This document shows positions 1 through 64,000 of a DNA stretch of 64,000 nt, one piece after another. The DNA comes from Lentzea aerocolonigenes (GTDB taxonomy: Bacteria; Actinomycetota; Actinomycetes; Mycobacteriales; Pseudonocardiaceae). Numbering within the stretch: position 1 is the first letter of the stretch; the number at the start of each line of letters is the position of its first letter. The position numbers and the translations under genes are program-made. Where the stretch lies: assembly GCF_000955955.1 (NCBI RefSeq), contig NZ_JYJG01000045.1, forward strand, positions 1 through 64,000. The letters run 5' to 3'. Under the pieces are notes generated by a model. That model searched no databases. It was not told the origin of the DNA and worked only from the letters and a program-made list of their open reading frames with translations.

Positions 1-471
1 GTGTGCATCCTCATTCTCCGTTTCTGCGTTGTGGATCATGGTTTGTGAGCTCGAGACATCCCTGGGATCAAGGGACCACGCAGCCACGAACCTGCCGGTA
101 GGCCATCGCTCTCGCGCAGCAGGACTGACAAGGTGAAGTCTCCGCCAGCTCGTCGACATCGGAGTGCGGTGACCCTCCACCCGAAGGCACCTGCGCGTAG
201 ATGGGTGCGGTGTCCTGGGTGACGACGAGCGCTCGAACAATCTCGTTGTCGCGCTCTGCCGTCACCGCGTGGTCGGCTTCACTCTCGCGCCGCCGACATC
301 ACCCCTGAAGCCTCACGAAACGTGAGACAGTTGGTGTCTGCTCTCGCCTCGGTTTCACGCCGAGAGACGGGCCTTCACCCGGAGCGGACGCCGCCTCATC
401 CAGGCGCGTTTCACCGCTGCCGGACGATTCGCACCACTCCACGCCCAGGACCGGGCCCACGAACCAACCCC
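1..471. other. Left-edge region without a confident gene
   Basis: No convincing protein-coding gene is visible here. The reading frame of the ATP-grasp gene stays open from position 322, but that 50-residue extension is arginine/proline-rich and unlike the family. The only small frame with a suggestive feature is on the minus strand at 68-265 and is listed separately. The upstream control region of the ATP-grasp gene must lie here, but I cannot point to a clear promoter. Confidence 0.5.
68..265 (-). CDS. Possible small Cys-containing protein ending in RGCVVP
   Basis: This 65-residue frame starts with GTG and ends in PCQSCCARAMAYRQ followed by RGCVVP. The ending resembles the C-terminal RGC[VI]C signature of the RGCVC-family peptide encoded at 3829-3993, and it lies divergent from the ATP-grasp gene. 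The rest of the family pattern (C-x2-C-P-H, HDP, RYC) is absent. The ribosome binding site is weak, and third-position GC is lower than in neighbouring genes. It may be a degraded relative or chance; I consider it doubtful. Confidence 0.22.
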   Translation of the reverse strand: MTAERDNEIVRALVVTQDTAPIYAQVPSGGGSPHSDVDELAETSPCQSCCARAMAYRQVRGCVVP

Positions 472-1689
472 ATGAGGGAGAACTCCATCACCGCTTCCGC
501 GCTCACTCCGACCCTGGCCGCACCCCGCACCCTCACCGACATCTACGGCCCCGACGTCACCGTCTGCGCACGCCCCGCCCAAGAACCGGCTGTGCCATCG
601 AGCAGACACCGCAACACCCGCGACGTCCTGTCCGCCCGCCCCCTCGCCGTCGCCGCCGACACCCCCGTCATCACCAGCGCGGGCGGCACCGAACCCAACC
701 TCCTCGCCGCCCTCCTCGATGGCGGCCTGCCCGTCTGCACCGACCCACGCGAGTTCCGCACCGAGGCCGAGTTCGCCCTCCGCGTCACCGAAGCCCTCAG
801 CGACGGCCTGCGCCTCTCCATGGAATACCCGCAGCCCGCCAACCTGCACCCCGACGAACGCTCCGTGAAAAGCGCCGAACTCGTCGGCTACCTCAACAAC
901 AAAGCCAGCATCAGCACCTTCGTCGACCCCCGCTTCCAAGCCCGCCGCGAGATCCTCGGCATCGACGAACTCGCCCAAGCAACCCCCGTCGAGAAGTCGT
1001 GGGTCCTCAAAGCCGCCACCAACGCCGCCCACGGCGCCAGCCTCGACGTCTATCTGCACCGAGCCGGGGATCCGGTCACCCTGCCCGCGTTCACCGACAT
1101 CCTCACCGAGGTCGTCGTCGAGGAATACCTGCACATCCACCGCAACTGGGGCATTCAGCTCTACGTCGCCGCCGACGGCAGAGCCCGCCTGCTGGCCGTG
1201 ACCGACCAGCGCATCGACGCCGACGGCATCTACACCGGTGGCCGCTTCGGGCTCGTCGTGCCTCTTCCCGCCGACCTGCTCACCGAATGCCTCGCAATCG
1301 CCCAGCGTGCCGCCGACGTCGGCTACCGCGGCGTGTGCAGCCTCGACTGTGCCCAGACCTACGACGGCAGGCTCGTCATGCTCGACCTCAACTTCCGCAT
1401 CACCAGCGGGTCCATCCCGCTCCTGGCGTTGCACACCATCCGTCCTGACGCCCTCGATCGCCCGTCGGAATCAACGAAACTCACCACCGCCGCACCCATC
1501 GCCGCGCTGCTCGCCGCGTTGCAGCCCGCGTTGCAGCGCGGCGGGCTCCTTGTCACCGGAGGCCACGACACCCGCCGCACCGACAACCCGGTCAACCAGG
1601 CCACGCTGCACCTGCTTGTCTTCGGCGACGATCCTGACGACGTCACCACCCGCCGCACCGCGCTCGAAGCGATGTACGGCCGCCGCTGA
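472..1689 (+). CDS. PGM1-like ATP-grasp peptide ligase family protein
   Basis: The predicted protein has 405 residues from the ATG at 472. The longer open frame from 322 adds an Arg/Pro-rich stretch and was rejected. The sequence resembles the ATP-grasp ligases related to PGM1 of pheganomycin biosynthesis, which join an unusual amino acid to a peptide through an acyl-phosphate. Supporting features are a probable nucleotide-binding lysine (K180, in WVLKAATNAAHGAS), the VVVEEYL strand with its acidic pair, and the C-terminal metal/phosphate-binding set D305-N307-R309 in MLDLNFRITSG. No signal peptide is seen, so it should be cytoplasmic. The substrate is unknown. The dehydrogenase and RGCVC peptide downstream suggest a small peptide-tailoring locus, although a decayed DUF2637 gene separates them. 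Alternative: a free-standing amino-acid ligase. Confidence 0.7.
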   Translation: MRENSITASALTPTLAAPRTLTDIYGPDVTVCARPAQEPAVPSSRHRNTRDVLSARPLAVAADTPVITSAGGTEPNLLAALLDGGLPVCTDPREFRTEAEFALRVTEALSDGLRLSMEYPQPANLHPDERSVKSAELVGYLNNKASISTFVDPRFQARREILGIDELAQATPVEKSWVLKAATNAAHGASLDVYLHRAGDPVTLPAFTDILTEVVVEEYLHIHRNWGIQLYVAADGRARLLAVTDQRIDADGIYTGGRFGLVVPLPADLLTECLAIAQRAADVGYRGVCSLDCAQTYDGRLVMLDLNFRITSGSIPLLALHTIRPDALDRPSESTKLTTAAPIAALLAALQPALQRGGLLVTGGHDTRRTDNPVNQATLHLLVFGDDPDDVTTRRTALEAMYGRR

Positions 1690-1734
1690 CTCGGATGATC
1701 TGCGCGACGGCAACGGTGGTTGCGACTTGGCCAT

Positions 1735-2100
1735 CAGTCAGTCGCCGCTCGACACCGAGCACCAAGGAGACCTCGGTCCGGGCGGGCGTTTGGAGAACCT
1801 GAGGCCCGGCCGCGGCCCAGCCGATCGACAGCAACGGGCTCCACCGCATCGAACGCCGCGTTGCCGTAGTCGCCAGACAGAAGTGGCTCGGCAACGTTCA
1901 AAGCCGCCGAGACGGCGCTGACGAACAGCGTGAACCTGCGCAACGGCCGAAGACCTTCTGCTGAGGCGCCGTGATCTCGTAGCCATGAGAAGCCCAAGGG
2001 ATCGACAGATCGACAACGGCCGCGATGATCACCGTCACTGCCCACGACACGTCTTGCAGAATCCCTGACCGCGAGCCCGAAGCGGGCCGGTTGCTGACGT
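1735..2100 (-). pseudogene. Decayed DUF2637 (SpdB-like) membrane protein relic
   Basis: Read on the minus strand, pieces of a DUF2637 membrane protein occur in different frames. One frame has the first membrane segment (LQDVSWAVTVIIAAVVDLS). A second has the typical second half (LRPLRRFTLFVSAVSA, ALNVAEPLLSGDYGNAAFD). A third has the end (LLSIGWAAAGPQVLQT). An internal deletion joins membrane segment 1 to the VDLS motif, and at least two frameshifts follow. DUF2637 proteins are common on actinomycete plasmids and integrative elements, as well as in chromosomes. This copy cannot make a normal protein. It lies between the ATP-grasp gene and the dehydrogenase gene. Confidence 0.72.
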
Positions 2101-2705
2101 GCCGCAAAGCAGCGTTGTGCGGACGACCACGAGCACGTTGGCGGTCGTAGCAGGCCTCCGCACACGCCCGCGGTGAACCTCACGTTCGCCCGATGGGCAG
2201 GACGGCGACCGGTTTCAGCCGACCTTTTCAGCGCAGCGGTGAGCGCGGCCCTGCTTGCCGCCGGACTGGTGGCTTCCGGGTTTCGTCGAGCCTGCGGCTG
2301 TGAGCAGCGTAGAGTGAAATCACCGAGGGTATGTCGCGCATCGGCGGTCAAGCCGATGTCGCCTTGGGCGCATCGGGAAATCCGGCTGGTTCGGCCGGAG
2401 GCGGGAGCGCCGAGATGATCTCGGATCTGCTCTGGACCACTGCAGCGCCGACCGTGCTACACGGTCTGAGGTTGCCGCTCAAATCGGACGCGATGTCCGC
2501 TGAGCACTTCAACGGGAGCTGGCGGCCGCTGTCGACCGACCCCGCCATCGAAGTGCCCGCGCTCGTCGCTCATGCCAGGCGAAGCCGGTAGAACCCCGAG
2601 CCGCTCTGACCCGCTCAGGGCTGCGCCGGCACCTCAGGCGCCGTGCTGTGCATCAGCGCAGGGACGCGGGTACCAACGCCGATCAGCGATCAGAGAGACA
2701 CCCAC
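2101..2705. other. Intergenic stretch without a recognised gene
   Basis: Short open frames exist on both strands, but none has a recognisable family, a good start signal, or consistent codon use. I read it as decayed sequence plus the promoter region of the dehydrogenase gene. An in-frame GTG at 2643 would extend that gene by 21 residues, but the extension does not look like the family N-terminus. Confidence 0.5.
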
Positions 2706-3842
2706 GTGGATCACCTCAGTCTCGGAGTCATCGCACGGTCACGCAAGGAGAACGAGCTCCGGCTCCCGATCCACCCGCTGCATCTCAAGCGGATGGACGC
2801 GGATCTGCGTGGCCGAATCTACCTCGAACGCGGTTACGGTGAACGCTTCGGCATCTCCGACGAGCAACTCGCCACGTCCGTCGCGGGGCTGCGCTCGCGC
2901 CAAGAGCTCATCGCGGCATGCGATGTCATCCTGCTGCCCAAACCCCTCGCTGAGGACGTCGCAGAACTCAGGGAGGGGCAGGTGCTGTGGGGCTGGCCGC
3001 ACTGCGTGCAGGACGCGAAGCTCACCCAGCTGGCCATCGAACGACGGCTGACGCTCATCGCCTTCGAAGCGATGAACCACTGGACTGCCGACGGTTCATT
3101 CGGTCTGCACGTCTTCCACAAGAACAACGAGCTCGCTGGCTACTGCTCGGTGCTGCACGCCTTGCAACTCGTCGGCTCGACCGGTGACTACGGCCGGAGA
3201 CTGAACGCCGCCGTGATCGGCTTCGGCGCCACCGCACGAGGTGCCGTGACGGCTCTCAAAGCTCACGGGATGCACGAAGTCGACATCCTCACCAACCGCG
3301 GGGTCACGGCGGTCGGCTCGCCGATCCACTCCGCGCGGATGGTTCATTTCGACCACGACGACGACGATCCGCGGCGCAGCCACGCGTTGACCGACGCCGG
3401 GCGCGTCCCGCTGGCAGGATTCCTCGCGAAGCACGACATCATCGTCAACTGCGTGCTGCAGAACCCAGACAAGCCGCTGACGTTCCTCGTCGAGGACGAC
3501 CTGGCCGCATTGTCTCCGGGGACGCTCATCGTCGACGTGTCCTGTGACAGGGGAATGGGGTTCACCTGGGCCCGACCCACGTCGTTCGCGGAGCCGTCCT
3601 TCCTGGTGGGCGACAACGTCCGCTACTACGGGGTGGACCACAGTCCCTCCTACCTGTGGAACTCGGCGACCTGGGAGATCAGCGAAGCGCTGCTCCCGCA
3701 CCTGCGCTCTGTCCTCACCGGTGCCTGGGAGTCCAACGAGATCATCCGACGTGCCATCGAGATCCGCGCCGGCATCATCCAGAACCCCGCCATCCTGTCC
3801 TTCCAACACCGCTCATCGGAGTACCCGCATGCCCACGTCTGA
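2706..3842 (+). CDS. N5-(carboxyethyl)ornithine synthase-like dehydrogenase
   Basis: The 378-residue product belongs to the alanine dehydrogenase/transhydrogenase-like group and most resembles N5-(carboxyethyl)ornithine synthases, which reductively couple pyruvate to an amino-acid side chain with NADPH. The N-terminus fits the family (GVIARSRKENELRLPIHP). The three residues expected to hold the keto acid are present: R13, K79 in LLPKPLAED, and H99 in GWPHC. A Rossmann loop (AAVIGFGATARG, around residue 170) binds the nucleotide. GTG at 2706 places the conserved start correctly. The last bases overlap the RGCVC peptide gene by 14 nt, so the two are probably translated together. The true amine substrate is unknown; lysine, ornithine or a peptide-bound residue are possible. 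Confidence 0.75.
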   Translation: MDHLSLGVIARSRKENELRLPIHPLHLKRMDADLRGRIYLERGYGERFGISDEQLATSVAGLRSRQELIAACDVILLPKPLAEDVAELREGQVLWGWPHCVQDAKLTQLAIERRLTLIAFEAMNHWTADGSFGLHVFHKNNELAGYCSVLHALQLVGSTGDYGRRLNAAVIGFGATARGAVTALKAHGMHEVDILTNRGVTAVGSPIHSARMVHFDHDDDDPRRSHALTDAGRVPLAGFLAKHDIIVNCVLQNPDKPLTFLVEDDLAALSPGTLIVDVSCDRGMGFTWARPTSFAEPSFLVGDNVRYYGVDHSPSYLWNSATWEISEALLPHLRSVLTGAWESNEIIRRAIEIRAGIIQNPAILSFQHRSSEYPHAHV

Positions 3843-3993
3843 GCCGCGAACCGCCGCCCTCGTTGACCACGCCGATGCTTCCGGCGCCTGCGACGTGTGC
3901 CCACATCCGTGGCAGGCGCACGATCCGCTCAGCACTCGCTACTGCACCGCGACCACGGCGTCCGCGCTTTCCCGAGGCTGCATCTGCCCATGA
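3829..3993 (+). CDS. RGCVC-family small cysteine-rich protein
   Basis: This 54-residue protein starts inside the end of the dehydrogenase gene (14 nt overlap). It carries the pattern of a small actinobacterial family: ACDVCPHPWQAHDP, then RYCTATTAS, then a C-terminal SRGCICP. Five cysteines and two histidines suggest metal binding or post-translational modification. The family has no established function that I know of. Tight coupling to a carboxyethyl-amino-acid dehydrogenase and proximity to an ATP-grasp peptide ligase make a peptide-substrate or carrier role worth considering, but that is inference. No signal peptide is present. Confidence 0.72.
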   Translation: MPTSEPRTAALVDHADASGACDVCPHPWQAHDPLSTRYCTATTASALSRGCICP

Positions 3994-4769
3994 CGGGGGC
4001 CAACGTGATACGACCGAGAGGTGACGGACACTCCACATCGGACAGTTTGGCCGCTACCGTCGCTTCGGCCCCTCGCGCAGCCGCGAGAACGCGTCCGTGA
4101 CCGCATCCACCGCTCAGCAGGCAAGCGGAGCGCTACATCTCCACACGTACCAGCACACCGCTACAGAGCACCACGTGGTGGTCAGTGCCGGCGAACGAGC
4201 GGCGGAGAGGGGCATTGACGGTCGCGCGATCTGGCCGGATTTTGGCCACGCCGTCCGAAAGGGAACGCCAGGACATTTCGAGAAGGTCGGCAAGTGCCGC
4301 CGGTAAGACCTCCCAATTTATTGACACCCCCGCACGCTCCGCCTTCACGTGCGCGATCAAGCTCCGCACGAGCACTGCAATTTGGGTGCGCTTCCTGAGG
4401 ATCAGCTGCCAGTGCTCGACGTACCGCGGTTTCGGGCCGTCGTGCGGTGGACGGGCGAGCTTCGGCGGGTGCTCTCGCGGTCTCCGACGTCGGTCTTCCC
4501 TGGTGGAGCGAGCGTGTGGACGCGGCTGACCTGGGGCGCGTGCTGGTCGCCGCACAGCGAGGACGGGGCTCGCTGCCAGCTTTTCCTGAAACTTCCTTCA
4601 AGTCGCAGACGGCCAGCAATTGAAAATTTCTGCTGCATTGCGCCGATCATGACTGAATGGGTGTACGGTTGATTTGTCGAGAACATCTCGCATGTGGGCG
4701 CTCAAGCTCACGTCGTACTCGGCAAAAACAGAACCGGCTTTTTCTCCGGCCGGAGACTGGAGTCCCGAC
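3994..4769. other. Intergenic stretch, possibly with a decayed gene
   Basis: These 776 bases contain no convincing intact gene. A minus-strand frame at 4133-4555 has a protein-like middle part (YVEHWQLILRKR, NWEVLPAALADLLEM) but an Arg/Pro-rich N-terminus and no family match that I recognise. GC content is lower than in the flanking genes, especially at 4600-4720. The promoter of the DUF5994 gene should be at the right end. Confidence 0.45.
4133..4480 (-). CDS. Doubtful hypothetical protein or fragment
   Basis: The minus-strand frame here encodes a helical-looking stretch (YVEHWQLILRKR, then IAVLVRSLIAHVKAER, then NWEVLPAALADLLEM). The start cannot be fixed: the frame stays open to 4555 through a stretch that looks non-coding. 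I do not recognise the family. It could be the remnant of a small regulatory gene in this accessory segment. Confidence 0.2.
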   Translation of the reverse strand, partial: PREHPPKLARPPHDGPKPRYVEHWQLILRKRTQIAVLVRSLIAHVKAERAGVSINWEVLPAALADLLEMSWRSLSDGVAKIRPDRATVNAPLRRSFAGTDHHVVLCSGVLVRVEM

Positions 4770-5333
4770 ATGACGTCGGCACCCCACCTTCCGATCGCCC
4801 CACTGGCCACTGCGGCCGAGCAGCCTCGGCACCCGCAACGATTGCGGTTGCGGCCGAAGGCGCCCAGCACGGGGCATGTCGACGGTGCCTGGTGGCCTCG
4901 TTCCCGGGACCTCGCCGCCGAACTGCCTGCCTTGCTCGCAACGCTGGCGGTTCGGCTGGGCGACGTGCTGCGCGTGAACTACAACCTCACCGAGTGGGAC
5001 TCCGCGCCCCGTCGCGTCATCTCCGGCGGCCGTCAGATCCGGCTCGACGGGTTCTACTCACGACCCGCGGACACCGTGGACGTGGTCGCGGCGAACAGGC
5101 GTCGTCTCACGCTGCTCGTCGTGCCGTCGAACACCGACCCGGCCGCGGCGCACCAGACCATGATGCTCGCCGCGGATCGCGACAACGACCAGACCGTCGG
5201 CGACCTGCTCGCCGCCGGCGTCAGCGTGACCGCGGCGACACAGGACACGACCAACCTGACCCGTATCGCGCTCGCAGGCTGGGAAGCCGAGGGCGGTCGA
5301 ATCCCCCAACAGGTGAGCAGGCACACCTCATGA
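4770..5333 (+). CDS. DUF5994 family protein
   Basis: The 187-residue product matches the actinobacterial DUF5994 family: VDGAWWPRSRDLAAELPALLATL near the N-terminus, then a tryptophan-rich strand around NYNLTEWDSAPRRV, and ISGGRQIRLDGF. The biochemical role is unknown. The protein is soluble with no signal peptide. ATG at 4770 was chosen because GGAG precedes it; the frame is open upstream to 4674 but that part lacks family features. Its stop overlaps the next gene's start (ATGA), so the two are translationally coupled. Confidence 0.7.
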   Translation: MTSAPHLPIAPLATAAEQPRHPQRLRLRPKAPSTGHVDGAWWPRSRDLAAELPALLATLAVRLGDVLRVNYNLTEWDSAPRRVISGGRQIRLDGFYSRPADTVDVVAANRRRLTLLVVPSNTDPAAAHQTMMLAADRDNDQTVGDLLAAGVSVTAATQDTTNLTRIALAGWEAEGGRIPQQVSRHTS

Positions 5334-5485
5334 CGACACCCACCTACATGTCCTTGTACGAGCGCAGAGTCGTGCTGGTCCAAGAAACACTGACAGCACA
5401 TTCCAAGCTCAGCGCGAAACACGCACGAGATCTCGCCGTCCACGTGCTGGGCTCGCTGGACCACATCCCCGAGAAGGTGCGCTGA
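5330..5485 (+). CDS. Small DUF6307-like protein
   Basis: This 51-residue protein overlaps the DUF5994 stop codon by 4 nt. It has YMSLYERRVVLVQETLTAHS and a C-terminal VHVLGSLDHIPEKVR, which I associate with the small actinobacterial family DUF6307. It is predicted to be a soluble helical protein. Function is unknown; the coupling suggests it acts with the DUF5994 product. Confidence 0.6.
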   Translation: MTTPTYMSLYERRVVLVQETLTAHSKLSAKHARDLAVHVLGSLDHIPEKVR

Positions 5486-5540
5486 TCACCGGACGCCGTG
5501 TTCGAACAGTCCGAGCCGTCCAGCTGCCGAGGAGCCGCAT

Positions 5541-6371
5541 GTGAGCACCCGGCTGCTGCGCATCGGTTGTGCCTTCACCTATCGGGCAGAGGTGCCCACC
5601 TCGACGGTGTTCCAAGTGCGGCCCGCCGACAACCAGGACCTGCGGGTGACCTGTGAACGACTGGTGTTCGAGCCCGCCCTGGCCATGCGGCACTACCGGG
5701 ACCTGTACGGCAACCCCTGCACCCGTGCCGTGCTGCCACCCGGTCCGTCCACAATGCACTACAGCGCGCTGGCCGAGGTGCCGGACCGCGTCGAGGACAT
5801 CGACGAGGATGCGCCCGAAGCGGCGCCCGCGGATCTTCCGGACGACGTGCTCCTCCACACCCTGCCCAGCCGCTACTGCCTTTCCGACGTCCTGGGCGAT
5901 GAGGCCTGGTCGAGGTTCGGCGCGCATCCGCCCGGCTACCAGCGGGTGCGGCAGATCTGCCGGCACGTCCACGACCACCTGAGCTTCGGCTACGGCACTT
6001 CCACCGCACTGTCCACCGCGGCCGACGTCAACGCCACGGGCATCGGCGTCTGTCGCGACTTCGCGCACCTGGCGATCTCGTTCTGCCGGGCGCTCAACAT
6101 TCCGGCCCGCTACGTCTTCGGCTATCTGCCGGATCTCGACGTGCCACCGGACGGAGCGCCGATGGACTTCGCGGCGTGGATGGAGGTCTGGCTGGGCGAC
6201 CGCTGGTGGACCTTCGACCCGCGCAACAACACACCCCGCAAAGGCCGCGTCGTCATCGGCCGCGGCAGAGACGCCGCCGATGTCGCCATGGCCACCACCT
6301 TCGGCGGGCCGCAGCTGGAATCGATGGTCGTCCACGCCGAAGAGGACCGCGAGCTGATCCGGCGCCCCTGA
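5541..6371 (+). CDS. Transglutaminase-like protein lacking the catalytic His
   Basis: The 276-residue product is a transglutaminase-like cysteine-protease-fold protein of the type with an N-terminal beta domain. The nucleophile is present (C171 in GVCRDFAH), as is the downstream Asp (D226 in WWTFDPRNN). The position normally holding the histidine of the triad in the DFHAW motif is alanine (A211, in DFAAW). The active site is therefore altered, or another residue substitutes. No signal peptide is visible, so it is probably cytoplasmic. Such proteins cleave or crosslink peptide amides, but activity here cannot be assumed. The start follows a GGAG at about -10. Confidence 0.72.
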   Translation: MSTRLLRIGCAFTYRAEVPTSTVFQVRPADNQDLRVTCERLVFEPALAMRHYRDLYGNPCTRAVLPPGPSTMHYSALAEVPDRVEDIDEDAPEAAPADLPDDVLLHTLPSRYCLSDVLGDEAWSRFGAHPPGYQRVRQICRHVHDHLSFGYGTSTALSTAADVNATGIGVCRDFAHLAISFCRALNIPARYVFGYLPDLDVPPDGAPMDFAAWMEVWLGDRWWTFDPRNNTPRKGRVVIGRGRDAADVAMATTFGGPQLESMVVHAEEDRELIRRP

Positions 6372-6782
6372 AAGTCGTTCATTCACAACCACACCGCACC
6401 TACGGCCTGATCCTCGCCTGAAGGTTGAGGACGTTGGCGAAGCCGAACGCGAAGGTGAGCCCGACGACCGTCGCCACGATCACCGTGACCGCCCGCTCGA
6501 CGTCCTGGAGCACGGCGGAAAGCACGCCCGAGGAGCCCGAGTTGCGCCCGAGATCCCTGACGTGCGGCGATTCAGGGCGGCAGATCGCGACAGCAGCGTG
6601 CGACGTATCTTGGACTTGAAGTGCGGAAACGACACTCACCGGCATCACCTGGCGCCAACGCCGTCTGCAACCTGAGGACTCTTGATCAGCGCGCTCATCG
6701 TCCCTGGAGTCAGGGTCACGCCGCCAGAGCGTGGTGGTCTCCCGCGGGCGGCCCGGTGTGCTCAGACCGCCCGCGGGAATTC
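6372..6782. other. Intergenic stretch with second DUF2637 relic
   Basis: No intact gene is seen. Most of the stretch is the truncated DUF2637-like remnant listed at 6400-6600, followed by about 130 bases downstream of the M1 peptidase stop. A G/C-rich inverted sequence (gggcggtctg-like, near 6747-6779) may form a terminator hairpin for the peptidase gene. Confidence 0.45.
6400..6600 (-). pseudogene. Truncated DUF2637-like remnant
   Basis: The minus strand encodes VLSAVLQDVERAVTVIVAT followed by VVGLTFAFGFANVLNL and then a stop. This matches the N-terminal membrane segment of DUF2637 proteins and the relic at 1735-2100 (LQDVSWAVTVIIAAV). The upstream peptide is also similar between the two copies (HVRDLGRNSGSSG versus HVSNRPASGSRSG). 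The remaining membrane segments are missing, so this is a fragment. The two relics are 4.3 kb apart and on the same strand. Confidence 0.6.
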
Positions 6783-8858
6783 TCAGCCCTCCACCCGGTG
6801 TGACGTCCAGAACGACGTCAGGTCGGTTGAGCCGGCTGCCGCTTGTGCCGCGGCTTTGAACTCCGCGGTGGTGGACACGCCGTACCAGTGCGACTGGGCG
6901 TAGTTGCGAAGCAGGTTCGTCATGGCCGTGTCACCGATGAGCCGGCGCAGGTCGTGCAGCACGCACTTGCCGTAGCCGTACACCACGGCCGAGTACCTGG
7001 AGGAGTGCGTGTCCCAGTAGGCCATCGAGTTGGTCAGCTTCTCGTCGGCCGACTGCCAGGTGATGCCGCAGCCGGAACCGTTGACGCCGCGGTAGAGGTC
7101 AGTGGCGTAGTCGGTGAAGCTCTCGTCCAGCCACGGCGAGCTGTACTCGTCGTCGCCGACGATGCCGTACCACCACTGGTGCGCGATCTCGTGCGGCAGC
7201 GCGACGTTCGACACGAGGTCGAGGACGAAACCGGGGTACTCCATGCCGCCGAACCAGAAGTTGTTGTCCAGCACGATGTCGAGCTCGCCGTAGGGGTAGT
7301 CGCCGAACCGTCCTGAGTGGACGTCGACCGAGTCGGTGGCCAGGGTCAGCATGGAGTTGGCGTCGCTGCTGGAGATCGCGCTCACCGAGTACACGTTCAC
7401 GGCCACGCCCTTGCCGGAGGTCTTGCTGATCTTCTTGAACGGTCCGGCGGCCCAGGCGAAGTCGCGCACCTCGGTGGCGGTGGCACGGGTCGTCGTGGTG
7501 GTGCCGCTGGTGGTCTCGGTCGAGGTTCCGGTGGCCGGGGTGAGCAGGCTGGTGGGGTGCACCAGGGTCACGTCGAAGTCACCGATGACGGTGTAGAACG
7601 ACTCGCCGTTGTTGGTGTACGGGTCCAGGTGCCAGCCGGCACCGTCGCGCACCGCGAGCACGGGCAGCGCGTTGCCGATCATGTTGAACGCTCCGTCGTG
7701 ACCGAAGCGGTCGGCGCCGCCGGGGACGACGATCTTGAGGTCGAACGCGACGGTGGCGGACTGGTTCTGCGCCAGCGGGGTGGGCAGGGTGATCTTCAGG
7801 GCGGTGCAGTTCACGCTGAGCGCGGCGGGTGTGCCGCCGGTGACGTTCGTGACGGTGATCGGGGTCGTCGGGCAGGAGCCGTGGTAGTTGTCCCACAGCC
7901 GCAGGTACACCTCGGGCAGCGTGGCCGGGGAGGCGTTGGTGAAGCTCACCGACTGGTGGCCGGTCCAGGTGTCGCCGGAGCTGTTCGACGTCAGATTGGC
8001 CGTGTACGCGGGCTTGATCGGTGTGCGAGTGGTGTCGGCCTGCGCCGGCGTGACGGTCCAGGTGAAGGTCGCACTGCCGGTGTGGCCACCGGGGTCCTTC
8101 GCCGTGACTGTGACCGACGAGGTTCCCGCCGAGGTGGGCGTGCCGGTGATCTTGCCGGTGCTCGCGCCGATCGACAGCCCCGCGGGCAGCCCGGTCGCGG
8201 TGTAGGTCAGGGCGTCGCCCTGCGGGTCGCTCGCCTGGAGCTGCAGCGAGACGGGCTGCCCGGCCGCCGTCGTCTGGTTGCCCGGCGACGTCACGGCCGG
8301 GGATTGAACGCTCCCACCCGCGGTGGTCAACGAGAAGTCGTCGAGCACGAAGTCGGTGGCAAGTCCGGAGTCCTCGGTGCCGGTGAACTTGAGCGTCACG
8401 GTCTGACCGAGGTAGCGCGACAGGTCGACGGTGCGCCGCACGTACCCCGCGGCCTGGTCCACATTGGAGTAGCTGGCCAAGGTGTCGGACCCGGCCTGCA
8501 GCACCAAGGTGTCATAGCGGGTGCTGGTCGTCTCCTTGGTGTCGATGTGGAGCCAGTAGGTCAACGTCGCCGACGCGCAGCCGGCGGGCAGCGTCACGGA
8601 CTGGGACAGCGTGTCGGTGTGGGTCGAGCCGTATCCGTCCAGCCAGGCGATCTTGGTGCCACCGTGCGCGGGCTCGCCGGCCGTGGCACTTGAGATGACA
8701 CCGCTGGTCGCCGACCACGGCGCGGCGCCGGATTCGAAGCCGCCGTTGCCCATCACCTGGTCACCGCAGGCCGCGCCTGCCGCCGGTGCGGCCAGCGCAA
8801 TCAGCCCGGATGCGCTCACGGTCAGCGCAAGGCACGCAGAAAACACCCTCGTTCGCAT
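6783..8858 (-). CDS. Secreted M1-family metallopeptidase with accessory domains
   Basis: A 691-residue secreted aminopeptidase-like enzyme. ATG at 8858 is preceded by AAAGGG and starts a Sec signal peptide. Residues about 35-185 form a beta-sandwich accessory domain (NGGFESGAAPW ... FVLDDFSL) that also occurs at the C-terminus of the divergent M4 protease. Next is an Ig-like putative cadherin/He_PIG domain (LTYTATGLPAGLSI). The catalytic part has GGMEY, corresponding to the GAMEN exopeptidase loop, and the zinc site H556-E557-x2-H560 with E579 in WLDESFTDY. It probably degrades extracellular peptides. The altered GxMEN and the shared domain suggest a specialised substrate. Expression may be co-controlled with the M4 gene from the common 384-bp spacer. 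Confidence 0.88.
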   Translation of the reverse strand: MRTRVFSACLALTVSASGLIALAAPAAGAACGDQVMGNGGFESGAAPWSATSGVISSATAGEPAHGGTKIAWLDGYGSTHTDTLSQSVTLPAGCASATLTYWLHIDTKETTSTRYDTLVLQAGSDTLASYSNVDQAAGYVRRTVDLSRYLGQTVTLKFTGTEDSGLATDFVLDDFSLTTAGGSVQSPAVTSPGNQTTAAGQPVSLQLQASDPQGDALTYTATGLPAGLSIGASTGKITGTPTSAGTSSVTVTAKDPGGHTGSATFTWTVTPAQADTTRTPIKPAYTANLTSNSSGDTWTGHQSVSFTNASPATLPEVYLRLWDNYHGSCPTTPITVTNVTGGTPAALSVNCTALKITLPTPLAQNQSATVAFDLKIVVPGGADRFGHDGAFNMIGNALPVLAVRDGAGWHLDPYTNNGESFYTVIGDFDVTLVHPTSLLTPATGTSTETTSGTTTTTRATATEVRDFAWAAGPFKKISKTSGKGVAVNVYSVSAISSSDANSMLTLATDSVDVHSGRFGDYPYGELDIVLDNNFWFGGMEYPGFVLDLVSNVALPHEIAHQWWYGIVGDDEYSSPWLDESFTDYATDLYRGVNGSGCGITWQSADEKLTNSMAYWDTHSSRYSAVVYGYGKCVLHDLRRLIGDTAMTNLLRNYAQSHWYGVSTTAEFKAAAQAAAGSTDLTSFWTSHRVEG

Positions 8859-9242
8859 GAGGTCGCCCTTTCCGTTCACCCCGCCCATCGGGGTGCCGCA
8901 CAGCTTTGTTTCCGCTGACGCGCTCGACTACCCGTCATAGGTATTGTTTTCCGAACGATCCTCAAGCGATGACAAAGACTGCTTCTTCTTGCCGTCAAGA
9001 CCGGCGTGGGCAGGCACGATAGGTCGCCATCGAACGGCGATCAAGGGTGTGATCAGACATTGTCCGAAGGTGGACATCGTCAACAGCGACATTGTTTTAC
9101 CAGTTTGATGAATGTGAAAAGAGACTTCCCGATCACCGCAGAACGCGATGTACCGTTCCTGACCACGAACGGCCGATCGCCGTTCACTCCCTGCATTTCC
9201 TGAATACCGGATCCCGTCCGGAACTCAGGGAAAGGACCGCTG
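8859..9242. promoter_or_regulatory. Bidirectional promoter region of two protease genes
   Basis: This 384-bp spacer separates the divergent M1 and M4 protease genes and must contain both promoters. It is clearly less GC-rich than the genes, mainly at 8935-9150 (for example tattgttttccg and attgttttacc). The M4 gene has a good ribosome binding site (AAAGGA, 7 bases before its ATG). I cannot identify a specific operator by eye. Confidence 0.6.
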
Positions 9243-11318
9243 ATGAAATCCTCGCAACGCCTCCTCGCCATCGCCGGCGCGGTGGCGGTCGGCGCGGCCC
9301 TGGTCGGGACCGCACTCGCGTCCCCGCACGCCGCACCGCCCACCACACCCTCGGTGTCCCCGGCTCAGGCCAGGGACAACGCCCACAACGCGGCCGCGAG
9401 CCTCGTGGCCGACCGGCCCGCCGCACTGGCCGCCGCGGACGACGACACCTTCGTGGAGACGAAGGTCGAGTCCGGCCCCGGCGTGCAGTTCGTCAACTAC
9501 GCCAGGAAGCACAAGGGTCTGCCCGTCGTCGACGGCGACCTGGTCGTGCAGACCGACCCGTCCGGCCGGGTCCTGTTCACCTCGGTGGCACAGGACCGGC
9601 CGATCACCGGGATCAACCCGCACGCGAAGCTGGATCAGGCGCAGGCCGCGCAGGTGGCCGCCGCGCAGCTGTCCGAAGTGGACTCGGCACAGGCTCCTGT
9701 CCTGTCCGTGCTGGCAGCGCAGAACAAGCTCGTGTGGAACACCAGGGTCGCGGGCACCAAGGACGGGGAGCCGTCGGTGCTGGACGTCTACGTCGACGCG
9801 CAGACGGGCGCGGTCGCCGGTACGAGTGAACACGTCGTCGAAGGCACCGGCGACTCCGCCTACAGCGGCACGGTGACCATCGGCACCACCAACTCCGGTG
9901 GCACCTACAAGATGCAGGACCCGAACCAGACCTCCGTGGTGTGTCAGGACGCGGCGAACAACACGACGTTCTCCGGTTCCGACGACGCGTGGGGCAACGG
10001 CGATGCCACCAGCAGGGAAACCGGCTGTGTGGACGCGCTCTTCGCCGCGGAGAAGGAACGGGAGATGCTGTCCCAGTGGCTGGGGCGCAACGGCTTCGAC
10101 GGCAACGGCGGCGGCTGGCCGATCCGGGTCGGCCTGGACGACGTGAACGCCTACTACAACGGTTACGAGATCCAGATCGGGCACAGCCAGGGCACGAGCA
10201 AGTGGATCTCCGCGATCGACGTGGTGGGCCATGAGGCCGGCCACGGCGTCGACGACCACACCGGCAGCGGCGGCGTCTCCGGTGGTGGCACCCGGGAGTT
10301 CATCGCGGACGCGCTGGGCACGTCGACGGAGTTCTTCATCAACGCGTCGACGAACGACACGCCGGACTACACCATCGGCGAGAGCGTGAACCTGGTGGGA
10401 GCGGGTCCGATCCGCTACATGTACAAGCCGTCGCTGGTCTCCGGCCACCCGGACTGCTACTCGAGCAGCGTGCCGAACGCGGAGGTGCACGCCGCCGCTG
10501 GCCCCGGCAACCACTGGTTCTACCTCCTCGCCGAGGGCACCAACCCGGGCAGCGGCAAGCCCACCAGCGCCACCTGCAACGGCACGAGCAACCTCGCCGG
10601 CATCGGCATCAAGGACGCGCAGAAGATCCTCTACGGCGCGATGCAGCTGAAGACCAGCGGCAGCAACTACGGCAAGTACCGCACCTGGACGCTGCAGTCG
10701 GCGAAGACGCTGTTCCCGAACAGCTGCGACATGTTCAACAAGGTCAAGGCGGCCTGGGACGCGGTGAGCCTGGGCGCGCAGACCGGTGAGCCGACCTGCT
10801 CCGGTACCCCCACCACGACCACTCCGCCGACCAGCACCACGACCCCGAAGCCGCCGACCGGCTGCTCGGGCCAGAAGCTGACCAACGGCGGCTTCGAGTC
10901 CGGCGCGACCGGCTGGTCGGGCACCACGGGCGCGATCGGCCAGTGGGGCGGCTCCGGCCAGCCCGCGCACGGCGGCACCTACGACGCCTGGCTCGCCGGG
11001 TACGGCTACGCGGCCACCGACACGCTGTCCCAGAACATCACCATCCCGGCAGGCTGCAAGGCCACGCTGGCGTTCTGGCTCCACATCGACACCGCGGAGA
11101 CGACCACCAGTGCCGTCTACGACAAGCTGACCGTCCAAGCTGGATCGACCACGCTCGCGACGTACTCGAACCTCAACAAGGGAACGGGTTACACGCAGAA
11201 GAGCATCGACCTGTCCGCGTTCGCCGGGCAGACCGTGACGATCAAGTTCACCGGTGCCGAGGACTCCTCTCTCAAGACGTCGTTCGTGCTGGACGACGCA
11301 GCTGTGAACCTGAGCTGA
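9243..11318 (+). CDS. Secreted M4 (thermolysin-like) metalloprotease
   Basis: A 691-residue secreted zinc endopeptidase. It has a Sec signal peptide, an N-terminal FTP/PepSY-type propeptide (VQFVNYARKHKGLPVVDGD), then the M4 catalytic domain with H330-E331-x2-H334 in VVGHEAGHGVDDH and the probable third ligand E352 in GGTREFIADALG. A Thr/Pro linker around residue 525 leads to a C-terminal beta-sandwich domain (NGGFESGATGW ... SFVLDDAAV), probably for substrate or cell-surface binding. The propeptide should be removed during secretion. The same C-terminal domain type is N-terminal in the divergent M1 protease. A strong hairpin follows the stop. Confidence 0.92.
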   Translation: MKSSQRLLAIAGAVAVGAALVGTALASPHAAPPTTPSVSPAQARDNAHNAAASLVADRPAALAAADDDTFVETKVESGPGVQFVNYARKHKGLPVVDGDLVVQTDPSGRVLFTSVAQDRPITGINPHAKLDQAQAAQVAAAQLSEVDSAQAPVLSVLAAQNKLVWNTRVAGTKDGEPSVLDVYVDAQTGAVAGTSEHVVEGTGDSAYSGTVTIGTTNSGGTYKMQDPNQTSVVCQDAANNTTFSGSDDAWGNGDATSRETGCVDALFAAEKEREMLSQWLGRNGFDGNGGGWPIRVGLDDVNAYYNGYEIQIGHSQGTSKWISAIDVVGHEAGHGVDDHTGSGGVSGGGTREFIADALGTSTEFFINASTNDTPDYTIGESVNLVGAGPIRYMYKPSLVSGHPDCYSSSVPNAEVHAAAGPGNHWFYLLAEGTNPGSGKPTSATCNGTSNLAGIGIKDAQKILYGAMQLKTSGSNYGKYRTWTLQSAKTLFPNSCDMFNKVKAAWDAVSLGAQTGEPTCSGTPTTTTPPTSTTTPKPPTGCSGQKLTNGGFESGATGWSGTTGAIGQWGGSGQPAHGGTYDAWLAGYGYAATDTLSQNITIPAGCKATLAFWLHIDTAETTTSAVYDKLTVQAGSTTLATYSNLNKGTGYTQKSIDLSAFAGQTVTIKFTGAEDSSLKTSFVLDDAAVNLS

Positions 11319-11330
11319 CCGAGGCAGCGC

Positions 11331-11362
11331 GAGACCGGGCGGGGAAACCCCCGCCCGGTCTC
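11331..11362 (+). terminator. Strong hairpin after the M4 protease gene
   Basis: A perfect 14-bp stem (GAGACCGGGCGGGG pairing with its complement) with a 4-base loop starts 12 bases after the stop codon. There is no long T-run, as is common in actinomycete terminators. It sits between convergent genes and may act in both directions. Confidence 0.8.
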
Positions 11363-11376
11363 GTCGTGTGACGGGG

Positions 11377-12341
11377 CTACAGCCAGCCGCGGTGCGCCGC
11401 GACGACGCCGGCCTGGAACCTGGTGTCCACGCCGAGCGCGTACATCAGCGCGGTGAGCCTGCGGCCGACTGTTCGCTCGGTGATGCCGAGGGCTCTGGCG
11501 ATGGCACGGTCCTTCATCCCGGCCGCGAGCAACGTGAGCAGCTCACGGTCACGCGCGTTCAGTCCGTCATCCGGCGGTGGCGTCAGGTCGACCGGGACCG
11601 CCCTCGCCCAGAGCAGCTCGAAGTACGCGACCAGAATGTCCACAATGGCCGGTGCGCGCACGAGCAACCGCACCGAGCCACCGCAGTCGTCGCCGGACAC
11701 GGGAATCATGGCGACGCGGCGGTCCGCGATCACCATCTTCGCCGTGGTGTCCGGGAGAATCCGCGCCTGCTCCCCGCCGCGATCAGGTGGCGCACGTCGT
11801 CGACGGCCTCCTGCCAGGACATCCCGGCGAGCGAGTAGACGCACCGGTAGGACACTCCTGCCGCGAGCTGCGCGAGCTCGATCGGGTTCGGGATCGACCG
11901 GTCGTGCGGAAAGGGCGGCGACAGCACGCCGGCCACCTCGGTGCGAGCGTTCAGCTGGACACCGGCGAACGCAGCCACCGCCGCCTCGGTCCCCTCGACC
12001 AGCTCCACCCCGGCCCCGGCGCTGTGGCCCGCCTCGCGGTGCAGCCCGGCGACGAGCTTCGCGACTTCGACCTGCATCGCCGCCAGTTCGCCGCGCCGGC
12101 GCTGAATCAACGCGTTGAGCGCGCCTTCCGCGGCGATGGGGATGAACGGTCCGTTCTCGGTGCGGCCGAACTGGTAGACGAGCGTGGCCGTGACCAACTC
12201 GGCCAATGCGCACCGCACCGCTTCCACGGGAGCACTCACGTGTTCGGCCAGCCGTTCGGCGGTGGCTTGCTTGAGCTGCAGCAGCGCCAGGTCGACGGTG
12301 TTGGAGAGCTCGTCGAGCCTGGCGGGTTCGAGCAGGAACAT
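11377..12341 (-). pseudogene. LuxR-type regulator gene with a frameshift
   Basis: Two minus-strand frames together encode one regulator of about 321 residues, close to the intact 314-residue paralogue at 40280-41224. The N-terminal frame (from 12341) has a TrmB-like helical start and the middle sensor part up to DDVRHLIAAG. The C-terminal frame continues QARILPDTTAKMVIADRR and VRAPAIVDILVAYFELLW, then a LuxR-type HTH (LNARDRELLTLLAAGMKD ... ITERTVGRRLTALM). The break lies at a run of four C (G on the coding strand) at 11772-11775, where one more base would restore the frame. It may be a sequencing error, a true inactivation, or a slippage site. It is next to secreted protease and glycosidase genes. 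Confidence 0.82.
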
Positions 12342-12371
12342 CGCAACCTCGGGTGGGTCAGAGGTCAGTAG

Positions 12372-12412
12372 AAAAAATCATCGCCAGATCGGGGCACCGA
12401 CCTGGCGATGAT
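12372..12412 (-). terminator. Intrinsic terminator of the alpha-galactosidase gene
   Basis: An 11-bp stem (12377-12387 with 12402-12412, ATCATCGCCAG and complement) is followed, in the minus direction, by six T. This is an unusually classical rho-independent terminator for this GC-rich DNA. A second small hairpin with ATCGCGGG arms lies just before it at about 12418-12439. Confidence 0.82.
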
Positions 12413-12453
12413 CATGGATCGCGGGATCACGCCCGCGATGAGGAACAGGCCGG

Positions 12454-14463
12454 TCAGGCCACCTTGACGGCGAAGACGCGAACGCTCGGCGCGTTCGGCA
12501 GGGTGATCGACACCAGCGTCTTCCCGGACGTGATCGGCACCGACCTCGTGTACAGGCAGTACGCCGTGCTCGTGCTCGTCAGGCCGTTGGTGTCGTTGCG
12601 CCCCAACACTTTGAACGCGACTGTGGCCGGGTAGGTCGCCGCGCTCGCGCAGCTCCAGCTGGGGAAGCCCCACGACGAGCTGCTGGACGTGCCGTCGCTG
12701 TAGTTGAGGCGGATCGTCCCACCGGCTTCGCCGGTACCTGAGGCGCCGAGGAAGTTCACCTTCGAGCCGGTGTAGCGGTACTCGATCGTCTGTCCTACCG
12801 GCTTCACGGAGTCGAAGTTCCCGGAGGTCGTGCTGGGCCACGTGTAGGAGACGCCGCCGAGGGTGACGGTCTGGCCGGCCTTGACGCTGAGCGCCGTCCC
12901 GTCCGGCAGCTGGGCGTTGGCGGCCAGCCGGTCGGACGACAGGGTGCGGCCGCTCGCGTCCCAGGTGCCCGCGGTCGGCGCGTCGCTGTCGGTGATCGCG
13001 GTGGCGTTGCGGGCGTGCGAACCGTCGGGGCCGGCGTTCCAGCCGGAGTAGGTGGCGGTGGAACTGACCTTCAGGCGGTACATGACGGCCGTGGCCGCGG
13101 GGACCGTGACGCTGAAGCCGCCGTTCGCGTCGATCGACGTGATGTCGGGGCCGAGGATCGTCGTGAGCGTGAAGTTCTTCGCGGACGTCCCGATCACCGA
13201 GCCCTTCGTGGTGGCGGTGACCGGCGCCGTGGCCGACCGGTTCATGATCGCGACCGCGTAGTCGCCGTTGCTCAACGGCTTGGCGAAGACGTCGTAGCCG
13301 GTGCCCTGAGCGACTCGCTTCGCCGGAATCGCCAGCGAATCCTGGCCCACCGCGATCAGACTGGGCTTCTTCATGAGGTTCGCCTGCGTCGACGAGATCG
13401 CACCGCTGGCGGTGGAGTTGCGCACCATCGCGACCATGTGGCTGTTCTGCATCGCCCACATCGCGTAGCCGCCGAGCTTGCTGTCGGTCGCCATCGCCGA
13501 GTCGTCGAAGTACAGCCGGTCGGGGTCGAGGAAGTGGCCCTGCTTGCCGTAGGAGCGCAACGCGTTGGTCATGTCCACGAGCCCGACGGTGCCTGCCCAA
13601 CTGGTCCCGCCGACGTCACCGCCGATGCGGTAGGCGTGTCCCGCGGGCACGACGCTGTCCATCAGACGCTTGTACAGCGCCGTGTCGTAGGTGTCGTTGC
13701 TCCAGTTCGCGTACGCCGGAGCGGAGATGTTGAGCACCATCGACCGGCGCTTCGTGGCGTCGGCGGCGGACTTGACGGCGTTGATCGCGGTGGCGGCGCG
13801 CCGCGCCGACTCGATGGCCGTGTCGATCTCGAGGTCGGAGTCGAGGTGGGTGAAGCAGCACTTGTTCGTCGTGTTCGGCTCACCGCAGTAGTCGAGTTTG
13901 ATGTAGTCCGCGCCGACGCTCGCGAAGAACGCGAAGTCCTTCTGGAAGTTGTCGTAGCTGCCGGGAGACGCCACCCGCCCGCCCGAGTCGCACATGTACT
14001 TGCCGCCGCTGGCGTAGACGCCGAAGAACATCCCCTTGCCGTGCAGGTGGTCCCCGACGTCCTTCAGGCCGTTGGGGTACTTCGTCGGCGACGGGATGAG
14101 GTTGCCCGTGATCTTGTCGCGGCCGCTCGCGCAGTTCGGCACGACGGTGGCGTTCGCGTCCCAGTCGGTGCAGTCGGACCGGACCGCCCAGGTGTCGTCG
14201 AACGAGACCGTGTTCCAGCCCAGGTCGGCCAGACCGGTGGAGACGGCGTCATCGGCCGTCTTCTTCATGCTGGCCGCGGTGGTCTTGGACCAGGACTCCG
14301 AGCGCAGGATCATCCGCGGTTTGGTCGCGTAGGAATGATCGATGTTGACCGTGTCGTCCGGAACGGTTCGCGAGAGTGCGACTGCCTGTTGCGAGGCCAT
14401 CGCCACGGTGACGGCGGCGAGAAGTGCCGTCGCGGTGATCAGGGGCCATTTCGACGGGTGCAT
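12454..14463 (-). CDS. Secreted GH27 alpha-galactosidase
   Basis: A 669-residue secreted glycosidase. The ATG at 14463 is preceded by AGGAG at 7 bases and starts a Sec signal peptide. The catalytic barrel matches GH27: LGWNTVSFDDTW near the N-terminus, nucleophile D191 in YIKLDYCGE, and a candidate acid/base D283 in RIGGDVGGTSW. A beta domain follows (around residues 395-470), and the C-terminal 190 residues form a carbohydrate-binding-like module (VKPVGQTIEYRYTG, GGTIRLNYSDGTSS). It should release alpha-linked galactose (or a related sugar) from polysaccharides outside the cell. It is downstream of the DUF5107 gene, each with its own hairpin terminator, and near a sugar ABC importer that may take up products. 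Confidence 0.85.
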   Translation of the reverse strand: MHPSKWPLITATALLAAVTVAMASQQAVALSRTVPDDTVNIDHSYATKPRMILRSESWSKTTAASMKKTADDAVSTGLADLGWNTVSFDDTWAVRSDCTDWDANATVVPNCASGRDKITGNLIPSPTKYPNGLKDVGDHLHGKGMFFGVYASGGKYMCDSGGRVASPGSYDNFQKDFAFFASVGADYIKLDYCGEPNTTNKCCFTHLDSDLEIDTAIESARRAATAINAVKSAADATKRRSMVLNISAPAYANWSNDTYDTALYKRLMDSVVPAGHAYRIGGDVGGTSWAGTVGLVDMTNALRSYGKQGHFLDPDRLYFDDSAMATDSKLGGYAMWAMQNSHMVAMVRNSTASGAISSTQANLMKKPSLIAVGQDSLAIPAKRVAQGTGYDVFAKPLSNGDYAVAIMNRSATAPVTATTKGSVIGTSAKNFTLTTILGPDITSIDANGGFSVTVPAATAVMYRLKVSSTATYSGWNAGPDGSHARNATAITDSDAPTAGTWDASGRTLSSDRLAANAQLPDGTALSVKAGQTVTLGGVSYTWPSTTSGNFDSVKPVGQTIEYRYTGSKVNFLGASGTGEAGGTIRLNYSDGTSSSSSWGFPSWSCASAATYPATVAFKVLGRNDTNGLTSTSTAYCLYTRSVPITSGKTLVSITLPNAPSVRVFAVKVA

Positions 14464-14499
14464 GAACGGACTCCTCGGTTCGTGCTGCGGAAGCGGGGT

Positions 14500-14531
14500 G
14501 GGAGCCGCCCTGCAGGGGTGGGACGGCTCCC
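14500..14531. other. Inverted repeat upstream of alpha-galactosidase
   Basis: GGGAGCCG at 14500-14507 pairs with CGGCTCCC at 14524-14531 across a 16-base loop. It lies 37 bases upstream of the alpha-galactosidase start. It could be an operator, or a second terminator element for the upstream gene. Confidence 0.4.
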
Positions 14532-14557
14532 GTGTTCAGAAGTGGCTTGGAGAAGGG

Positions 14558-14590
14558 CGTGGCCGGCGAGACGGCGGTTCACCGGCCACG
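14558..14590 (-). terminator. Hairpin after the DUF5107 gene
   Basis: A perfect 9-bp stem (CGTGGCCGG at 14558-14566 with CCGGCCACG at 14582-14590) begins nine bases after the DUF5107 stop codon in the minus direction. There is no T-run. Confidence 0.6.
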
Positions 14591-14598
14591 AGCAGGGG

Positions 14599-16554
14599 TC
14601 ACTCGCCGCGCGGGTGCATGCGGAAGTCGTAGTCGCGAGGCAGTTCGGCGATCGGCCCGCCGCGCTTGGCCTGGTAGCCCAGCCAGAGGTCGCTCAACGC
14701 GACGTTGGACTCGCGGATGGCCGGAACCACGATGCCCTCGTCGATCAACCGGCCCGCCCTGGCCAGATCGCCGGTGTCCACCGCACACCGCGCCTCGAAC
14801 AACCGAACCCGTCCGTCCTGGCGGTGTTCCGCCGGAAGGCCCGCGATGACCGCCAGTGCGTGCGCCTGCCGGTTCAGCTCCAGCAGCAGGCCGACGTACT
14901 CCAGGCTCAGCGCGAGCAGGCCGGGAGCGAGGCGGTGTGCCTTCGCGTACGCCTCCACGGCGGTCTCGTGCTCACCGCGGTGCACGAACAGCGCGCCTAG
15001 GTTGCGCCACGCCCACGCGTTGGGCATCTCTGTGATCGACGCGAACCAGGACTTCTCGGCCGCCTCGACGTCACCGCTCGAGCACTGGAGCACACCGCGA
15101 AGCAAGCACGGCAGCCAGCCCTGAGCGTCTTCGAGCAACGGACCCCATTCAGGAGCGACCTGGTAGGACGGCGGCGGCGTGGAGACATCGCCCGCGGGAA
15201 GTTCGCCGGTGTCGAGCAAACTGATCCACGGCAACTGCTCGGGCCCGAGAGTGTGCTCGGGGAACGGTGTGGCGGCCCGCTCGAACGAGTGGTCACCGGC
15301 GGCGACGCGAAGACGGTGTTCCAGTGCGCCCCAACCGGTTCCGGAGTGCAGGTGCTCGACCGGGGCACTGTCCACCCAGGACTCGGCGGCGAGCAGCTCC
15401 TTGTCCAGTCCGGTGGCGTCCACCAGCTCGTCGAGTCCGGACTCGACGGCCGCACGCGCCTGCGCCCAGTCGCCGTGCACCGCGACCGGATCGGCCTGCG
15501 CGAGACCGTAGGCCTCGACCCAGCGCCACTGCGCGTGGGCGGGCATCGGCAGGTGTTCGAGCTGTGTGCGCGCGAGGCCCGCCTGGATCTCCAGGTAGCC
15601 CTGGCCCGGTTCGGACAGCCACTCCTGCCACCGCTCCCCACCGGTGTGCTTGCCCCACACGAACAGCTTGCGTCCGGCGAGCCGTTTCGTCGACGTCTGG
15701 ACCAGTCCCGCACCGGCACCGTCGAGCGCGGCGATCCAGTGCCTGCTCCCGGCGGGGATGTCGAAGAAGAGGTCGCTGGAGTTCACCGCGCGCGACGGGT
15801 AGGTGCGTTCCAGGCCATCGGACTCGGGCACGGCGACGCGGCGGATGGTCTTGTCGTAGGTGAAGCGGTACGCCTCGTCCGCCGGGGCGACCACGCGCAC
15901 GTTCTCGCCCTGCGGGACCGCGATGTTGGACCACCAGTACATCGGCACCTCGTGGTCGTTCGGGTTCACGATGGTGACGTGCACCAGCAGGACCGGTGAG
16001 GACTCCGGCAGGTAGGCGTCGATCTGGAACACCACACGGCGCAACCGCTCGTACTCGTACATCCGCAGCACCGGCGTGCCGTCCGGGCGGACTGCCCTCA
16101 CGGCGTGCAACGGCTCGCAGGTGGTGGGCGTGTGGCCGATCGTGCCGATGTTCCACTCGACGCCGCCGGCGAACCACGCGTTGCGCAGGGCCAGGTTCGC
16201 CGGCTGGAACACCGGGTTGGAGAACAGCAGCTCCCTCCCGGACGGCTTGTGGATCAGCGACCACAGCCTGCCGCCCGCGTCGAGCAGGAAGGTCGCCCGC
16301 AGGACGTCGTTCTCCAGCACGGCGACACGGTGCTCGGCGGTCGTGCGCTCCCGGCCGTACGAGTCCTGCATGAGATACGGCATGACCGACGACACGCGCC
16401 CGTAGCCGGCGTTGCGGCTCAGCTCCTCGTCGGCGTCGCCGAGATCTGCGACCACGTGCGGATCGCCGGCCCTGAACAGCGGCGGAAGCGGGTTGACCGG
16501 CCCTACCCAGGCGGTGGGCATGGACAGCACGCTCAGCGTCAGAGCACTATTCAT
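14599..16554 (-). CDS. DUF5107 domain protein with TPR repeats
   Basis: A 651-residue protein. The first half has the galactose-mutarotase-like beta fold of DUF5107 (NDVLRATFLLDAGGRLWSL, NPVFQPANLALRNAWFAGG, EWNIGTIGHTP). The second half contains tetratricopeptide-like helices (NAWAWRNLGALFVHRGEHE). Such proteins are found in glycan-utilisation loci of actinomycetes, but their reaction is not settled. No signal peptide is apparent, so it is probably cytoplasmic. An ATTCATAC inverted repeat sits just upstream, which suggests direct control by the adjacent GntR/LacI-type regulator. Its role in processing sugars imported by the nearby ABC system is inference. Confidence 0.75.
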   Translation of the reverse strand: MNSALTLSVLSMPTAWVGPVNPLPPLFRAGDPHVVADLGDADEELSRNAGYGRVSSVMPYLMQDSYGRERTTAEHRVAVLENDVLRATFLLDAGGRLWSLIHKPSGRELLFSNPVFQPANLALRNAWFAGGVEWNIGTIGHTPTTCEPLHAVRAVRPDGTPVLRMYEYERLRRVVFQIDAYLPESSPVLLVHVTIVNPNDHEVPMYWWSNIAVPQGENVRVVAPADEAYRFTYDKTIRRVAVPESDGLERTYPSRAVNSSDLFFDIPAGSRHWIAALDGAGAGLVQTSTKRLAGRKLFVWGKHTGGERWQEWLSEPGQGYLEIQAGLARTQLEHLPMPAHAQWRWVEAYGLAQADPVAVHGDWAQARAAVESGLDELVDATGLDKELLAAESWVDSAPVEHLHSGTGWGALEHRLRVAAGDHSFERAATPFPEHTLGPEQLPWISLLDTGELPAGDVSTPPPSYQVAPEWGPLLEDAQGWLPCLLRGVLQCSSGDVEAAEKSWFASITEMPNAWAWRNLGALFVHRGEHETAVEAYAKAHRLAPGLLALSLEYVGLLLELNRQAHALAVIAGLPAEHRQDGRVRLFEARCAVDTGDLARAGRLIDEGIVVPAIRESNVALSDLWLGYQAKRGGPIAELPRDYDFRMHPRGE

Positions 16555-16571
16555 TCCTCGAAGGTACCTAG

Positions 16572-16597
16572 ATTCATACGTTAAGTACAGTATGAAT
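16572..16597. promoter_or_regulatory. ATTCATAC inverted repeat (candidate operator)
   Basis: ATTCATAC at 16572-16579 and its exact complement GTATGAAT at 16590-16597 are separated by 10 bases. The repeat lies just upstream of the DUF5107 gene and abuts the stop of the regulator gene. The same octamer occurs twice at the regulator's own start. It is probably the binding site of that regulator. Confidence 0.72.
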
Positions 16598-17691
16598 TAT
16601 CGGCGGACCGGTCCGGTCGACTCGCGGACCTTCAGCTCGGGCAGCACGAACTGCTGCACGACCGGCGCCTCCGGCTCCCGCAGCCGTCGCATCAGCGTCC
16701 GCACCGCCAGGCGTCCCACCTCGGCCTTCGCCGGCGAGAGCGCCGTCAGCGGTACCTCGGCGAGATCAGCCACCTCGTCGTCGTAGCTGATCAGCGACAG
16801 GTCGTCGGGCACCCGCAAACCGCGCTGGTGCGCAGCCGTCACCAGCAACGCCGCCTCACGGTCAGCCACGCACACGGCCGCGGTGACCTTCCGTTCGAGC
16901 AGCTTGGTGACCAGGTCCGACGCGTCCGCGGGCGTCCACCGGCGCGGCGCGTCCACCTGCACCATCTCGTGTCCCGCCTCGGCCAGCGCGCCGCGCATGC
17001 CCCTGGCGACCTGGTCGAGGTGCGGGCTGCTGCGCGACAGGAACGCGATCCCGGTGTGGCCGAACTCCAGCAGGTGGCGAGCCGCCGCGTAACCGCCCGC
17101 GATCCGGTTCGTGCACACCAACTCGTGCTCGTCGTCCTCGGTGCCGAGCCACCGTTCCACGGTGACGATCGGCACCGGCAGCGCCTGCAGCCTGCTCAAC
17201 GCCGCCCTGGCACCGCCGGGCGGCAGTTCGGGGGCGATGACGATCCCCTGCACCCCGGTGGCGAGCATCCGGTCCACCACCTCGCGTTCGCGGGCGAGGT
17301 CGTAGTCACTGCTGCTGAGCAGCATCTGACCACCTGACGCGGCGATCTCCTGCTCGATCGCGGCGATCAACCGCGGGAAGTAGTACGTCATCGAAGGCAT
17401 GCACACGCCGATCACCGGCCCGGTCGAGGACGTGCCCGCCACGCCGGACTGCTCGACGTACGTTCCGGAGCCCTGCCGCCGGTAGACCAGGCCGTCGGCG
17501 ACGAGCAGATCGACCGCCCGCCGCACGGTGTTGACGCTGACCCCCTGCTCCGCGGCGAGCTGCTGCTCGGTCGGCAACCGCCCGTCCGGCCAGCGCAGTT
17601 CGGCGATCCCGCGCCGCAGCTCGTCGGCCAGTTGCCGCGCCTTGACCCCCCGGGGCACCCGGTCCGGCGCGGCACCCTTCGCACGATTCAT
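16597..17691 (-). CDS. GntR-HTH/LacI-sensor transcriptional regulator
   Basis: A 364-residue regulator. Residues about 15-80 form a GntR-type winged helix (RLPTEQQLAAEQGVSVNTVRRA, then DGLVYRRQGSGTYVEQ). Residues about 90-355 form a periplasmic-binding-like sensor of the LacI/AraR type (GPVIGVCMPSMTYYF, FGHTGIAFLSRSS, LSLISYDDEVADLAEVPLT). It should bind a sugar and control the neighbouring carbohydrate genes. ATTCATAC boxes at its own start codon and in front of DUF5107 suggest autoregulation and local control. The start ATG at 17691 lies inside one of these boxes. The gene follows the SIS gene by 30 bases on the same strand. Confidence 0.85.
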   Translation of the reverse strand: MNRAKGAAPDRVPRGVKARQLADELRRGIAELRWPDGRLPTEQQLAAEQGVSVNTVRRAVDLLVADGLVYRRQGSGTYVEQSGVAGTSSTGPVIGVCMPSMTYYFPRLIAAIEQEIAASGGQMLLSSSDYDLAREREVVDRMLATGVQGIVIAPELPPGGARAALSRLQALPVPIVTVERWLGTEDDEHELVCTNRIAGGYAAARHLLEFGHTGIAFLSRSSPHLDQVARGMRGALAEAGHEMVQVDAPRRWTPADASDLVTKLLERKVTAAVCVADREAALLVTAAHQRGLRVPDDLSLISYDDEVADLAEVPLTALSPAKAEVGRLAVRTLMRRLREPEAPVVQQFVLPELKVRESTGPVRR

Positions 17692-17704
17692 ACTCTATTC
17701 ATAC
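17686..17704. promoter_or_regulatory. Two direct ATTCATAC boxes at the regulator start
   Basis: ATTCATAC occurs at 17686-17693 and again at 17697-17704, 11 bases apart, so both are on one face of the helix. The first overlaps the start codon of the GntR/LacI-type regulator. Binding here would block translation initiation or transcription of the regulator. Confidence 0.6.
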
Positions 17705-17721
17705 CTCATGGCGACCTGGGT

Positions 17722-18606
17722 TCACCCCTTGAGGATCACCGACCGGGTCAGGTGCCGCGGCTGGTCGGGGTTCAGGCCGCGTTGCCCGGCGATCCGCACG
17801 GCCAGCCGCTGGACGAGGACGAGCTCCGCCACCGGGTCGAGCCCGTTGGCCACGTAGGTGCCACCCGTGGCGGCCACGTCGCCGGACAGCCCCTCCGGCT
17901 CGTCGCCGAACATCCACGCGACCCGGCCGGGGCTGGTGATGCTGATCGGGCCGTGGCGGTAGTCCATCGCGGGGTACGACTCGGTCCACGCCCCGGCGGC
18001 CTCGCGCATCTTGAGCGCGGCCTCGTGGGCCAGGCCGACCGTCCACCCGCGACCGAGGAAGGTGAACTGCTCGGCACCGGTCCACGCCGGGGACAGTTCC
18101 GTCGCCAGCGCACGTTCGGCGTCGGCGATCGCGGCATCGACGTTCAGGCCGAAGTGCCTGCGCAGCAGGGTGAGGACGCTGGTCGCGAACCGCGTCTGCA
18201 CCACCGACGCCTCGTCGGCGAAGTCGAGGACGACGGTCTCGTCCGCGATCTCCCGCACCGGCGTGGTGCCGTCCGCCGTTAGCGCGAGGGTCGGTACGCG
18301 CAGCGTGCCCAGAAGATCGAGCACCTCCGATGTCGTTCCGGAACGCGTGATGGCGACTACGCGGTCATAGTCGCGCGCGCCGGGGAACTCGGACGCGGCG
18401 AAGGCGTCCGTGACACCCAGGCCGAGTGACTCCCGAAGCGCCGCACAGGACTGAGCGATGAACCAGGAGGTGCCGCAGCCGACGACCGCGACGCGCTCGC
18501 CTCGGCCGGGAAGCAGGTCGCCGACGTCACCGGCCAGTTCGGCTGCCTGCCGCCAGCAGTCCGGCTGGCTGGCGATCTCCACCCCGACGTGAGTGAACGT
18601 GCTCAA
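17722..18606 (-). CDS. SIS-domain sugar-phosphate isomerase/deaminase-like protein
   Basis: The 294-residue product has two SIS domains, as in the isomerase half of GlmS and in AgaS/FrlB-type enzymes. Motifs are VAVVGCGTSWFIAQS near residue 38, ITRSGTTSEVLDLL around residue 83, and a C-terminal YRHGPISI. Such enzymes deaminate or isomerise amino-sugar phosphates or deglycate sugar-amine adducts. TTG at 18606 was chosen because GGAGGG lies just before it; the frame is open further upstream without family similarity. It is divergent from a sugar ABC importer, so it probably processes the imported sugar after phosphorylation. The exact substrate cannot be read from sequence. Confidence 0.78.
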   Translation of the reverse strand: MSTFTHVGVEIASQPDCWRQAAELAGDVGDLLPGRGERVAVVGCGTSWFIAQSCAALRESLGLGVTDAFAASEFPGARDYDRVVAITRSGTTSEVLDLLGTLRVPTLALTADGTTPVREIADETVVLDFADEASVVQTRFATSVLTLLRRHFGLNVDAAIADAERALATELSPAWTGAEQFTFLGRGWTVGLAHEAALKMREAAGAWTESYPAMDYRHGPISITSPGRVAWMFGDEPEGLSGDVAATGGTYVANGLDPVAELVLVQRLAVRIAGQRGLNPDQPRHLTRSVILKG

Positions 18607-18911
18607 AGGACCCTCCCGGGGTACGCAGTGATGTTCATTAGTGCTTCTAATGTGCACCAAGTTTGCATCATCTTGCAATAACTTCCCAGCACCCGGTCTT
18701 CCGGCGGGTTCGTCCAGCGCCACTCCCACATCTGCACAGCCAGGCTTCACCGTGCCGAGATCGACGTCAGGGGTCATCGTGGACGTGTGAACGCCCGCGA
18801 ACGCCAGCGTGTTCAATCGGTGACAGCTTGGTTGTTGACTACTGCTCAAACCGAAGGAACTATGTGCACAATCGCTCAGCAGTGACGCAAGGCACAGCCA
18901 GGGAGTGCATC
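18607..18911. promoter_or_regulatory. Divergent promoter region of SIS and ABC genes
   Basis: This spacer separates the SIS gene from the binding-protein gene. It contains ATTAG-N5-CTAAT at 18637-18651, a perfect inverted repeat 31 bases upstream of the SIS start. A pair of TTGCA words follows near 18664 and 18675. No ATTCATAC box is visible here, so the regulator encoded at 16597-17691 may not act at this promoter. Confidence 0.55.
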
Positions 18912-20210
18912 GTGACCCGTACCAAAGCCTTCCCCGCCAGAGCAGCCGCGCTGCTCTGGACGGGCGCCCTCGTGTTGACCGCCGCCGGGTGCGGCGGCGG
19001 TTCGGATGACTCGAGTGCATCCGACAAGTCCTTCACCTACTGGTCGATGTGGAAGGAGAACGAGCCACAGGCCAAGGTGCTGGCACAGGCGGTCACCGGC
19101 TTCGAGCGCGACACCGGCATCCACGTCGAGGTGCAGTGGCAGGGCAGGGACGTGCTCAAGAAGGTCGTGCCCGCGCTGCGCGGCGGCGACGTGCCGGACC
19201 TGATCGACCAGGAGCAGAACAAGGTGCAGTCGAGCCTGGTGTCCTCGGACCAGTTCCGGGATCTCACCGGTGTGTACGGCGCGGAGCTTCCCGGCAGCGG
19301 GCGCAAGGTTTCCGACGTGCTGGACGCGAAGAACACCGAGCAGCTGAAGAAGGACGGCAAGGCGTTCCTGGTGCCGTACGAGGTGATCGGGCACGGCCTG
19401 TGGTTCAACGGTGCGGCGCTGCCCGACGTGGTGAAGACGCCGCCGAAGAGCTGGGACGAGCTGGCAGCGGTGTTCGCCAAGCGGAAGGCCGAGGGCAGGG
19501 CACCGATCGCGCTGGACGCCGACATCGCCTCCTACAACTCCTACTGGACCATCGGCGCGCTGCAGGGCTCGCTCGGCGCGGGCAAGGTCAGGGATCTCGC
19601 CGGCGACAAGAGCGGCAAGGCGTGGGACACCCCCGAGGTCCGCGAGGGGCTCGCGCGGGTGAAGGACCTGGTGGACAAGGGGTACTTCATCAACGGCTAC
19701 GACGGTTCCAAGTGGCCGGCCGTGCAGGAGAAGTGGGCGCAGGGCCAGGCGGACTTCCTGTTGATGGGCTCCTGGGCGCCGAGCGAGGTGGGCGGCAAGG
19801 CCGCGCCGGGCTTCCAGTTCCACTTCACCCCGCTGCCCGGCGCGAAGAACGCGGTGCCCGCGAGCACGATCGGCTTCGCCATCCCGAAACCGGCCAAGCA
19901 CGCCGCGCCGGCCGAGAAGTTCATCGCCTACTTCCTCAAGGACGAGAACCTGGCCAAGATCGCGACCGAGACGGGCAACCTCACGCCGAACCCGGCCCTG
20001 CCCGCTCCGGAAGCGCTCAAAGGCCTGGCCGACGCGCTGAAGACGATGCCGGTGTCGCGTCCGTACGACGGGATCGACCAGATTCCCGGTTACGTGGACG
20101 AGGTGTTCCACCCGGTGTCCGACCAGCTGATCAAGGGCAAGACCGACGTGGCCGGGTTCCTCTCCCAGCTCGCCGAGAAGCAGGCGAACTACTGGAAGAA
20201 GAACGGCTGA
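18912..20210 (+). CDS. Sugar ABC transporter substrate-binding lipoprotein
   Basis: A 432-residue extracellular solute-binding protein of the CUT1 type. GTG at 18912 follows AGGGAG and begins a lipoprotein signal peptide with lipobox LTAAGC (lipidated C27). The mature part has YWSMWKENEPQAKVL, GRDVLKKVVPALRGGDVPDLI and YEVIGHGLWFNGAALPD, as in oligosaccharide-binding proteins. It delivers sugar to the two permeases encoded next. The stop codon overlaps the first permease start (TGATG). A close paralogue is encoded after the permeases. Confidence 0.9.
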   Translation: MTRTKAFPARAAALLWTGALVLTAAGCGGGSDDSSASDKSFTYWSMWKENEPQAKVLAQAVTGFERDTGIHVEVQWQGRDVLKKVVPALRGGDVPDLIDQEQNKVQSSLVSSDQFRDLTGVYGAELPGSGRKVSDVLDAKNTEQLKKDGKAFLVPYEVIGHGLWFNGAALPDVVKTPPKSWDELAAVFAKRKAEGRAPIALDADIASYNSYWTIGALQGSLGAGKVRDLAGDKSGKAWDTPEVREGLARVKDLVDKGYFINGYDGSKWPAVQEKWAQGQADFLLMGSWAPSEVGGKAAPGFQFHFTPLPGAKNAVPASTIGFAIPKPAKHAAPAEKFIAYFLKDENLAKIATETGNLTPNPALPAPEALKGLADALKTMPVSRPYDGIDQIPGYVDEVFHPVSDQLIKGKTDVAGFLSQLAEKQANYWKKNG

Positions 20211-21169
20211 TGGCTGTTGCGTCCGCGACGGCGGTCGCCGGGCGTGGGGTGCGGCGGACGAAGGCGTCCGCCGCATCGCTCACGCCACTGGGCCGTCGCC
20301 GCCGCGCCCTGTTCTGGCCGTTCATCGCACCGGCCCTGGTGCTGTACCTGGTTTTCTTCGTCGGCCCGGTCCTGGCGTCGGTGTGGGTCAGCTTCCACCG
20401 CTGGGACGGCGTGGGTGACCTCGAACCCCGTGGACTGCAGAACTACGAGATTCTGCTGGGCGACTCGACGTTCATCGACTCGTTCGCCAACACGATGCTG
20501 ATCCTGGTCGGTGTCGGTGCCGCCACGTTCGCCCTGTCGTTCGCCCTGACGATGGTGTTGCGCGAGATGCGCGGCCGCAAGTTCGTCCGCGCGGTGCTGT
20601 TCTTCCCCTACATCGTCTCCCCGGTGGTCCTGTCGGTGCTGTGGGGCTTCCTGTTCCGCTCGCCGGAGGGCCTGCTGACCACGTTGTGGCACGGGATCAC
20701 CGGCAGCACGCCGAACTGGTTGGGCGACAACCTGTTCACGGTGATCTGCATCGGTCTGGTCTGGGTGAACACCGGCTTCTTCACCACGATCATCATGGCC
20801 GGCGTCGACCGCATCCCCGCCGACCTGTACGAGGACTCGGCGTTGGCGGGAGCGACGGCGTGGCAACGGTTCTGGTACATCACGCTGCCGCTGACGTGGG
20901 ACGTGGTGGCCACCGCCGCGGTGATCTGGACGATCTCCTCGCTGAAGATCTTCGAGTTCATCTACGCGTTCGGCGGCACCACCAACGACATGCCCACCGT
21001 CGAGGTGTGGAACAGCGCCCTGTTCATCTACGGCTCCACGTTCGGCGGCCGCAACCCGCAGTTCCAGTTCGGCTACGCCTCGGCCTCCGCCGTCGTGATG
21101 CTGGTCGTCGTGGGTGTCCTGGTCGTCCTGCTGCGAAGGGTGATGCGCCGTGCTCAGATTCAGTTCTAG
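20210..21169 (+). CDS. Sugar ABC transporter permease (MalF type)
   Basis: A 319-residue inner-membrane permease with six predicted membrane segments (for example FIAPALVLYLVFFVGPVLAS). The EAA-type cytoplasmic loop is seen as DLYEDSALAGATAWQRFW. It pairs with the next permease to form the CUT1 channel. ATG overlaps the preceding stop codon, so translation is coupled. No ATPase gene is in the cluster; a shared MsiK-type ATPase encoded elsewhere is likely, as known in actinomycetes. Confidence 0.9.
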   Translation: MAVASATAVAGRGVRRTKASAASLTPLGRRRRALFWPFIAPALVLYLVFFVGPVLASVWVSFHRWDGVGDLEPRGLQNYEILLGDSTFIDSFANTMLILVGVGAATFALSFALTMVLREMRGRKFVRAVLFFPYIVSPVVLSVLWGFLFRSPEGLLTTLWHGITGSTPNWLGDNLFTVICIGLVWVNTGFFTTIIMAGVDRIPADLYEDSALAGATAWQRFWYITLPLTWDVVATAAVIWTISSLKIFEFIYAFGGTTNDMPTVEVWNSALFIYGSTFGGRNPQFQFGYASASAVVMLVVVGVLVVLLRRVMRRAQIQF

Positions 21170-22001
21170 GGACGGTCACGGCCTCCCCCACCGCGTCGGA
21201 GTAGGCCTGGTCTGGCTGCTCGCGATCTTCAACATCGGTGTGCTGGCCTGGATGGGCCTCGCCGCGCTGCGGGAGCACACCGCGATCTTCAGCGACCCGT
21301 GGGGGCTGTCGACGTTCGGCGAGTTCGGCAACTTCCTCAAGGCGTGGGACGAGAGCGGATTCGGTGCGGCCACCCTGAACACCGTCGTACTCGTCGCCGG
21401 GTCCGCGGTGGTGCTGGTGGCGATCTCCGCACCGGCCGCGTACGCGCTGGCCCGCTCGGGCACGCGGATCTCCGGCGTGATGGCGCTCTTCTTCGCGCTG
21501 GGCATCGGAATTCCGGTCCAGGTCATCGTGATCCCGCTGTTCGTCATGCTGGAGAACATCGGACTGATCAACAGTCTCGTCGGGCTCTTCATCCTGTACG
21601 TCGCACTCTCGTTGCCCTTCACGGTCTTCCTGCTGACCGCGTTCTTCGGGTCGTTGCCGGAGGAGGTCGAGGAAGCCGCCGCGATCGACGGCGCGGGACC
21701 GTTGCGCACGTTCCTGCAGATCTCGCTGCCCCTGGCCCGCGGTGGGCTGATCACCGCGCTACTGCTCAACGCGATCGGGCTGTGGAACGAGACGTTCCTC
21801 GCGCTGGTGTTCATCCAGGACACCGATCTGCAGACACTCCCGTTGGCACTGCTCGGTTTCATGCAGAGCCAGCAGTACTCGGGCTCGGACTACGGCGCCC
21901 TGTTCGCCGGCGTCTGCATCCTGGTGCTGCCCATGTTGTTGCTCTACGTCTGGCTCGGCAGGCGGATCGTCGAGGGCATGACCCTCGGAGCCGTCAAGTA
22001 G
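21150..22001 (+). CDS. Sugar ABC transporter permease (MalG type)
   Basis: A 283-residue membrane permease. GTG at 21150 lies 20 bases inside the previous gene. The EAA loop is EEVEEAAAIDGAGPLRTFLQ, followed by ISLPLARGGLITALLLNAI. It forms the second half of the sugar channel. It is followed after 47 bases by a second binding-protein gene, probably in the same transcript. Confidence 0.9.
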   Translation: MLRFSSRDGHGLPHRVGVGLVWLLAIFNIGVLAWMGLAALREHTAIFSDPWGLSTFGEFGNFLKAWDESGFGAATLNTVVLVAGSAVVLVAISAPAAYALARSGTRISGVMALFFALGIGIPVQVIVIPLFVMLENIGLINSLVGLFILYVALSLPFTVFLLTAFFGSLPEEVEEAAAIDGAGPLRTFLQISLPLARGGLITALLLNAIGLWNETFLALVFIQDTDLQTLPLALLGFMQSQQYSGSDYGALFAGVCILVLPMLLLYVWLGRRIVEGMTLGAVK

Positions 22002-22048
22002 TACCCATCGTCGTTCCACAATGGACACAATCCGTTCGGGAGCACGCT

Positions 22049-23314
22049 TTGAGAACCCTGACTCGACGCCGCCTGCTCACAGCAGCGGTGATCGCGCCGG
22101 CCCTGGCCGCCTGCGGTGCGACAGCCCACGAGGCGACGTCGTTCACGTACTGGTCGATGTGGAAGGAGAACGAACCACAGGCGCACGTGCTCGCACAGGC
22201 GATCGCCGACTTCAAACGCGACACCGGCATCACGGTCGACGTCCGCTGGCAGGGACGCGAGGTGCTGACCAAGCTGGCGGACGACCGTGACGCGGTGCCG
22301 GACCTGGTGGACCAGGAGAACACGAAGGTCCGTGCGGCTCTGGTCGCGTCGCGCGGCTTCCGCGACCTCGCTCCGGTGCTCTCAGCGCAGGTACCGGGGA
22401 TGGGCCGCACCGTCGGCGAGTTGATCTCCCCCAAGTACCTGGAGTCGCTCCGGCAGGACGGTCAGATGTTCCTGATGCCGTACGAGGTCATCGGCCACGG
22501 CCTCTGGTTCGACGGCTCGGCGATGGCCGCAGTGGCCGACGAGCCTCCGAGGACGTGGAACGAGCTGGCCGCGTTGATGGCGAAGTGCAGGAAAGCGGGT
22601 CGCGCACCGATCGCACTGGACGCGGACATCTCCGGGTACGGCTCGTACTGGACGATCGGCGCGCTCCAGGGTGCTCTCGGGCCGGGAAAGGTCAGGGAGC
22701 TGGCTCGGGACAGAACGGGCCGCGCCTGGGAGAGACCTGATGTCCGTGAGGCGGTGACCAGAGTGAAGTCCTTTGTGGACCTGGGGTACTTCGACGCTCG
22801 GGCTGCCGACTCGCGCTGGCCGTCAGCTCAGCTGGACTGGGCCCGGCACAAGACCGACTTCCTGCTGATGGGCAGCTGGACACCCAGTGAGATCGGCCCG
22901 TCCGCGGTGCAGGGTTTCCAGTTCCGCTTCGTGCCGCTGCCTGGTGCGTCGACCGCGGTGCCGGTCAGCACCATCGGTTTCGCCATCCCGGCGACGGCCG
23001 GCCGGGCGTCACTGGCGGAGCGGTTCATCGCCCACTTCTTCAAGGACGGCACGCTCTCGAAGATCGCGACGGTCGCGAAGAACCTCACCCCGAACCCGGA
23101 GCTGCCCGCGCCCGACGACCTGGCGGACGTCGGCAGGGCACTGGCGGCCCTGCCCGTGTCCCAGCCGCTCGACGGCATCCTCGAGATCACCGGCTATGCC
23201 GCGGAGGTGTTCGAACCCGTCAACGACGAGCTGCTGAAGGGCAGGATCGACGTGGCGGGGTTCGTCGCGGAACTGGTGCGGCGGCAGGCCGACTACTGGC
23301 GCAAGAACAGCTGA
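22049..23314 (+). CDS. Second sugar-binding lipoprotein, paralogue of the first
   Basis: A 421-residue binding protein closely related to the one at 18912-20210; the start of the mature part is nearly identical (YWSMWKENEPQA), as is YEVIGHGLWF. TTG at 22049 is preceded by GGGAG. The signal peptide has TRRRLLTAAV before the lipobox ALAAC (C22), so it may be a Tat-type or Sec-type lipoprotein. A tandem duplication with divergence of the binding cleft would let one permease pair serve two sugars. No extra permease or ATPase follows. Confidence 0.87.
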   Translation: MRTLTRRRLLTAAVIAPALAACGATAHEATSFTYWSMWKENEPQAHVLAQAIADFKRDTGITVDVRWQGREVLTKLADDRDAVPDLVDQENTKVRAALVASRGFRDLAPVLSAQVPGMGRTVGELISPKYLESLRQDGQMFLMPYEVIGHGLWFDGSAMAAVADEPPRTWNELAALMAKCRKAGRAPIALDADISGYGSYWTIGALQGALGPGKVRELARDRTGRAWERPDVREAVTRVKSFVDLGYFDARAADSRWPSAQLDWARHKTDFLLMGSWTPSEIGPSAVQGFQFRFVPLPGASTAVPVSTIGFAIPATAGRASLAERFIAHFFKDGTLSKIATVAKNLTPNPELPAPDDLADVGRALAALPVSQPLDGILEITGYAAEVFEPVNDELLKGRIDVAGFVAELVRRQADYWRKNS

Positions 23315-23440
23315 GCCCGTCGAAGGCGAACTTGTAACCGGGACCGGTCCACGCCACGTCCGTCTTCACCACGCGTGAGCCCGAGGCCCCCTGCCGGGGA
23401 GCCTTCACCCCCGGACCCCATCGGCAGCCCCCAGTTGGGC

Positions 23441-23475
23441 GGTGTGGCCGCGCCCCCCTACGCCGCGGCCACACC
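23441..23475. terminator. Hairpin between convergent genes
   Basis: A perfect 12-bp stem (GGTGTGGCCGCG at 23441-23452 with its complement at 23464-23475) with an 11-base loop. It lies 126 bases after the second binding-protein gene and just beyond the end of the convergent membrane-protein gene, so it may serve both. Confidence 0.68.
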
Positions 23476-23480
23476 TGGCT

Positions 23481-23810
23481 CTACAACCGCACCAGCTTCA
23501 TCCCGGGGCTCTGCACCTCGGGGTTCGCCTCCTCGGCAGGCGTCTCCGCCGGTTCCGGCGACCGCAACGCCCTTCCGGTGGCGAAAATCGACTGCCAGGT
23601 GTCCCAGACGGCGATCAGCGCGGCCGACAGCACGACCGAAACCGCGACGGCGAGCACCCCGTCGTCGTCGAGGCGCACCACGGTGGCCACGACGGCCCAG
23701 ATCTCGACGGCGGTGAAGACGACCGCGAGCAGCACCCGTTCGGTGTGCTTGCGGCGGGCACGCGCCATCTGCTTGCGGGAGTTGGCTTCCGGCAACGGGT
23801 GGCGCTTCAT
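23481..23810 (-). CDS. Small two-helix membrane protein
   Basis: A 109-residue protein of unknown function. ATG at 23810 is preceded by AGGAG at 6 bases, which decides the start. A basic N-terminus (MKRHPLPEANSRKQMARARRKH) precedes two membrane segments (VLLAVVFTAVEIWAVVATVV and VLAVAVSVVLSAALIAVWDT). The C-terminus is acidic and Pro/Glu-rich. I do not recognise the family. It lies downstream of the Crp/Fnr gene on the same strand and may be co-transcribed with it. Confidence 0.65.
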   Translation of the reverse strand: MKRHPLPEANSRKQMARARRKHTERVLLAVVFTAVEIWAVVATVVRLDDDGVLAVAVSVVLSAALIAVWDTWQSIFATGRALRSPEPAETPAEEANPEVQSPGMKLVRL

Positions 23811-23878
23811 GACGGCTCCTGATGTGTCCTCGGCTTCTTGTCCACCAAGGAGAACGCCATCGAGCCGGAACGTTTGCG

Positions 23879-24547
23879 TCAAATGCCGCACAGGGACCGA
23901 AGTGCGTCCTCACGTAGAATTTCGACGCTGGTGCGGCGCGTCTCGATGATCCCCGCCTCCCGCAACGTCTTCAACGCCCGCACCAGAGTCTCGCGCGAGA
24001 TGCCCGCGATCCCTGCGAGTTCGCGCTGGCTGAGCGGCACCGTGGTGATCATGTCACTGGCCCCGCGGTGCGCGAGGTCGAGCAGCACGGCGGCCACCCG
24101 GTGCAACGAGGGCCCGGTCCGGAGGTCCTGCTGATCGCCCGTGGCACGCTGCCGCGACACCACGACGCACAACACCGCCCACACGATCTTCGGGTGTTCC
24201 TCGCAGAGCTTCTTCAAGGCCTGAGCGGAAATCACCATGCCGCTCACGGCGTCCACCGCGGTGACGGTCGAGGTACGGCCCCCGCCGTCGATGGCGGAAA
24301 GCTCACCGATGATCTCACCGGGCCCCCGGACCGCGAGCACGGCTTCCTCGCCGCTGAGGGTGAACCGGCTGACCCGCACCCGACCGTGCGACACGACCAG
24401 CATGTTCCGCGACCTGTCCCCCTGATGGCAGATCACCGATCCGGCCTCGAACGTCACGCGGGTCGCCGCGGCTCGCAGGGCCGCTTGGTCGGTGACGTCG
24501 AGTATCTCCCAGAACGACTGGTCGAGCCCCATACATCCATGATTCAC
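23879..24547 (-). CDS. Crp/Fnr-family transcriptional regulator
   Basis: The 222-residue product has an N-terminal cyclic-nucleotide-binding-like beta barrel (FEAGSVICHQGDRSRNMLVV, GPGEIIGELSAIDGG) and a C-terminal winged helix (PLSQRELAGIAGISRETLVRAL). The phosphate-binding cassette (GELSAIDGGGRTSTV) is Crp-like, so cAMP or a related nucleotide may be the ligand. No Fnr-type cysteine cluster is seen. GTG at 24547 gives the full barrel; ATG at 24532 is an alternative start. It is divergent from the cyclase-like VMAP gene, 341 bases away. Confidence 0.85.
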   Translation of the reverse strand: MNHGCMGLDQSFWEILDVTDQAALRAAATRVTFEAGSVICHQGDRSRNMLVVSHGRVRVSRFTLSGEEAVLAVRGPGEIIGELSAIDGGGRTSTVTAVDAVSGMVISAQALKKLCEEHPKIVWAVLCVVVSRQRATGDQQDLRTGPSLHRVAAVLLDLAHRGASDMITTVPLSQRELAGIAGISRETLVRALKTLREAGIIETRRTSVEILREDALRSLCGI

Positions 24548-24888
24548 GGATCAGGACGGCGGTCATTGCCCCGATCGATCTAATCCACCGGGTTCGAACC
24601 GGTGGTTGTAACGGCCGGCGCCGGCTTCCCGAAGATCCCGGCGGGTCACGCCGGTGGCCCTGCTCGTCCTATCGGCTGAATTCTCCGGCCGGGTGTGCCC
24701 ATCCGCTCGTTGGTACCGAGCGACAGCTGCTGTAGTTACCCCGCGGGGGCGTCTGCGGGGACGAGATGCCGAAGGGTGGAACCAGGCGTTGTGCGTCAAT
24801 CAGCGCACAGCCCGGCCGGTTGGTCTGGTACACGACGAATCGGGTCGCCGGCTGGTGCCGGCGTGACGTCGTGGAGGGAAGGACGGTC
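24548..24888. promoter_or_regulatory. Divergent promoter region of the Crp and VMAP genes
   Basis: This spacer separates the Crp/Fnr-type gene and the three-gene VMAP operon. I see no recognisable gene. CCGGCGCCGGC at 24614-24624 is a short palindrome. No clear TGTGA-N6-TCACA type Crp site is visible. A ribosome binding site (GGAGGGAAGG) precedes the GTG at 24889. Confidence 0.5.
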
Positions 24889-26658
24889 GTGTCGCTCTCA
24901 CCACCGACCGAGCACAGGACGATCGTCGTGGTCGACGTTGCGGAATTCACCCGTGAGGACAGAACGCTCGCGCATCAGCTCGCGGTGCAGGAGGGCCTGT
25001 ACGACGTGCTGAGGGCCGCGCTCGCCGCCGCCGGTGCCGATCCCGGCGGCTGCGTCATCGAGGATCGGGGTGACGGCGCCCTGATCCTGGTTCCGCCCTC
25101 CGTGTCGAAGAGCGAGCTCGCCGACAAACTGCCGGACCGCCTGGCCGCCGAGCTCCGCCGGTACAACGCGACTCACGATCCGGCGGCCCAGTTCAAGCTC
25201 AGGGTGGGGCTGCACGCAGGCGACATCCGCAGGAACGAGCACGGCTGGGTGGGCAACGCGGTGGTGCTGGCCTGCCGCATCCTCGACGCGGAGGAGGCGA
25301 AGGCGGAACTGCGCGGGTCGGGGCAACTGGTCGCGTTCATCGCCAGTGCCTACTTCTACGACGAGGTGATCGCGCAGGACCCGGCCAGCGCACCGGAGTC
25401 GTACCGCCGCATCGACGTCTCCGTGAAGTCGTACGAAGGGCACGCCTGGCTGCGGCTCCACGGCGGCGGCTGGGCGCCGAGTGCCGTGGCCGTACCCGAT
25501 GAGGACCTCCTCGTACGCGACCTGTTCCCCGGCGACGACTTGAAAGTCCTGCAAAGCCTCCTGTCGGGTGTGGAGACCGCACGCCTGCCGATGATCGTCA
25601 GCCGCGCCACGCACTCGGCGATTCCGGTACCCCGCTTTCGCTCCGTCTGGGACGCTTTTCTCCATCTGGCCGATGTCAACGCCGGCCCGGACGGAATTCC
25701 CCCTGCCCTCGAATTTCTGGCGCTGCTCGCCGCGGACCTCGGTGACGACAATGCCGCCGAGCTGGCGGCCTGGGTTGCGCAGAAGATTCACAATCTGCGA
25801 CGCACCGGCGAGCAACGGGAACGCCAGGCGGTCAGAATTCCGCTGCCCGCCGAACCGCGGCTGTACCTGATGATCATGATCGAGCTGGACGCGATCGACG
25901 ACAGCCAGTGTGTTCTTTCCTGGTGGCGTCAAGACGATCCGCTGGAGTGGCCGCCACTCCGCGGCGGGGTGTGCGAGCTGGCCGTGGACGAGCTGGAACA
26001 GCGAATCGACGACGTGATCGTCGAAGCCGAGGGCGCATGGTCCGACCAGGCTATTTCCGTCGCCCTGGAATTCGTCGTGCCCCGCCCGCTCCTGCAAATT
26101 CCGATCATGTCCTGGCGGAAGGAACACCGGTCGGGATACCCGAAACCTCTGGTATACGATTACCCGCTGGCGCTCAGGTCTCTGGAGCGAATGCGGTCCG
26201 CTCATTGGCATCGCCTGTGGCGCATGAGGTGGGACTCCGCTGCCGATGACAACATGTCGTTGCGGCGAATTCACCCGTACGGATCAGGGGAAACCAAGGA
26301 GAATCCGATCGACGCCGTGCTGAGTGAGACCACGTGGGTTGGGTTGGTCATGGACGAGCCACCTTCCGCGCATCCGGATCCGAGCGCCGGACCCGACGCG
26401 CTGACCGCCGCGTTGCGAAGTGGCGTGCCCTTGATCGTCTGGCACCCCCGGGCGACTGCCGAGGACCTGCGTGAGCTGGTGGGCCATCTGCTCAACGGTG
26501 GCGACATCGGCGGGGTGCCCGGCCGTCATCGCGAAGCCCACCTGGCCGCGACCGACCACGACCTCGTCCGGGATCTCGTGGTGCTGCTCGACGACCCGCA
26601 TCGGAAAATCGTTCCAGGCGGATCTCTTTCGCCGACGTCGAGTGGGGGCGCGAAATGA
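24889..26658 (+). CDS. VMAP protein: cyclase-like domain plus VMAP-C
   Basis: A 589-residue protein, first of three coupled genes. Residues 10-190 resemble class III nucleotide cyclases: VVVDVAEFT with metal Asp D16, EDRGDGALIL with D62, and RVGLHAGDI. In the VNxAAR-like stretch the Asn is Val (V126) and the Arg is kept (R130), so activity is uncertain. Residues from about 320 to the end match the C-terminal domain of vWA-MoxR-associated proteins (LPLPA-type strand, W-rich VLSWWRQDDPLEWPP, SLERMRSAHWHRLWRMRW, and the final ALRSGVPLIVWHPRATAEDL). Such proteins form a conflict/defence-type trio with MoxR and vWA proteins. Its stop overlaps the next start (ATGA). The start GTG follows GGAGGGAAGG. 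Confidence 0.75.
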   Translation: MSLSPPTEHRTIVVVDVAEFTREDRTLAHQLAVQEGLYDVLRAALAAAGADPGGCVIEDRGDGALILVPPSVSKSELADKLPDRLAAELRRYNATHDPAAQFKLRVGLHAGDIRRNEHGWVGNAVVLACRILDAEEAKAELRGSGQLVAFIASAYFYDEVIAQDPASAPESYRRIDVSVKSYEGHAWLRLHGGGWAPSAVAVPDEDLLVRDLFPGDDLKVLQSLLSGVETARLPMIVSRATHSAIPVPRFRSVWDAFLHLADVNAGPDGIPPALEFLALLAADLGDDNAAELAAWVAQKIHNLRRTGEQRERQAVRIPLPAEPRLYLMIMIELDAIDDSQCVLSWWRQDDPLEWPPLRGGVCELAVDELEQRIDDVIVEAEGAWSDQAISVALEFVVPRPLLQIPIMSWRKEHRSGYPKPLVYDYPLALRSLERMRSAHWHRLWRMRWDSAADDNMSLRRIHPYGSGETKENPIDAVLSETTWVGLVMDEPPSAHPDPSAGPDALTAALRSGVPLIVWHPRATAEDLRELVGHLLNGGDIGGVPGRHREAHLAATDHDLVRDLVVLLDDPHRKIVPGGSLSPTSSGGAK

Positions 26659-27731
26659 GCGTGCACGAACACCGAACAGACGGCCAGCGCGTTGGCATCG
26701 ATGCACCTGACTGGTGGATTTACCGCGGCACTGGGCGCGAAATCCACGACATCGACCTCGCCGAGATACTTCCGCCGCCACCGCCGTGGCGCGATTTCGA
26801 CGGCGGCCCGCTTCCGGAGAAGGATGTTCCGCCGGACGACGACGGTGAGGCCGATCGCAGGTTGGGACCGGAAATACACCTGGCCGAATCCGATGTCGAC
26901 GCGCACGAGCTGGACATGGTCAACGCGGCATTGTACCTGCGCAGGCCGCTTTTGCTGACCGGAAAGCCCGGCGTCGGGAAGTCGAGTCTGGCCTGGCGGA
27001 TTGCCAGAGAACTGCGGCTCGGACGAGTGCTCAGGTGGTCGATCACCAGTCGTACCACGCTGAATTCTGGTCTGTTCGATTATGACGCGATTGGCAGGGT
27101 TCAGGCCGCCGCTGCCGGTCAGGCCCGATCAGGTGGCGCCGAAGAAGCATCCATCGGCGAATTCGTCAGACTCGGCCCGCTGGGTACGGCGTTCTTGCCC
27201 AGCAGACTTCCGCGAGTTGTTCTGATCGACGAGCTGGACAAGTCCGAATCGGATCTCCCGAACGATCTGCTGAGCATTTTCGAGGACGGCGAGTTCGTCA
27301 TCCCGGAACTGGCTCGCGTGCGCAACCAGACGCGCGAGGTCACCGTCCACACCAACGATCCCAACGGCACGGCGACCGTCGTGGACGGCAGGGTCGGCTG
27401 TCGCGCGTTCCCGGTCGTCGTCATGACGAGCAACGGAGAGCGCGAGTTCCCGCCCGCGTTCCTGCGCCGGGTCCTGCAACTCGAGATCAAGGACCCGACG
27501 GTGGAGCAGTTGGCCGCCATGGTGGCCAACCACCTGTTGGACACCAAGGGCGAGCACCGCGAACGGCTGGTGCGCGAGTTCATCGAGAAGAGCCGCGCGG
27601 AGGGTGGGCTGCCAGCCGATCGCCTGCTGGACGCCGTTTTCCTCGCCACCTCGGGCGCGTACCAGCCGGACGACGTGTCGTGGCAGCGGCTGCTGAACGC
27701 CATCTGGCGCAGACTGACGACGGGGCAGTGA
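26655..27731 (+). CDS. MoxR-type AAA+ ATPase
   Basis: A 358-residue AAA+ ATPase. Walker A is GKPGVGKSSLAW (around residue 105), Walker B is VVLIDELDKSE, and a sensor region reads VVVMTSNGEREFPPAFLRRV with the arginine-finger-type RR. The N-terminal 80 residues are acidic and proline-rich. MoxR proteins remodel partner proteins, usually with a vWA partner. Start overlaps the VMAP stop by 4 nt, and one base separates its stop from the vWA gene, so the three are translated as a unit. Confidence 0.88.
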   Translation: MSVHEHRTDGQRVGIDAPDWWIYRGTGREIHDIDLAEILPPPPPWRDFDGGPLPEKDVPPDDDGEADRRLGPEIHLAESDVDAHELDMVNAALYLRRPLLLTGKPGVGKSSLAWRIARELRLGRVLRWSITSRTTLNSGLFDYDAIGRVQAAAAGQARSGGAEEASIGEFVRLGPLGTAFLPSRLPRVVLIDELDKSESDLPNDLLSIFEDGEFVIPELARVRNQTREVTVHTNDPNGTATVVDGRVGCRAFPVVVMTSNGEREFPPAFLRRVLQLEIKDPTVEQLAAMVANHLLDTKGEHRERLVREFIEKSRAEGGLPADRLLDAVFLATSGAYQPDDVSWQRLLNAIWRRLTTGQ

Positions 27732-27732
27732 C

Positions 27733-30700
27733 GTGGACGGCCTCGAGGGCTTGGACTGGCCCGAAGTAGCGGACGTGCTGTGGCTGGCCGCCGCGATGCG
27801 CGGCGGGACGACGGAGAGCCGCGACCAAGGCGATCCGGATCCGCCCGGCCCCGTGCTGCCAGAAGCCGTGAAGCCGGTACCCGCCGAGGCCGTGGATGAC
27901 GAGGCGCCTGTTCCCGACGCGCCGGTTTCGCATGAACCAGAACCCTTCCCCGCGGCGGCACCGGACGAAGTCGCCAGGACACCGCTTCCACGCCCGCCGA
28001 GCCTCGACGAGAACGGCCACCGGGATCTGCCACCGGCCGCCGCCGTGGTGCCCGGACTGGCCGAGACGCTGGAGTGCTTCAGGGCGTTGCGGCCGCTGAA
28101 GCGCGAGATCGCCTCTTTCCGGGACGGCGCAACGGTTCTGGACGAGGTCGCGACCGCGGAGCAGGTTGCGCGAACCGGCAGCTGGTGGCCGATCACCCGT
28201 TCGAGTCCGGAGCGTTGGCTCGATCTGACCGTCGTTTTGGACGACAGTCCCTCAATGTCGCTGTGGCGGCCGAAAGTCGTCGCATTCATGGAGATGCTCA
28301 CGCGACTGGGGGCCTTCCGCACGATCCAGTTCCGCTTGGTCGACGTCGTCCGCAACGAGGACGGCACGGAGGTTCCGGTTTTGCGCGGTGGTACGCCTGG
28401 CGCGCCCGCGCGTGACCCTGCCGAGGTGCTCGACGTCTCCGGACGCCGAGTCGTGCTGCTCGTGACCGACGGGGTCGGAGGCGTCTGGAAGCCGGGCCTG
28501 CTGAACCCGATGCTGGCTCGCTGGGCGCGGTCCATGCCGGTGAGCGTGCTGCACATGTTGCCCCAATGGCTCTGGGGCCGCGGCGCGGTACCGCTGCACC
28601 GGGCGAACCTCAGCGTGCCGGCCGCGTTGCGTCCCAACAGCCGCTGGACGTTCGACCTGCCCGATGCCTGGCTCGACGACGATCCGGCTGCGGCGCTGCG
28701 CGACGATGCCGTACCGGTGCCGGTGATCGAATTGCAACCTCGGTACCTGAGGTGGTGGGCGCGGCTGATCACGGCGGGGCACCGCCGCCCGGCCGGCGGC
28801 ACGGTGCTGCTGGTCACCCGCGAAACACGAGCCGTGCCGGATGACGACGTATCGGCAAAAGAGCACGTCGGCCGGTTCAGAAGCCTTGCCTCGCCGCCCG
28901 CTCTGCGTCTCGCGACGTTGCTCGCCGCGGTCCCGGCCAACCTCGAAGTCGTGAAACTCATTAGCCGGCGATTCGTCCCGGAGGCAGGACCGGAGCACGT
29001 CTCAGAATTGCTTATGAGCGGTCTGCTGGACTATTCTTCGGCTCCCAAAGACGACAAGTCCACCTGGGACTCCAGCACCTTTGTCTTTCCCGAGAAAGTA
29101 CGTGAGCTGCTGCTCAACGGCGCTCGCCGGTCCGAGACCGCGGGCGTCGTGCGAACGGCTGCGGCCGAATTCGGGGAGCACATTCCGGCACTCGGGCGTC
29201 TCATGGAAGCGATAGCGGACCCGGACAACACGCCGGACCCGGTGCCCTCTAGTTCCAACGCTGCCGAAGTCGGGCTGCAGCGTGCGGTGATGGGGGCGTT
29301 GTCAGGGCCTTACCTGTCGCGCGCGGATCGGCTGAGGAATGCGGTGGCACGCGACGTCGTGCCATCTTCTGAATCAATAAAGTCAACAAGGATGGCGAGC
29401 AAGGACATGCCCGATACGGCCGAGCGCCCCAGCAAGTCGACGGTATCCGATCCACAGGCGCATTCCGTATCGGCCGCGGTGTATTCCGCCGGGTCGCGCG
29501 ATGTCGGCCTTCCTGAGACGAGCGGTATGACGGTTCATCCCGCATTGAGTTCGCGAACGTTTCACGAACGAAGGTCGGATGATCCGCCGATCGTCTGGGG
29601 AAATGTGCCGCCGCGAAACCCGAACTTCACCGGGCGCGTGGAACTGCTGGAGCAGCTCGGCAAACGTCTGACCGCAGGAGGCGCCACCGCGGTTCTCCCG
29701 TCCGCGCTGCACGGCATGGGCGGTATCGGCAAGACCCAGATGGCGACCGAGTACATCTACCGCCATCTGCAGGACTACGACCTCATCTGGTGGATCGAGG
29801 CGGCCCGCCCGACCCAGATCCGCGCCGGCCTCACCGAACTGGCGCGTCAGCTCGGGCTGCCCGGTGCCTCCGACGCGAACACCGCCGTGCCCGCCGTGCG
29901 CGAGGCGCTGCGCGTCGGCCGTCCGTTCCGCCGCTGGCTGCTCGTCTTCGACGCGGCCGAGAGCCCGGAGGAAGTGCGCCCGTTCTTCCCGGCCAACGGT
30001 CCCGGCGAAGTGCTGATCACCTCCCGCAACCCGGACTGGGCCGGCGTGGCCCGTCCGCTGGAGCTCGCGGTGTTCGACCGCTCGGAGAGCATCGAGCTGC
30101 TCGGCAAACGCGGCCCGGAGATCGACGAGGGCGACGCGAACGTGCTGGCGGAGAAGCTGGGCGACCTCCCCCTCGCCATCGAGCAGGCGGCGGCCTGGCG
30201 CGCCGTCACCGGCATGCCGGTGAGCGAGTACCTGCGGCTGTTCGACGAGTCCGTCGCGGAAATCCTCGACACGTCCGCCCCGACTGACTACGACCTCTCG
30301 GTCGCCGCCGCCTGGAACGTGTCGTTCGACGAGCTGAAGACGAGAAACCCGGCGGCACACCAGATTCTGCACATCTGCGCCTTCTTCTCGCCGGAACCGA
30401 TCTCGCGCGACCTGTTCACCGGGGTCAGCCGGGTGTCGATCTCCCCGGAGCTGGACGCCGCCCTGCGCGACCCGATCAAGCTCGCGAGGGCCATCCGCGA
30501 CATCAACCGCTACGGGCTCGCGAAGATCGACCACGGCAACAACACCTTGCAGCTGCACCGGTTGGTCCAGTTGGTGCTGCGCAACCGGACCATGGCGCCG
30601 CAGGTGCACGCGCAGATGATGCACGGCGCGCACCAGCTACTCGCCAGTCTCGACCCCAACGACCCCGAGTCGAGCCGGCACTGGCCGCGCTACCGCGAGC

Positions 30701-32070
30701 TGCTGCCGCACGCCTACGCGTCCGACATCGTCGACTGCGACGACAGCTGGCCACGGCAGCTCATCATCAACCTGATGCGCTTCCTCTCCGCCTGGGGCGA
30801 CCACGAGGAGGCCGCGCGCGTCGCCGAGCGCGCGAGCGAGAAGTTCGAGCGCAAGCTGGGACCCACTCATCCGCAGACGCTGGAAGTGGCCTCACGGCTC
30901 GGTTTCTACCTGTGGGGCGTGGGGCGGTACGAGGAAGCCTCGCGGGTCAACCAGCTCACCCTGCAGCGCCAGATCGAAGTGTCCGGAGAGGACAGTGAAG
31001 AGGCACTCGCACTGCAGACCAACATCGTGATCGACTACCGGGCGCAGGGCGACTTCGCGTCCGCCGCGAAACTGAGCGAGGAGATCTACCACAAGTCCAA
31101 GCGGCTGTTCGGCGAGGACGATCCCGAGGCTCTCAACGCGGCGTACCAGCACGGCATCAGCCTCCGGCTGTCCGGTGAGTACCTGGCGGCGGCCGAGCTC
31201 GACCTCGACACCGCCGACCGCAGGAGCAAGGTGCTGGGCCCCGACCACCAGAGGACGCTCAGCAGCTACGCCTCGGAGATCGTCGACCGGCGCGAGGCGG
31301 GTGACTACCTGCGGGCGCGGATCGACCAGGAGAAGTTCACCGAGGTGTTCCGGGCGCGGTTCCCCGCGGACCACCCGGAGCAGGCGACTTTCTCGTTCCT
31401 CCTGTCGGTGGCGAGGCGCAAGGACGGCGACCACGCACGGGCGCTGGAGCTGTCCACGCCGGCGCTCGCCCAGTTCAGCCTCCTCTACGGACCCGACCAC
31501 GAGACCAGAATGGCGTGTGCCCTGGCGCATTCGATCGACCTTCGCCACTCGGGAGACCTGGCCGGGGCGAAGAAGCTGGGCGAGGACACGTTCGAGCGGT
31601 ACCGGCGTGGTCTCGGGGAAGCCCATCCCCACGCCATCGCGGCGACGGTCGACCTGGCGGTGACGATGCGGCTCAAGGGAGAGACGGCGGAGGCGAGGGT
31701 GCTCGACGAACGGGCGCTGGAACTCTTCCGCAGTGGTCTCGGTCCGAACCACCCCTACGCGATCGTCGCCACGGTCAACCTGGCGAGCGACCTAGCGGCT
31801 CTGGGCGAGACCGAGCGCGCGATCGCGCTGGGCCAGGACGCCGTGGAGCGCGGCGGGCGAGTGCTCGGCGCCAACCATCCCACCGTGCTCGCCGCGGCGC
31901 TCAACCTCGGCCACGACCTGCGGGCGGCAGGCCGGGAGGAGGAAGCCGCGCCCTACCGCGATCCTGTGGTGGACCGGTACCGCAAGGTGCTGGGCGAGGC
32001 GCACCCCGGAACCATCGCGGCGGCCAAGGGGATGCGGGCCAACTGCGACATCGACCCGTTGCTGATGTAG
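27733..32070 (+). CDS. vWA (SAV_2336-type)-NB-ARC-TPR protein of FxSxx-COOH type
   Basis: A 1445-residue multidomain protein. Residues 1-30 are hydrophobic/helical (LDWPEVADVLWLAAAMRG), followed by a Pro/Glu-rich linker to about 100. Residues 100-350 form the SAV_2336-type vWA domain, with a MIDAS-like DDSPSMS around residue 170. A Ser/Thr-rich linker leads to an NB-ARC-like STAND NTPase with Walker A GMGGIGKTQMA (about 662-675) and the GLPL-like DLPLAIEQAAAWR. From about residue 1000, tetratricopeptide repeats run to the end. This order matches the TPR protein associated with FxSxx-COOH peptides. MoxR probably remodels the vWA part. NTPase-TPR pieces act as sensors or scaffolds in such systems. 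A partner FxsA-like gene lies in the convergent operon. Confidence 0.8.
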   Translation: MDGLEGLDWPEVADVLWLAAAMRGGTTESRDQGDPDPPGPVLPEAVKPVPAEAVDDEAPVPDAPVSHEPEPFPAAAPDEVARTPLPRPPSLDENGHRDLPPAAAVVPGLAETLECFRALRPLKREIASFRDGATVLDEVATAEQVARTGSWWPITRSSPERWLDLTVVLDDSPSMSLWRPKVVAFMEMLTRLGAFRTIQFRLVDVVRNEDGTEVPVLRGGTPGAPARDPAEVLDVSGRRVVLLVTDGVGGVWKPGLLNPMLARWARSMPVSVLHMLPQWLWGRGAVPLHRANLSVPAALRPNSRWTFDLPDAWLDDDPAAALRDDAVPVPVIELQPRYLRWWARLITAGHRRPAGGTVLLVTRETRAVPDDDVSAKEHVGRFRSLASPPALRLATLLAAVPANLEVVKLISRRFVPEAGPEHVSELLMSGLLDYSSAPKDDKSTWDSSTFVFPEKVRELLLNGARRSETAGVVRTAAAEFGEHIPALGRLMEAIADPDNTPDPVPSSSNAAEVGLQRAVMGALSGPYLSRADRLRNAVARDVVPSSESIKSTRMASKDMPDTAERPSKSTVSDPQAHSVSAAVYSAGSRDVGLPETSGMTVHPALSSRTFHERRSDDPPIVWGNVPPRNPNFTGRVELLEQLGKRLTAGGATAVLPSALHGMGGIGKTQMATEYIYRHLQDYDLIWWIEAARPTQIRAGLTELARQLGLPGASDANTAVPAVREALRVGRPFRRWLLVFDAAESPEEVRPFFPANGPGEVLITSRNPDWAGVARPLELAVFDRSESIELLGKRGPEIDEGDANVLAEKLGDLPLAIEQAAAWRAVTGMPVSEYLRLFDESVAEILDTSAPTDYDLSVAAAWNVSFDELKTRNPAAHQILHICAFFSPEPISRDLFTGVSRVSISPELDAALRDPIKLARAIRDINRYGLAKIDHGNNTLQLHRLVQLVLRNRTMAPQVHAQMMHGAHQLLASLDPNDPESSRHWPRYRELLPHAYASDIVDCDDSWPRQLIINLMRFLSAWGDHEEAARVAERASEKFERKLGPTHPQTLEVASRLGFYLWGVGRYEEASRVNQLTLQRQIEVSGEDSEEALALQTNIVIDYRAQGDFASAAKLSEEIYHKSKRLFGEDDPEALNAAYQHGISLRLSGEYLAAAELDLDTADRRSKVLGPDHQRTLSSYASEIVDRREAGDYLRARIDQEKFTEVFRARFPADHPEQATFSFLLSVARRKDGDHARALELSTPALAQFSLLYGPDHETRMACALAHSIDLRHSGDLAGAKKLGEDTFERYRRGLGEAHPHAIAATVDLAVTMRLKGETAEARVLDERALELFRSGLGPNHPYAIVATVNLASDLAALGETERAIALGQDAVERGGRVLGANHPTVLAAALNLGHDLRAAGREEEAAPYRDPVVDRYRKVLGEAHPGTIAAAKGMRANCDIDPLLM

Positions 32071-32076
32071 GAGGAC

Positions 32077-33891
32077 TCATCCGGAGACGAGCTGGCCGAG
32101 CCACCAGGCGAGCGTCTCCGGAGTAGGTACGTCACGTGCGGTGCGCCGGAGTTCACGGTGCACCGCACGCACCATTTCAGGGCAGTGCAGCAACGCGCGT
32201 GCGGCCGGGTTGGGTCCGGCCCCGTTGAGGGCGAGTCCCAGCCCGACGAGTGACGCCGGCCGGTCGGGATCCTCGCGCAGCTCCGCGCGGTAGCTCCGGG
32301 CGGCGTCGGCGCGGCGGCCGGTCGCCAGCGCGTAGTCCGCGTAGGTGGCGCCGGGAACCTCCGGCCACAGCTCGTGCACGTCCTTGCTCCCGCGTTTGCC
32401 CAAACCGAGGCGTACCAACGTGGCACGGCTGCGCGACCACGGTCCGTCCGGCACCGGCGTCGGCGGGAGGTCGGGCGGGGACAGGACGACCGGCGGCCTC
32501 GCCCGACCGGCCAGCCAGGCGTCGGCCGCCGTGGAGACCATCGCGGGATCGGGACGCAGATGCCGCAGCCTCCACCCCGCCCGGTGGTCGGACGCGAGCA
32601 GCTCGGTCAGGTCCAGGACGTCCTCGGGCACCGGTTCGTGTCGCCACGGTTCGAGCACCTCCGCGACACCGGCGAGAAACCGTTGCCCGGCTTCGGTCAG
32701 CGTCGAATCGCGGCGCAGAGTCCGGAGGGTGCGCCAGGTCTGGTCGCGCCAGTAGGCGAACTCGAACCAAGCGCGCCGCGACTCGCCGCTCTCGGACTGA
32801 GCCGTCCTGCGCCAGAACGCGGTCACGCCGAAGAACGCGTAGACACCCGTGAGTGCTCCGCCGAGAGGCCGGGGGTCGTCGCGCCACGGCACGTAAATCC
32901 GCTCTGTGCGGTCGTTTTCGTAGAGCTGTGTCAGGTGGAGGATGCCCCCCAGCACGATGTGCTGGAACTCGTGCACCAACGTCGCGGCGAGGTCGAACGC
33001 GTCCACCGGCAGCCCGATCACCGCGCTGCCGAAGGCCTCACCGGTCGACGCGCTCGGGGTCTGGAAAGGCACGTTCGGCTTGGGTACCAACGAATCCAGG
33101 CCGGAGGCGACCATTCCGGCGAGCTCAGGAGTGGCGTCGAGCAGGAGTGCCCAGGCTTCGCCCAGCAGCCGCCGCCACGTGCCGACCTCGGCTGCCTCCA
33201 GGCGTTCCGGTGGCAACGGCTCGTGCAGACCGCGATAGGGATCGAGGTCGTCCAGCGTCACCGAAAGCCGATTCCTTTCCGCGCCCATGCCGCACGAGCG
33301 CAGGGCCCACCAGCCGGGGGCATCGGAGTCGAGCCTGACAGGCAGCCGGACCTCACCGTTCTCGCCGGATACCGTGTAGCGGCCGCGTCGTCCTCGCACC
33401 TCGGCTGTCGAGAACCGGGCCCTGGCCGGCAACCGAGCCGTCCCGAGCGAGGGCAGGACCGCGTTGCCGTCCCACAGCGGCACGGAGATCTCGAAGTCCA
33501 GATCGGCCGTGATCGCCGCGGCTGCCGCGAGCGCGTGCACGTGGCCGACGTGAATCCACAGTGGACAAACGCCGTCGGCGCCGTGTGCCAGCAACCGGGT
33601 CGTGTAGCCGGCCCAGCTTCCGGTGTACGGGTGCGCGAACGCGCGGTCGAGCGAAGCGGGCGACACGTTCTCGACCCGCGCGAGCAGGTCCCACACCGCT
33701 TCGAGCGGAGGCAACGAGCCATACGCCCCCGGCGTTTTCGCGGAGGATTCGAGTAACGCGTGCACCAACAGTTTTCGTCTGCTGAGTTCGGCTCCGCGCA
33801 ACCGGCCGATCATCGACGCATCACCGCGGAGGCGCGCGAAGGCGTCGAAATCACCCCACGACATGCGGTGGAACGGGGTGGAATACGGCAT
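32077..33891 (-). CDS. HExxH-motif peptide modification enzyme
   Basis: A 604-residue protein of the HExxH putative peptide-modification family. The signature is H307-E308-F309-Q310-H311 in DLAATLVHEFQHIVLGG. It has no CxxxCxxC cluster, so it is not fused to a radical SAM domain. The N-terminus (YSTPFHRMSWGDFDAFARLRG) fits the family start. The C-terminal part resembles short TPR helices (YADYALATGRRADAARSYRAEL). In fused FxsB-type enzymes, I recall this domain as a 2-oxoglutarate-dependent beta-hydroxylase; the same role here is inference. The start codon is 2 bases after the FxsA-like gene, so the two are coupled. Its stop lies 6 bases from the convergent TPR gene stop. Confidence 0.8.
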   Translation of the reverse strand: MPYSTPFHRMSWGDFDAFARLRGDASMIGRLRGAELSRRKLLVHALLESSAKTPGAYGSLPPLEAVWDLLARVENVSPASLDRAFAHPYTGSWAGYTTRLLAHGADGVCPLWIHVGHVHALAAAAAITADLDFEISVPLWDGNAVLPSLGTARLPARARFSTAEVRGRRGRYTVSGENGEVRLPVRLDSDAPGWWALRSCGMGAERNRLSVTLDDLDPYRGLHEPLPPERLEAAEVGTWRRLLGEAWALLLDATPELAGMVASGLDSLVPKPNVPFQTPSASTGEAFGSAVIGLPVDAFDLAATLVHEFQHIVLGGILHLTQLYENDRTERIYVPWRDDPRPLGGALTGVYAFFGVTAFWRRTAQSESGESRRAWFEFAYWRDQTWRTLRTLRRDSTLTEAGQRFLAGVAEVLEPWRHEPVPEDVLDLTELLASDHRAGWRLRHLRPDPAMVSTAADAWLAGRARPPVVLSPPDLPPTPVPDGPWSRSRATLVRLGLGKRGSKDVHELWPEVPGATYADYALATGRRADAARSYRAELREDPDRPASLVGLGLALNGAGPNPAARALLHCPEMVRAVHRELRRTARDVPTPETLAWWLGQLVSG

Positions 33892-33893
33892 GA

Positions 33894-34085
33894 TCAGTCG
33901 ATTCGCTCACCACCCGACGAGCTGGTGCTTCTGTAGCCCTGGCTCACGAGACCGGTGCGCTCGACGACGTGCCGCAGCGATCGCCGGAGCAGGTCGCTGT
34001 CGAGATCGCGCAACCTGGTGAACGGAACGCCTTCGAGGTCGATCAGCGCGGATTCCAGGTCCGGCTCCAAGCCCGATGAGCTCAT
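33894..34085 (-). CDS. FxsA-like RiPP precursor with altered C-terminus
   Basis: A 63-residue peptide resembling FxSxx-COOH proteins: the leader part reads ALIDLEGVPFTRLRDLD then SDLLRRSLRHVVERT. Typical members end with F-x-S-x-x at the carboxyl terminus. Here the corresponding motif is Y51-R52-S53, and ten more residues follow (TSSSGGERID). The Phe is thus Tyr, and the motif is not terminal. ATG at 34085 was chosen because AGGGG lies upstream; a GTG at 34103 would place that site inside the gene. It precedes the HExxH enzyme by 2 bases and is probably its substrate. No radical SAM gene is in the neighbourhood. Confidence 0.72.
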   Translation of the reverse strand: MSSSGLEPDLESALIDLEGVPFTRLRDLDSDLLRRSLRHVVERTGLVSQGYRSTSSSGGERID

Positions 34086-34280
34086 GGTGTCGATTCCCCT
34101 CACGCCGAGTGCCGGTCGGTGCAGGCAATCCCATGATGGCGCAACAACGACGCGTTCAGGTAGGCCGATACCTTGCGTTTCCCTGCGCCGAAACGACCAG
34201 TGGTTGCAGAGGTGAGCCGTCGTCGGCGCTGCTGGCCTGGAATTGGACAGGAAATGGAAACCTTTTGGCCAGCACCGCTT

Positions 34281-35426
34281 TCAGCGGCGCCGGCGCACCG
34301 CCGCGACGGCTTCGGCGATGCGCGCGTCGAACGCGGCGAGCTGCTCGGCCTCGGCGGGATCGGGAACGAACGGGCGACGCTCGCAGGCCGTGCCGCCGCG
34401 CCAGATCCGTTCGATGCCGCGCACAGCGGAGATGTCCGTCAGCGGATCTCCTGACACGAGAACCAGATCCGCGCGCTGCCCGACCGCGACACGTCCCCGG
34501 TCCGCGAGGCCGAACACCTGTGCAGGAGAGGAAGTCGCGGCAGCCAGGGCCTGCGCCGGGCTGAGACCGCACCGGACGAGCAGCTCCAGTTCCCGATGCA
34601 GGCTTGCGCCGAACTCGGTCCCGGGGTTCGGGGCGTCGGTGCCCGCCAGCAGCGTGACTCCCGTGTCCACCAGCCGCCGCACGTTGTCCTGCGCCCGCGA
34701 ATACGGCCGGCTGCTCGCTCCGAGAGTGTTCTCGACGGTGGCGAGCGTCGGCCCCACCGCGATTCCGGCCATGCGCTCGACCAGAGAACCAGGCAGCTCC
34801 GCGTCCAACGGGATGTGCGCCACCACGTCGGCACCGGCGGACACGACCTCTTCGAGACCGGCCGTCGAGCTCACGTGGGCGACGACGACCAAGCCGCGCG
34901 AGTGCGCCGCCGTGACCAGCGCCGTGATGGTCGAGGGGTCCAGCGACGGCCACCGGCCACCGACGCCGGAGAAGATCTTCAGGTAGTCCGAGCCCTCGGC
35001 GATCCGGTCCGACACGAACCGCGAGGCCTGGTCAGCGGCGGTCAGCGTCGGGAACGGGTCGTACATCATCGACGGGTGGCCGCCGGGCGCGGTGGCACCG
35101 ACACCCGCCGACCGCACGTCCGCCGCGTCGGCACCACGAGCTCGCTCCCGCGCGGCGGCCACGACGTCCGGCATGCTGAACATGTCGAGCACGGTGGTGA
35201 CGCCGCAGTTCAGCGACTGGACGAGAGCGCCGGGAACGAGGTGCACGTGGGAGTCGATCAGACCGGGCAGCACGGTCCCGCCCGCCGCGTCCACGACCTC
35301 GTCGCCGGCATGGGCGCCGGAGCCGGCCGAGCACTCGGTGATCAGCCCGTCCGCGAACCGGACAGAGGTCCAGTCCCGCGACGTCGTCCCGTCGAACACC
35401 CGCGCGTTCACGATCGTCGTCGCCAC
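34281..35426 (-). CDS. Amidohydrolase family protein
   Basis: A 381-residue metal-dependent hydrolase of the imidazolonepropionase/prolidase-like amidohydrolase group. Metal motif HVHL lies in VLPGLIDSHVHLVPG. Other ligands are seen in VVVAHVSSTAGL, DVVAHIPLD, and the aspartate of LLAGTDAPNPGTEFG. The C-terminus has the family ending with GRVAVGQRADLVLVSGDPL. No signal peptide is seen with GTG at 35426, which has no clear ribosome binding site. It is divergent from the methyltransferase, only 14 bases apart. The substrate is unknown. Confidence 0.82.
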   Translation of the reverse strand: MATTIVNARVFDGTTSRDWTSVRFADGLITECSAGSGAHAGDEVVDAAGGTVLPGLIDSHVHLVPGALVQSLNCGVTTVLDMFSMPDVVAAARERARGADAADVRSAGVGATAPGGHPSMMYDPFPTLTAADQASRFVSDRIAEGSDYLKIFSGVGGRWPSLDPSTITALVTAAHSRGLVVVAHVSSTAGLEEVVSAGADVVAHIPLDAELPGSLVERMAGIAVGPTLATVENTLGASSRPYSRAQDNVRRLVDTGVTLLAGTDAPNPGTEFGASLHRELELLVRCGLSPAQALAAATSSPAQVFGLADRGRVAVGQRADLVLVSGDPLTDISAVRGIERIWRGGTACERRPFVPDPAEAEQLAAFDARIAEAVAAVRRRR

Positions 35427-35440
35427 GGTAGGAGTGAACC

Positions 35441-36067
35441 ATGACCGATCGCAGCGCCCGCTGGCAGCAGTACTGGGACCGGAAGTCCGCGACCTACGAC
35501 GCGGAAATGGGTTTCCTGGACCGGAAACTCTTCGGCGACTCGCGCAGGTGGGCGTGCTCGCAGGCATCAGGCGAGGTGCTGGAGGTCGCCATCGGCACCG
35601 GGCTGAACCTGCCGCACTACCCCGAGGACGTCACGCTCACCGGCATCGACCTCAGCGAGCAGATGCTCGGCCTCGCCCGGGCTCGCGCCCACGACCTGCG
35701 GCACGGGGTGACCCTGCGGCAGGGCACAGCGCACGCCCTCCCGTTCGGCGACGCGGAGTTCGACACGGTCGTGTGCACCCTGGGCCTGTGCGCGATCCCG
35801 GACCACGAGACCGCGATCGCCGAGATGATCAGGGTGCTGAAGCCCGGCGGCCGGTTGATCCTCGTCGACCACGTGGAGAGCTCGTCCCGGATCGCGCGCG
35901 CACTGCAGTGGCTCGTGGAACGGGTGACGATTCCGATGGCGGGAGAGCACTTCCTGCGCCGGCCACTGCGTCTGGTGCAGGCGCACCAGCTGCAGGTCGA
36001 ACAGCGGCAACGGTTCAAGCTCGGTCTGGTGGAACGGCTCGTGGCGAGGAAGGCCAGCGGACAGTAA
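35441..36067 (+). CDS. Class I SAM-dependent methyltransferase
   Basis: A 208-residue methyltransferase. It has the SAM-binding loop VAIGTGLNLPHY, the acidic loop LTGIDLSEQMLGLA, and motif IV FDTVVCTLGLCAI, and resembles the UbiE/phospholipid N-methyltransferase-like group. ATG is preceded by TAGGAGTG at a good distance. The substrate is unknown; the basic, amphipathic C-terminus (LQWLVERVTIPM) could allow membrane contact. It may be co-transcribed with the VOC gene 30 bases downstream. Confidence 0.85.
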   Translation: MTDRSARWQQYWDRKSATYDAEMGFLDRKLFGDSRRWACSQASGEVLEVAIGTGLNLPHYPEDVTLTGIDLSEQMLGLARARAHDLRHGVTLRQGTAHALPFGDAEFDTVVCTLGLCAIPDHETAIAEMIRVLKPGGRLILVDHVESSSRIARALQWLVERVTIPMAGEHFLRRPLRLVQAHQLQVEQRQRFKLGLVERLVARKASGQ

Positions 36068-36097
36068 CTGTCCGCATTCGGTGAGACGCTCCCGCGC

Positions 36098-36448
36098 ATG
36101 ATCGGACGATGGCACGGCCTGGTGATCGACTGTCCCGACCCGCGGGCCCTCGCGGGGTTCTACGAGAAGCTGCTCGGCATGACCCGCGTGCAGGACGACC
36201 CCGGCTGGGTCGTCATCGGCGACGCACCCGACCGCCCCGGTGTCGCCTTCGCGCGGGTGACCGGCTGGACACCACCCGCGTGGCCGGGCGAATCAGCGCA
36301 CATGCACTTCGACATTCGCGTGGACGATCGCAAAACTGCAGGTCAGAGGGTTCTTGAGCTGGGCGCGCGCAAGCTCGAGGGCGGCGGCGAGTCGTTCGAC
36401 GTCTACGCGGATCCTGCCGGACACCCGTTCTGTTTGGTGGCCTGGTAG
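36098..36448 (+). CDS. VOC-family (glyoxalase-like) protein
   Basis: A 116-residue protein with the vicinal-oxygen-chelate fold: LVIDCPDPRALAGFYEKLLG near the start, HMHFDIRVDD in the middle, and DPAGHPFCLV at the end. Such proteins act as dioxygenases, isomerases or resistance/binding proteins. The short length means one subunit with two babab halves, usually dimeric. The role here is unknown. Confidence 0.85.
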   Translation: MIGRWHGLVIDCPDPRALAGFYEKLLGMTRVQDDPGWVVIGDAPDRPGVAFARVTGWTPPAWPGESAHMHFDIRVDDRKTAGQRVLELGARKLEGGGESFDVYADPAGHPFCLVAW

Positions 36449-36503
36449 CCGCACTTCATCGGCCGTGCATTGCCTGGACGCGGCGACCGGGCATTATGCG
36501 CAA

Positions 36504-37484
36504 ATGACACTCCGGCAGGCGAGCGACTTCGCCCAGTTGTCCACCGAGATCAAGCAGGCCGGCCTGCTGGCTCGGCGGCGCGGTTACTACCTCGCGCGGA
36601 TCACCGCGAACCTGGTGGTCTACGCGGGCGCGTGGGTGGCGTTCGCCTTGCTCGGGGACTCGTGGTGGCAGCTCGCCGTGGCGGTCGTGCTGGCCGTCAT
36701 GACGACGCAGCTGGCGTTCATCGGGCACGACGCCGGCCACAAGCAGATCTTCACGGCGAAGCGGTGGAACCTGCTCACCGGTTACGTCCACAGCGGGCTC
36801 ATCGGCGTCAGCCACGACTGGTGGGTGAGCAAGCACAACCGCCACCACGCCAACCCGAACCACGAGGACGAGGACCCGGACGTCGACATCTCGGTGCTGG
36901 CGTTCACGCAGAAGCAGGGCGAGTCCAAGCGCGGCCCGCTGCGGTGGATCGCCTCGCACCAGGCGGCGTTGTTCTTCCCGTTGCTGTTCCTCGAAGGCTA
37001 CGCACTGCACTGGCACTCGATCCGGCACTCGGGCCGTGAGCGCTTCCTGATGATCGCGAACGTCGTCGTCTACCTGGCCGCGGTGTTCTGGGTCCTCTCC
37101 CCCGTCTACGCGGTCGCGTTCATCCTGGTGCACCAGGGTCTGTGGGGCTTCTACATGGGCTGTTCCTTCGCCCCCAACCACAAGGGCATGCCGGTGCTGT
37201 CGGCCGGGCACACCCTCGACTTCCTCCGCAAGCAGGTGCTGACCTCGCGCAACGTCCGCGGCGGCTGGTTCACCGACTTCCTGCTCGGCGGGCTGAACTA
37301 CCAGATCGAGCACCACCTGTTCCCGAGCATGCCGCGCCCGGCCCTGAAGCACGCGCAGCTGATCGTCAGCGAGTTCTGCGAGAAGCACCAGATCTCCTAC
37401 GCGCAGTGCGGCTTGTTCCGGTCGTACGGGTACGTGCTGGAGTACCTGCACGAGGTCTCGGCACCGATGCGCAAACCCGCCTGA
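36504..37484 (+). CDS. Membrane fatty-acid desaturase
   Basis: A 326-residue integral-membrane desaturase. Three histidine boxes are present: HDAGH, HNRHH, and the Gln-type third box QIEHH, which bind the di-iron centre. The third-box Gln is typical of front-end (delta-5/6-type) and acyl-lipid desaturases. Membrane helices flank the boxes. There is no cytochrome b5 domain, so ferredoxin or another carrier must supply electrons. ATG at 36504 is followed by a normal N-terminus; the longer frame overlaps the VOC gene and was rejected. It likely tunes membrane fluidity. Confidence 0.87.
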   Translation: MTLRQASDFAQLSTEIKQAGLLARRRGYYLARITANLVVYAGAWVAFALLGDSWWQLAVAVVLAVMTTQLAFIGHDAGHKQIFTAKRWNLLTGYVHSGLIGVSHDWWVSKHNRHHANPNHEDEDPDVDISVLAFTQKQGESKRGPLRWIASHQAALFFPLLFLEGYALHWHSIRHSGRERFLMIANVVVYLAAVFWVLSPVYAVAFILVHQGLWGFYMGCSFAPNHKGMPVLSAGHTLDFLRKQVLTSRNVRGGWFTDFLLGGLNYQIEHHLFPSMPRPALKHAQLIVSEFCEKHQISYAQCGLFRSYGYVLEYLHEVSAPMRKPA

Positions 37485-37502
37485 TTGTCCAAAAGTGGAC
37501 AA
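37485..37502. promoter_or_regulatory. TTGTCCA-N4-TGGACAA inverted repeat
   Basis: A perfect 7-bp inverted repeat with a 4-base centre starts right after the desaturase stop codon and 75 bases before the secreted metalloprotease gene. It could be a small terminator or an operator of the protease gene. Confidence 0.45.
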
Positions 37503-37577
37503 AGGCTGACCAAAACGCTCGTCCACGACCGTGAGCGCTGGTTTCCTCGGTGGTAGACCGAACTGGGGGAACCTCAT

Positions 37578-39449
37578 ATGCGCAAACGTCTCTTCGGCGT
37601 GCTCGCCGCAGGTGTCGCACTGTCACTCGTCGCCGCCGGTCAGTCGGCCGCCGAACCCGTGCAGCAGGTCAGCCAGCCCGATCCGATGCTGGCTTTCCTG
37701 CCTGCCGAAGCCAAGATCGACTGGGCCGCGGTGCAGCGGAACCGGGAGTCCCGCAAGCAGGCGCGGGCCGCGATCGCCGCGAAGTCCGCGGGGACACCGC
37801 TGACCTACGGCGAGAAGGAGACCGGGCAGGGCGCGAACGACACGCCCGCCCAGGCCGAGCACGTGGCCGGGTTCGGCACCGGACGTGGCAAGAACCCGAA
37901 GCTCAAGCTCACGGGTGACCTAGCGGGCGACCCGACCATCCCGGTCGTCACGCCGTTCCCCGAGATGAACGACGCCATTCCGAACGCCGCTGACACCCAC
38001 GTGCCCGCACAGGGACGGGCCGTGCGGACCAGCGGCACGATCGGCGACGGCCCGTACGGCAGCGCGGGTGACGGCAGCGGCGACCACGACTTCTACAAGC
38101 TGACCGGTGGTGCGACCGGGCAGTGGGCGACCGTCGAGACGCACACGCCGACCGGCGACCTGGACACGCTGCTCGCCGCGTTCGACGCGAACGGCCAGTT
38201 GCAGGGCCAGAACGACAACCTCGTCGGCACCACGGACAGCAGGCTCCGGGTCTTCGTGCAGCCGGGCACCGACGTCTACGTCATGGTCGCGGGCGCGGGC
38301 CCCGGCGGGGTCCCGACCGACCCGCTGAAGCCCGGCACCGGCAAGCGCGTCACCACCGAGGGCGCGTACGACCTGACCATCGCGACCGGCGACGGCCAGG
38401 TGGACAGGGACTTCTTCTCCGTCGACCTCAAGGCGGGCGACGTGCTCGGCGCGTCGGCGGCGGGCCGGGCGACGCGGGTCATGGTCCACGACCCGGCCGG
38501 GCGCGAGGTCTTCGGTTCGTCGCAGGACTTCAGCTTCCTGTACGCGGAGAACTCGCCGATGCCCGCCGGTGGCAACGCCGTCGCGGACTTCGTGGCGCCG
38601 AAGGACGGCCGCTACACCGTCGGCGTCGAGGACGGTGACGGTGCCTACGACGTCACGGTCGAGGCCTACCGCCCCGGCTCGGAGCTCAACCCGCGGCCGG
38701 AGGTGCTGACGATCTTCCTCGACTTCGACGGCGCGCGCGTCAACACCCGGATCTTCGGCGCCGACCCGGCCGGCAACCGGGACCTCTCGCCGCTCAAGAA
38801 CTTCCTGCCCGCGTGGGGTCTCACCAACGCCGACGAGAACGCCGTGATCGACTCCGTGGTCGCGACCGTGCGCGAGAACATCGAGCACGACCTCGCCGCC
38901 AAGGGCACCAACAAGCGGTTCGCCGTGCGCGTCCTCAACAGCCGCGACCACGCCGACCCGTGGGGCCAGAAGAACGTCAGCCGCGTGGTCGTCGGCGGCA
39001 CCATCGCCGAGTCCGGCATCTCGACCGTCGGCATCGCGCAGTCGATCGACGCGGGCAACTTCGGCAAGGAGGAGACCGCGCTGGTGCTGCTGGACGTGCT
39101 CAGCAAGCCGGCCGGCCAGTCCGCCACCTCGCTGAACACCTACATCACCCCGGCCACGGTCGACAAGGCCGCGTTCATCGGCAGGGCGATCGGCAACATC
39201 ACCGCCCACGAGGCCGGGCACATGTCGGGCAGCTGGCACCAGGACCAGTTCAACGCGGTCAACAGCCTCATGGACCAGGGCGGCAACCCGAAGGGCATGT
39301 TCGGGGTCGGGCCGGACGCCGTCGGTGGCACGGCGGACGACGTCGACGTCGACTACCAGGAGGACGTGCTGAACCCCAACGAGGGCTTCACGGGTCTTGA
39401 GGACTCCGTCAACCGCACCGCGTGGGCCTACACCCGAGGCAACAGCTGA
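37578..39449 (+). CDS. Secreted metzincin-like metalloprotease with PPC domains
   Basis: A 623-residue secreted protease. ATG follows GGGGGAA and opens a Sec signal peptide (FGVLAAGVALSLVAAGQSAAE). The middle has two pre-peptidase-C-like beta domains (DHDFYKLTGGATGQW ... and DRDFFSVDLKAGD ... GRYTVGVEDGDGAYDV). The catalytic domain has the extended zinc motif H544-E-x2-H548-x2-G-x2-H554 (HEAGHMSGSWH) and a nearby methionine (SLMDQG) that may be the Met-turn. It is an extracellular endopeptidase. No close named family is evident beyond metzincin-like. Confidence 0.82.
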   Translation: MRKRLFGVLAAGVALSLVAAGQSAAEPVQQVSQPDPMLAFLPAEAKIDWAAVQRNRESRKQARAAIAAKSAGTPLTYGEKETGQGANDTPAQAEHVAGFGTGRGKNPKLKLTGDLAGDPTIPVVTPFPEMNDAIPNAADTHVPAQGRAVRTSGTIGDGPYGSAGDGSGDHDFYKLTGGATGQWATVETHTPTGDLDTLLAAFDANGQLQGQNDNLVGTTDSRLRVFVQPGTDVYVMVAGAGPGGVPTDPLKPGTGKRVTTEGAYDLTIATGDGQVDRDFFSVDLKAGDVLGASAAGRATRVMVHDPAGREVFGSSQDFSFLYAENSPMPAGGNAVADFVAPKDGRYTVGVEDGDGAYDVTVEAYRPGSELNPRPEVLTIFLDFDGARVNTRIFGADPAGNRDLSPLKNFLPAWGLTNADENAVIDSVVATVRENIEHDLAAKGTNKRFAVRVLNSRDHADPWGQKNVSRVVVGGTIAESGISTVGIAQSIDAGNFGKEETALVLLDVLSKPAGQSATSLNTYITPATVDKAAFIGRAIGNITAHEAGHMSGSWHQDQFNAVNSLMDQGGNPKGMFGVGPDAVGGTADDVDVDYQEDVLNPNEGFTGLEDSVNRTAWAYTRGNS

Positions 39450-39500
39450 CGGTCCGATTCCCGCCAGATCCTTCGCACTGATTCCAGCAGGCTGAAACGC

Positions 39501-40202
39501 ATGGGATCACTTGAAGGGAAAGCAGCCCTGATCACCGGTGGAAGCCGCGGGATCGGGGCTGCTGTGGCGTTCAAGCTCGCCGCACTGGGCGCGCGAGTGG
39601 CAGTGACTTATCAGAACACCAAGCCGGACAACGGGTTCGCCATCCAGGCGGACAGCGAGGACCCGGAAGCCGTGGTGGCGGCGGTGGAAGAGACGGCCGC
39701 GGAGTTCGGCCGTCTCGACATCCTCGTGAACAACGCGGCCGTGTTCCAGGTCGGTCCGTTGGAAGACCTGGGCCAGGAAGAGTTCGACCGCACCATGGCG
39801 GTCAACGTGCGCGCGCCGTTTCTCGCCTCACGAGCGGCGGCGCGGCACATGCGCGAGGGCGGGCGCATCATCAGCATCGGCAGCAACGTCGCCGTGCATT
39901 CACCTTTTCCCGGTTTCGCGCTCTACTCGGCCAGCAAGACAGCGCTCATCGGCATGACGAAGGGCCTCGCGCGCGAACTGGCCCCGCGCGGCATCACCGC
40001 GAACATCGTCAACCCCGGTCCGATCGACACGGACCTGAATCCGGCAGACGGGCCGATGGCGGACACCATTCGCGGACTGACCGCGTTGGGACGCTTCGGG
40101 CAGCCGGAGGAGATCGCCGAAGTCGTTGCGGCACTGGCAGGTGACGCGGGCACGTACGTCACCGGGGCCAGCATCAACGCCGACGGCGGCTTCACCGCGT
40201 AG
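39501..40202 (+). CDS. SDR-family oxidoreductase
   Basis: A 233-residue short-chain dehydrogenase/reductase. The NAD(P) loop is TGGSRGIGAA, NNAA follows in ILVNNAAVFQ, and the catalytic YSASK is present with Ser in ISIGSNVAVHS. The C-terminal end NADGGF is typical for FabG-like members. The substrate is unknown. It is separated from the protease gene by 51 bases and precedes the LuxR-type regulator. Confidence 0.9.
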   Translation: MGSLEGKAALITGGSRGIGAAVAFKLAALGARVAVTYQNTKPDNGFAIQADSEDPEAVVAAVEETAAEFGRLDILVNNAAVFQVGPLEDLGQEEFDRTMAVNVRAPFLASRAAARHMREGGRIISIGSNVAVHSPFPGFALYSASKTALIGMTKGLARELAPRGITANIVNPGPIDTDLNPADGPMADTIRGLTALGRFGQPEEIAEVVAALAGDAGTYVTGASINADGGFTA

Positions 40203-40279
40203 GCCGGTGCGAGGCTGTAAAACCCGTTCAGCCGCCGTGGGCTAGGTTCTCCGCACTCACTGCGAGGGAGAGCCGGACG

Positions 40280-41224
40280 ATGTCGGACGTCTTAGCGGGC
40301 CTGCTGAACGCGCCAGCGGCCGAGCTCTACCAACGGCTGCTGCGAGCAGGTCAGCTGCCCCTCACCGACGCCGAAGAGGTCGAGGAGCTGGTCGAGGCCG
40401 GGTTCGCCCGCAAGCGTTTCGTGGGCGAACCGGTGATCGTCCCGGTCGAACCGTCGCGCGCGGTCGACCAGGCGCTGATCACCGTGCAACGCCAGCTCCT
40501 CGACCAGCACCGCATGATCGTGCGCGCCCGCGAGCAAATGCAGGTGCTGCAGAAAGAATTCGTCGCCAATGCGGACCGGGACGACAGCGGCATCAGCGTC
40601 CACACGGATCCTGCCGAGATCGGCGCGCTGTCCGTCGAGCTGTGCCTGTCCGCCGAACGCGACTTCGCCAACCTGGAGACCGAGCACTACCGCAACCCGC
40701 CGGACGGCCGGTCCGCCAAGGTGCCGCCGGCCGCCGTGCTGGAACGCGGGGTCCAGTTCCGCAACATCTACTCCAGAGCGGTGCTGGACCTGCCGTTCGC
40801 GGGCGAGATGGTCCGGCGATGCGCGGAAGGCGGCTGGCAGCTCAGGGTTCTGCCCGAGCTGCCGATGAAGATGGTGCTCGTCGACGACCGCGCGGCGCTG
40901 CTGCCGTTGGACCGCACCGGTATGGAAGGTGCCGTGCTGGTCAGGGCTCCGGTCATCGTGGCGGCATTGCGCATGTACTTCGAGATGCTGTGGAACAACG
41001 CGCTTCCGTTGCACGACAACGGCGCGGTGAGCAAGTTCTCGGCCCATCAGCGCACGGTGCTTCGCCTGATGATCGGCGGGATGACCGACGCCGCGATCGC
41101 CCGTCACCTCGACGTGAGCGAACGGACGGTGCGGCGGCACATCTCCGCCGCACTCGACCTTTTGGGTGTGGACAACAGGATCACGGCTACGGCGATGATC
41201 GTCCGCGATGGCTGGCTCGACTAG
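40280..41224 (+). CDS. LuxR-type transcriptional regulator with TrmB-like start
   Basis: A 314-residue regulator. The N-terminal part is a winged-helix-like region (ELYQRLLRAGQLPLTDAEEV). A central sensor-like region follows (RRCAEGGWQLRVLPELPMKMV, then LVRAPVIVAALRMYFEMLW), and the C-terminus is a LuxR-type HTH (FSAHQRTVLRLMIGGMTDAA ... VSERTVRRHISAALDL). It is a clear paralogue of the frameshifted regulator at 11377-12341. No receiver domain is present. It lies convergent to a secreted lectin-like gene (3-4 base overlap of stops). Confidence 0.85.
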   Translation: MSDVLAGLLNAPAAELYQRLLRAGQLPLTDAEEVEELVEAGFARKRFVGEPVIVPVEPSRAVDQALITVQRQLLDQHRMIVRAREQMQVLQKEFVANADRDDSGISVHTDPAEIGALSVELCLSAERDFANLETEHYRNPPDGRSAKVPPAAVLERGVQFRNIYSRAVLDLPFAGEMVRRCAEGGWQLRVLPELPMKMVLVDDRAALLPLDRTGMEGAVLVRAPVIVAALRMYFEMLWNNALPLHDNGAVSKFSAHQRTVLRLMIGGMTDAAIARHLDVSERTVRRHISAALDLLGVDNRITATAMIVRDGWLD

Positions 41225-42075
41225 TTGACCGGCCCGTTGGGCCCGCCGCACTGCCACTCGACCGGCCCCGTGCCATGCCGCTGGTACCCGCCCGCGAAGA
41301 GGAGGACGTATCCGCCACCGGTCTCGTCGCCGGCCACCCAGGGGCGTTCGAGCTTCGCGCACGTGCCCGGCAGCAGCAGGACCAGCTTGCCTCCGTTCGA
41401 CGTGAGGGCGAAGGCCGAGTTGGGATACCTCTGCTCCAGGTCGAACGGCACGATCGCGCCGCGGTCCACTCCGTCCGGCACGGTGATGCGGAGCTTCGAC
41501 CTGGTGAAGTCGGGGCCCCAGACGTTCACGGTCCCCGAGTTGCCGATGAACCCGGCATAGGTGTGGCCGTACAGCACGCTTCCCTTGGGCAACACGGCCG
41601 TGGTGCTCGCCGCGCCCCACGTGTCCGCGCCGTCCTGCCAGCCGCTGTGCTCCCATCGGCGCACGGCACCGGAGGACTCGGTGCCGTAGATGACACCCGG
41701 CTCCGGAGACGTCAGCGAGGTGAACGCGCTCCAGTCGGTCTTGCGGCCGATCTGCTGCCACGACGTGAGATCGCTCGACCAGTACAGGCCGCTGCCCACC
41801 ACGCGGTAGTACACGCCGTCACCGTGCTCGTGGCCCGACCAGAAGGCCGTGGTCACCTCGTCCCAGCCGGAGCGGGCGACCACTCGGTCACCGGTCCAGC
41901 GCGACAGGCCGGTGCTCCGGTTCGCGTCGAGGCAGAAGGTGTGCTCGACCAGCGCGCCGTCCCCCGTGACCGCGTAGACCTGCCGCTCCCACAACGCACA
42001 CGGCTCATACGCCTCCGCCGGCGTGACGACCGTCAGGAGCATCACGAAGGCCAGCAGAACTTTCCGCAATCCCAT
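41221..42075 (-). CDS. Secreted tachylectin-like protein
   Basis: A 284-residue secreted protein. ATG at 42075 starts a Sec signal peptide (LRKVLLAFVMLLTVVTPAEA). The mature part consists of repeated W/G/D-rich blades such as HGDGVYYRVVGSGLYWSSD and EPGVIYGTESSGAVRRWEHSG, as in tachylectin-type beta-propellers that bind N-acetyl sugars. Four cysteines are present. No catalytic motif is seen. Convergent to the LuxR-type gene and divergent from a ricin-type lectin gene. A binding or toxin-accessory role is inference. Confidence 0.68.
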   Translation of the reverse strand: MGLRKVLLAFVMLLTVVTPAEAYEPCALWERQVYAVTGDGALVEHTFCLDANRSTGLSRWTGDRVVARSGWDEVTTAFWSGHEHGDGVYYRVVGSGLYWSSDLTSWQQIGRKTDWSAFTSLTSPEPGVIYGTESSGAVRRWEHSGWQDGADTWGAASTTAVLPKGSVLYGHTYAGFIGNSGTVNVWGPDFTRSKLRITVPDGVDRGAIVPFDLEQRYPNSAFALTSNGGKLVLLLPGTCAKLERPWVAGDETGGGYVLLFAGGYQRHGTGPVEWQCGGPNGPVN

Positions 42076-42153
42076 GGCCGCAGAACCTACTGAGAGATCG
42101 GGAAACGGGGAACGACCGGATCCGGACACTGTCCCAATCCGGCCATCTCCCCC

Positions 42154-42169
42154 TGGCCGGTACCGGCCA
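42154..42169. promoter_or_regulatory. 16-bp palindrome between divergent lectin genes
   Basis: TGGCCGGTACCGGCCA is a perfect 16-bp palindrome in the 179-bp spacer between the tachylectin-like and ricin-type genes. It lies 79 bases from one start and 86 bases from the other. It may be a shared operator. Confidence 0.45.
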
Positions 42170-42254
42170 TTGGCCGCCAGTTCCCCTTACCCGGCACCAA
42201 ATCCGTTGCCTAGCTTTGCCGCACACCACCCGAACCCAGTTGGGAGTACGACAA

Positions 42255-42776
42255 ATGCGCAGCAGAATCGTTCGGGGCATCGCCCTCGCCGCCGGCATGG
42301 CGATCGCGGCACTGGCGACGATCACCGCACCCGCCAGCGCCGCGCCCGGCGCGTTCTACGCCGAGGCGATCAACCGCAACAGCGGCAAGTGCGTGAACCT
42401 GGCGGGACAGTCCGGCGACAACGGTGCCTGGATCCAGCAGTACCGCTGCGACCACACGCCCGCGGCGAAGTTCCTGTTCCTGCAGAACCGCGACGGCTTC
42501 TACGAGATCTCGAACCAGAGCAGCCGCAAGTGCATCGACATCGAGTACGGCTGGGGCCACAACGGTGCCCGCACCCAGCAGTTCAACTGCAACGGCAGCC
42601 TGACCCAGCAGTGGTGGCTCGCCGATCTCGGCAACGGGTACTACAACTTCATCAACCGCAACAGCAACCTGTGCCTCGACGTGCCGTGGGCCAGCACGGA
42701 CGACCGCGTGATCCTCAACATCTGGCAGTGCGTGGCCGGGACGCCGGAGCAGCAGTTCCGCCTCAACATCGGCTGA
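42255..42776 (+). CDS. Secreted ricin-type beta-trefoil lectin protein
   Basis: A 173-residue secreted protein. ATG at 42255 follows GGGAG and begins a Sec signal peptide ending near ASAAP. The mature part is a ricin-type beta trefoil: NRNSGKCVNLAGQSGDNG, NQSSRKCIDIEYGWGHNG, and NRNSNLCLDVPWASTDD give three repeats, each with a QW-type motif (QQY, TQQFNC, EQQFRL). It has no catalytic domain. It probably binds galactose-containing or similar glycans. Confidence 0.9.
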   Translation: MRSRIVRGIALAAGMAIAALATITAPASAAPGAFYAEAINRNSGKCVNLAGQSGDNGAWIQQYRCDHTPAAKFLFLQNRDGFYEISNQSSRKCIDIEYGWGHNGARTQQFNCNGSLTQQWWLADLGNGYYNFINRNSNLCLDVPWASTDDRVILNIWQCVAGTPEQQFRLNIG

Positions 42777-42780
42777 AGCG

Positions 42781-43977
42781 CTAGGCCCAGGTGACGGGCA
42801 GGGCGTGCACGCCGTAGATGTTCATGTCCGTCTTGAGCTTCACCTCGCGGGCTTCCACCGCGAGGTGAAGGCTCGGGAACCGGCGCAGCAGCCCCTCGAA
42901 CCCGGCCCGCATCTCGATGCGCGCCAGCTGCTGCCCGAGGCACTGGTGGATGCCGTGCCCGAACGACAGGTGCCCGCGTGCGTTGCGGTGCACGTCCAGC
43001 TTGTCGGCGTCCTCGAACTTCGCGGAGTCGTGGTTGCCCGCCAGCAGCGACACGACCACCGTCGAACCCTCGCGGATCGTCTCCCCGAAGAACTCGATGT
43101 CCTCGGCGGCGTACCGGAAGAAGATGTCGCCGACCGCGAGGTAGCGCAACAACTCTTCAACGGCGTCCGGGATCAGCTCTGGCCGGTCCCGCAGCGCGGC
43201 CATCTGGTCAGGGTGCTCCAGCAGCGCGAAAGTGCCCAGCGCCAACATGTTCGCCGTCGTCTCATGACCGGCGAGCAGCAACAGGAACGAGATGCCGACC
43301 AGTTCCTCGATGCTGAGGTCCTCGTCGCGGGCGAGGTCGGACAGCAGGTCGTCGCCGGGCTCGGCGCGCTTCGCCGTGACCAGTTCGGCCAGGAACGTGT
43401 TCAGCGCGACCCAGACGGCCATCTTCTCCTCCAGGTCGATCTCCCTCTCCATGAACCTGGAGAAGTTGTGCTGGAAGGACTCGCGGTCGTCGTAGGGCAC
43501 ACCGAGCATCTCGCAGATCACCAGTGACGGCACCGGAAGCGCGAACGCCTGCACGAGGTCGACCGGCGGGGTGAGGCTCGCCAGCTCGTCCAGCTGCCGT
43601 TCGGTGATCTCGATGATGTGCTCTTCCAGAGCCTTCATCCGCCTGACCGTGAACGCTCCGGTGAGCTTGCGCCGCAACCGGGTGTGGTCCGGCGGGTCCA
43701 TGGCCAGGAACAGGCCGGGCACCTGCGGGGACGGCTCGGTCTGCTCCGGCATGCCGGGCACCGGGTACGGCACGTGCAGGATGCCGAGGTCCTGCCGTGA
43801 GCTGAACCTGGTGTCCGCTAAAGCCGCTCGCACCGCTTCGTAGCCGGTGATCAGCCAGCCCTCGTGGCCGTCGGGGAAGAGCATCGGGCTGACCGGACGC
43901 GACGACCGCAGCTCGGCGATCCGGGCGGGCGGGTCGAACGGGGTGACGTCGCGGTCCATGGGAAGTCCGTGCTGCAT
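42781..43977 (-). CDS. Cytochrome P450
   Basis: A 398-residue P450. The heme loop is FGHGIHQCLG with C346. The I-helix has AGHETT, and the K-helix has EELLR (E-x2-R). ATG at 43977 is preceded by AAAGGAG. It is a soluble actinomycete type, needing ferredoxin partners that are not encoded here. It is the last gene after the ABC exporter genes. The substrate is unknown; oxidation of an exported or sensed compound is possible. Confidence 0.93.
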   Translation of the reverse strand: MQHGLPMDRDVTPFDPPARIAELRSSRPVSPMLFPDGHEGWLITGYEAVRAALADTRFSSRQDLGILHVPYPVPGMPEQTEPSPQVPGLFLAMDPPDHTRLRRKLTGAFTVRRMKALEEHIIEITERQLDELASLTPPVDLVQAFALPVPSLVICEMLGVPYDDRESFQHNFSRFMEREIDLEEKMAVWVALNTFLAELVTAKRAEPGDDLLSDLARDEDLSIEELVGISFLLLLAGHETTANMLALGTFALLEHPDQMAALRDRPELIPDAVEELLRYLAVGDIFFRYAAEDIEFFGETIREGSTVVVSLLAGNHDSAKFEDADKLDVHRNARGHLSFGHGIHQCLGQQLARIEMRAGFEGLLRRFPSLHLAVEAREVKLKTDMNIYGVHALPVTWA

Positions 43978-44009
43978 GACAGTGTTCTCCTTTGGCTGGC
44001 CTGGCTGGT

Positions 44010-44792
44010 TCAGCGGGTGGATTCGCGGTTGAAGAGCTTCTTGGACCAGAGGTAGCCGCCGACGCCGATGACGACGCACCAGCCGAAGGCGATGTAGCCG
44101 CTGTTGCCGATCGGCGTGCCCATCAGCAGGCCGCGCAGGGCGTCGATGAACGGGGTGAACGGCTGGTACTCGGCGAACCAGCGCAGTGCGGCCGGCATGG
44201 AGTCGGTCGGCACGAAACCGTTGCCGAAGAACGGGAGCAGGATCAGCGGCAGACCGATGTTGCTCGATCCCTCGACGGTCTTGCTCGCGAGGCCCAGCGC
44301 CGCGGAGAACCAGATCAGCGCGAACGCCATCGCGATCAACAGGCCGGCCAGCGCGAGCCATTCGACGAAGTTCGCCTGCGGCCGGAAGCCGATCGCGACC
44401 GCGACACCGAACACGAACGTCATGGCCAGCACGGTCTGCACGAGGCTGCCGATCACGTGTCCGGTCAGGACGGACACGCGGGCGATCGCCATGGTGCGGA
44501 ACCTGTCGACGATGCCCTCGGTCATGTCCATCGCGATCGAGATCGACGTGCCCTGCACCGCCGCGGTGATCGCCATCAGGATGATCGTCGGCGTCACGTA
44601 GTTCAGGTACTCCGCCCGGCCGCCGGTCGGTCCGCCGATGCCGGCGCCGAGCGTGCCGCCGAAGACGTAGACGAACAGCAGCAGGAAGACGACCGGCATG
44701 ATCAGCAGCTGGAACGTCATCGACGGGTAGCGGATCATCCGCTTCAGGTTGCGGCGCACCATGGTCGCCGAGTCGGTCAGCACGTAGGTCAT
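44010..44792 (-). CDS. ABC-2 type exporter permease (DrrB-like)
   Basis: A 260-residue membrane permease with about six helices (LLIMPVVFLLLFVYVFGG, TPTIILMAITAAVQG, LPLILLPFFGNGFVPT). It resembles DrrB-type drug-resistance permeases. Start overlaps the ATPase stop (ATGA). It should export a lipophilic compound with the ATPase encoded upstream. Confidence 0.9.
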   Translation of the reverse strand: MTYVLTDSATMVRRNLKRMIRYPSMTFQLLIMPVVFLLLFVYVFGGTLGAGIGGPTGGRAEYLNYVTPTIILMAITAAVQGTSISIAMDMTEGIVDRFRTMAIARVSVLTGHVIGSLVQTVLAMTFVFGVAVAIGFRPQANFVEWLALAGLLIAMAFALIWFSAALGLASKTVEGSSNIGLPLILLPFFGNGFVPTDSMPAALRWFAEYQPFTPFIDALRGLLMGTPIGNSGYIAFGWCVVIGVGGYLWSKKLFNRESTR

Positions 44793-45715
44793 GGCTGGGT
44801 CACTTTCTCGGTCAGGGCGAGGAAGACGTCGTCGAGGTCGGGGGTGTGCGTGCTGAGCGAGTCGACCGGCACCGAGTGCTCGTCGAGCTGGTCGAGCAGT
44901 GCCTTGAGCGAGCTGACGCTGCCGTCGTTCGGCACGCGCAACGCGAGCGCCTCGCCGTCGCGGGAAGCGTTGTGCACCACCCGGGCTGCGGCTTCGAGGT
45001 GGCGGGGATCGTTGAACTGCAACAGGACGTGCCCACCGTGGATGCGGCGCTTGAGCTCGTCCGCGGTGCCCTCGGCGACGATCTTCCCGTTGTCCAGCAC
45101 GGCGATCCGGTCCGCGAGCTCGTCCGCCTCCTCGAGGTACTGGGTGGTGAGGAAGATCGTGATGCCGTCGGCGACGAGCCTGCGCACGATCTCCCACATG
45201 GCCCGGCGGCTGCGCGGGTCGAGACCGGTGGTCGGCTCGTCCAGGAAGATCACCTGCGGCGTACCGACCAGCGTCATCGCGAGGTCGAGCCGGCGCCGCA
45301 TGCCGCCCGAGTAGGTGGACGCCGACTTGTCCGCCGCGTCGACCAGGTCGAACTTCTCCAGCAGCTGCTCGACCTTGAGCTTTCCCACCGCGCGGCCGAG
45401 GTGGTGCAGGTCGGCCATCAGCTTCAGGTTCTCGCGGCCCGTCATCAGGTTGTCGACGGCGGAGAACTGGCCGGTGACCCCGATCGCGGCGCGGACGGCG
45501 TTGGGGTCACGGGCAACGTCATGTCCCGCAACGGAAGCGCTGCCGGAGTCCGCGCGGATCAGCGTGGAGAGGATCTTGACCATGGTGGTCTTGCCGGCGC
45601 CGTTCGCGCCGAGCAACGAGAAGACCGTGCCGCGCTGGACGTTCAGGTCGACGCCCTTCAGCACTTCGTTGTCACCGTAGGACCTGCGCAGGCCGGTGGC
45701 CGTGATCGCGTTCAT
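44789..45715 (-). CDS. ABC exporter ATPase (DrrA-like)
   Basis: A 308-residue ATPase. Walker A is GANGAGKTT, signature STYSGGMRRRLD, Walker B VIFLDEPTTGLD, and a C-terminal regulatory extension as in DrrA. ATG at 45715 follows GAGGGGAA. It pairs with the DrrB-like permease by a 4-nt overlap. It is 10 bases downstream of the DUF4097 gene, so it is probably in one operon. Confidence 0.92.
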   Translation of the reverse strand: MNAITATGLRRSYGDNEVLKGVDLNVQRGTVFSLLGANGAGKTTMVKILSTLIRADSGSASVAGHDVARDPNAVRAAIGVTGQFSAVDNLMTGRENLKLMADLHHLGRAVGKLKVEQLLEKFDLVDAADKSASTYSGGMRRRLDLAMTLVGTPQVIFLDEPTTGLDPRSRRAMWEIVRRLVADGITIFLTTQYLEEADELADRIAVLDNGKIVAEGTADELKRRIHGGHVLLQFNDPRHLEAAARVVHNASRDGEALALRVPNDGSVSSLKALLDQLDEHSVPVDSLSTHTPDLDDVFLALTEKVTQP

Positions 45716-45725
45716 GGAGTTCCCC

Positions 45726-46568
45726 TCAGGCACGGCGGACGGTGATGTCGCCGAAGGACGTGTGGGCGGTGACCTTGACGGTCTGCGCGGCGTTGCCGGG
45801 ACCGTCACTGCCCTCGAGCGTGTTGGTGACGCGGCCGAAGCTGGTCTTGGCGTCGATCCACGCGGCGGTGCCCTGCGCGATCCCGACCTCGACGCCGCCC
45901 ATCGCGGTGTTCAGCGAGACGGTGTCGCGGACGACCTCACCGATGCCGATCGACCCCATGGCGGTCTTGGCCTCCACGAGAGCACCGGCTCGTTCGACGT
46001 TGATGTCGCCGTTGGCCGAACGGGCCCGCAGTTCGCCTTCGACCGTGCCGACCTCGATGTGCCCGTTGGAGTTCTTGACGACCAGTGAGCCGTCGACCGT
46101 GCCGACGCGGATGTGGCCGCTGCCGGTCTTGACCTCGGCGTTGCCCTTGACCGCGCCGACGTGGACCACACCGGCACCGGTGTCCGCCTTCAGCGAGCCG
46201 GCCCGGTCGACGTGGATGTTGCCGGCGGACATGTCGACCTCGGTCACGCCGAGCACGCCGGTGGTGCGGGTGCTGCCGGCCGTCACGTCGGCGTCCACTT
46301 TGGACCCGGTGGGCACCTCGACCACGATGTCGACGGACCTGGTCCTCTTCGAGAAGTCGAAGGTCCGCTTCGGGCCGCGGATCATCAGCGTGCCGTCGGA
46401 GTAGTCGACTCGGGTCTTCTGCGCGGCCTCGATGTCCGAGGAGTCGGACGGGTCGGACGGGCGCACGTCGACCGTGGTGTCGGTGCGGTCACTCGCGACG
46501 ATCTGGACGTAGCCCGCGTAGACGTCGAGCAGTACGGAAATCGGTTCTGGCGTGTCGTAAGAAGGCAT
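45726..46568 (-). CDS. DUF4097 beta-strand repeat protein
   Basis: A 280-residue protein of short beta-strand repeats with regular V/D/G pattern (SGHIRVGTVDGSLVVKNSNG, HIEVGTVEGELRARSANG), as in DUF4097/adhesin-like right-handed helices. No signal peptide or membrane helix is seen, so it is probably cytoplasmic. ATG follows GAGGGGAC. In actinomycetes such genes often sit with ribbon-helix-helix regulators and DrrAB-type exporters, as here. A sensing role is inference. Confidence 0.82.
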   Translation of the reverse strand: MPSYDTPEPISVLLDVYAGYVQIVASDRTDTTVDVRPSDPSDSSDIEAAQKTRVDYSDGTLMIRGPKRTFDFSKRTRSVDIVVEVPTGSKVDADVTAGSTRTTGVLGVTEVDMSAGNIHVDRAGSLKADTGAGVVHVGAVKGNAEVKTGSGHIRVGTVDGSLVVKNSNGHIEVGTVEGELRARSANGDINVERAGALVEAKTAMGSIGIGEVVRDTVSLNTAMGGVEVGIAQGTAAWIDAKTSFGRVTNTLEGSDGPGNAAQTVKVTAHTSFGDITVRRA

Positions 46569-46637
46569 GGCTGTCCCCTCAGAAGGTGTCGCAGGAACGT
46601 CTCCGCAGCTCAGAGACGCGCGGAAGAACGGGTGTGG

Positions 46638-47159
46638 TTAGCGGACCCAGCCGACGAAACGCTGGGTGCCCGTGAGGCCCTCGATCAGCGTTTCGGGGCC
46701 GGACTCGCGCTTCGGCGCGAGCTGGGCCGAAGCGGCGCGCACGAGCCACGCGTTGACCGAGCGGCCCTCCTTGGCCGCCGCCTCGTCGATCGCGGCCTTG
46801 AGCGGCTCGGGCAGCCGGACGTTGATGCGCACGGTGGTGCCGTCCTCGAAGCCGGCCGCCACGTCCTCGGCGGGTGCCGCGACGGGCTCCGGCGCGACGG
46901 CGACCGGCTGCTCCGGCGTCCGGCGCGTCACGACGAACTTCGGGTCACGGCCCCGCAGCATCACCTGCACCGAGTCCGGCGCCAGGTCCGCGGTGATCTC
47001 GTCGGCGGCGGCGGACAGCGCTTCGAGCAGTGCCAGCCGGATCGCCGACTCCATCGTCACGGTCAACCGCTCGACCGTCGCACTCGCTTCGTCGCCGCCG
47101 GTTTCGACGGCGGTCAGCAGCTCGCGACCGAGGGAAGCCACATACGGGGTCAGATCCAT
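46638..47159 (-). CDS. Ribbon-helix-helix-containing regulator
   Basis: A 173-residue protein. The N-terminal 90 residues are helical (LTPYVASLGRELLTAVE). The C-terminal part has an Arc/HicB-type ribbon-helix-helix (TVRINVRLPEPLKAAIDEAA then GRSVNAWLVRAASAQL). ATG at 47159 was chosen; the frame is open to 47198. Array of TGGC words overlaps its start and upstream DNA, fitting autoregulation by an RHH protein. It probably controls the DUF4097-ABC-P450 genes downstream. Confidence 0.75.
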   Translation of the reverse strand: MDLTPYVASLGRELLTAVETGGDEASATVERLTVTMESAIRLALLEALSAAADEITADLAPDSVQVMLRGRDPKFVVTRRTPEQPVAVAPEPVAAPAEDVAAGFEDGTTVRINVRLPEPLKAAIDEAAAKEGRSVNAWLVRAASAQLAPKRESGPETLIEGLTGTQRFVGWVR

Positions 47160-47226
47160 GGCATCACTATGGCACACGGTGGCGCCACCAGCAAGCAATT
47201 CTGGCTCAGAATGGCATCACTTTGGC
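47159..47226. promoter_or_regulatory. Phased TGGC array (candidate RHH operator)
   Basis: TGGC occurs at 47159, 47170, 47180, 47202, 47212 and 47223, that is with spacings of 11, 10, 22, 10 and 11 bases, all on one face of the helix. Within this, two 20-base direct repeats (47158-47177 and 47211-47230) match at 18 positions. The array covers the start of the RHH gene and the 3' end of the nitroreductase gene. Confidence 0.65.
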
Positions 47227-47907
47227 TCACTGCAGGTCAGAGGCCTGCTCAAGGAACGTGACGGTCTCCTGGAGCGGCGCGCGGCCGGTGCGTGGCTCCG
47301 CTTTGGCGCCATCCTCGTACCCGATCGACAGGCCGCAGAAGAGCACGAGGTCATCAGGTGGCGCCACGGTCTCGGCCACCGCGCGGTGGAACTTCGCCCA
47401 CGCCATCTGAGGACAGCTGTGCAGGCCTTCCTCGCGCAGCAGCAGCATCACCGTCTGCAGGTACATGCCGGCGTCGGACCACTGCGGCGAGCCCATGCCG
47501 CGGTCGAGGTAGCAGAACAACACGACGGGCGCCCCGAAGGCGTCCCAGTTCGCCGAGGCCGCCCGTTGCCGCGCCTCCAGGTCACCGCGCTCGATGCCGA
47601 GAGCGCCGTACCGCTGTTGCCCGAAAGCTGACCGGCGCTCGGCGTACGGCGGCTTCAGCACCGGTGGGTACTGCTGGTACTCCGGGTCGTCCCACGCGTC
47701 GCCAGCGGCCAGCCGGTCCAGCGTGCGCTTCTTCAGCTCCGCCAACGATTGCCCGGTCACCACGTAGATGTGCCACGGCTGGATGTTCGAGCCGGAGGGC
47801 GCCCAGGCCGCGGCCGTCAGCATGTGTTCCAGCACCTCGCGCGGAACTTCCTGATCGGTGAACGCACGCACCGCCCGCCTGCTCGTGACGGCCTCGTAGA
47901 CGTCCAT
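47227..47907 (-). CDS. Nitroreductase family protein
   Basis: A 226-residue flavin enzyme of the nitroreductase fold: SRRAVRAFTDQEVPREVLEHML near the start, then AAWAPSGSNIQPWHIYVV with FMN-binding residues, and a C-terminal LVLFCGLSIGYED. ATG at 47907 follows GAGGGGATGGGG. It should reduce quinones, nitro compounds or related electrophiles using NAD(P)H. It is divergent from the azoreductase across a palindromic operator. Confidence 0.9.
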   Translation of the reverse strand: MDVYEAVTSRRAVRAFTDQEVPREVLEHMLTAAAWAPSGSNIQPWHIYVVTGQSLAELKKRTLDRLAAGDAWDDPEYQQYPPVLKPPYAERRSAFGQQRYGALGIERGDLEARQRAASANWDAFGAPVVLFCYLDRGMGSPQWSDAGMYLQTVMLLLREEGLHSCPQMAWAKFHRAVAETVAPPDDLVLFCGLSIGYEDGAKAEPRTGRAPLQETVTFLEQASDLQ

Positions 47908-47957
47908 CACAACCCCATCCCCTCACTTGACGCGCTCGTGTCGTTACGATTGAAATA

Positions 47958-47971
47958 GTATCGATCGATAC
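47958..47971. promoter_or_regulatory. GTATCGATCGATAC palindrome
   Basis: A perfect 14-bp palindrome lies between the divergent nitroreductase and azoreductase genes (33 bases before the azoreductase start). It is a good candidate operator for a TetR- or MarR-type regulator, possibly the MarR encoded at 48614-49081. Confidence 0.62.
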
Positions 47972-48003
47972 CGTTTCGAGCGATCCGAAGTAGGAGAGAA
48001 CAC

Positions 48004-48657
48004 ATGGCCACGTTGCTGCACATCGACTCCTCCGTGTTCCACGGTGAGGCGTCCGCGTCCCGCTCGGTCACCGCGGTCTTCCGCAGGACCTGGGAGGAAC
48101 AGCACCCGGACGGCACGGTGATCTACCGCGACCTCGCCGCCTCGCCGGTGCCGCACATCACCGCCGAGGGTTACGCGCGCAGGGACTCCGCCGCGTTCGC
48201 CTCGAGGCTCGAACTGATCGAGGAACTGGAGAGCGCGGACGCCCTGCTGATCGGTGCGCCGATGTACAACTACGCGATCCCGTCGACGCTGAAAGCCTGG
48301 CTGGACAACGTGATCCTGCTCGGCCGCACGTCAGGCGAAGCGCCGTCATGCCTTGGCAAACCAGCCACCGTCGTGGCCAGCCGGGGTGGTTCGTACGCGC
48401 CGGGCACGCCGCGCGAGGGGTTCGAGTTCGTGCGGAACTACCTGGAGGCCGTGCTGGGCGGCAGCCTCGGCCTGGAGGTCGGCTTCATCGTCCCGGAGCT
48501 CACGATGGCACCGCGCAACCCGGCGATGGCGGCGTTGGTCCCGCTCTACGAGGCGTCCCGCGAGCGCGCTGTGGCGGAAGCCGCCGTGCGGGCTGGGGAC
48601 TTCGACACAGACCCTAAGCGTCTTCTGAATGAGCGAGCTTGGTCAGCAACGCGGTGA
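48004..48657 (+). CDS. FMN-dependent NADH-azoreductase-like protein
   Basis: A 217-residue flavodoxin-fold oxidoreductase of the AzoR/NQO type. The start LLHIDSSVFHGEASASRSV holds the FMN phosphate. MYNYAIPSTLKAWLDNV is the family signature, and VVASRGGSYAPGTP is the second flavin loop. ATG follows AGGAGAG. It reduces quinones and azo compounds. The 3' end overlaps the convergent MarR gene by 44 bases. Confidence 0.9.
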   Translation: MATLLHIDSSVFHGEASASRSVTAVFRRTWEEQHPDGTVIYRDLAASPVPHITAEGYARRDSAAFASRLELIEELESADALLIGAPMYNYAIPSTLKAWLDNVILLGRTSGEAPSCLGKPATVVASRGGSYAPGTPREGFEFVRNYLEAVLGGSLGLEVGFIVPELTMAPRNPAMAALVPLYEASRERAVAEAAVRAGDFDTDPKRLLNERAWSATR

Positions 48658-49081
48658 GCTGATCGCGTTCCTCGGCGTCGAGCACCGATCCGAGCCGGTC
48701 GGACACCGGCTTCGCGGCCACGTGCCCCTCGTCGAACAGCGCCAGCCCGGCCGGAGTGATCTCCACGGCCCGTGCCCGCCGATCACCGGGAACGGCCTTG
48801 CGCACGGCCAGTCCCTTGCGCTCGAGGTCGTCGACGATGCGCATGATCCCGGCCTTGTCCGTGCCGGTGGCCGGCGCCAGGTCGCGCTGCATCGTCGGCC
48901 CGTTGTTGACCAGCTCCATCAGCACGGCGAAGTGCCGCAGCTCGATGCCCAGCGGCCGCAACGCCTCCCCCATCACCGCGGCCGCGCGCCAGTGGGCCCG
49001 GCGCAGCAGCAACCCCAGCGCGAACGGCGACACGTCTCCTGGACGGTCGGTCGCACGCGCGGGCTTGGTCACGACGGGCAT
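48614..49081 (-). CDS. MarR-family regulator
   Basis: A 155-residue winged-helix regulator. The recognition region is PTMQRDLAPATGTDKAGIMR and the wing is GLAVRKAVPGDRRARAVEIT. The D-x-R-x-R pattern typical of MarR is present. ATG at 49081 was chosen over upstream frames that lack similarity. It probably controls the redox genes next to it. Its stop lies within the azoreductase gene, on the opposite strand. Confidence 0.88.
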   Translation of the reverse strand: MPVVTKPARATDRPGDVSPFALGLLLRRAHWRAAAVMGEALRPLGIELRHFAVLMELVNNGPTMQRDLAPATGTDKAGIMRIVDDLERKGLAVRKAVPGDRRARAVEITPAGLALFDEGHVAAKPVSDRLGSVLDAEERDQLTALLTKLAHSEDA

Positions 49082-49108
49082 GCTACCCGTGTAAACCGCC
49101 GCCTTCAG

Positions 49109-49639
49109 ATGGTCGTCTACCTCATCGTGCAACGAGAAACGAGCGCCGACTTCGACCGGTTCGTGCTGGACCGGTCGACCGCGCTGCTGCGCACAGCCGT
49201 GCTTCTGGTGGGGGACGTCGGTCACGCCGAGGACATCCTGCAGACCGCACTGCTGCGGCTGGCCACGCGCTGGAAGTCCATCACGGCACCCGAGGCGTTC
49301 GTCCGGCAGGTGCTGGTCAACCTCGCACGCGACCGGTGGCGATGGGCGCGCAGGCGAGTGTCCGAAGAGGAGCTGACGAACGCCGAGCGGGTGCCGGCCG
49401 GGCCTGACCCGGCGGACATGGTCGCCGATCGCGACACGCTGCGCCGGGCGTTGGCGAAGCTGCCGCGCCGCCAGCGGGAGGTGGTGGTGCTGCGGTTCTT
49501 CGCCGACCTCTCGGTGGCGGAGACGGCGGAGACGCTGCGCATGTCAGAGGGAACCGTCAAAGCGCACACGAGCCGTGCCGTCGCCCGGTTGCGGGAACTG
49601 CTCGGGGAACAGATCACGGAGAAGGCTCATGGTGTCTGA
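49109..49639 (+). CDS. SigE-family RNA polymerase sigma factor
   Basis: A 176-residue ECF-type sigma factor: region 2 reads LRTAVLLVGDVGHAEDILQT, region 4 has LPRRQREVVVLRFFADLSVA then MSEGTVKAHTSRAVARLRE. It fits the actinomycete SigE-family group. ATG at 49109 is used; GTG at 49127 is an alternative. It overlaps the next gene by 11 bases, as is usual with a membrane partner. Confidence 0.92.
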   Translation: MVVYLIVQRETSADFDRFVLDRSTALLRTAVLLVGDVGHAEDILQTALLRLATRWKSITAPEAFVRQVLVNLARDRWRWARRRVSEEELTNAERVPAGPDPADMVADRDTLRRALAKLPRRQREVVVLRFFADLSVAETAETLRMSEGTVKAHTSRAVARLRELLGEQITEKAHGV

Positions 49640-50411
49640 GAACGAACTGCTTGACGACGTGCGTGCCGTGCTGCACGCCGAGGTCGAGGGCGTGACGGCC
49701 AACTCCGCCGCGCTGCTCGCGTCGGTGAAGCGCAAGAAGACCGTCCGCTGGCCGTGGCTGGTGCTTCCCGTGGTCGCCGCCGCCGCGGCCGCCGCCGTCC
49801 TGGTGCCACAACAACAACAGCCGGAAGCCGCGCCTGTCGAGGTGGCGTACCAGCTGGAACGCACCAACGCCGCGCTGGAAGGCGTGCGCGGCATGGTGAT
49901 CCACGAACAGGCCCCGTCCGACGAGAAGGAGAAGTACTTCCGGCCGGGCGAGAAGGGCCTGAGTGAACGCTGGCACGCCGCGGACGGCAGCGCGTTCCGC
50001 TACCAGGCCTCGGTGGACGGCAGGCCGATCGTCGACCTGAGCCGCTCGGCCGCCGGCGACATCTTCGTCGACCATCGCGCGCGCACGTACCGCAGCACGC
50101 CGGGCGAGACGCCGGACGACCAGGTATGGACGCCGGAGGAGATCCAGAAGGCGATCAGGGACGGCCGCATCACCGTGGCCGGGCCGTCGGAGCCGATCAA
50201 CGGCACCCCGGCCGTCCGGCTGGACATCTCCGCGGACAAGGCCGGGGTGGCGACCGAGATGTGGGTCGACGCCGCCACCTACCTGCCGATGCGCTGGCGG
50301 TGGGTGCAGGACGGCGGCACACCGTTCGACGTGACGTGGCTGCCGCCGACGCCGGAGAACCTCGCGGCGCTGAAGACCCAGATCCCGGACGGCTTCACCA
50401 GGGTCGGGTGA
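49629..50411 (+). CDS. Membrane-anchored partner of the SigE-type factor (CU044_5270-like)
   Basis: A 260-residue protein. Residues 1-40 are cytoplasmic (LLDDVRAVLHAEVEGV), followed by one membrane segment (WPWLVLPVVAAAAAAAVLV) and an extracytoplasmic domain (GTPAVRLDISADKAGVATEM). This arrangement matches CU044_5270-type proteins, often encoded after SigE-family factors. An anti-sigma role is inferred from position; a zinc anti-sigma motif is absent. Its end overlaps the convergent macrodomain gene by 17 bases. Confidence 0.75.
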   Translation: MVSENELLDDVRAVLHAEVEGVTANSAALLASVKRKKTVRWPWLVLPVVAAAAAAAVLVPQQQQPEAAPVEVAYQLERTNAALEGVRGMVIHEQAPSDEKEKYFRPGEKGLSERWHAADGSAFRYQASVDGRPIVDLSRSAAGDIFVDHRARTYRSTPGETPDDQVWTPEEIQKAIRDGRITVAGPSEPINGTPAVRLDISADKAGVATEMWVDAATYLPMRWRWVQDGGTPFDVTWLPPTPENLAALKTQIPDGFTRVG

Positions 50412-51165
50412 ACGCGTTCAGCGTCGGCGTGCCCTGCTGCCGGTCCAGCACGGCGAAGACGACGTGGTCGAAGTACCTGTTGTCCCGCAGTGCGGTCTGA
50501 AAAGTCCCGGCCACGACAGCGGGCTCGTTGCCGAACACACCGCAGCCCCAGGCACCGAGCACGAGCCGCCGATGGCCGTGCGCTGCCGCAACGTGCAGAA
50601 CTCGAACGGCACGTTGCAGCAGCGCGGCCGGAATGCCCGCTTCCCGCTCGGGCTGGTTGCGCACGATCGCCGACCTGTTCGGTGCCGCCGCAGTCAGGAA
50701 CGACACCGGGTACGGCGCGTCGAGCAGGTTTCCCTTGTCGTCGCGGAAAACCGGCACGTTCGGCGAGTAGATCACGCGGTCGCTGTACGTCAGGTCCTCG
50801 TGCGCGCGGTGGTGCCGGTAGAAGTCACCGGCCGCGAGCAGGCAGGGGTAGAGCGCCGACGACCGCGCGACGCTCTCCTCCTGTGCTTGTGCGCCGTTGA
50901 GGAACCCACCGCCGGGGTTGCGCGCGGAAGCGAAGACCAGCGCGGCGACGTCACCGCCGAGCCGTCGCGTCGCCTCCAAAGTGGACTCATTCGTGACGTC
51001 GACTTCGGCCGGCTCTCCCTGCTGTGGCAACGACAGCTCGTCGTCCGGCAGGTGGAGGACCGTTCCGGACACCGCCGGAGTCACCTCGATCGAGACCTCG
51101 CCGTAGGAACCCCGTTCCGCGATCTCGACGGTCTCGCGGGCGATCGCCCGCAGCCTGCTGCTCAT
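50395..51165 (-). CDS. PARG-like macrodomain protein (TIGR02452 family)
   Basis: A 256-residue protein of the bacterial poly(ADP-ribose) glycohydrolase-like family. The signature GGGFLNGAQAQEE is present (GGG-x6-QEE), followed by SVARSSALYPCL. GAWGCGVFGNEP is the second phosphate-binding loop. It should remove ADP-ribose from targets in the cytoplasm. ATG at 51165 was chosen; ATG at 51177 is possible. No ADP-ribosyltransferase gene is visible nearby. Confidence 0.85.
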   Translation of the reverse strand: MSSRLRAIARETVEIAERGSYGEVSIEVTPAVSGTVLHLPDDELSLPQQGEPAEVDVTNESTLEATRRLGGDVAALVFASARNPGGGFLNGAQAQEESVARSSALYPCLLAAGDFYRHHRAHEDLTYSDRVIYSPNVPVFRDDKGNLLDAPYPVSFLTAAAPNRSAIVRNQPEREAGIPAALLQRAVRVLHVAAAHGHRRLVLGAWGCGVFGNEPAVVAGTFQTALRDNRYFDHVVFAVLDRQQGTPTLNAFTRPW

Positions 51166-51259
51166 GATGGATCTCATTGTCGCCCAGCAGGCCAAGCGGT
51201 TTTCCCGCCCTCCCGCAACCGAACTGCGCGGGTCCAAGGCTTATTTCCCGCTGCCGCCC

Positions 51260-52246
51260 TCAGATCCGCGCATAGATCTCGGCCACGGTGTGGAACGCGG
51301 CCTTGGGTTCCCAGTGCCCGTCGTCGTAGACCTTCACGATCCCCGGACTCGCCATGTCGAAGTCACGGCTCGGCTCGTCCGGCCGATGTGGGTAGTTGGC
51401 GAGCGCGAACAGGTACACGAACGCGCCGTCCACTCCCTCGGCCTCGAAGATCTCCAGCAGCTCCCGCAGGTACACCGCCTGCTCGTCCTCGTCCCGGACG
51501 TAGCCGTCCTGCAGGCGCACCGGCAGCCCGGACTCGTCGCTCTCGACGATTCCCATGCTGCGCGGCGCGACCGCACCCGACCCCTTCCAGGCCGCGGTGC
51601 CGAACCCGGTGATCGCCACCGGTTTCCCCTGCGCCACCAGGCTTCGCACCGACGCCGGGTACTGGTCGGCGACCTCGGCCGACCGGATGTGCTCGAACGA
51701 CATGATGTCGAACAGGCTCCAGTCGATCCGCTCGAAGTGGATGCAGGCATAGGTGATCCTGCCGCGGAACTCGGCCCGGATCGCCTTGACCGCCGTGGCC
51801 AGGAACTCGTTGAGGCTCGCGGCGGCCTCCGCCATTCGGTCGGGGTGGCTGACCAGCCGGGTCACCCGGTCCATCACGTCGTCTCCCGGCACGAAACCGA
51901 CGTTCATGATGCTCATCTCGACACCCGCCACGAACACGACCTCGGCGCCTTCGGCCCGGACCCGTTCGGCGCGCTGGGCGCAGTCGACGAAGAGCTCCAG
52001 GATCTCGGCCTGCGTCAGCTCCAGCGGGTACGGCGAGAACCACACCTCCAGACCGAGCGAGGCCGCGATCCGAGCGGACTGCTCCAGCCGTTCCGGCGAG
52101 CCGCCGACCAGGTGCACGGCGTTGCAGTGCAGGTCGTCCCTGATGACCCGCAGATCCCGCGCGACCACGCCGAGATCGAACTCCGGTACGGAGATCTCAC
52201 CGTCACGGACGAAGCCGGTGTCGTAAGCGATGCCCTTTGCTCTCAT
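51260..52246 (-). CDS. TIM-barrel protein, often annotated as abortive infection protein
   Basis: A 328-residue TIM-barrel-like protein. It begins RAKGIAYDTGFVRDG and has DDLHCNAVHLVGGSPERL, GLEVWFSPYPLEL and AVAITGFGTAAWKG-like strands. I recall actinobacterial relatives labelled abortive phage infection protein, but I know of no demonstrated role. Glycosidase-like acidic residues (for example IVESDESG) are visible, but I cannot assign a catalytic pair. The start ATG at 52246 has only a weak ribosome binding site and lies next to two palindromic sequences. Confidence 0.7.
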   Translation of the reverse strand: MRAKGIAYDTGFVRDGEISVPEFDLGVVARDLRVIRDDLHCNAVHLVGGSPERLEQSARIAASLGLEVWFSPYPLELTQAEILELFVDCAQRAERVRAEGAEVVFVAGVEMSIMNVGFVPGDDVMDRVTRLVSHPDRMAEAAASLNEFLATAVKAIRAEFRGRITYACIHFERIDWSLFDIMSFEHIRSAEVADQYPASVRSLVAQGKPVAITGFGTAAWKGSGAVAPRSMGIVESDESGLPVRLQDGYVRDEDEQAVYLRELLEIFEAEGVDGAFVYLFALANYPHRPDEPSRDFDMASPGIVKVYDDGHWEPKAAFHTVAEIYARI

Positions 52247-52253
52247 ACCTAAA

Positions 52254-52282
52254 TGCGTACACGCAATTTTGCGTGCACGCAA
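52254..52282. promoter_or_regulatory. Palindromic GCGT-N-ACGC operator pair
   Basis: TTGCGTGCACGCAA at 52269-52282 is a perfect 14-bp palindrome. TGCGTACACGCA at 52254-52265 is a close, imperfect copy. They lie 8-36 bases upstream of the TIM-barrel gene and just beyond the end of the USP gene. They look like binding sites for a dimeric repressor encoded elsewhere. Confidence 0.65.
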
Positions 52283-52283
52283 C

Positions 52284-52718
52284 TTAAGACGGCCAGACCA
52301 GCAGCACCGGGCAGGTCGCGTGGTCGACGACGAACCGCGTCGGCGGACCGAGACTGCGCGGGCCCGCATGGCTGACGTCGCCGTCCCGGCACACCACGAG
52401 GAGCGAGGCATCTCGAGCTGCCGCAACGACTTCGTGCTCAACCCGCCCCACTCGCGCGGACGTCGTGCACGGCATCCCCAAGCGTGCGGCGGCCGCCTCC
52501 AGCAGCCTCGAAGCGTGGTCCGCGGCGAGGTGGTCCAGCTGGGTGCCGGGGTCTCGCGCGGGCTGACCTCTGCCGAACAGCCCGGCGAACGCGCCATGAG
52601 CCGCGCCGGGTACGTCGTGATCACTCACGTGCAGCAGCAGGAAGTCGGACCCGTGTGCGCGGGCCGCGTCCACACTGGACTGCCAGGTGTCGTCGGCGAT
52701 CCACACGACGACTGTCAT
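52284..52718 (-). CDS. Universal stress protein-like domain
   Basis: A 144-residue UspA-like protein with VVWIADDTWQSSVDAARAHG at the start and a final strand CPVLLVWPS. The usual ATP-binding G-x2-G-x9-G(S/T) is poorly kept (GDVSHAGPRSLGPPTRFV). ATG at 52718 was chosen because GGAGG lies 6 bases upstream; an ATG at 52724 abuts that site. It is coupled to the transporter gene before it. Confidence 0.75.
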   Translation of the reverse strand: MTVVVWIADDTWQSSVDAARAHGSDFLLLHVSDHDVPGAAHGAFAGLFGRGQPARDPGTQLDHLAADHASRLLEAAAARLGMPCTTSARVGRVEHEVVAAARDASLLVVCRDGDVSHAGPRSLGPPTRFVVDHATCPVLLVWPS

Positions 52719-52720
52719 GG

Positions 52721-53962
52721 TCATCCTCCGATCACGTGCAGGGACGCCCACAGTGCCACGACCGCGCCGGCCAGGGTGGCAGGCACGGCGAGCAGGCCGA
52801 GCCGGGTGAACTCTGGCAGGTTCACCTCGGTGTCGTGGTCGTGCACGATCCGCCGCCACAGCAACGTGGCCAGCGACCCGGCGTAGGTCAGATTGGGTCC
52901 GAGGTTCACGCCCAGCAGCACCGCCAGCACCGCCCCGGACCCGAGCGGCACGACCAGCGGCAGCAGCACGAGCACCGCGGGCAGGTTGTTGATCACGTTC
53001 GCCAGCACTGCCGCGACCGCCGCGACACCGAGCAACGCCAGCAGCCCGTTGCCGCTCGGCACCACGTTCTCGAGCACCTCGTCGAGCCCGTTGTCCACCA
53101 CCGCCCGCACCACGACACCGAGGCCGAGCACGAACGCGAGAAACGGCAACGAAGCAGACTGCACGATCTTCAACACGGACGTACGACGTTTCATCAGCGC
53201 ACGGACCGCCATCGCCACGGCACCCGCACACGCAGCCCACGCCGGGTCGATCCCAGTAGCCGACGCCACGACGAACCCGACCAGCGTCAGCCCGACCGTG
53301 GCCAGCGCGAACACCGGCAGCTCACGCGGCGGCCGCACCGACGGGGCGTGCACCGGCGCGTCGAGATCGGTGCGGAAGAACCGCCGGAACACCACATATT
53401 CGAGGCCGATCGCCACCACCCACGGCAACGCCATCAACGCCGCGAACCGCGTGAAGCTCAGCCCACTGGACGCGAACGCCAGCAGGTTCGTCAGGTTCGA
53501 CACCGGCAGCAGCAGGGACGCGGAGTTCGACAGGTGCGTGCACGCGTAGACGTGGGGCTTGGGCCGCACCCCGAGCTGTGCGGCCGTCGCGAACACCACG
53601 GGCGTCAGCAACACCACGGTGGCGTCGAGGCTCAACACCGCCGTGATCACCGACGCCGTGACGAACACACCGCCCAGCAACGTCCGAGGCCGCCCGCCCG
53701 AGGCCCGCGCCATCCACGTCCCGCACGCGTGGAAGAGGCCGTCGTCGTCACACAGTTGCGCCAGCACGAGGATCGCGGCCAGGAACCCGATCACGGGCCC
53801 CAGCCGCACCGCCTCGTCCACGGCGTGGCCGAGGGGCAACGCGCCGACCAGCACGACGAGCAGCCCGGCCGGCACCGCCACCGCCGCCTCGGGCCATCCC
53901 CACGGCCGGACGACCGCGCAGACCAGCACGGCCGCCAGCAACAACACAGACAGCGCCAGCAC
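52721..53962 (-). CDS. ArsB/SLC13-type ion transporter
   Basis: A 413-residue membrane protein with about 11-12 helices. The paired loops SNSASLLLPVSNLTNLLAF and GVNLGPNLTYAGSLATLLW are typical of the ion transporter superfamily (ArsB/NhaD-like). It might carry arsenite, an organic acid, or sodium. GTG at 53962 is used. Its stop overlaps the USP gene start region. No arsR or arsC is present, so an arsenic role is uncertain. Confidence 0.83.
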   Translation of the reverse strand: MLALSVLLLAAVLVCAVVRPWGWPEAAVAVPAGLLVVLVGALPLGHAVDEAVRLGPVIGFLAAILVLAQLCDDDGLFHACGTWMARASGGRPRTLLGGVFVTASVITAVLSLDATVVLLTPVVFATAAQLGVRPKPHVYACTHLSNSASLLLPVSNLTNLLAFASSGLSFTRFAALMALPWVVAIGLEYVVFRRFFRTDLDAPVHAPSVRPPRELPVFALATVGLTLVGFVVASATGIDPAWAACAGAVAMAVRALMKRRTSVLKIVQSASLPFLAFVLGLGVVVRAVVDNGLDEVLENVVPSGNGLLALLGVAAVAAVLANVINNLPAVLVLLPLVVPLGSGAVLAVLLGVNLGPNLTYAGSLATLLWRRIVHDHDTEVNLPEFTRLGLLAVPATLAGAVVALWASLHVIGG

Positions 53963-53972
53963 GGCGCAAACG

Positions 53973-54431
53973 TTAGGACATCTTCGCGGCCGCCGACTTG
54001 ATGGCCTGCCGGATGCGGAAGTACGTCCCGCACCGGCACACGTTCGCGATCCGGTCGATGTCCTCGTCCGTCGGCTCGCTCTTGTTCTTCAGCAACGCCG
54101 CGGCCGCCATGATCTGACCCGGCTGGCAGTAGCCGCACTGAGCGACGTCCTGCTCCAGCCACGCCTCCTGAACGGGGTGGAGGTCGTCACCCGACGCCAG
54201 CCCCTCGATCGTGGTCACCGTCTTCCCCGAGCACGAGGAAACCGGCGTCACGCACGGCTGGATCTCCGCGCCGTCGAGGTGGGACGTGCAGGCGCGGCAC
54301 ACCCCGATGCCGCAGCCGAACTTCGGGCCGCGCACCCCGAGCTTGTCGCGCAGCACCCAGAGCAGCGCCAGGTCGGCGGGCGCGTCCACGGTGACCGCCC
54401 GGCCGTTGACGACGAAGGTGTAGGTAGGCAC
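53973..54431 (-). CDS. 2Fe-2S subunit of a molybdenum hydroxylase
   Basis: A 152-residue iron-sulfur subunit (IorA/CoxS-like). Four-cysteine plant-type site: KFGCGIGVCRACTSHLDG and later C. The second cluster reads AQCGYCQPGQIM with NVCRCGTYFRI. It passes electrons from the molybdenum subunit encoded just upstream (12 bases). GTG start follows GAAGGAG. Confidence 0.93.
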   Translation of the reverse strand: MPTYTFVVNGRAVTVDAPADLALLWVLRDKLGVRGPKFGCGIGVCRACTSHLDGAEIQPCVTPVSSCSGKTVTTIEGLASGDDLHPVQEAWLEQDVAQCGYCQPGQIMAAAALLKNKSEPTDEDIDRIANVCRCGTYFRIRQAIKSAAAKMS

Positions 54432-54443
54432 AGGGACGCTCCT

Positions 54444-56657
54444 TCAGCGCGGGAACGGCTCGAAGTCGACCGGGAAGATGATCGGGAAGCTGCGCGGCAC
54501 CACACCCGTTGCCCGCGCGTAGGCGTTGGCGATCGCGCCCACCGCGGCCGGCACGCCCAGCTCGCCCGCACCGCCGGGTTCACCGGTCGCCGGCATGACG
54601 AAGATCCGCACGTCCAGCGGCGCGTCCTTCTGCCGCGCGTAGTGGAACTGCGAGTACGAGCCCTCCAGCGGCAGACCGCGATCGATGTGCAGACCAGCGC
54701 GCAGCGTGGTGGAGATGGCGTCGGTCAGGCCACCGAGCAGCTGCGCCTCCAGGCCGCGCGGGTTGATCGGGCGGCCGACGTCGGCCGCGATCACCGCCTT
54801 GACCACGCGCGGGTTCTGCGGATCCCTGGCGTCGATCTCGACCAGACAGGCCGTGCACGACTGGTACTCGTCGTGGAACGCCACCCCCTGAGCGAACCCC
54901 CGAGGCATCGCCCGGCCCCACTGACCTTCCGCGGCCACCTTGTCCAGCACCGCGCGCTGGCGATCGTGCTTGAGGTACTCGCGGCGGAACGCGACAGGAT
55001 CCTTGCCCATCCGCGCGGCGAGCTGGTCGACCACGATCTCTTCCGCACCACGGGTGTTGGCCGAGTAGACCGACCGCCACGACCCCGTGTGCATCTTCAA
55101 CGGCACCTCGTTGAGCAACGAGGTCACCACGCCGAAGTTGTAGGGCACGTGACAGGTCGTCAAAAACACCGTCTGTGCAAAGGAAAGGTTGCCTCCAACG
55201 GGCAATGACGCCGCCGTCGCCGTGAGAATCTCGCCGAGCCCGTGCCGGAAGTCGGTCTCCACGGACGCCACCCGGTGCTCGAACGTCAGCACGTTGCCGA
55301 GCCCGAACGTCGCCCGCAGCTTGTGGTGACTGGCCGCGCGCGCACGGCCGTGCCGCATGTCATCAGTGCGCGACCACATCAGCTTCACCGGGCGCCGCAA
55401 CGCCTTCGAGATCTGCGCGGCCTCGATCGCCGCGTCGAAGAACAACCTGCGCCCGAACGATCCGCCGCCCTGCATCACGTGCACGGTCACCGCGGACTCG
55501 GGCAGCCCGACGACAGAGGCGATCGTCTGACGCGCCACGATCGGCGACTTCAGGCCCGCCCAGATCTCCGCCCGGTCGTCACGCACGTCCGCGATCGCCG
55601 AGTTCGTCTCCATCGGAGCGTGGCTGACGAACGCGAAGTCGAACTCCATGTCGACGTGCTGGGTCAGCAGCGGCGGCACCACGAACGGCAGCGCCGCCGC
55701 CCGCAGCTTCGCCCGGATCTCCTTGTCCGACAACGCGTCGATCGTGCCGGGGTGCCAGGTCACCTGCAACGCGTCCCGAGCGGCCATGGCCTGCCCGAAC
55801 GTCTCCGCCACGACCGCGACACCCGTCGGCACCACGCCGACGGCCAGCACACCGGGCATCGCTTTCGCCACGCTCGAATCAACCGACTTCACCGTGCCGT
55901 TGATCGTCGGCGGCCGGCGCACCACCGTCGGCATCGCGCCGGGTACGTCGTGGTCGAGCGTGTACTTGAACTGACCGGTGACCATCGCACGGGCGTCGAT
56001 GCGCGACTGCGGAGTGCCGACCAGCCGGTGCTCCGAGACAGGTTTCGGTTGCGCGGCGAAGACCCCGGTCAACTGGGCCGCCGCAGAAGTCAGCAGCCCG
56101 TACGCGATGTACCGCCCGTCCGGCAGGATCACACCACCGTCGCGTGTGGACAGTCGAGAAGCCGCCACGCCGTACTGCTCGGAAGCCGCCGCGAGAAGCC
56201 TGGCCCGTGCAGCCGCCGCCGCCTGACGGACCGGCCCGTACACCGACCGGATCGTGTTGGAACCACCGGTGAGCTGGTTGAACAGCAGCTCCGGCCGCGC
56301 ATCCGCGAGCACGACCCGCACCTGCGAAAGCGGCAGGTCGAGCTCCTCCGCGACGAGCATCGCGGTGGCAGTGGTGATGCCCTGGCCGACCTCGGCACGA
56401 GGCAGTTCGAGCGTGACGACACCGTCCTCGCCGACGCTCAGCACAGCGAGCGCACCGGCTGTCGGTGTTCCGGCCAGGATGAGGATGTCGCCGAGATCCA
56501 TGATCTCGGCCGGTTGCGGCAGTGTCGGGAGGACCGCCTCCGCAGTGCCGGGAACCGCAACGGTCAGCACCGGAGCGGCCACCAGGAACGCGAGGAACTG
56601 CCGACGACGTAAGGGGACCCGGGCATCGGGGACCGGGACTTCGTTGTCACAGGTCAT
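54444..56657 (-). CDS. Molybdopterin-binding subunit, isoquinoline oxidoreductase-like
   Basis: A 737-residue large subunit of the xanthine oxidase family, of the IorB/aldehyde oxidase-like type. The N-terminus has a Tat signal (RRRQFLAFLVAAPVLTV), so the holoenzyme is exported folded with the small subunit. Molybdenum-cofactor contacts include QGGGSFGRRLFFDAA, TARGAEE-type SANTRGAEEI, and the C-terminal GAGELGVPAAVGA with the conserved Glu. Substrate could be an aldehyde or N-heterocycle. No FAD subunit is encoded, so a cytochrome or other carrier is the likely acceptor. Confidence 0.9.
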   Translation of the reverse strand: MTCDNEVPVPDARVPLRRRQFLAFLVAAPVLTVAVPGTAEAVLPTLPQPAEIMDLGDILILAGTPTAGALAVLSVGEDGVVTLELPRAEVGQGITTATAMLVAEELDLPLSQVRVVLADARPELLFNQLTGGSNTIRSVYGPVRQAAAAARARLLAAASEQYGVAASRLSTRDGGVILPDGRYIAYGLLTSAAAQLTGVFAAQPKPVSEHRLVGTPQSRIDARAMVTGQFKYTLDHDVPGAMPTVVRRPPTINGTVKSVDSSVAKAMPGVLAVGVVPTGVAVVAETFGQAMAARDALQVTWHPGTIDALSDKEIRAKLRAAALPFVVPPLLTQHVDMEFDFAFVSHAPMETNSAIADVRDDRAEIWAGLKSPIVARQTIASVVGLPESAVTVHVMQGGGSFGRRLFFDAAIEAAQISKALRRPVKLMWSRTDDMRHGRARAASHHKLRATFGLGNVLTFEHRVASVETDFRHGLGEILTATAASLPVGGNLSFAQTVFLTTCHVPYNFGVVTSLLNEVPLKMHTGSWRSVYSANTRGAEEIVVDQLAARMGKDPVAFRREYLKHDRQRAVLDKVAAEGQWGRAMPRGFAQGVAFHDEYQSCTACLVEIDARDPQNPRVVKAVIAADVGRPINPRGLEAQLLGGLTDAISTTLRAGLHIDRGLPLEGSYSQFHYARQKDAPLDVRIFVMPATGEPGGAGELGVPAAVGAIANAYARATGVVPRSFPIIFPVDFEPFPR

Positions 56658-56779
56658 GTACTCGTCAACGACATCCGGACCAGCCGGGTACGACCGTCAG
56701 CCGAATGGGCGCAGGACTGACTGGCGGATCACCGCAACTGCGGCACGAACCCGAACGATTCGCCGTAGCTGAGACCGAC

Positions 56780-57217
56780 TCACTCGACCAGTGGCACCCG
56801 GCGCCTCAGCACGCGTTCCGTACCGCCGGTCGCGTCCAGCAACCGGATCAACGCCCGCTTCACCGCGTCGTCACCGTGGACGTCGAACTCCCGGCGAATC
56901 CTCCTGCTGTCCTCCACGAGCTTCCGGCCGCGTTTCGTGAGAACCGCCCGCCTGACGCGGCTGTCCACGCGGTCCGGCTCGCGCACGACATACCCGAGCC
57001 GCTCGAGCTCGGCCAGCTGCTTCGAGGCGGCCTGCTGCGTCACGCCGAGCAACTCCCCCAGCTCGGACACCGTCGGCTCGCTCTCGATCAGATGCTGGAT
57101 CACGTACCCGTGCGAGACGCGCACTCCGTCGTGCCCGATCTCGTGCAGCCGCCGGAGAATCGCGTCGTTCGCGGAGCTGCCCGCCAGGTACGCGAGCGTG
57201 GCGAGGTCGATGTCCAT
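56780..57217 (-). CDS. MarR-family regulator
   Basis: A 145-residue winged-helix regulator: EPTVSELGELLGVTQQAASK is the HTH, and GYVVREPDRVDSRVRRAVLT the wing with D-x-R-x-R. ATG at 57217 was chosen over a frame open to 57262 that overlaps the operators. Two adjacent ACAAC-N4-GTTGT palindromes lie between it and the divergent NTF2-like gene, which it probably controls. Confidence 0.88.
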   Translation of the reverse strand: MDIDLATLAYLAGSSANDAILRRLHEIGHDGVRVSHGYVIQHLIESEPTVSELGELLGVTQQAASKQLAELERLGYVVREPDRVDSRVRRAVLTKRGRKLVEDSRRIRREFDVHGDDAVKRALIRLLDATGGTERVLRRRVPLVE

Positions 57218-57244
57218 CAGGTCCACACCCGCATCCTCACATTG

Positions 57245-57272
57245 ACAACCGCAGTTGTACAACTATGGTTGT
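57245..57272. promoter_or_regulatory. Tandem ACAAC-N4-GTTGT operators
   Basis: Two exact copies of ACAAC-N4-GTTGT stand back to back at 57245-57258 and 57259-57272. They fill the 59-bp spacer between the MarR and NTF2-like genes. The 14-bp spacing and symmetry are typical of dimeric MarR regulators. The right copy nearly reaches the NTF2-like start codon. Confidence 0.8.
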
Positions 57273-57276
57273 GCAT

Positions 57277-57663
57277 ATGGAGACCATTCACGCGTTGCAC
57301 CGAGCACTCGAAGCCGGACAACACGGTGACGAACTGCGCCGTTTCTTCACCTCCGACGCGGTGACCGTCGAGCACCCGAACCTGATCAAGCCGAGCGGTG
57401 CGCAAACGCCGCTCGACGACATGCTCACGGCCTCGCGAAAGGGCACGGAGTTGTTGTCCAGCCAGAAGTACGACGTGCACTCGACCTCGCACTGCGGCGA
57501 CACCGTGATCGTCCGCCTGACCTGGACCGGCGTGTTGAGGAACGGTGACCAGCTCGTCGCGCACATCGCGCAGTTCGCCGAGATGCGCGACGGGCTGATC
57601 AGCTCGATCGAGACCTTCGACTGCTACGAACCGTTCCGCAACGCGTCGACCATCGCGGTGTGA
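57277..57663 (+). CDS. NTF2-like (SnoaL-type) protein
   Basis: A 128-residue protein of the nuclear transport factor 2 fold: HALHRALEAGQHGDELRRFF at the start, AVTVEHPNLIKPSG, and a C-terminal VAHIAQFAEMRDGLISSIE. Such proteins are cyclases, isomerases or ligand-binding proteins. ATG at 57277 was chosen over a start at 57265 within the operator. The 3' end overlaps the convergent GH10 gene by 40 bases. Confidence 0.85.
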   Translation: METIHALHRALEAGQHGDELRRFFTSDAVTVEHPNLIKPSGAQTPLDDMLTASRKGTELLSSQKYDVHSTSHCGDTVIVRLTWTGVLRNGDQLVAHIAQFAEMRDGLISSIETFDCYEPFRNASTIAV

Positions 57664-59216
57664 GCCTTCTTCGGCGTGATCGACGACGTCCACGGCAGCG
57701 CGTTGCCCGGTAGCGCCGGGTAACGGTTGGTCGTGGCGGTCGAGCCGTACCGGTCGGTGAAGCCCCACGAGGTGAACCCCGTGCAGTTCGACTCCTGCCG
57801 GCACACCGCGAGGCGCTCGCCGAACTGCTTGGCCTGCAACGCCTGGTCCGACGTCACAACGTCCATTTCGGACACTCGAACCTTCAGCCCGAGGTCGGCC
57901 AGTGCACGCACGTGCTTGCGGAACGTCTCGGCCGGCACCCGGTCGCCCGCCTCGTACTCGTGGCTCTGCAGGCCGACGCCGTCGATCGGCACGCCGTCCT
58001 GCTTGAGCTTCTTCACCAGGGCGTACAAAGCCTTCCAGCGCGGTCCCTCCGCTTCGGCGCCGTACTCGTTGAGATACAGCACGGCGGATGGATCCACGGC
58101 TCGGGCGGCGCGGAAGGCCTGGGCGATGTAGTCGGCTCCCATGGCCTGATACCAAAGATTGTGTTCCAGTCCATCGGAGTTGTCCTCGTTCATGGGTTCG
58201 TTGACGACGTCCCACTCCGTCACGCGACCCTTGAAGTGCCCGGCGACGGCCTTGATGTGGTCTGTCATCACGGTTTTCTTGTCCGAGGCGGACCTCATCC
58301 ACGTCGGCAGCGCCTCGAACCACACCAGCGTGTGCGCGTGCACCGCGATGTTGTTGGCGCGGGCGAAGTCCACGATCGCGTCGGCTTCCTCGAACGCGAA
58401 CACCCCGCGCGTGGGCTGCACGAACTGGGGCTTCATGTCGTTCTCGGGCGTGATCAGGTTGAACTGCTCGCCCGCCGTCGCCCGGTACTGGTCATCGGCC
58501 ACCAGCGGCGCGACCGCGAGCGCGCTGCCCACGCCCACCTTGCGCGGCAACGCTTCCGCCCGTGACCGCAACGAGCCTGACACGGTCTTCTGCTTCCACT
58601 CCGGCGCCTTGCGGATCCCGGTGGCACCAGTGGCCGTCAGCGACTTGAGCTTCCACGCCCCGTCCGCGCCGAACCACACATGACCCGACGAGAACACACC
58701 CGGATCAGCCAGAGTGCCGAGCTGCCGGCCACCTGCGGAGAACTCGAAGGTCGAGCCGGAACGCTTCACCCGCACCGCCACGTCTCCGGACAGTCCAGAG
58801 CCGAACTTCTTGGCCTGCACGGGTTTGTCGGCCTTGCCGTTCCACACGGCGACGTCCAGCTTCCCGTCGATCACGCCGACGCGCACGCTCGGCGGTTCCT
58901 GCCGCCACTCGTCGTAGATGATCGGCGGTGAACCGTAGAGCTGCAGGTATCCGGAACCGGACATGGTCGCGTCGACCTGGAACGTGCCGTTGACGACGAG
59001 TCGCGGACCGAGCAGGTTGACCGGCGGGTTCGGTTGGGACCGCTGGCCTTCCGTGGCGACGATCCACCGGTCCAGCGGCCTGATCTGCACGCCGTCCGCG
59101 GTCTGCGTGGCGCCCGCGAAGTGCGACCAGTCCTGGCCCGCGAGCAGGTCGAGCGGGGCGTGCGCGGCCGGTGGTGTCCCAGCCGCGAGTAAGAGAGCAG
59201 CGAAAATGCGCAGCAT
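57624..59216 (-). CDS. Secreted GH10 endo-1,4-beta-xylanase-like enzyme
   Basis: A 530-residue secreted enzyme. ATG follows AGGAGAGG and opens a short Sec signal peptide. Residues about 25-200 form a laminin-G/GH16-like beta sandwich. The catalytic barrel is GH10: acid/base E340 in WDVVNEPMNE and nucleophile E450 in VRVSEMDVV, with HAHTLVWF before. It should cut xylan-type backbones. The enzyme lies next to a ROK regulator on the same strand, which may control it. Confidence 0.9.
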   Translation of the reverse strand: MLRIFAALLLAAGTPPAAHAPLDLLAGQDWSHFAGATQTADGVQIRPLDRWIVATEGQRSQPNPPVNLLGPRLVVNGTFQVDATMSGSGYLQLYGSPPIIYDEWRQEPPSVRVGVIDGKLDVAVWNGKADKPVQAKKFGSGLSGDVAVRVKRSGSTFEFSAGGRQLGTLADPGVFSSGHVWFGADGAWKLKSLTATGATGIRKAPEWKQKTVSGSLRSRAEALPRKVGVGSALAVAPLVADDQYRATAGEQFNLITPENDMKPQFVQPTRGVFAFEEADAIVDFARANNIAVHAHTLVWFEALPTWMRSASDKKTVMTDHIKAVAGHFKGRVTEWDVVNEPMNEDNSDGLEHNLWYQAMGADYIAQAFRAARAVDPSAVLYLNEYGAEAEGPRWKALYALVKKLKQDGVPIDGVGLQSHEYEAGDRVPAETFRKHVRALADLGLKVRVSEMDVVTSDQALQAKQFGERLAVCRQESNCTGFTSWGFTDRYGSTATTNRYPALPGNALPWTSSITPKKAHTAMVDALRNGS

Positions 59217-59243
59217 CGAGCCTCTCCTGATGGTGGTGGCAAC

Positions 59244-60374
59244 TCAGCTGGCGGCGGAAACCCTGGTGGTGACGAGATCTGCGAGCACGGAGTTCAGTCC
59301 GGTGGCGACGGCACCGGTGAGGATGGCGGCCTCTCCGAGCTGCGAGGTCTCCACAGCGGGCGGGTAGGCGGACAGGCCGGACAAGGTGGCGCGCACGGGT
59401 TCGGCGAGCAGGTCGCCGTTCAACCCGATACCGCCACCCAGAACGATCAGCGAAAGGTCGACGACCGACGTGATCCTGGCGGCGTGTTCGGCGATCCGCG
59501 CCGCCTCCCACACGATGAGGTGCAGCGCGCATTCGTCGCCTTGCCGCGCCGCGACGACGACTTCCTCCGTCGTGACGAAGTCGGAGTGCTGCCAGACGTG
59601 CGCGAGGAACGCGTCCGCGGCCGGGCTGTCGGAGCGGAACCGCTGCCCCTCCGGTACGTGGTCGATCTCGCCAGCGGCCCCGTTGACGCCCCGGTGCAGC
59701 TCGCCGCCGAGCACCAGCCCGGCGCCGACACCGCTGCCGATCGAGAGGAACGCGAAGTTCCGCACGCCGGCCCCGACCCCGCGCCAGCCCTCGCCGACGG
59801 CGGCGAGGTTGATGTCGTTCTCGGCGATGACCGGCAGGTCCAGCACGGCGGAGAGCTCCGCCCGAGCCGCGAAGCCCTCCAGCGCGTCCTGGTTGGCGTC
59901 GTGGACGATCCCGGTGCGCGGGTCGATCACGCCGCCGATACCGATCGTGGCGATCTCGGGTGCGGCCCCGGCGGCGGCGACGAGCTCATCCCTGACAGCC
60001 GTCGCCACCTGAAGCACGTGTTCGGGATCGTTGCTGCTCACAGGCTGGTCGAGCCGCGCGAGCACGGTCCCGTCGAGGTCCGCGACGCACGCGCGGAGGA
60101 ACCGGCTGCCGAGGTCCAGCGCGAGTACGGTGGCCGCCTCCGCCCGCGGCCCGAAGTAGACGGCGTCGTACCCCGCCGCGTTCTCCGGCCTGGGCACCTC
60201 CTCGACGAGCCCGGCGCCGAGCAGGTCGTCGATCGCCCGGTTCGCGGTCGGCTTGGACATCCCGAGGTACCGCGCGAGTTGCGCGCGGGTGACCGGGTGC
60301 GACTGCCGGATCGCCCGGTAGACGACCTGCAGGTTGGTCTCCCGTACGTGTGCGCCCGTCACGGCTCCTGTCAT
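59244..60374 (-). CDS. ROK-family transcriptional regulator
   Basis: A 376-residue ROK repressor. The HTH is PVTRAQLARYLGMSKPTANRAI. The sugar-kinase-like part has VLALDLGSRFLRACVADLDG and GSGVGAGLVLGGELHRGVNGAAGE. The zinc-binding C-x-C pattern of many ROK proteins is not seen. ATG at 60374 was chosen (TTG at 60383 is possible). A short inverted repeat lies 12 bases upstream. It likely regulates the GH10 gene and the divergent glycosidase. Confidence 0.9.
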   Translation of the reverse strand: MTGAVTGAHVRETNLQVVYRAIRQSHPVTRAQLARYLGMSKPTANRAIDDLLGAGLVEEVPRPENAAGYDAVYFGPRAEAATVLALDLGSRFLRACVADLDGTVLARLDQPVSSNDPEHVLQVATAVRDELVAAAGAAPEIATIGIGGVIDPRTGIVHDANQDALEGFAARAELSAVLDLPVIAENDINLAAVGEGWRGVGAGVRNFAFLSIGSGVGAGLVLGGELHRGVNGAAGEIDHVPEGQRFRSDSPAADAFLAHVWQHSDFVTTEEVVVAARQGDECALHLIVWEAARIAEHAARITSVVDLSLIVLGGGIGLNGDLLAEPVRATLSGLSAYPPAVETSQLGEAAILTGAVATGLNSVLADLVTTRVSAAS

Positions 60375-60386
60375 GGCGCCCAAACT

Positions 60387-60403
60387 AGTAACGAGACGTT
60401 ACT
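60387..60403. promoter_or_regulatory. AGTAAC-N5-GTTACT inverted repeat
   Basis: A perfect 6-bp inverted repeat with a 5-base centre sits 13 bases upstream of the ROK start and 98 bases before the divergent glycosidase gene. It is a likely ROK operator. Confidence 0.62.
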
Positions 60404-60500
60404 GGTGTCTAGCCCCACTCGTTCACATACCGCTCGCATACCGGGTCTCATACCCCGGCGCTGTTGCCTGTCGGTGTTCCTCGACGAAGGGAGACCGCCG

Positions 60501-61451
60501 ATGTCCGGCGAGAAGCAGTACAGCCGCCGAGCGGTGGGCAAGCTGGCGGCGGGCGCCATCGCGGCGGCGGGCATGGCGTCGCTGCCGGGCCGGGCGCTGG
60601 CTGTCCCGCACTACCGGGCGCACGGCCCGTTGCTGACCGACGGCTACCAGACGTGGATCGACGCGATCAACAACCAGTCGGCCAACCTCGCCAAGGTCGT
60701 CACCGGCTGGGGAATGCCCGGTCCGTGGTGGAACTACAAAGATCACGTCTGGACCGCGTGCGGCGCAACGAACTTCCTCATCGTGCGCACGGTCACCGGC
60801 GACACCGACAACGTGATCGACCCGAACCGCGCGGTCGCCGAGATCCGCGACTCCCGCTTCTTCGAGTACAAGAGCCTCCGCTCGGGCGCCGACAAGTGCA
60901 TCATCGAGCTGGGCAACGAGCCGAACATCCGCGTCACCGACCCGTGGACCTACGGCTACAACCTGAGCGTCACGATCGACCGCATCCGGGAGACCTTCCC
61001 CGGCGCCAAGATCTGCGGCACGGCGTTGTCGCCGAACAAGACCACGAACCCCGACACGTGGTACGGCAACCCGAACTTCGTCAACGCCATCAAGAAGTGC
61101 GACTTCGTGGGCGTGCACTTCTACAGCAACCCCGACGACGGCAGCTTCGGCCGCCAGGGTGAGTGGAACGAGCTCACCTACGCGGAAACCCTGTCGCGCT
61201 GCGCTTCCAAGTGGCCCGGCAAGCCCGTGATCGCCACCGAGTACTCGATCAGGACGACCGCGCTCACCCCGTACGACAAGGGCTACAAGTACGGGAACTT
61301 CATCCACTTCGACGACTCGGTCGCGGGCAGCCTGTGGGGCGCGGTCTACTACCACGTGCAGACCAGCCCGAGCGGTCCCGACTTCCACGAGAACGTCGGC
61401 TCCGAGGGTGCGCGCGGCTACCGCAAACGCCTCTCGGAAGGTGGCCTGTGA
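60501..61451 (+). CDS. Tat-exported clan-A-type glycoside hydrolase
   Basis: A 316-residue protein. ATG follows GAAGGGAG. The N-terminus has a Tat-like signal (SRRAVGKLAAGAIAAAG). The fold looks like a TIM-barrel glycosidase: candidate acid/base E140 in ELGNEPNI (the NEP motif of clan GH-A), and nucleophile E247 in VIATEYS. The exact GH family is uncertain (GH5/39/128-like). It probably works outside the cell with the xylanase. Confidence 0.78.
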   Translation: MSGEKQYSRRAVGKLAAGAIAAAGMASLPGRALAVPHYRAHGPLLTDGYQTWIDAINNQSANLAKVVTGWGMPGPWWNYKDHVWTACGATNFLIVRTVTGDTDNVIDPNRAVAEIRDSRFFEYKSLRSGADKCIIELGNEPNIRVTDPWTYGYNLSVTIDRIRETFPGAKICGTALSPNKTTNPDTWYGNPNFVNAIKKCDFVGVHFYSNPDDGSFGRQGEWNELTYAETLSRCASKWPGKPVIATEYSIRTTALTPYDKGYKYGNFIHFDDSVAGSLWGAVYYHVQTSPSGPDFHENVGSEGARGYRKRLSEGGL

Positions 61452-61689
61452 AGGTAGCCTGAAGGCCTCCCCGAGCTCGAACTGCGCCGGATGACCGAGC
61501 AACCCTCGGAATCCGCGGCTTTCGGCAAGTCGTTCCTGTGGACGGCACTCTTTCGCGGGAACTGACGCGGCGAACGGACGCACGTGTCCGGCAGGCGGAT
61601 CCACCGGTGCCCGCCACCTGCGAAAGTAGGGTGTGCGCCCTGCTCCCGTAGGTGATCGTGGACACCTACCCGGCAGTATCGTCACGCGC

Positions 61690-62475
61690 GTGAAGCGGGC
61701 AGCGGGAGACCTCGCTCCAGCGTTGCCCACGGCAGCGCTGGACATCTCCGATGCGGTAATCGCTTTCCTCTTGATCGCCGGGTTCGCCGTCGCATACCTG
61801 TTCATCCGGCGCAGGCTCGCCCAGCGCATGGAACGGGCCGTGCACGAGCTGCGCACCGAACAGGCCCGCGCCGACGAGCGCACGAGGCTCGCCGCCGAGA
61901 TGCACGACGTCGTCACCCACCGCCTGAACCTGATGATCCTGCAGGCCGGGGCGTTGAAGGTGTCCGCGAAGGACGACGACGTGCGCAAGTCCGCCGAGGA
62001 GCTGCGCAGCGCGGGCTGTCAGGCGCTGGCCGAGCTGCGCGACCTCGTCGGCGTCCTGCGCAACGGCCGCACCCGCATCCCGGACGTCCTGCCCGACCGC
62101 CTGGCCAACCTGGTGGCCGACTCCGCCGCGACCGGTCTCGAGGTGACCCTCACCGAGCACGGCGACGCGGACATCATCTCCCCCGCGGTGCGCCGCACGA
62201 TGTACCGCGTGGTGCAGGAATCCCTGACCAACGTGCACAAGCACGCCCCCGGCGCGCACACCGAAATCACCATCCACTGTGGACCGAGCAGCGTCCGTGC
62301 CGTCATCCGCAACACCGCCCCGTCGTCCGCACCGGACACCCGCGCTGGACCGGGATCAGGCTTGTCGGGCCTGCGCGGCCGCGTGGAGATGGTCGGCGGC
62401 ACCCTCACCGCGGGCCCGACGGACGACGGAGGCTTCCAAGTGGACGCGGTGCTGCCGGCGTTCGTGCCGACCTGA
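61690..62475 (+). CDS. Orphan sensor histidine kinase (HisKA_3 type)
   Basis: A 261-residue kinase with one membrane segment near the N-terminus (AVIAFLLIAGFAVAYLFI), then a NarL-type dimerisation region with H72 in LAAEMHDVVTHRLN, and an HATPase (ESLTNVHKHAPGAHTEI, GSGLSGLRGRVEMVGG). The sensor part is very short. GTG at 61690 was chosen. No response regulator gene is adjacent, so its partner must be elsewhere. It is convergent to the PucR gene, whose stop abuts. Confidence 0.85.
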   Translation: MKRAAGDLAPALPTAALDISDAVIAFLLIAGFAVAYLFIRRRLAQRMERAVHELRTEQARADERTRLAAEMHDVVTHRLNLMILQAGALKVSAKDDDVRKSAEELRSAGCQALAELRDLVGVLRNGRTRIPDVLPDRLANLVADSAATGLEVTLTEHGDADIISPAVRRTMYRVVQESLTNVHKHAPGAHTEITIHCGPSSVRAVIRNTAPSSAPDTRAGPGSGLSGLRGRVEMVGGTLTAGPTDDGGFQVDAVLPAFVPT

Positions 62476-63984
62476 TCACTCGTCCGACGCGCGGACGGCC
62501 CGGCAGGCGAGGTGGACGGCGAGCCGCTCGTCCGGGTTCAGCAGGCTGACCCCGAGCAGCTGCTCGGCCCGGTTGATCCGCTGCGCCACCGTGTTGCGGT
62601 GCACCTTGAGCCGTACCGCCGCCGTGGACGTCACCGACTCCTCGTCCAGGTAGATGGCGAGAGTGCGCAGCAGCTGCCCGTCCTCCACGCCCGCCAGCGG
62701 TTCCAGCAACCGCGTCGCCTGCTCCACCAGCGCCGGCGTCTCCGCGGCCATCGACAGCAACCGCCGCACGCCCAGCTCGTCGATGTGCACGACCTTCGCG
62801 GCCCCGGTCATCGCCGCCGCCTCCCGTGCCTCCGCGAGCGTCCGCCCCACCCCGGACGCCCCGGGATGCGGCCGCCCGACACCGGCGACGAGCGTGCAGG
62901 GGCCGAGGGCCTGGGTGAGCTTCGCGGTCAGCTCTCGGTGCTGCGACGTCGGCGGTTCGGCGTCGTTGGTGATCCAGAACGACCAGCCCTCCGCACCCTC
63001 GACCAGCTGGCCGTGCAGGCCGCGCCGGGAGAGCTCGACGCGCAGGCGTTCGGTGTGGGCGACGTCGAGGATGCCGGGTGTCGGCGGGTTCGGCGTGGCG
63101 AAGATGCCCGTGTGCCAGCCGTCGAGGCGCCACCCGGCGAGCACGGCCTGCTGCACCAGCTGCGGCGGCACGTCGTCGCCCGCGGCGAGCAGCTCGGACA
63201 GCAGCGAGCCGCGGGAACGGGCCCGGCGCTCGGTTTCGAGGCGTTCGGCGGCGACCCAGTTGCCGAGCGCCCACGACGCGACCTGGCTGATCTGCTGGAC
63301 GGTCTCGGCCCAGCGCTTGTTGCGGCCGCGGGTGTGCGCGACGAGCCACAGGTGCACGTGCCCGGTCCGGTCGGTCTCGACCGGGACGGCCACCGCGACG
63401 CCCTCCGGCAGCTCGACGGTGGTGGCGATCGAGCCGACCAGCAGGTCCGGTGGCAGGCCCGGCGGCGAGACGCCCTCGATCGCCGTGCCGTCCGCGCTCA
63501 TCACCGCGCACGTCACGTGCAGCTCGCCGGACAGGATCGTGATGACCGACCGCGGGTCCGGCTTGCTGCGCCCCAGCCGTGCGGTGACGGCGTTGAGCAG
63601 CCTCGCGGCGGCGACCTCGGGACGGCGGACGGCCGTGCGCAACGAGTCGGCGACCAGCAGCGGGTCCTCCGCCTTGGTCTGCAGCAGCGGCACACCGAGC
63701 CGGTTGGCGAACGAAATCGTTGCGGTGGAAGGAGGCTGGTAGGTGCCGGTCGACGGGCGCACCAGCACGACGGCCCGCACGTCGGCGCTGTAGGCACGGC
63801 GCAGCGCCACCTCGACGAGGTACGGCTGGTGTCCAGTGAGGATCACCAGGTCGCCCGCAGAGCACGCCTCGACGGCCGTCATGTCCGCCGCCAGCCGCAC
63901 GTCCGCGACCTCGGTGTCGATCCCGCGTCCGCCCGCGAGCAGGCACGCCTCACCGAGCACGCCGATCTCCAGCAGATCGCGCAC
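62476..63984 (-). CDS. PucR-family transcriptional regulator (may be 5'-partial)
   Basis: A 502-residue regulator. The N-terminus has a PucR ligand-binding domain (RDLLEIGVLGEACLLAGG), a GGDEF-like central part, and a C-terminal HTH_30 (SVTSTAAVRLKVHRNTVAQR ... LLGVSLLNPDERLAV). GTG at 63984 is the first visible start, but the frame stays open to the window edge with residues DSLT before the V-R-D-L-L, which fits the usual family start; the real start may lie outside. It probably controls catabolic genes. Confidence 0.87.
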   Translation of the reverse strand: MRDLLEIGVLGEACLLAGGRGIDTEVADVRLAADMTAVEACSAGDLVILTGHQPYLVEVALRRAYSADVRAVVLVRPSTGTYQPPSTATISFANRLGVPLLQTKAEDPLLVADSLRTAVRRPEVAAARLLNAVTARLGRSKPDPRSVITILSGELHVTCAVMSADGTAIEGVSPPGLPPDLLVGSIATTVELPEGVAVAVPVETDRTGHVHLWLVAHTRGRNKRWAETVQQISQVASWALGNWVAAERLETERRARSRGSLLSELLAAGDDVPPQLVQQAVLAGWRLDGWHTGIFATPNPPTPGILDVAHTERLRVELSRRGLHGQLVEGAEGWSFWITNDAEPPTSQHRELTAKLTQALGPCTLVAGVGRPHPGASGVGRTLAEAREAAAMTGAAKVVHIDELGVRRLLSMAAETPALVEQATRLLEPLAGVEDGQLLRTLAIYLDEESVTSTAAVRLKVHRNTVAQRINRAEQLLGVSLLNPDERLAVHLACRAVRASDE

Positions 63985-64000
63985 GGTCAGCGAGTCGGCG

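Follow-up and report, generated by a model that had tools for sequence, protein, structure and literature searches.

VMAP-MoxR-vWA conflict systems were described by Kaur, Burroughs, Iyer and Aravind in 2020 (PMC7159879) and are reported to be widespread in multicellular bacteria. Their VMAP and vWA proteins reportedly diverge fast. The commonest nucleotide-signal domain of VMAP is a cyclase, and CRP-like genes accompany the system in some cases. About 20% of the actinobacterial systems include a peptide-processing pair, whose precursors have tails of the FxSxx, RxD, acidic or FtsH-associated type; in the RxD and acidic types, the vWA protein carries a fused AP-ATPase with TPRs (PMC7159879). 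Related chemistry is described for two groups of HExxH enzymes. PosC and PflC target the Ala of ARMD and cleave it oxidatively; when Gln or Val takes the place of Ala, they hydroxylate it without cleavage. PosC tolerates a single Ala at R, M or D, and PflC without the leader is proteolytic, making a hydrolytic cut (PMC12636437). PesO hydroxylates the Pro preceding R(V/T)DN (PMC13060819).

We analysed a 64,000-nucleotide stretch of DNA (the window) from Lentzea aerocolonigenes, whose genome assembly comprises 10.2 Mb in 648 contigs. Judging from its domains and gene order, the locus described here is very probably (roughly 95%) an RxD-type VMAP-ternary system with a built-in modified peptide. 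Its features are:

23879..24547, minus strand: CRP-like regulator, divergent from VMAP (Pfam cNMP_binding, 72.4 bits; HTH_Crp_2, 65.6 bits)
24889..26658, plus strand: VMAP, with an N-terminal class III cyclase-like domain, VMAP-M0 and VMAP-C (Pfam)
26655..27731, plus strand: MoxR-type AAA+ ATPase (AAA_5, 36.6 bits)
27733..32070, plus strand: SAV_2336/vWA region (residues 8-484) fused to an FxSxx_TPR-family NB-ARC/TPR NTPase (residues 625-1443) (NCBIfam)
32077..33891, minus strand: aKG-HExxH-type enzyme whose C-terminal part (residues 483-604) is TPR-like
33894..34085, minus strand: precursor peptide of 63 residues with C-terminus GGERID-COOH (from translation)

Pfam and NCBIfam searches confirmed the five-gene layout given in an earlier note on this DNA: VMAP, MoxR and a 1445-residue vWA-NB-ARC-TPR protein, with the HExxH gene and its precursor convergent to them. 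The 5'-to-3' order VMAP, MoxR, vWA is that of VMAP-ternary systems, and 6 bases separate the stops of the two convergent operons. The VMAP start was chosen by eye as the GTG at 24889; the longest open reading frame begins at 24766. Each of five flanking ORFs, among them an amidohydrolase (34281-35567) and a solute-binding protein (21299-23314), was rejected as a member of the system, with 0 occurrences in 76 related loci (see below). The borders of the unit therefore lie near 23879 and 34085.

VMAP-C matched at 110.9 bits (cut-off 27). The predicted VMAP structure (model m17ea7f44805f; pLDDT 76.0, pTM 0.61) had a cyclase fold at residues 7-190 by fold comparison. MoxR contained Walker A and Walker B, and the N-terminal motifs of VMAP-type MoxR proteins (WxhapG and PsWRxa) were represented by WWIYRG at 20 and PPWRDF at 43. 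In the 1445-residue protein, SAV_2336_NTERM scored 402.2 bits over residues 8-484; the literal pattern [D/E]xxx[D/E]xxxa was not matched in its vWA N-terminal extension. The vWA Asp residues of strands 1 and 4 were present (DDSPS at 170, corresponding to DxSxS, and LLVTDG at 242), and the NB-ARC P-loop GMGGIGKT was intact. An AP-ATPase with C-terminal TPRs is joined to the vWA protein, the arrangement described for the RxD and acidic types.

Linkage was counted in 150 genomes, all from the family to which the window genome belongs. The earlier note had called for a co-occurrence count of the two operons; an HExxH gene lay within 12 kb of VMAP-C at 51 of 63 places, 46 times in convergent and 5 times in same-strand orientation. 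Conversely, VMAP-C was found near 50 of 101 HExxH places. HExxH was present in 64 genomes and VMAP-C in 44; 41 had both, linked in 40 (Fisher p 8e-17, uncorrected for kinship). The rows kept were 101/105 for HExxH and 63/69 for VMAP-C, all over the cut-off, and 61/73 for SAV_2336, one of which falls marginally short of it. The 63 VMAP rows include two fragments of a single broken gene and some further short ones.

A second set of loci was fetched by using the enzyme's aligned close relatives as query. The best 80 of 423 were taken, giving 76 distinct loci, so the counts describe this clade. These 76 overlap with the genome set, and no p value was corrected for kinship. An NB-ARC/TPR ORF faced the enzyme in 69/76 (one of these is no true neighbour), and the partner also had vWA in 64/76. 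By script, the 69 convergent partners included 58 with a gap of at most 100 bases, a count that admits negative gaps, one of them -9130 (the locus without a true neighbour); on recount, the gap was -38 to 92 bases in 55/76. The near-zero tail-to-tail gap (window 32068-32080), also seen in other loci, could mean antisense overlap of both operons.

Variant loci bear on which gene is the constant partner. In L168 the FxSxx_TPR NTPase is joined to EAD2 and VMAP-M0, and the NB-ARC/TPR protein of L171 has no vWA match. L103 (6629-11926, genome G032) encodes a cyclase domain, in two copies by eye, fused directly to NB-ARC/TPR and facing an HExxH gene with a precursor-like ORF; no VMAP-C, MoxR or vWA match was obtained in this stretch. 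By gene content, the FxSxx_TPR NTPase is the steadier partner of peptide and enzyme. Three loci speak against this: in L154, L155 and L157, an R-x-D tail and an enzyme occur with no NB-ARC/TPR match within 10 kb. In the Streptomyces loci L154-L157, an HExxH gene with RxD-like tails faces a gene of ~330-380 codons; of these four facing genes, the three scanned (L154, L156 and L157) gave no Pfam or NCBIfam match.

A decayed copy was found in Lentzea cavernae (L151). The HExxH matches are in pieces with the middle part gone, the VMAP gene has two stops, the vWA gene is split, and a precursor was not found in this locus; MoxR and the CRP-like gene are stop-free. L083 is likewise a decayed copy from L. 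cavernae. Joint decay of genes from both operons is as expected of one system. Together with the linkage in 150 genomes and the compact L103, it lends good support to the earlier view that the two operons are coupled. Two further arrangements were seen. Eight Streptomyces loci (L177, L178, L180, L182-L184, L186 and L187) each carry two HExxH enzymes and two different precursors on opposite strands, with tails such as AERFD and NPQRDE. The window's genome itself encodes a second FxSxx_TPR protein (L112:4552-7236, contig G000:C175), on an 11-kb contig that gave no precursor or HExxH match. Phages and plasmids were rejected as main carriers: no phage record was found, and 4 of 72,556 plasmid records matched, all at <60% identity.

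CRP-like relatives were present in 21 of the 76 enzyme-fetched loci, in three placements. All 21 were among the 45 loci with a cyclase (none among the 31 without); 24 of the 45 lacked the gene. In the genome set, L107 has a CRP-like gene without a cyclase match. The CRP-VMAP intergenic alignment showed conserved blocks, in which a CRP-type palindrome was not recognised by eye. In the VMAP cyclase, the residues that we take to be catalytic in class III cyclases are two Asp, an Arg and an Asn. The two Asp and the Arg were kept in 42/42 proteins; the Asn position holds N in 17/42 and Val in the window, which makes cyclase activity doubtful here. On balance, control of the locus by cNMP and the CRP-like protein is slightly favoured.

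The enzyme matched TIGR04267 at 178.6 bits (cut-off 40), with HEFQH at 307. Comparison of predicted structures gave the fold of the Fe/alpha-ketoglutarate HExxH oxygenases ChlH (8s5f) and SjiH; no paper about SjiH was among the literature matches listed. The predicted fold points to an oxygenase, as opposed to the published metallopeptidase label, and the enzyme very likely acts on the adjoining precursor. The closest named match of both enzyme and precursor is a Lentzea protein (82% and 89% identity, respectively). Among 120 proteins, residue 348 is Gln in 117 and His in 2, and Thr in the window alone; Thr was unique to the window across three overlapping sets (the 120 proteins and 59 and 91 locus ORFs). 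By arithmetic, its codon lies at window 33046-33048 on the minus strand. Thr348 may, from sequence comparison, weaken or change the activity of the window enzyme. The Gln/His position was also considered as a marker of RxD peptides and rejected: RxD tails accompany both Gln enzymes (40) and His enzymes (12), so the difference looks like descent.

The earlier note had called the precursor FxsA-like. This identity was rejected; TIGR04268 scored 17.5 bits against a cut-off of 28, and the C-terminus is GGERID, with no FxSxx. GGERID was invariant in 13/13 close full-length orthologues including the window (P0137, a 97-residue match with a different C-terminus, was excluded), and 7 of the 14 preceding positions varied. 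Six orthologues (P0126, P0129, P0130 and P0132-P0134) carry the precomputed Pfam label PF27839.1, which our Pfam search of the window precursor did not return. Among 112 distinct enzyme-linked precursors, 52 end in R-x-D-COOH, 15 have a VQxQ pattern and 45 have other ends. In these 52, R is preceded by E (27), K (11), G or Q (5 each), A (2), or S or R (1 each), and is separated from D by I (24), V (16), A (4), F or L (3 each) or C (2). FxSxx tails are absent from the 112 because FxSxx precursors lie mostly on the opposite strand; many of the 32 enzymes without a same-strand precursor match belong to FxSxx loci. VQxQ tails were found in L035-L039, L042, L043, L046, L051, L052, L054, L059 and L068. 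The four tail types that PMC7159879 names in its main text do not include them; the hydroxylation of Gln by PosC/PflC may bear on them.

We propose the following working outline. A trigger would cause the cyclase domain to make cNMP, and the CRP-like protein would then switch the locus. The HExxH enzyme would bind the conserved precursor leader and oxidise the residue before R-x-D, Glu60 of GGERID. The chance that oxidation falls at or next to Glu60 is about even. By analogy with the described enzymes, we predict an oxidised Glu60 in the window, where the large side chain would keep the backbone whole, and cleavage wherever a relative has Gly or Ala at this position. The modified tail would remain in the cytosol as the ligand of the NB-ARC/TPR protein. 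Work by the MoxR ATPase would remodel the VMAP-vWA complex and set the threshold for freeing the NTPase. The outline from leader-guided oxidation to the MoxR threshold is tentative, with odds somewhat short of even. One of its elements, the peptide as ligand of the NTPase, stands at even odds by itself, and the idea in the earlier note that the peptide might be sensed or deployed by way of the NTPase is compatible with these data. GGERID may be kept for another reader, because PosC tolerates single Ala at R, M or D. The carboxylate clamp of TPR domains reads EEVD-COOH, and a vWA metal site can read an acidic ligand. At its most specific, the proposal is of an NLR-like switch licensed by an oxidised self-peptide: the enzyme would hydroxylate before R-[ILV]-D-COOH, an x-R-x-D logic shared by analogy with PosC/PflC and PesO, the TPRs or the vWA metal site would read the tail, the VMAP cyclase and CRP would set expression, and MoxR the threshold. 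In this full form it is speculative, perhaps one possibility in several. If it holds, a single locus would join RiPP chemistry to bacterial immunity.

PMC7159879 proposed that a zincin metallopeptidase cuts the precursor and that the freed C-terminal peptide acts as a toxin or signal, amplifying the core system. Zincins also have HExxH, leaderless PflC is a protease (PMC12636437), and oxidative cleavage at a Gly or Ala before R-x-D, residues found in 7 of the 52 RxD precursors, would also free a short tail. We consider peptide release unlikely. Less likely still is that the window enzyme is a pseudo-enzyme whose sole role is to bind the precursor, for chaperoning or delivery. Thr348 in place of Gln/His, found in the window alone in three overlapping sets, would suit such a role, but HExxH, the WRDDPRP motif and the fold are all intact, and outside this position the protein has 82% identity with the Lentzea relative, which carries Gln there.

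A different question is whether the unit serves conflict at all. The peptide/enzyme pair could instead serve signalling of a regulatory or housekeeping kind, such as developmental cNMP signalling. In keeping with this, the cyclase is paired with a CRP-like gene, Pfam and NCBIfam recognised no effector domain of the nuclease, TIR or membrane-active kind in the genes that form the unit in the window, and PADLOC returned nothing for the window beyond weak AAA matches between MoxR and IetA. The patchy presence, the variety of tail types, the decayed Lentzea copy and the reported fast divergence of VMAP and vWA (PMC7159879) look more conflict-like, and a purely signalling role seems rather improbable, only a little less so than peptide release. 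A conflict role, such as anti-phage defence, is an evenly balanced proposition.

Compared with FxSxx-COOH systems (TIGR04268, NF040586 and TIGR04267), the locus shares the TPR NTPase family, the HExxH family and, weakly, a related precursor leader; it differs in the C-terminus of the window precursor, which is not FxSxx, and in having no radical SAM gene among the window genes scanned (21299-39449). The window enzyme shares the aKG-HExxH family with PosC/PflC, PesO and ChlH, and differs from them in its TPR-like tail and Thr348; PosC, PflC and PesO were compared by their published descriptions. PosC/PflC and PesO modify the residue just before R-x-D of their own substrates (PMC12636437; PMC13060819). 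Their genes belong to RiPP clusters that also include MNIO and other tailoring genes, unlike the window locus, and the PesO substrate has an Asn after R-x-D where the window precursor ends at Asp.

With the RxD-type system of PMC7159879, the locus shares the VMAP-MoxR-vWA order, the AP-ATPase/TPR-vWA fusion, the HExxH gene, the R-x-D precursor, the VMAP cyclase and the CRP-like gene; we found no difference in kind from the system as presented there. The earlier note had regarded the pairing as one of no described function. Because the window fits the published RxD type, that claim does not hold for the pairing. On function, the listings and abstract openings searched, drawn largely from outside subscription journals, showed no experimental test of a VMAP-system peptide. 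The HExxH protein is called a metallopeptidase in PMC7159879 and has an oxygenase-pointing fold here, so that the published label is questioned, and the unit is extended to the CRP-like regulator. New relative to the main text of PMC7159879 are the VMAP-less form L103 and the finding of three placements for the CRP-like gene. The comparison makes the chemistry and the control gene of the system concrete and testable. In kind, the locus is an RxD-type VMAP system as outlined in 2020, to which our analysis adds a likely chemistry, the link to CRP and an NTPase as constant partner.
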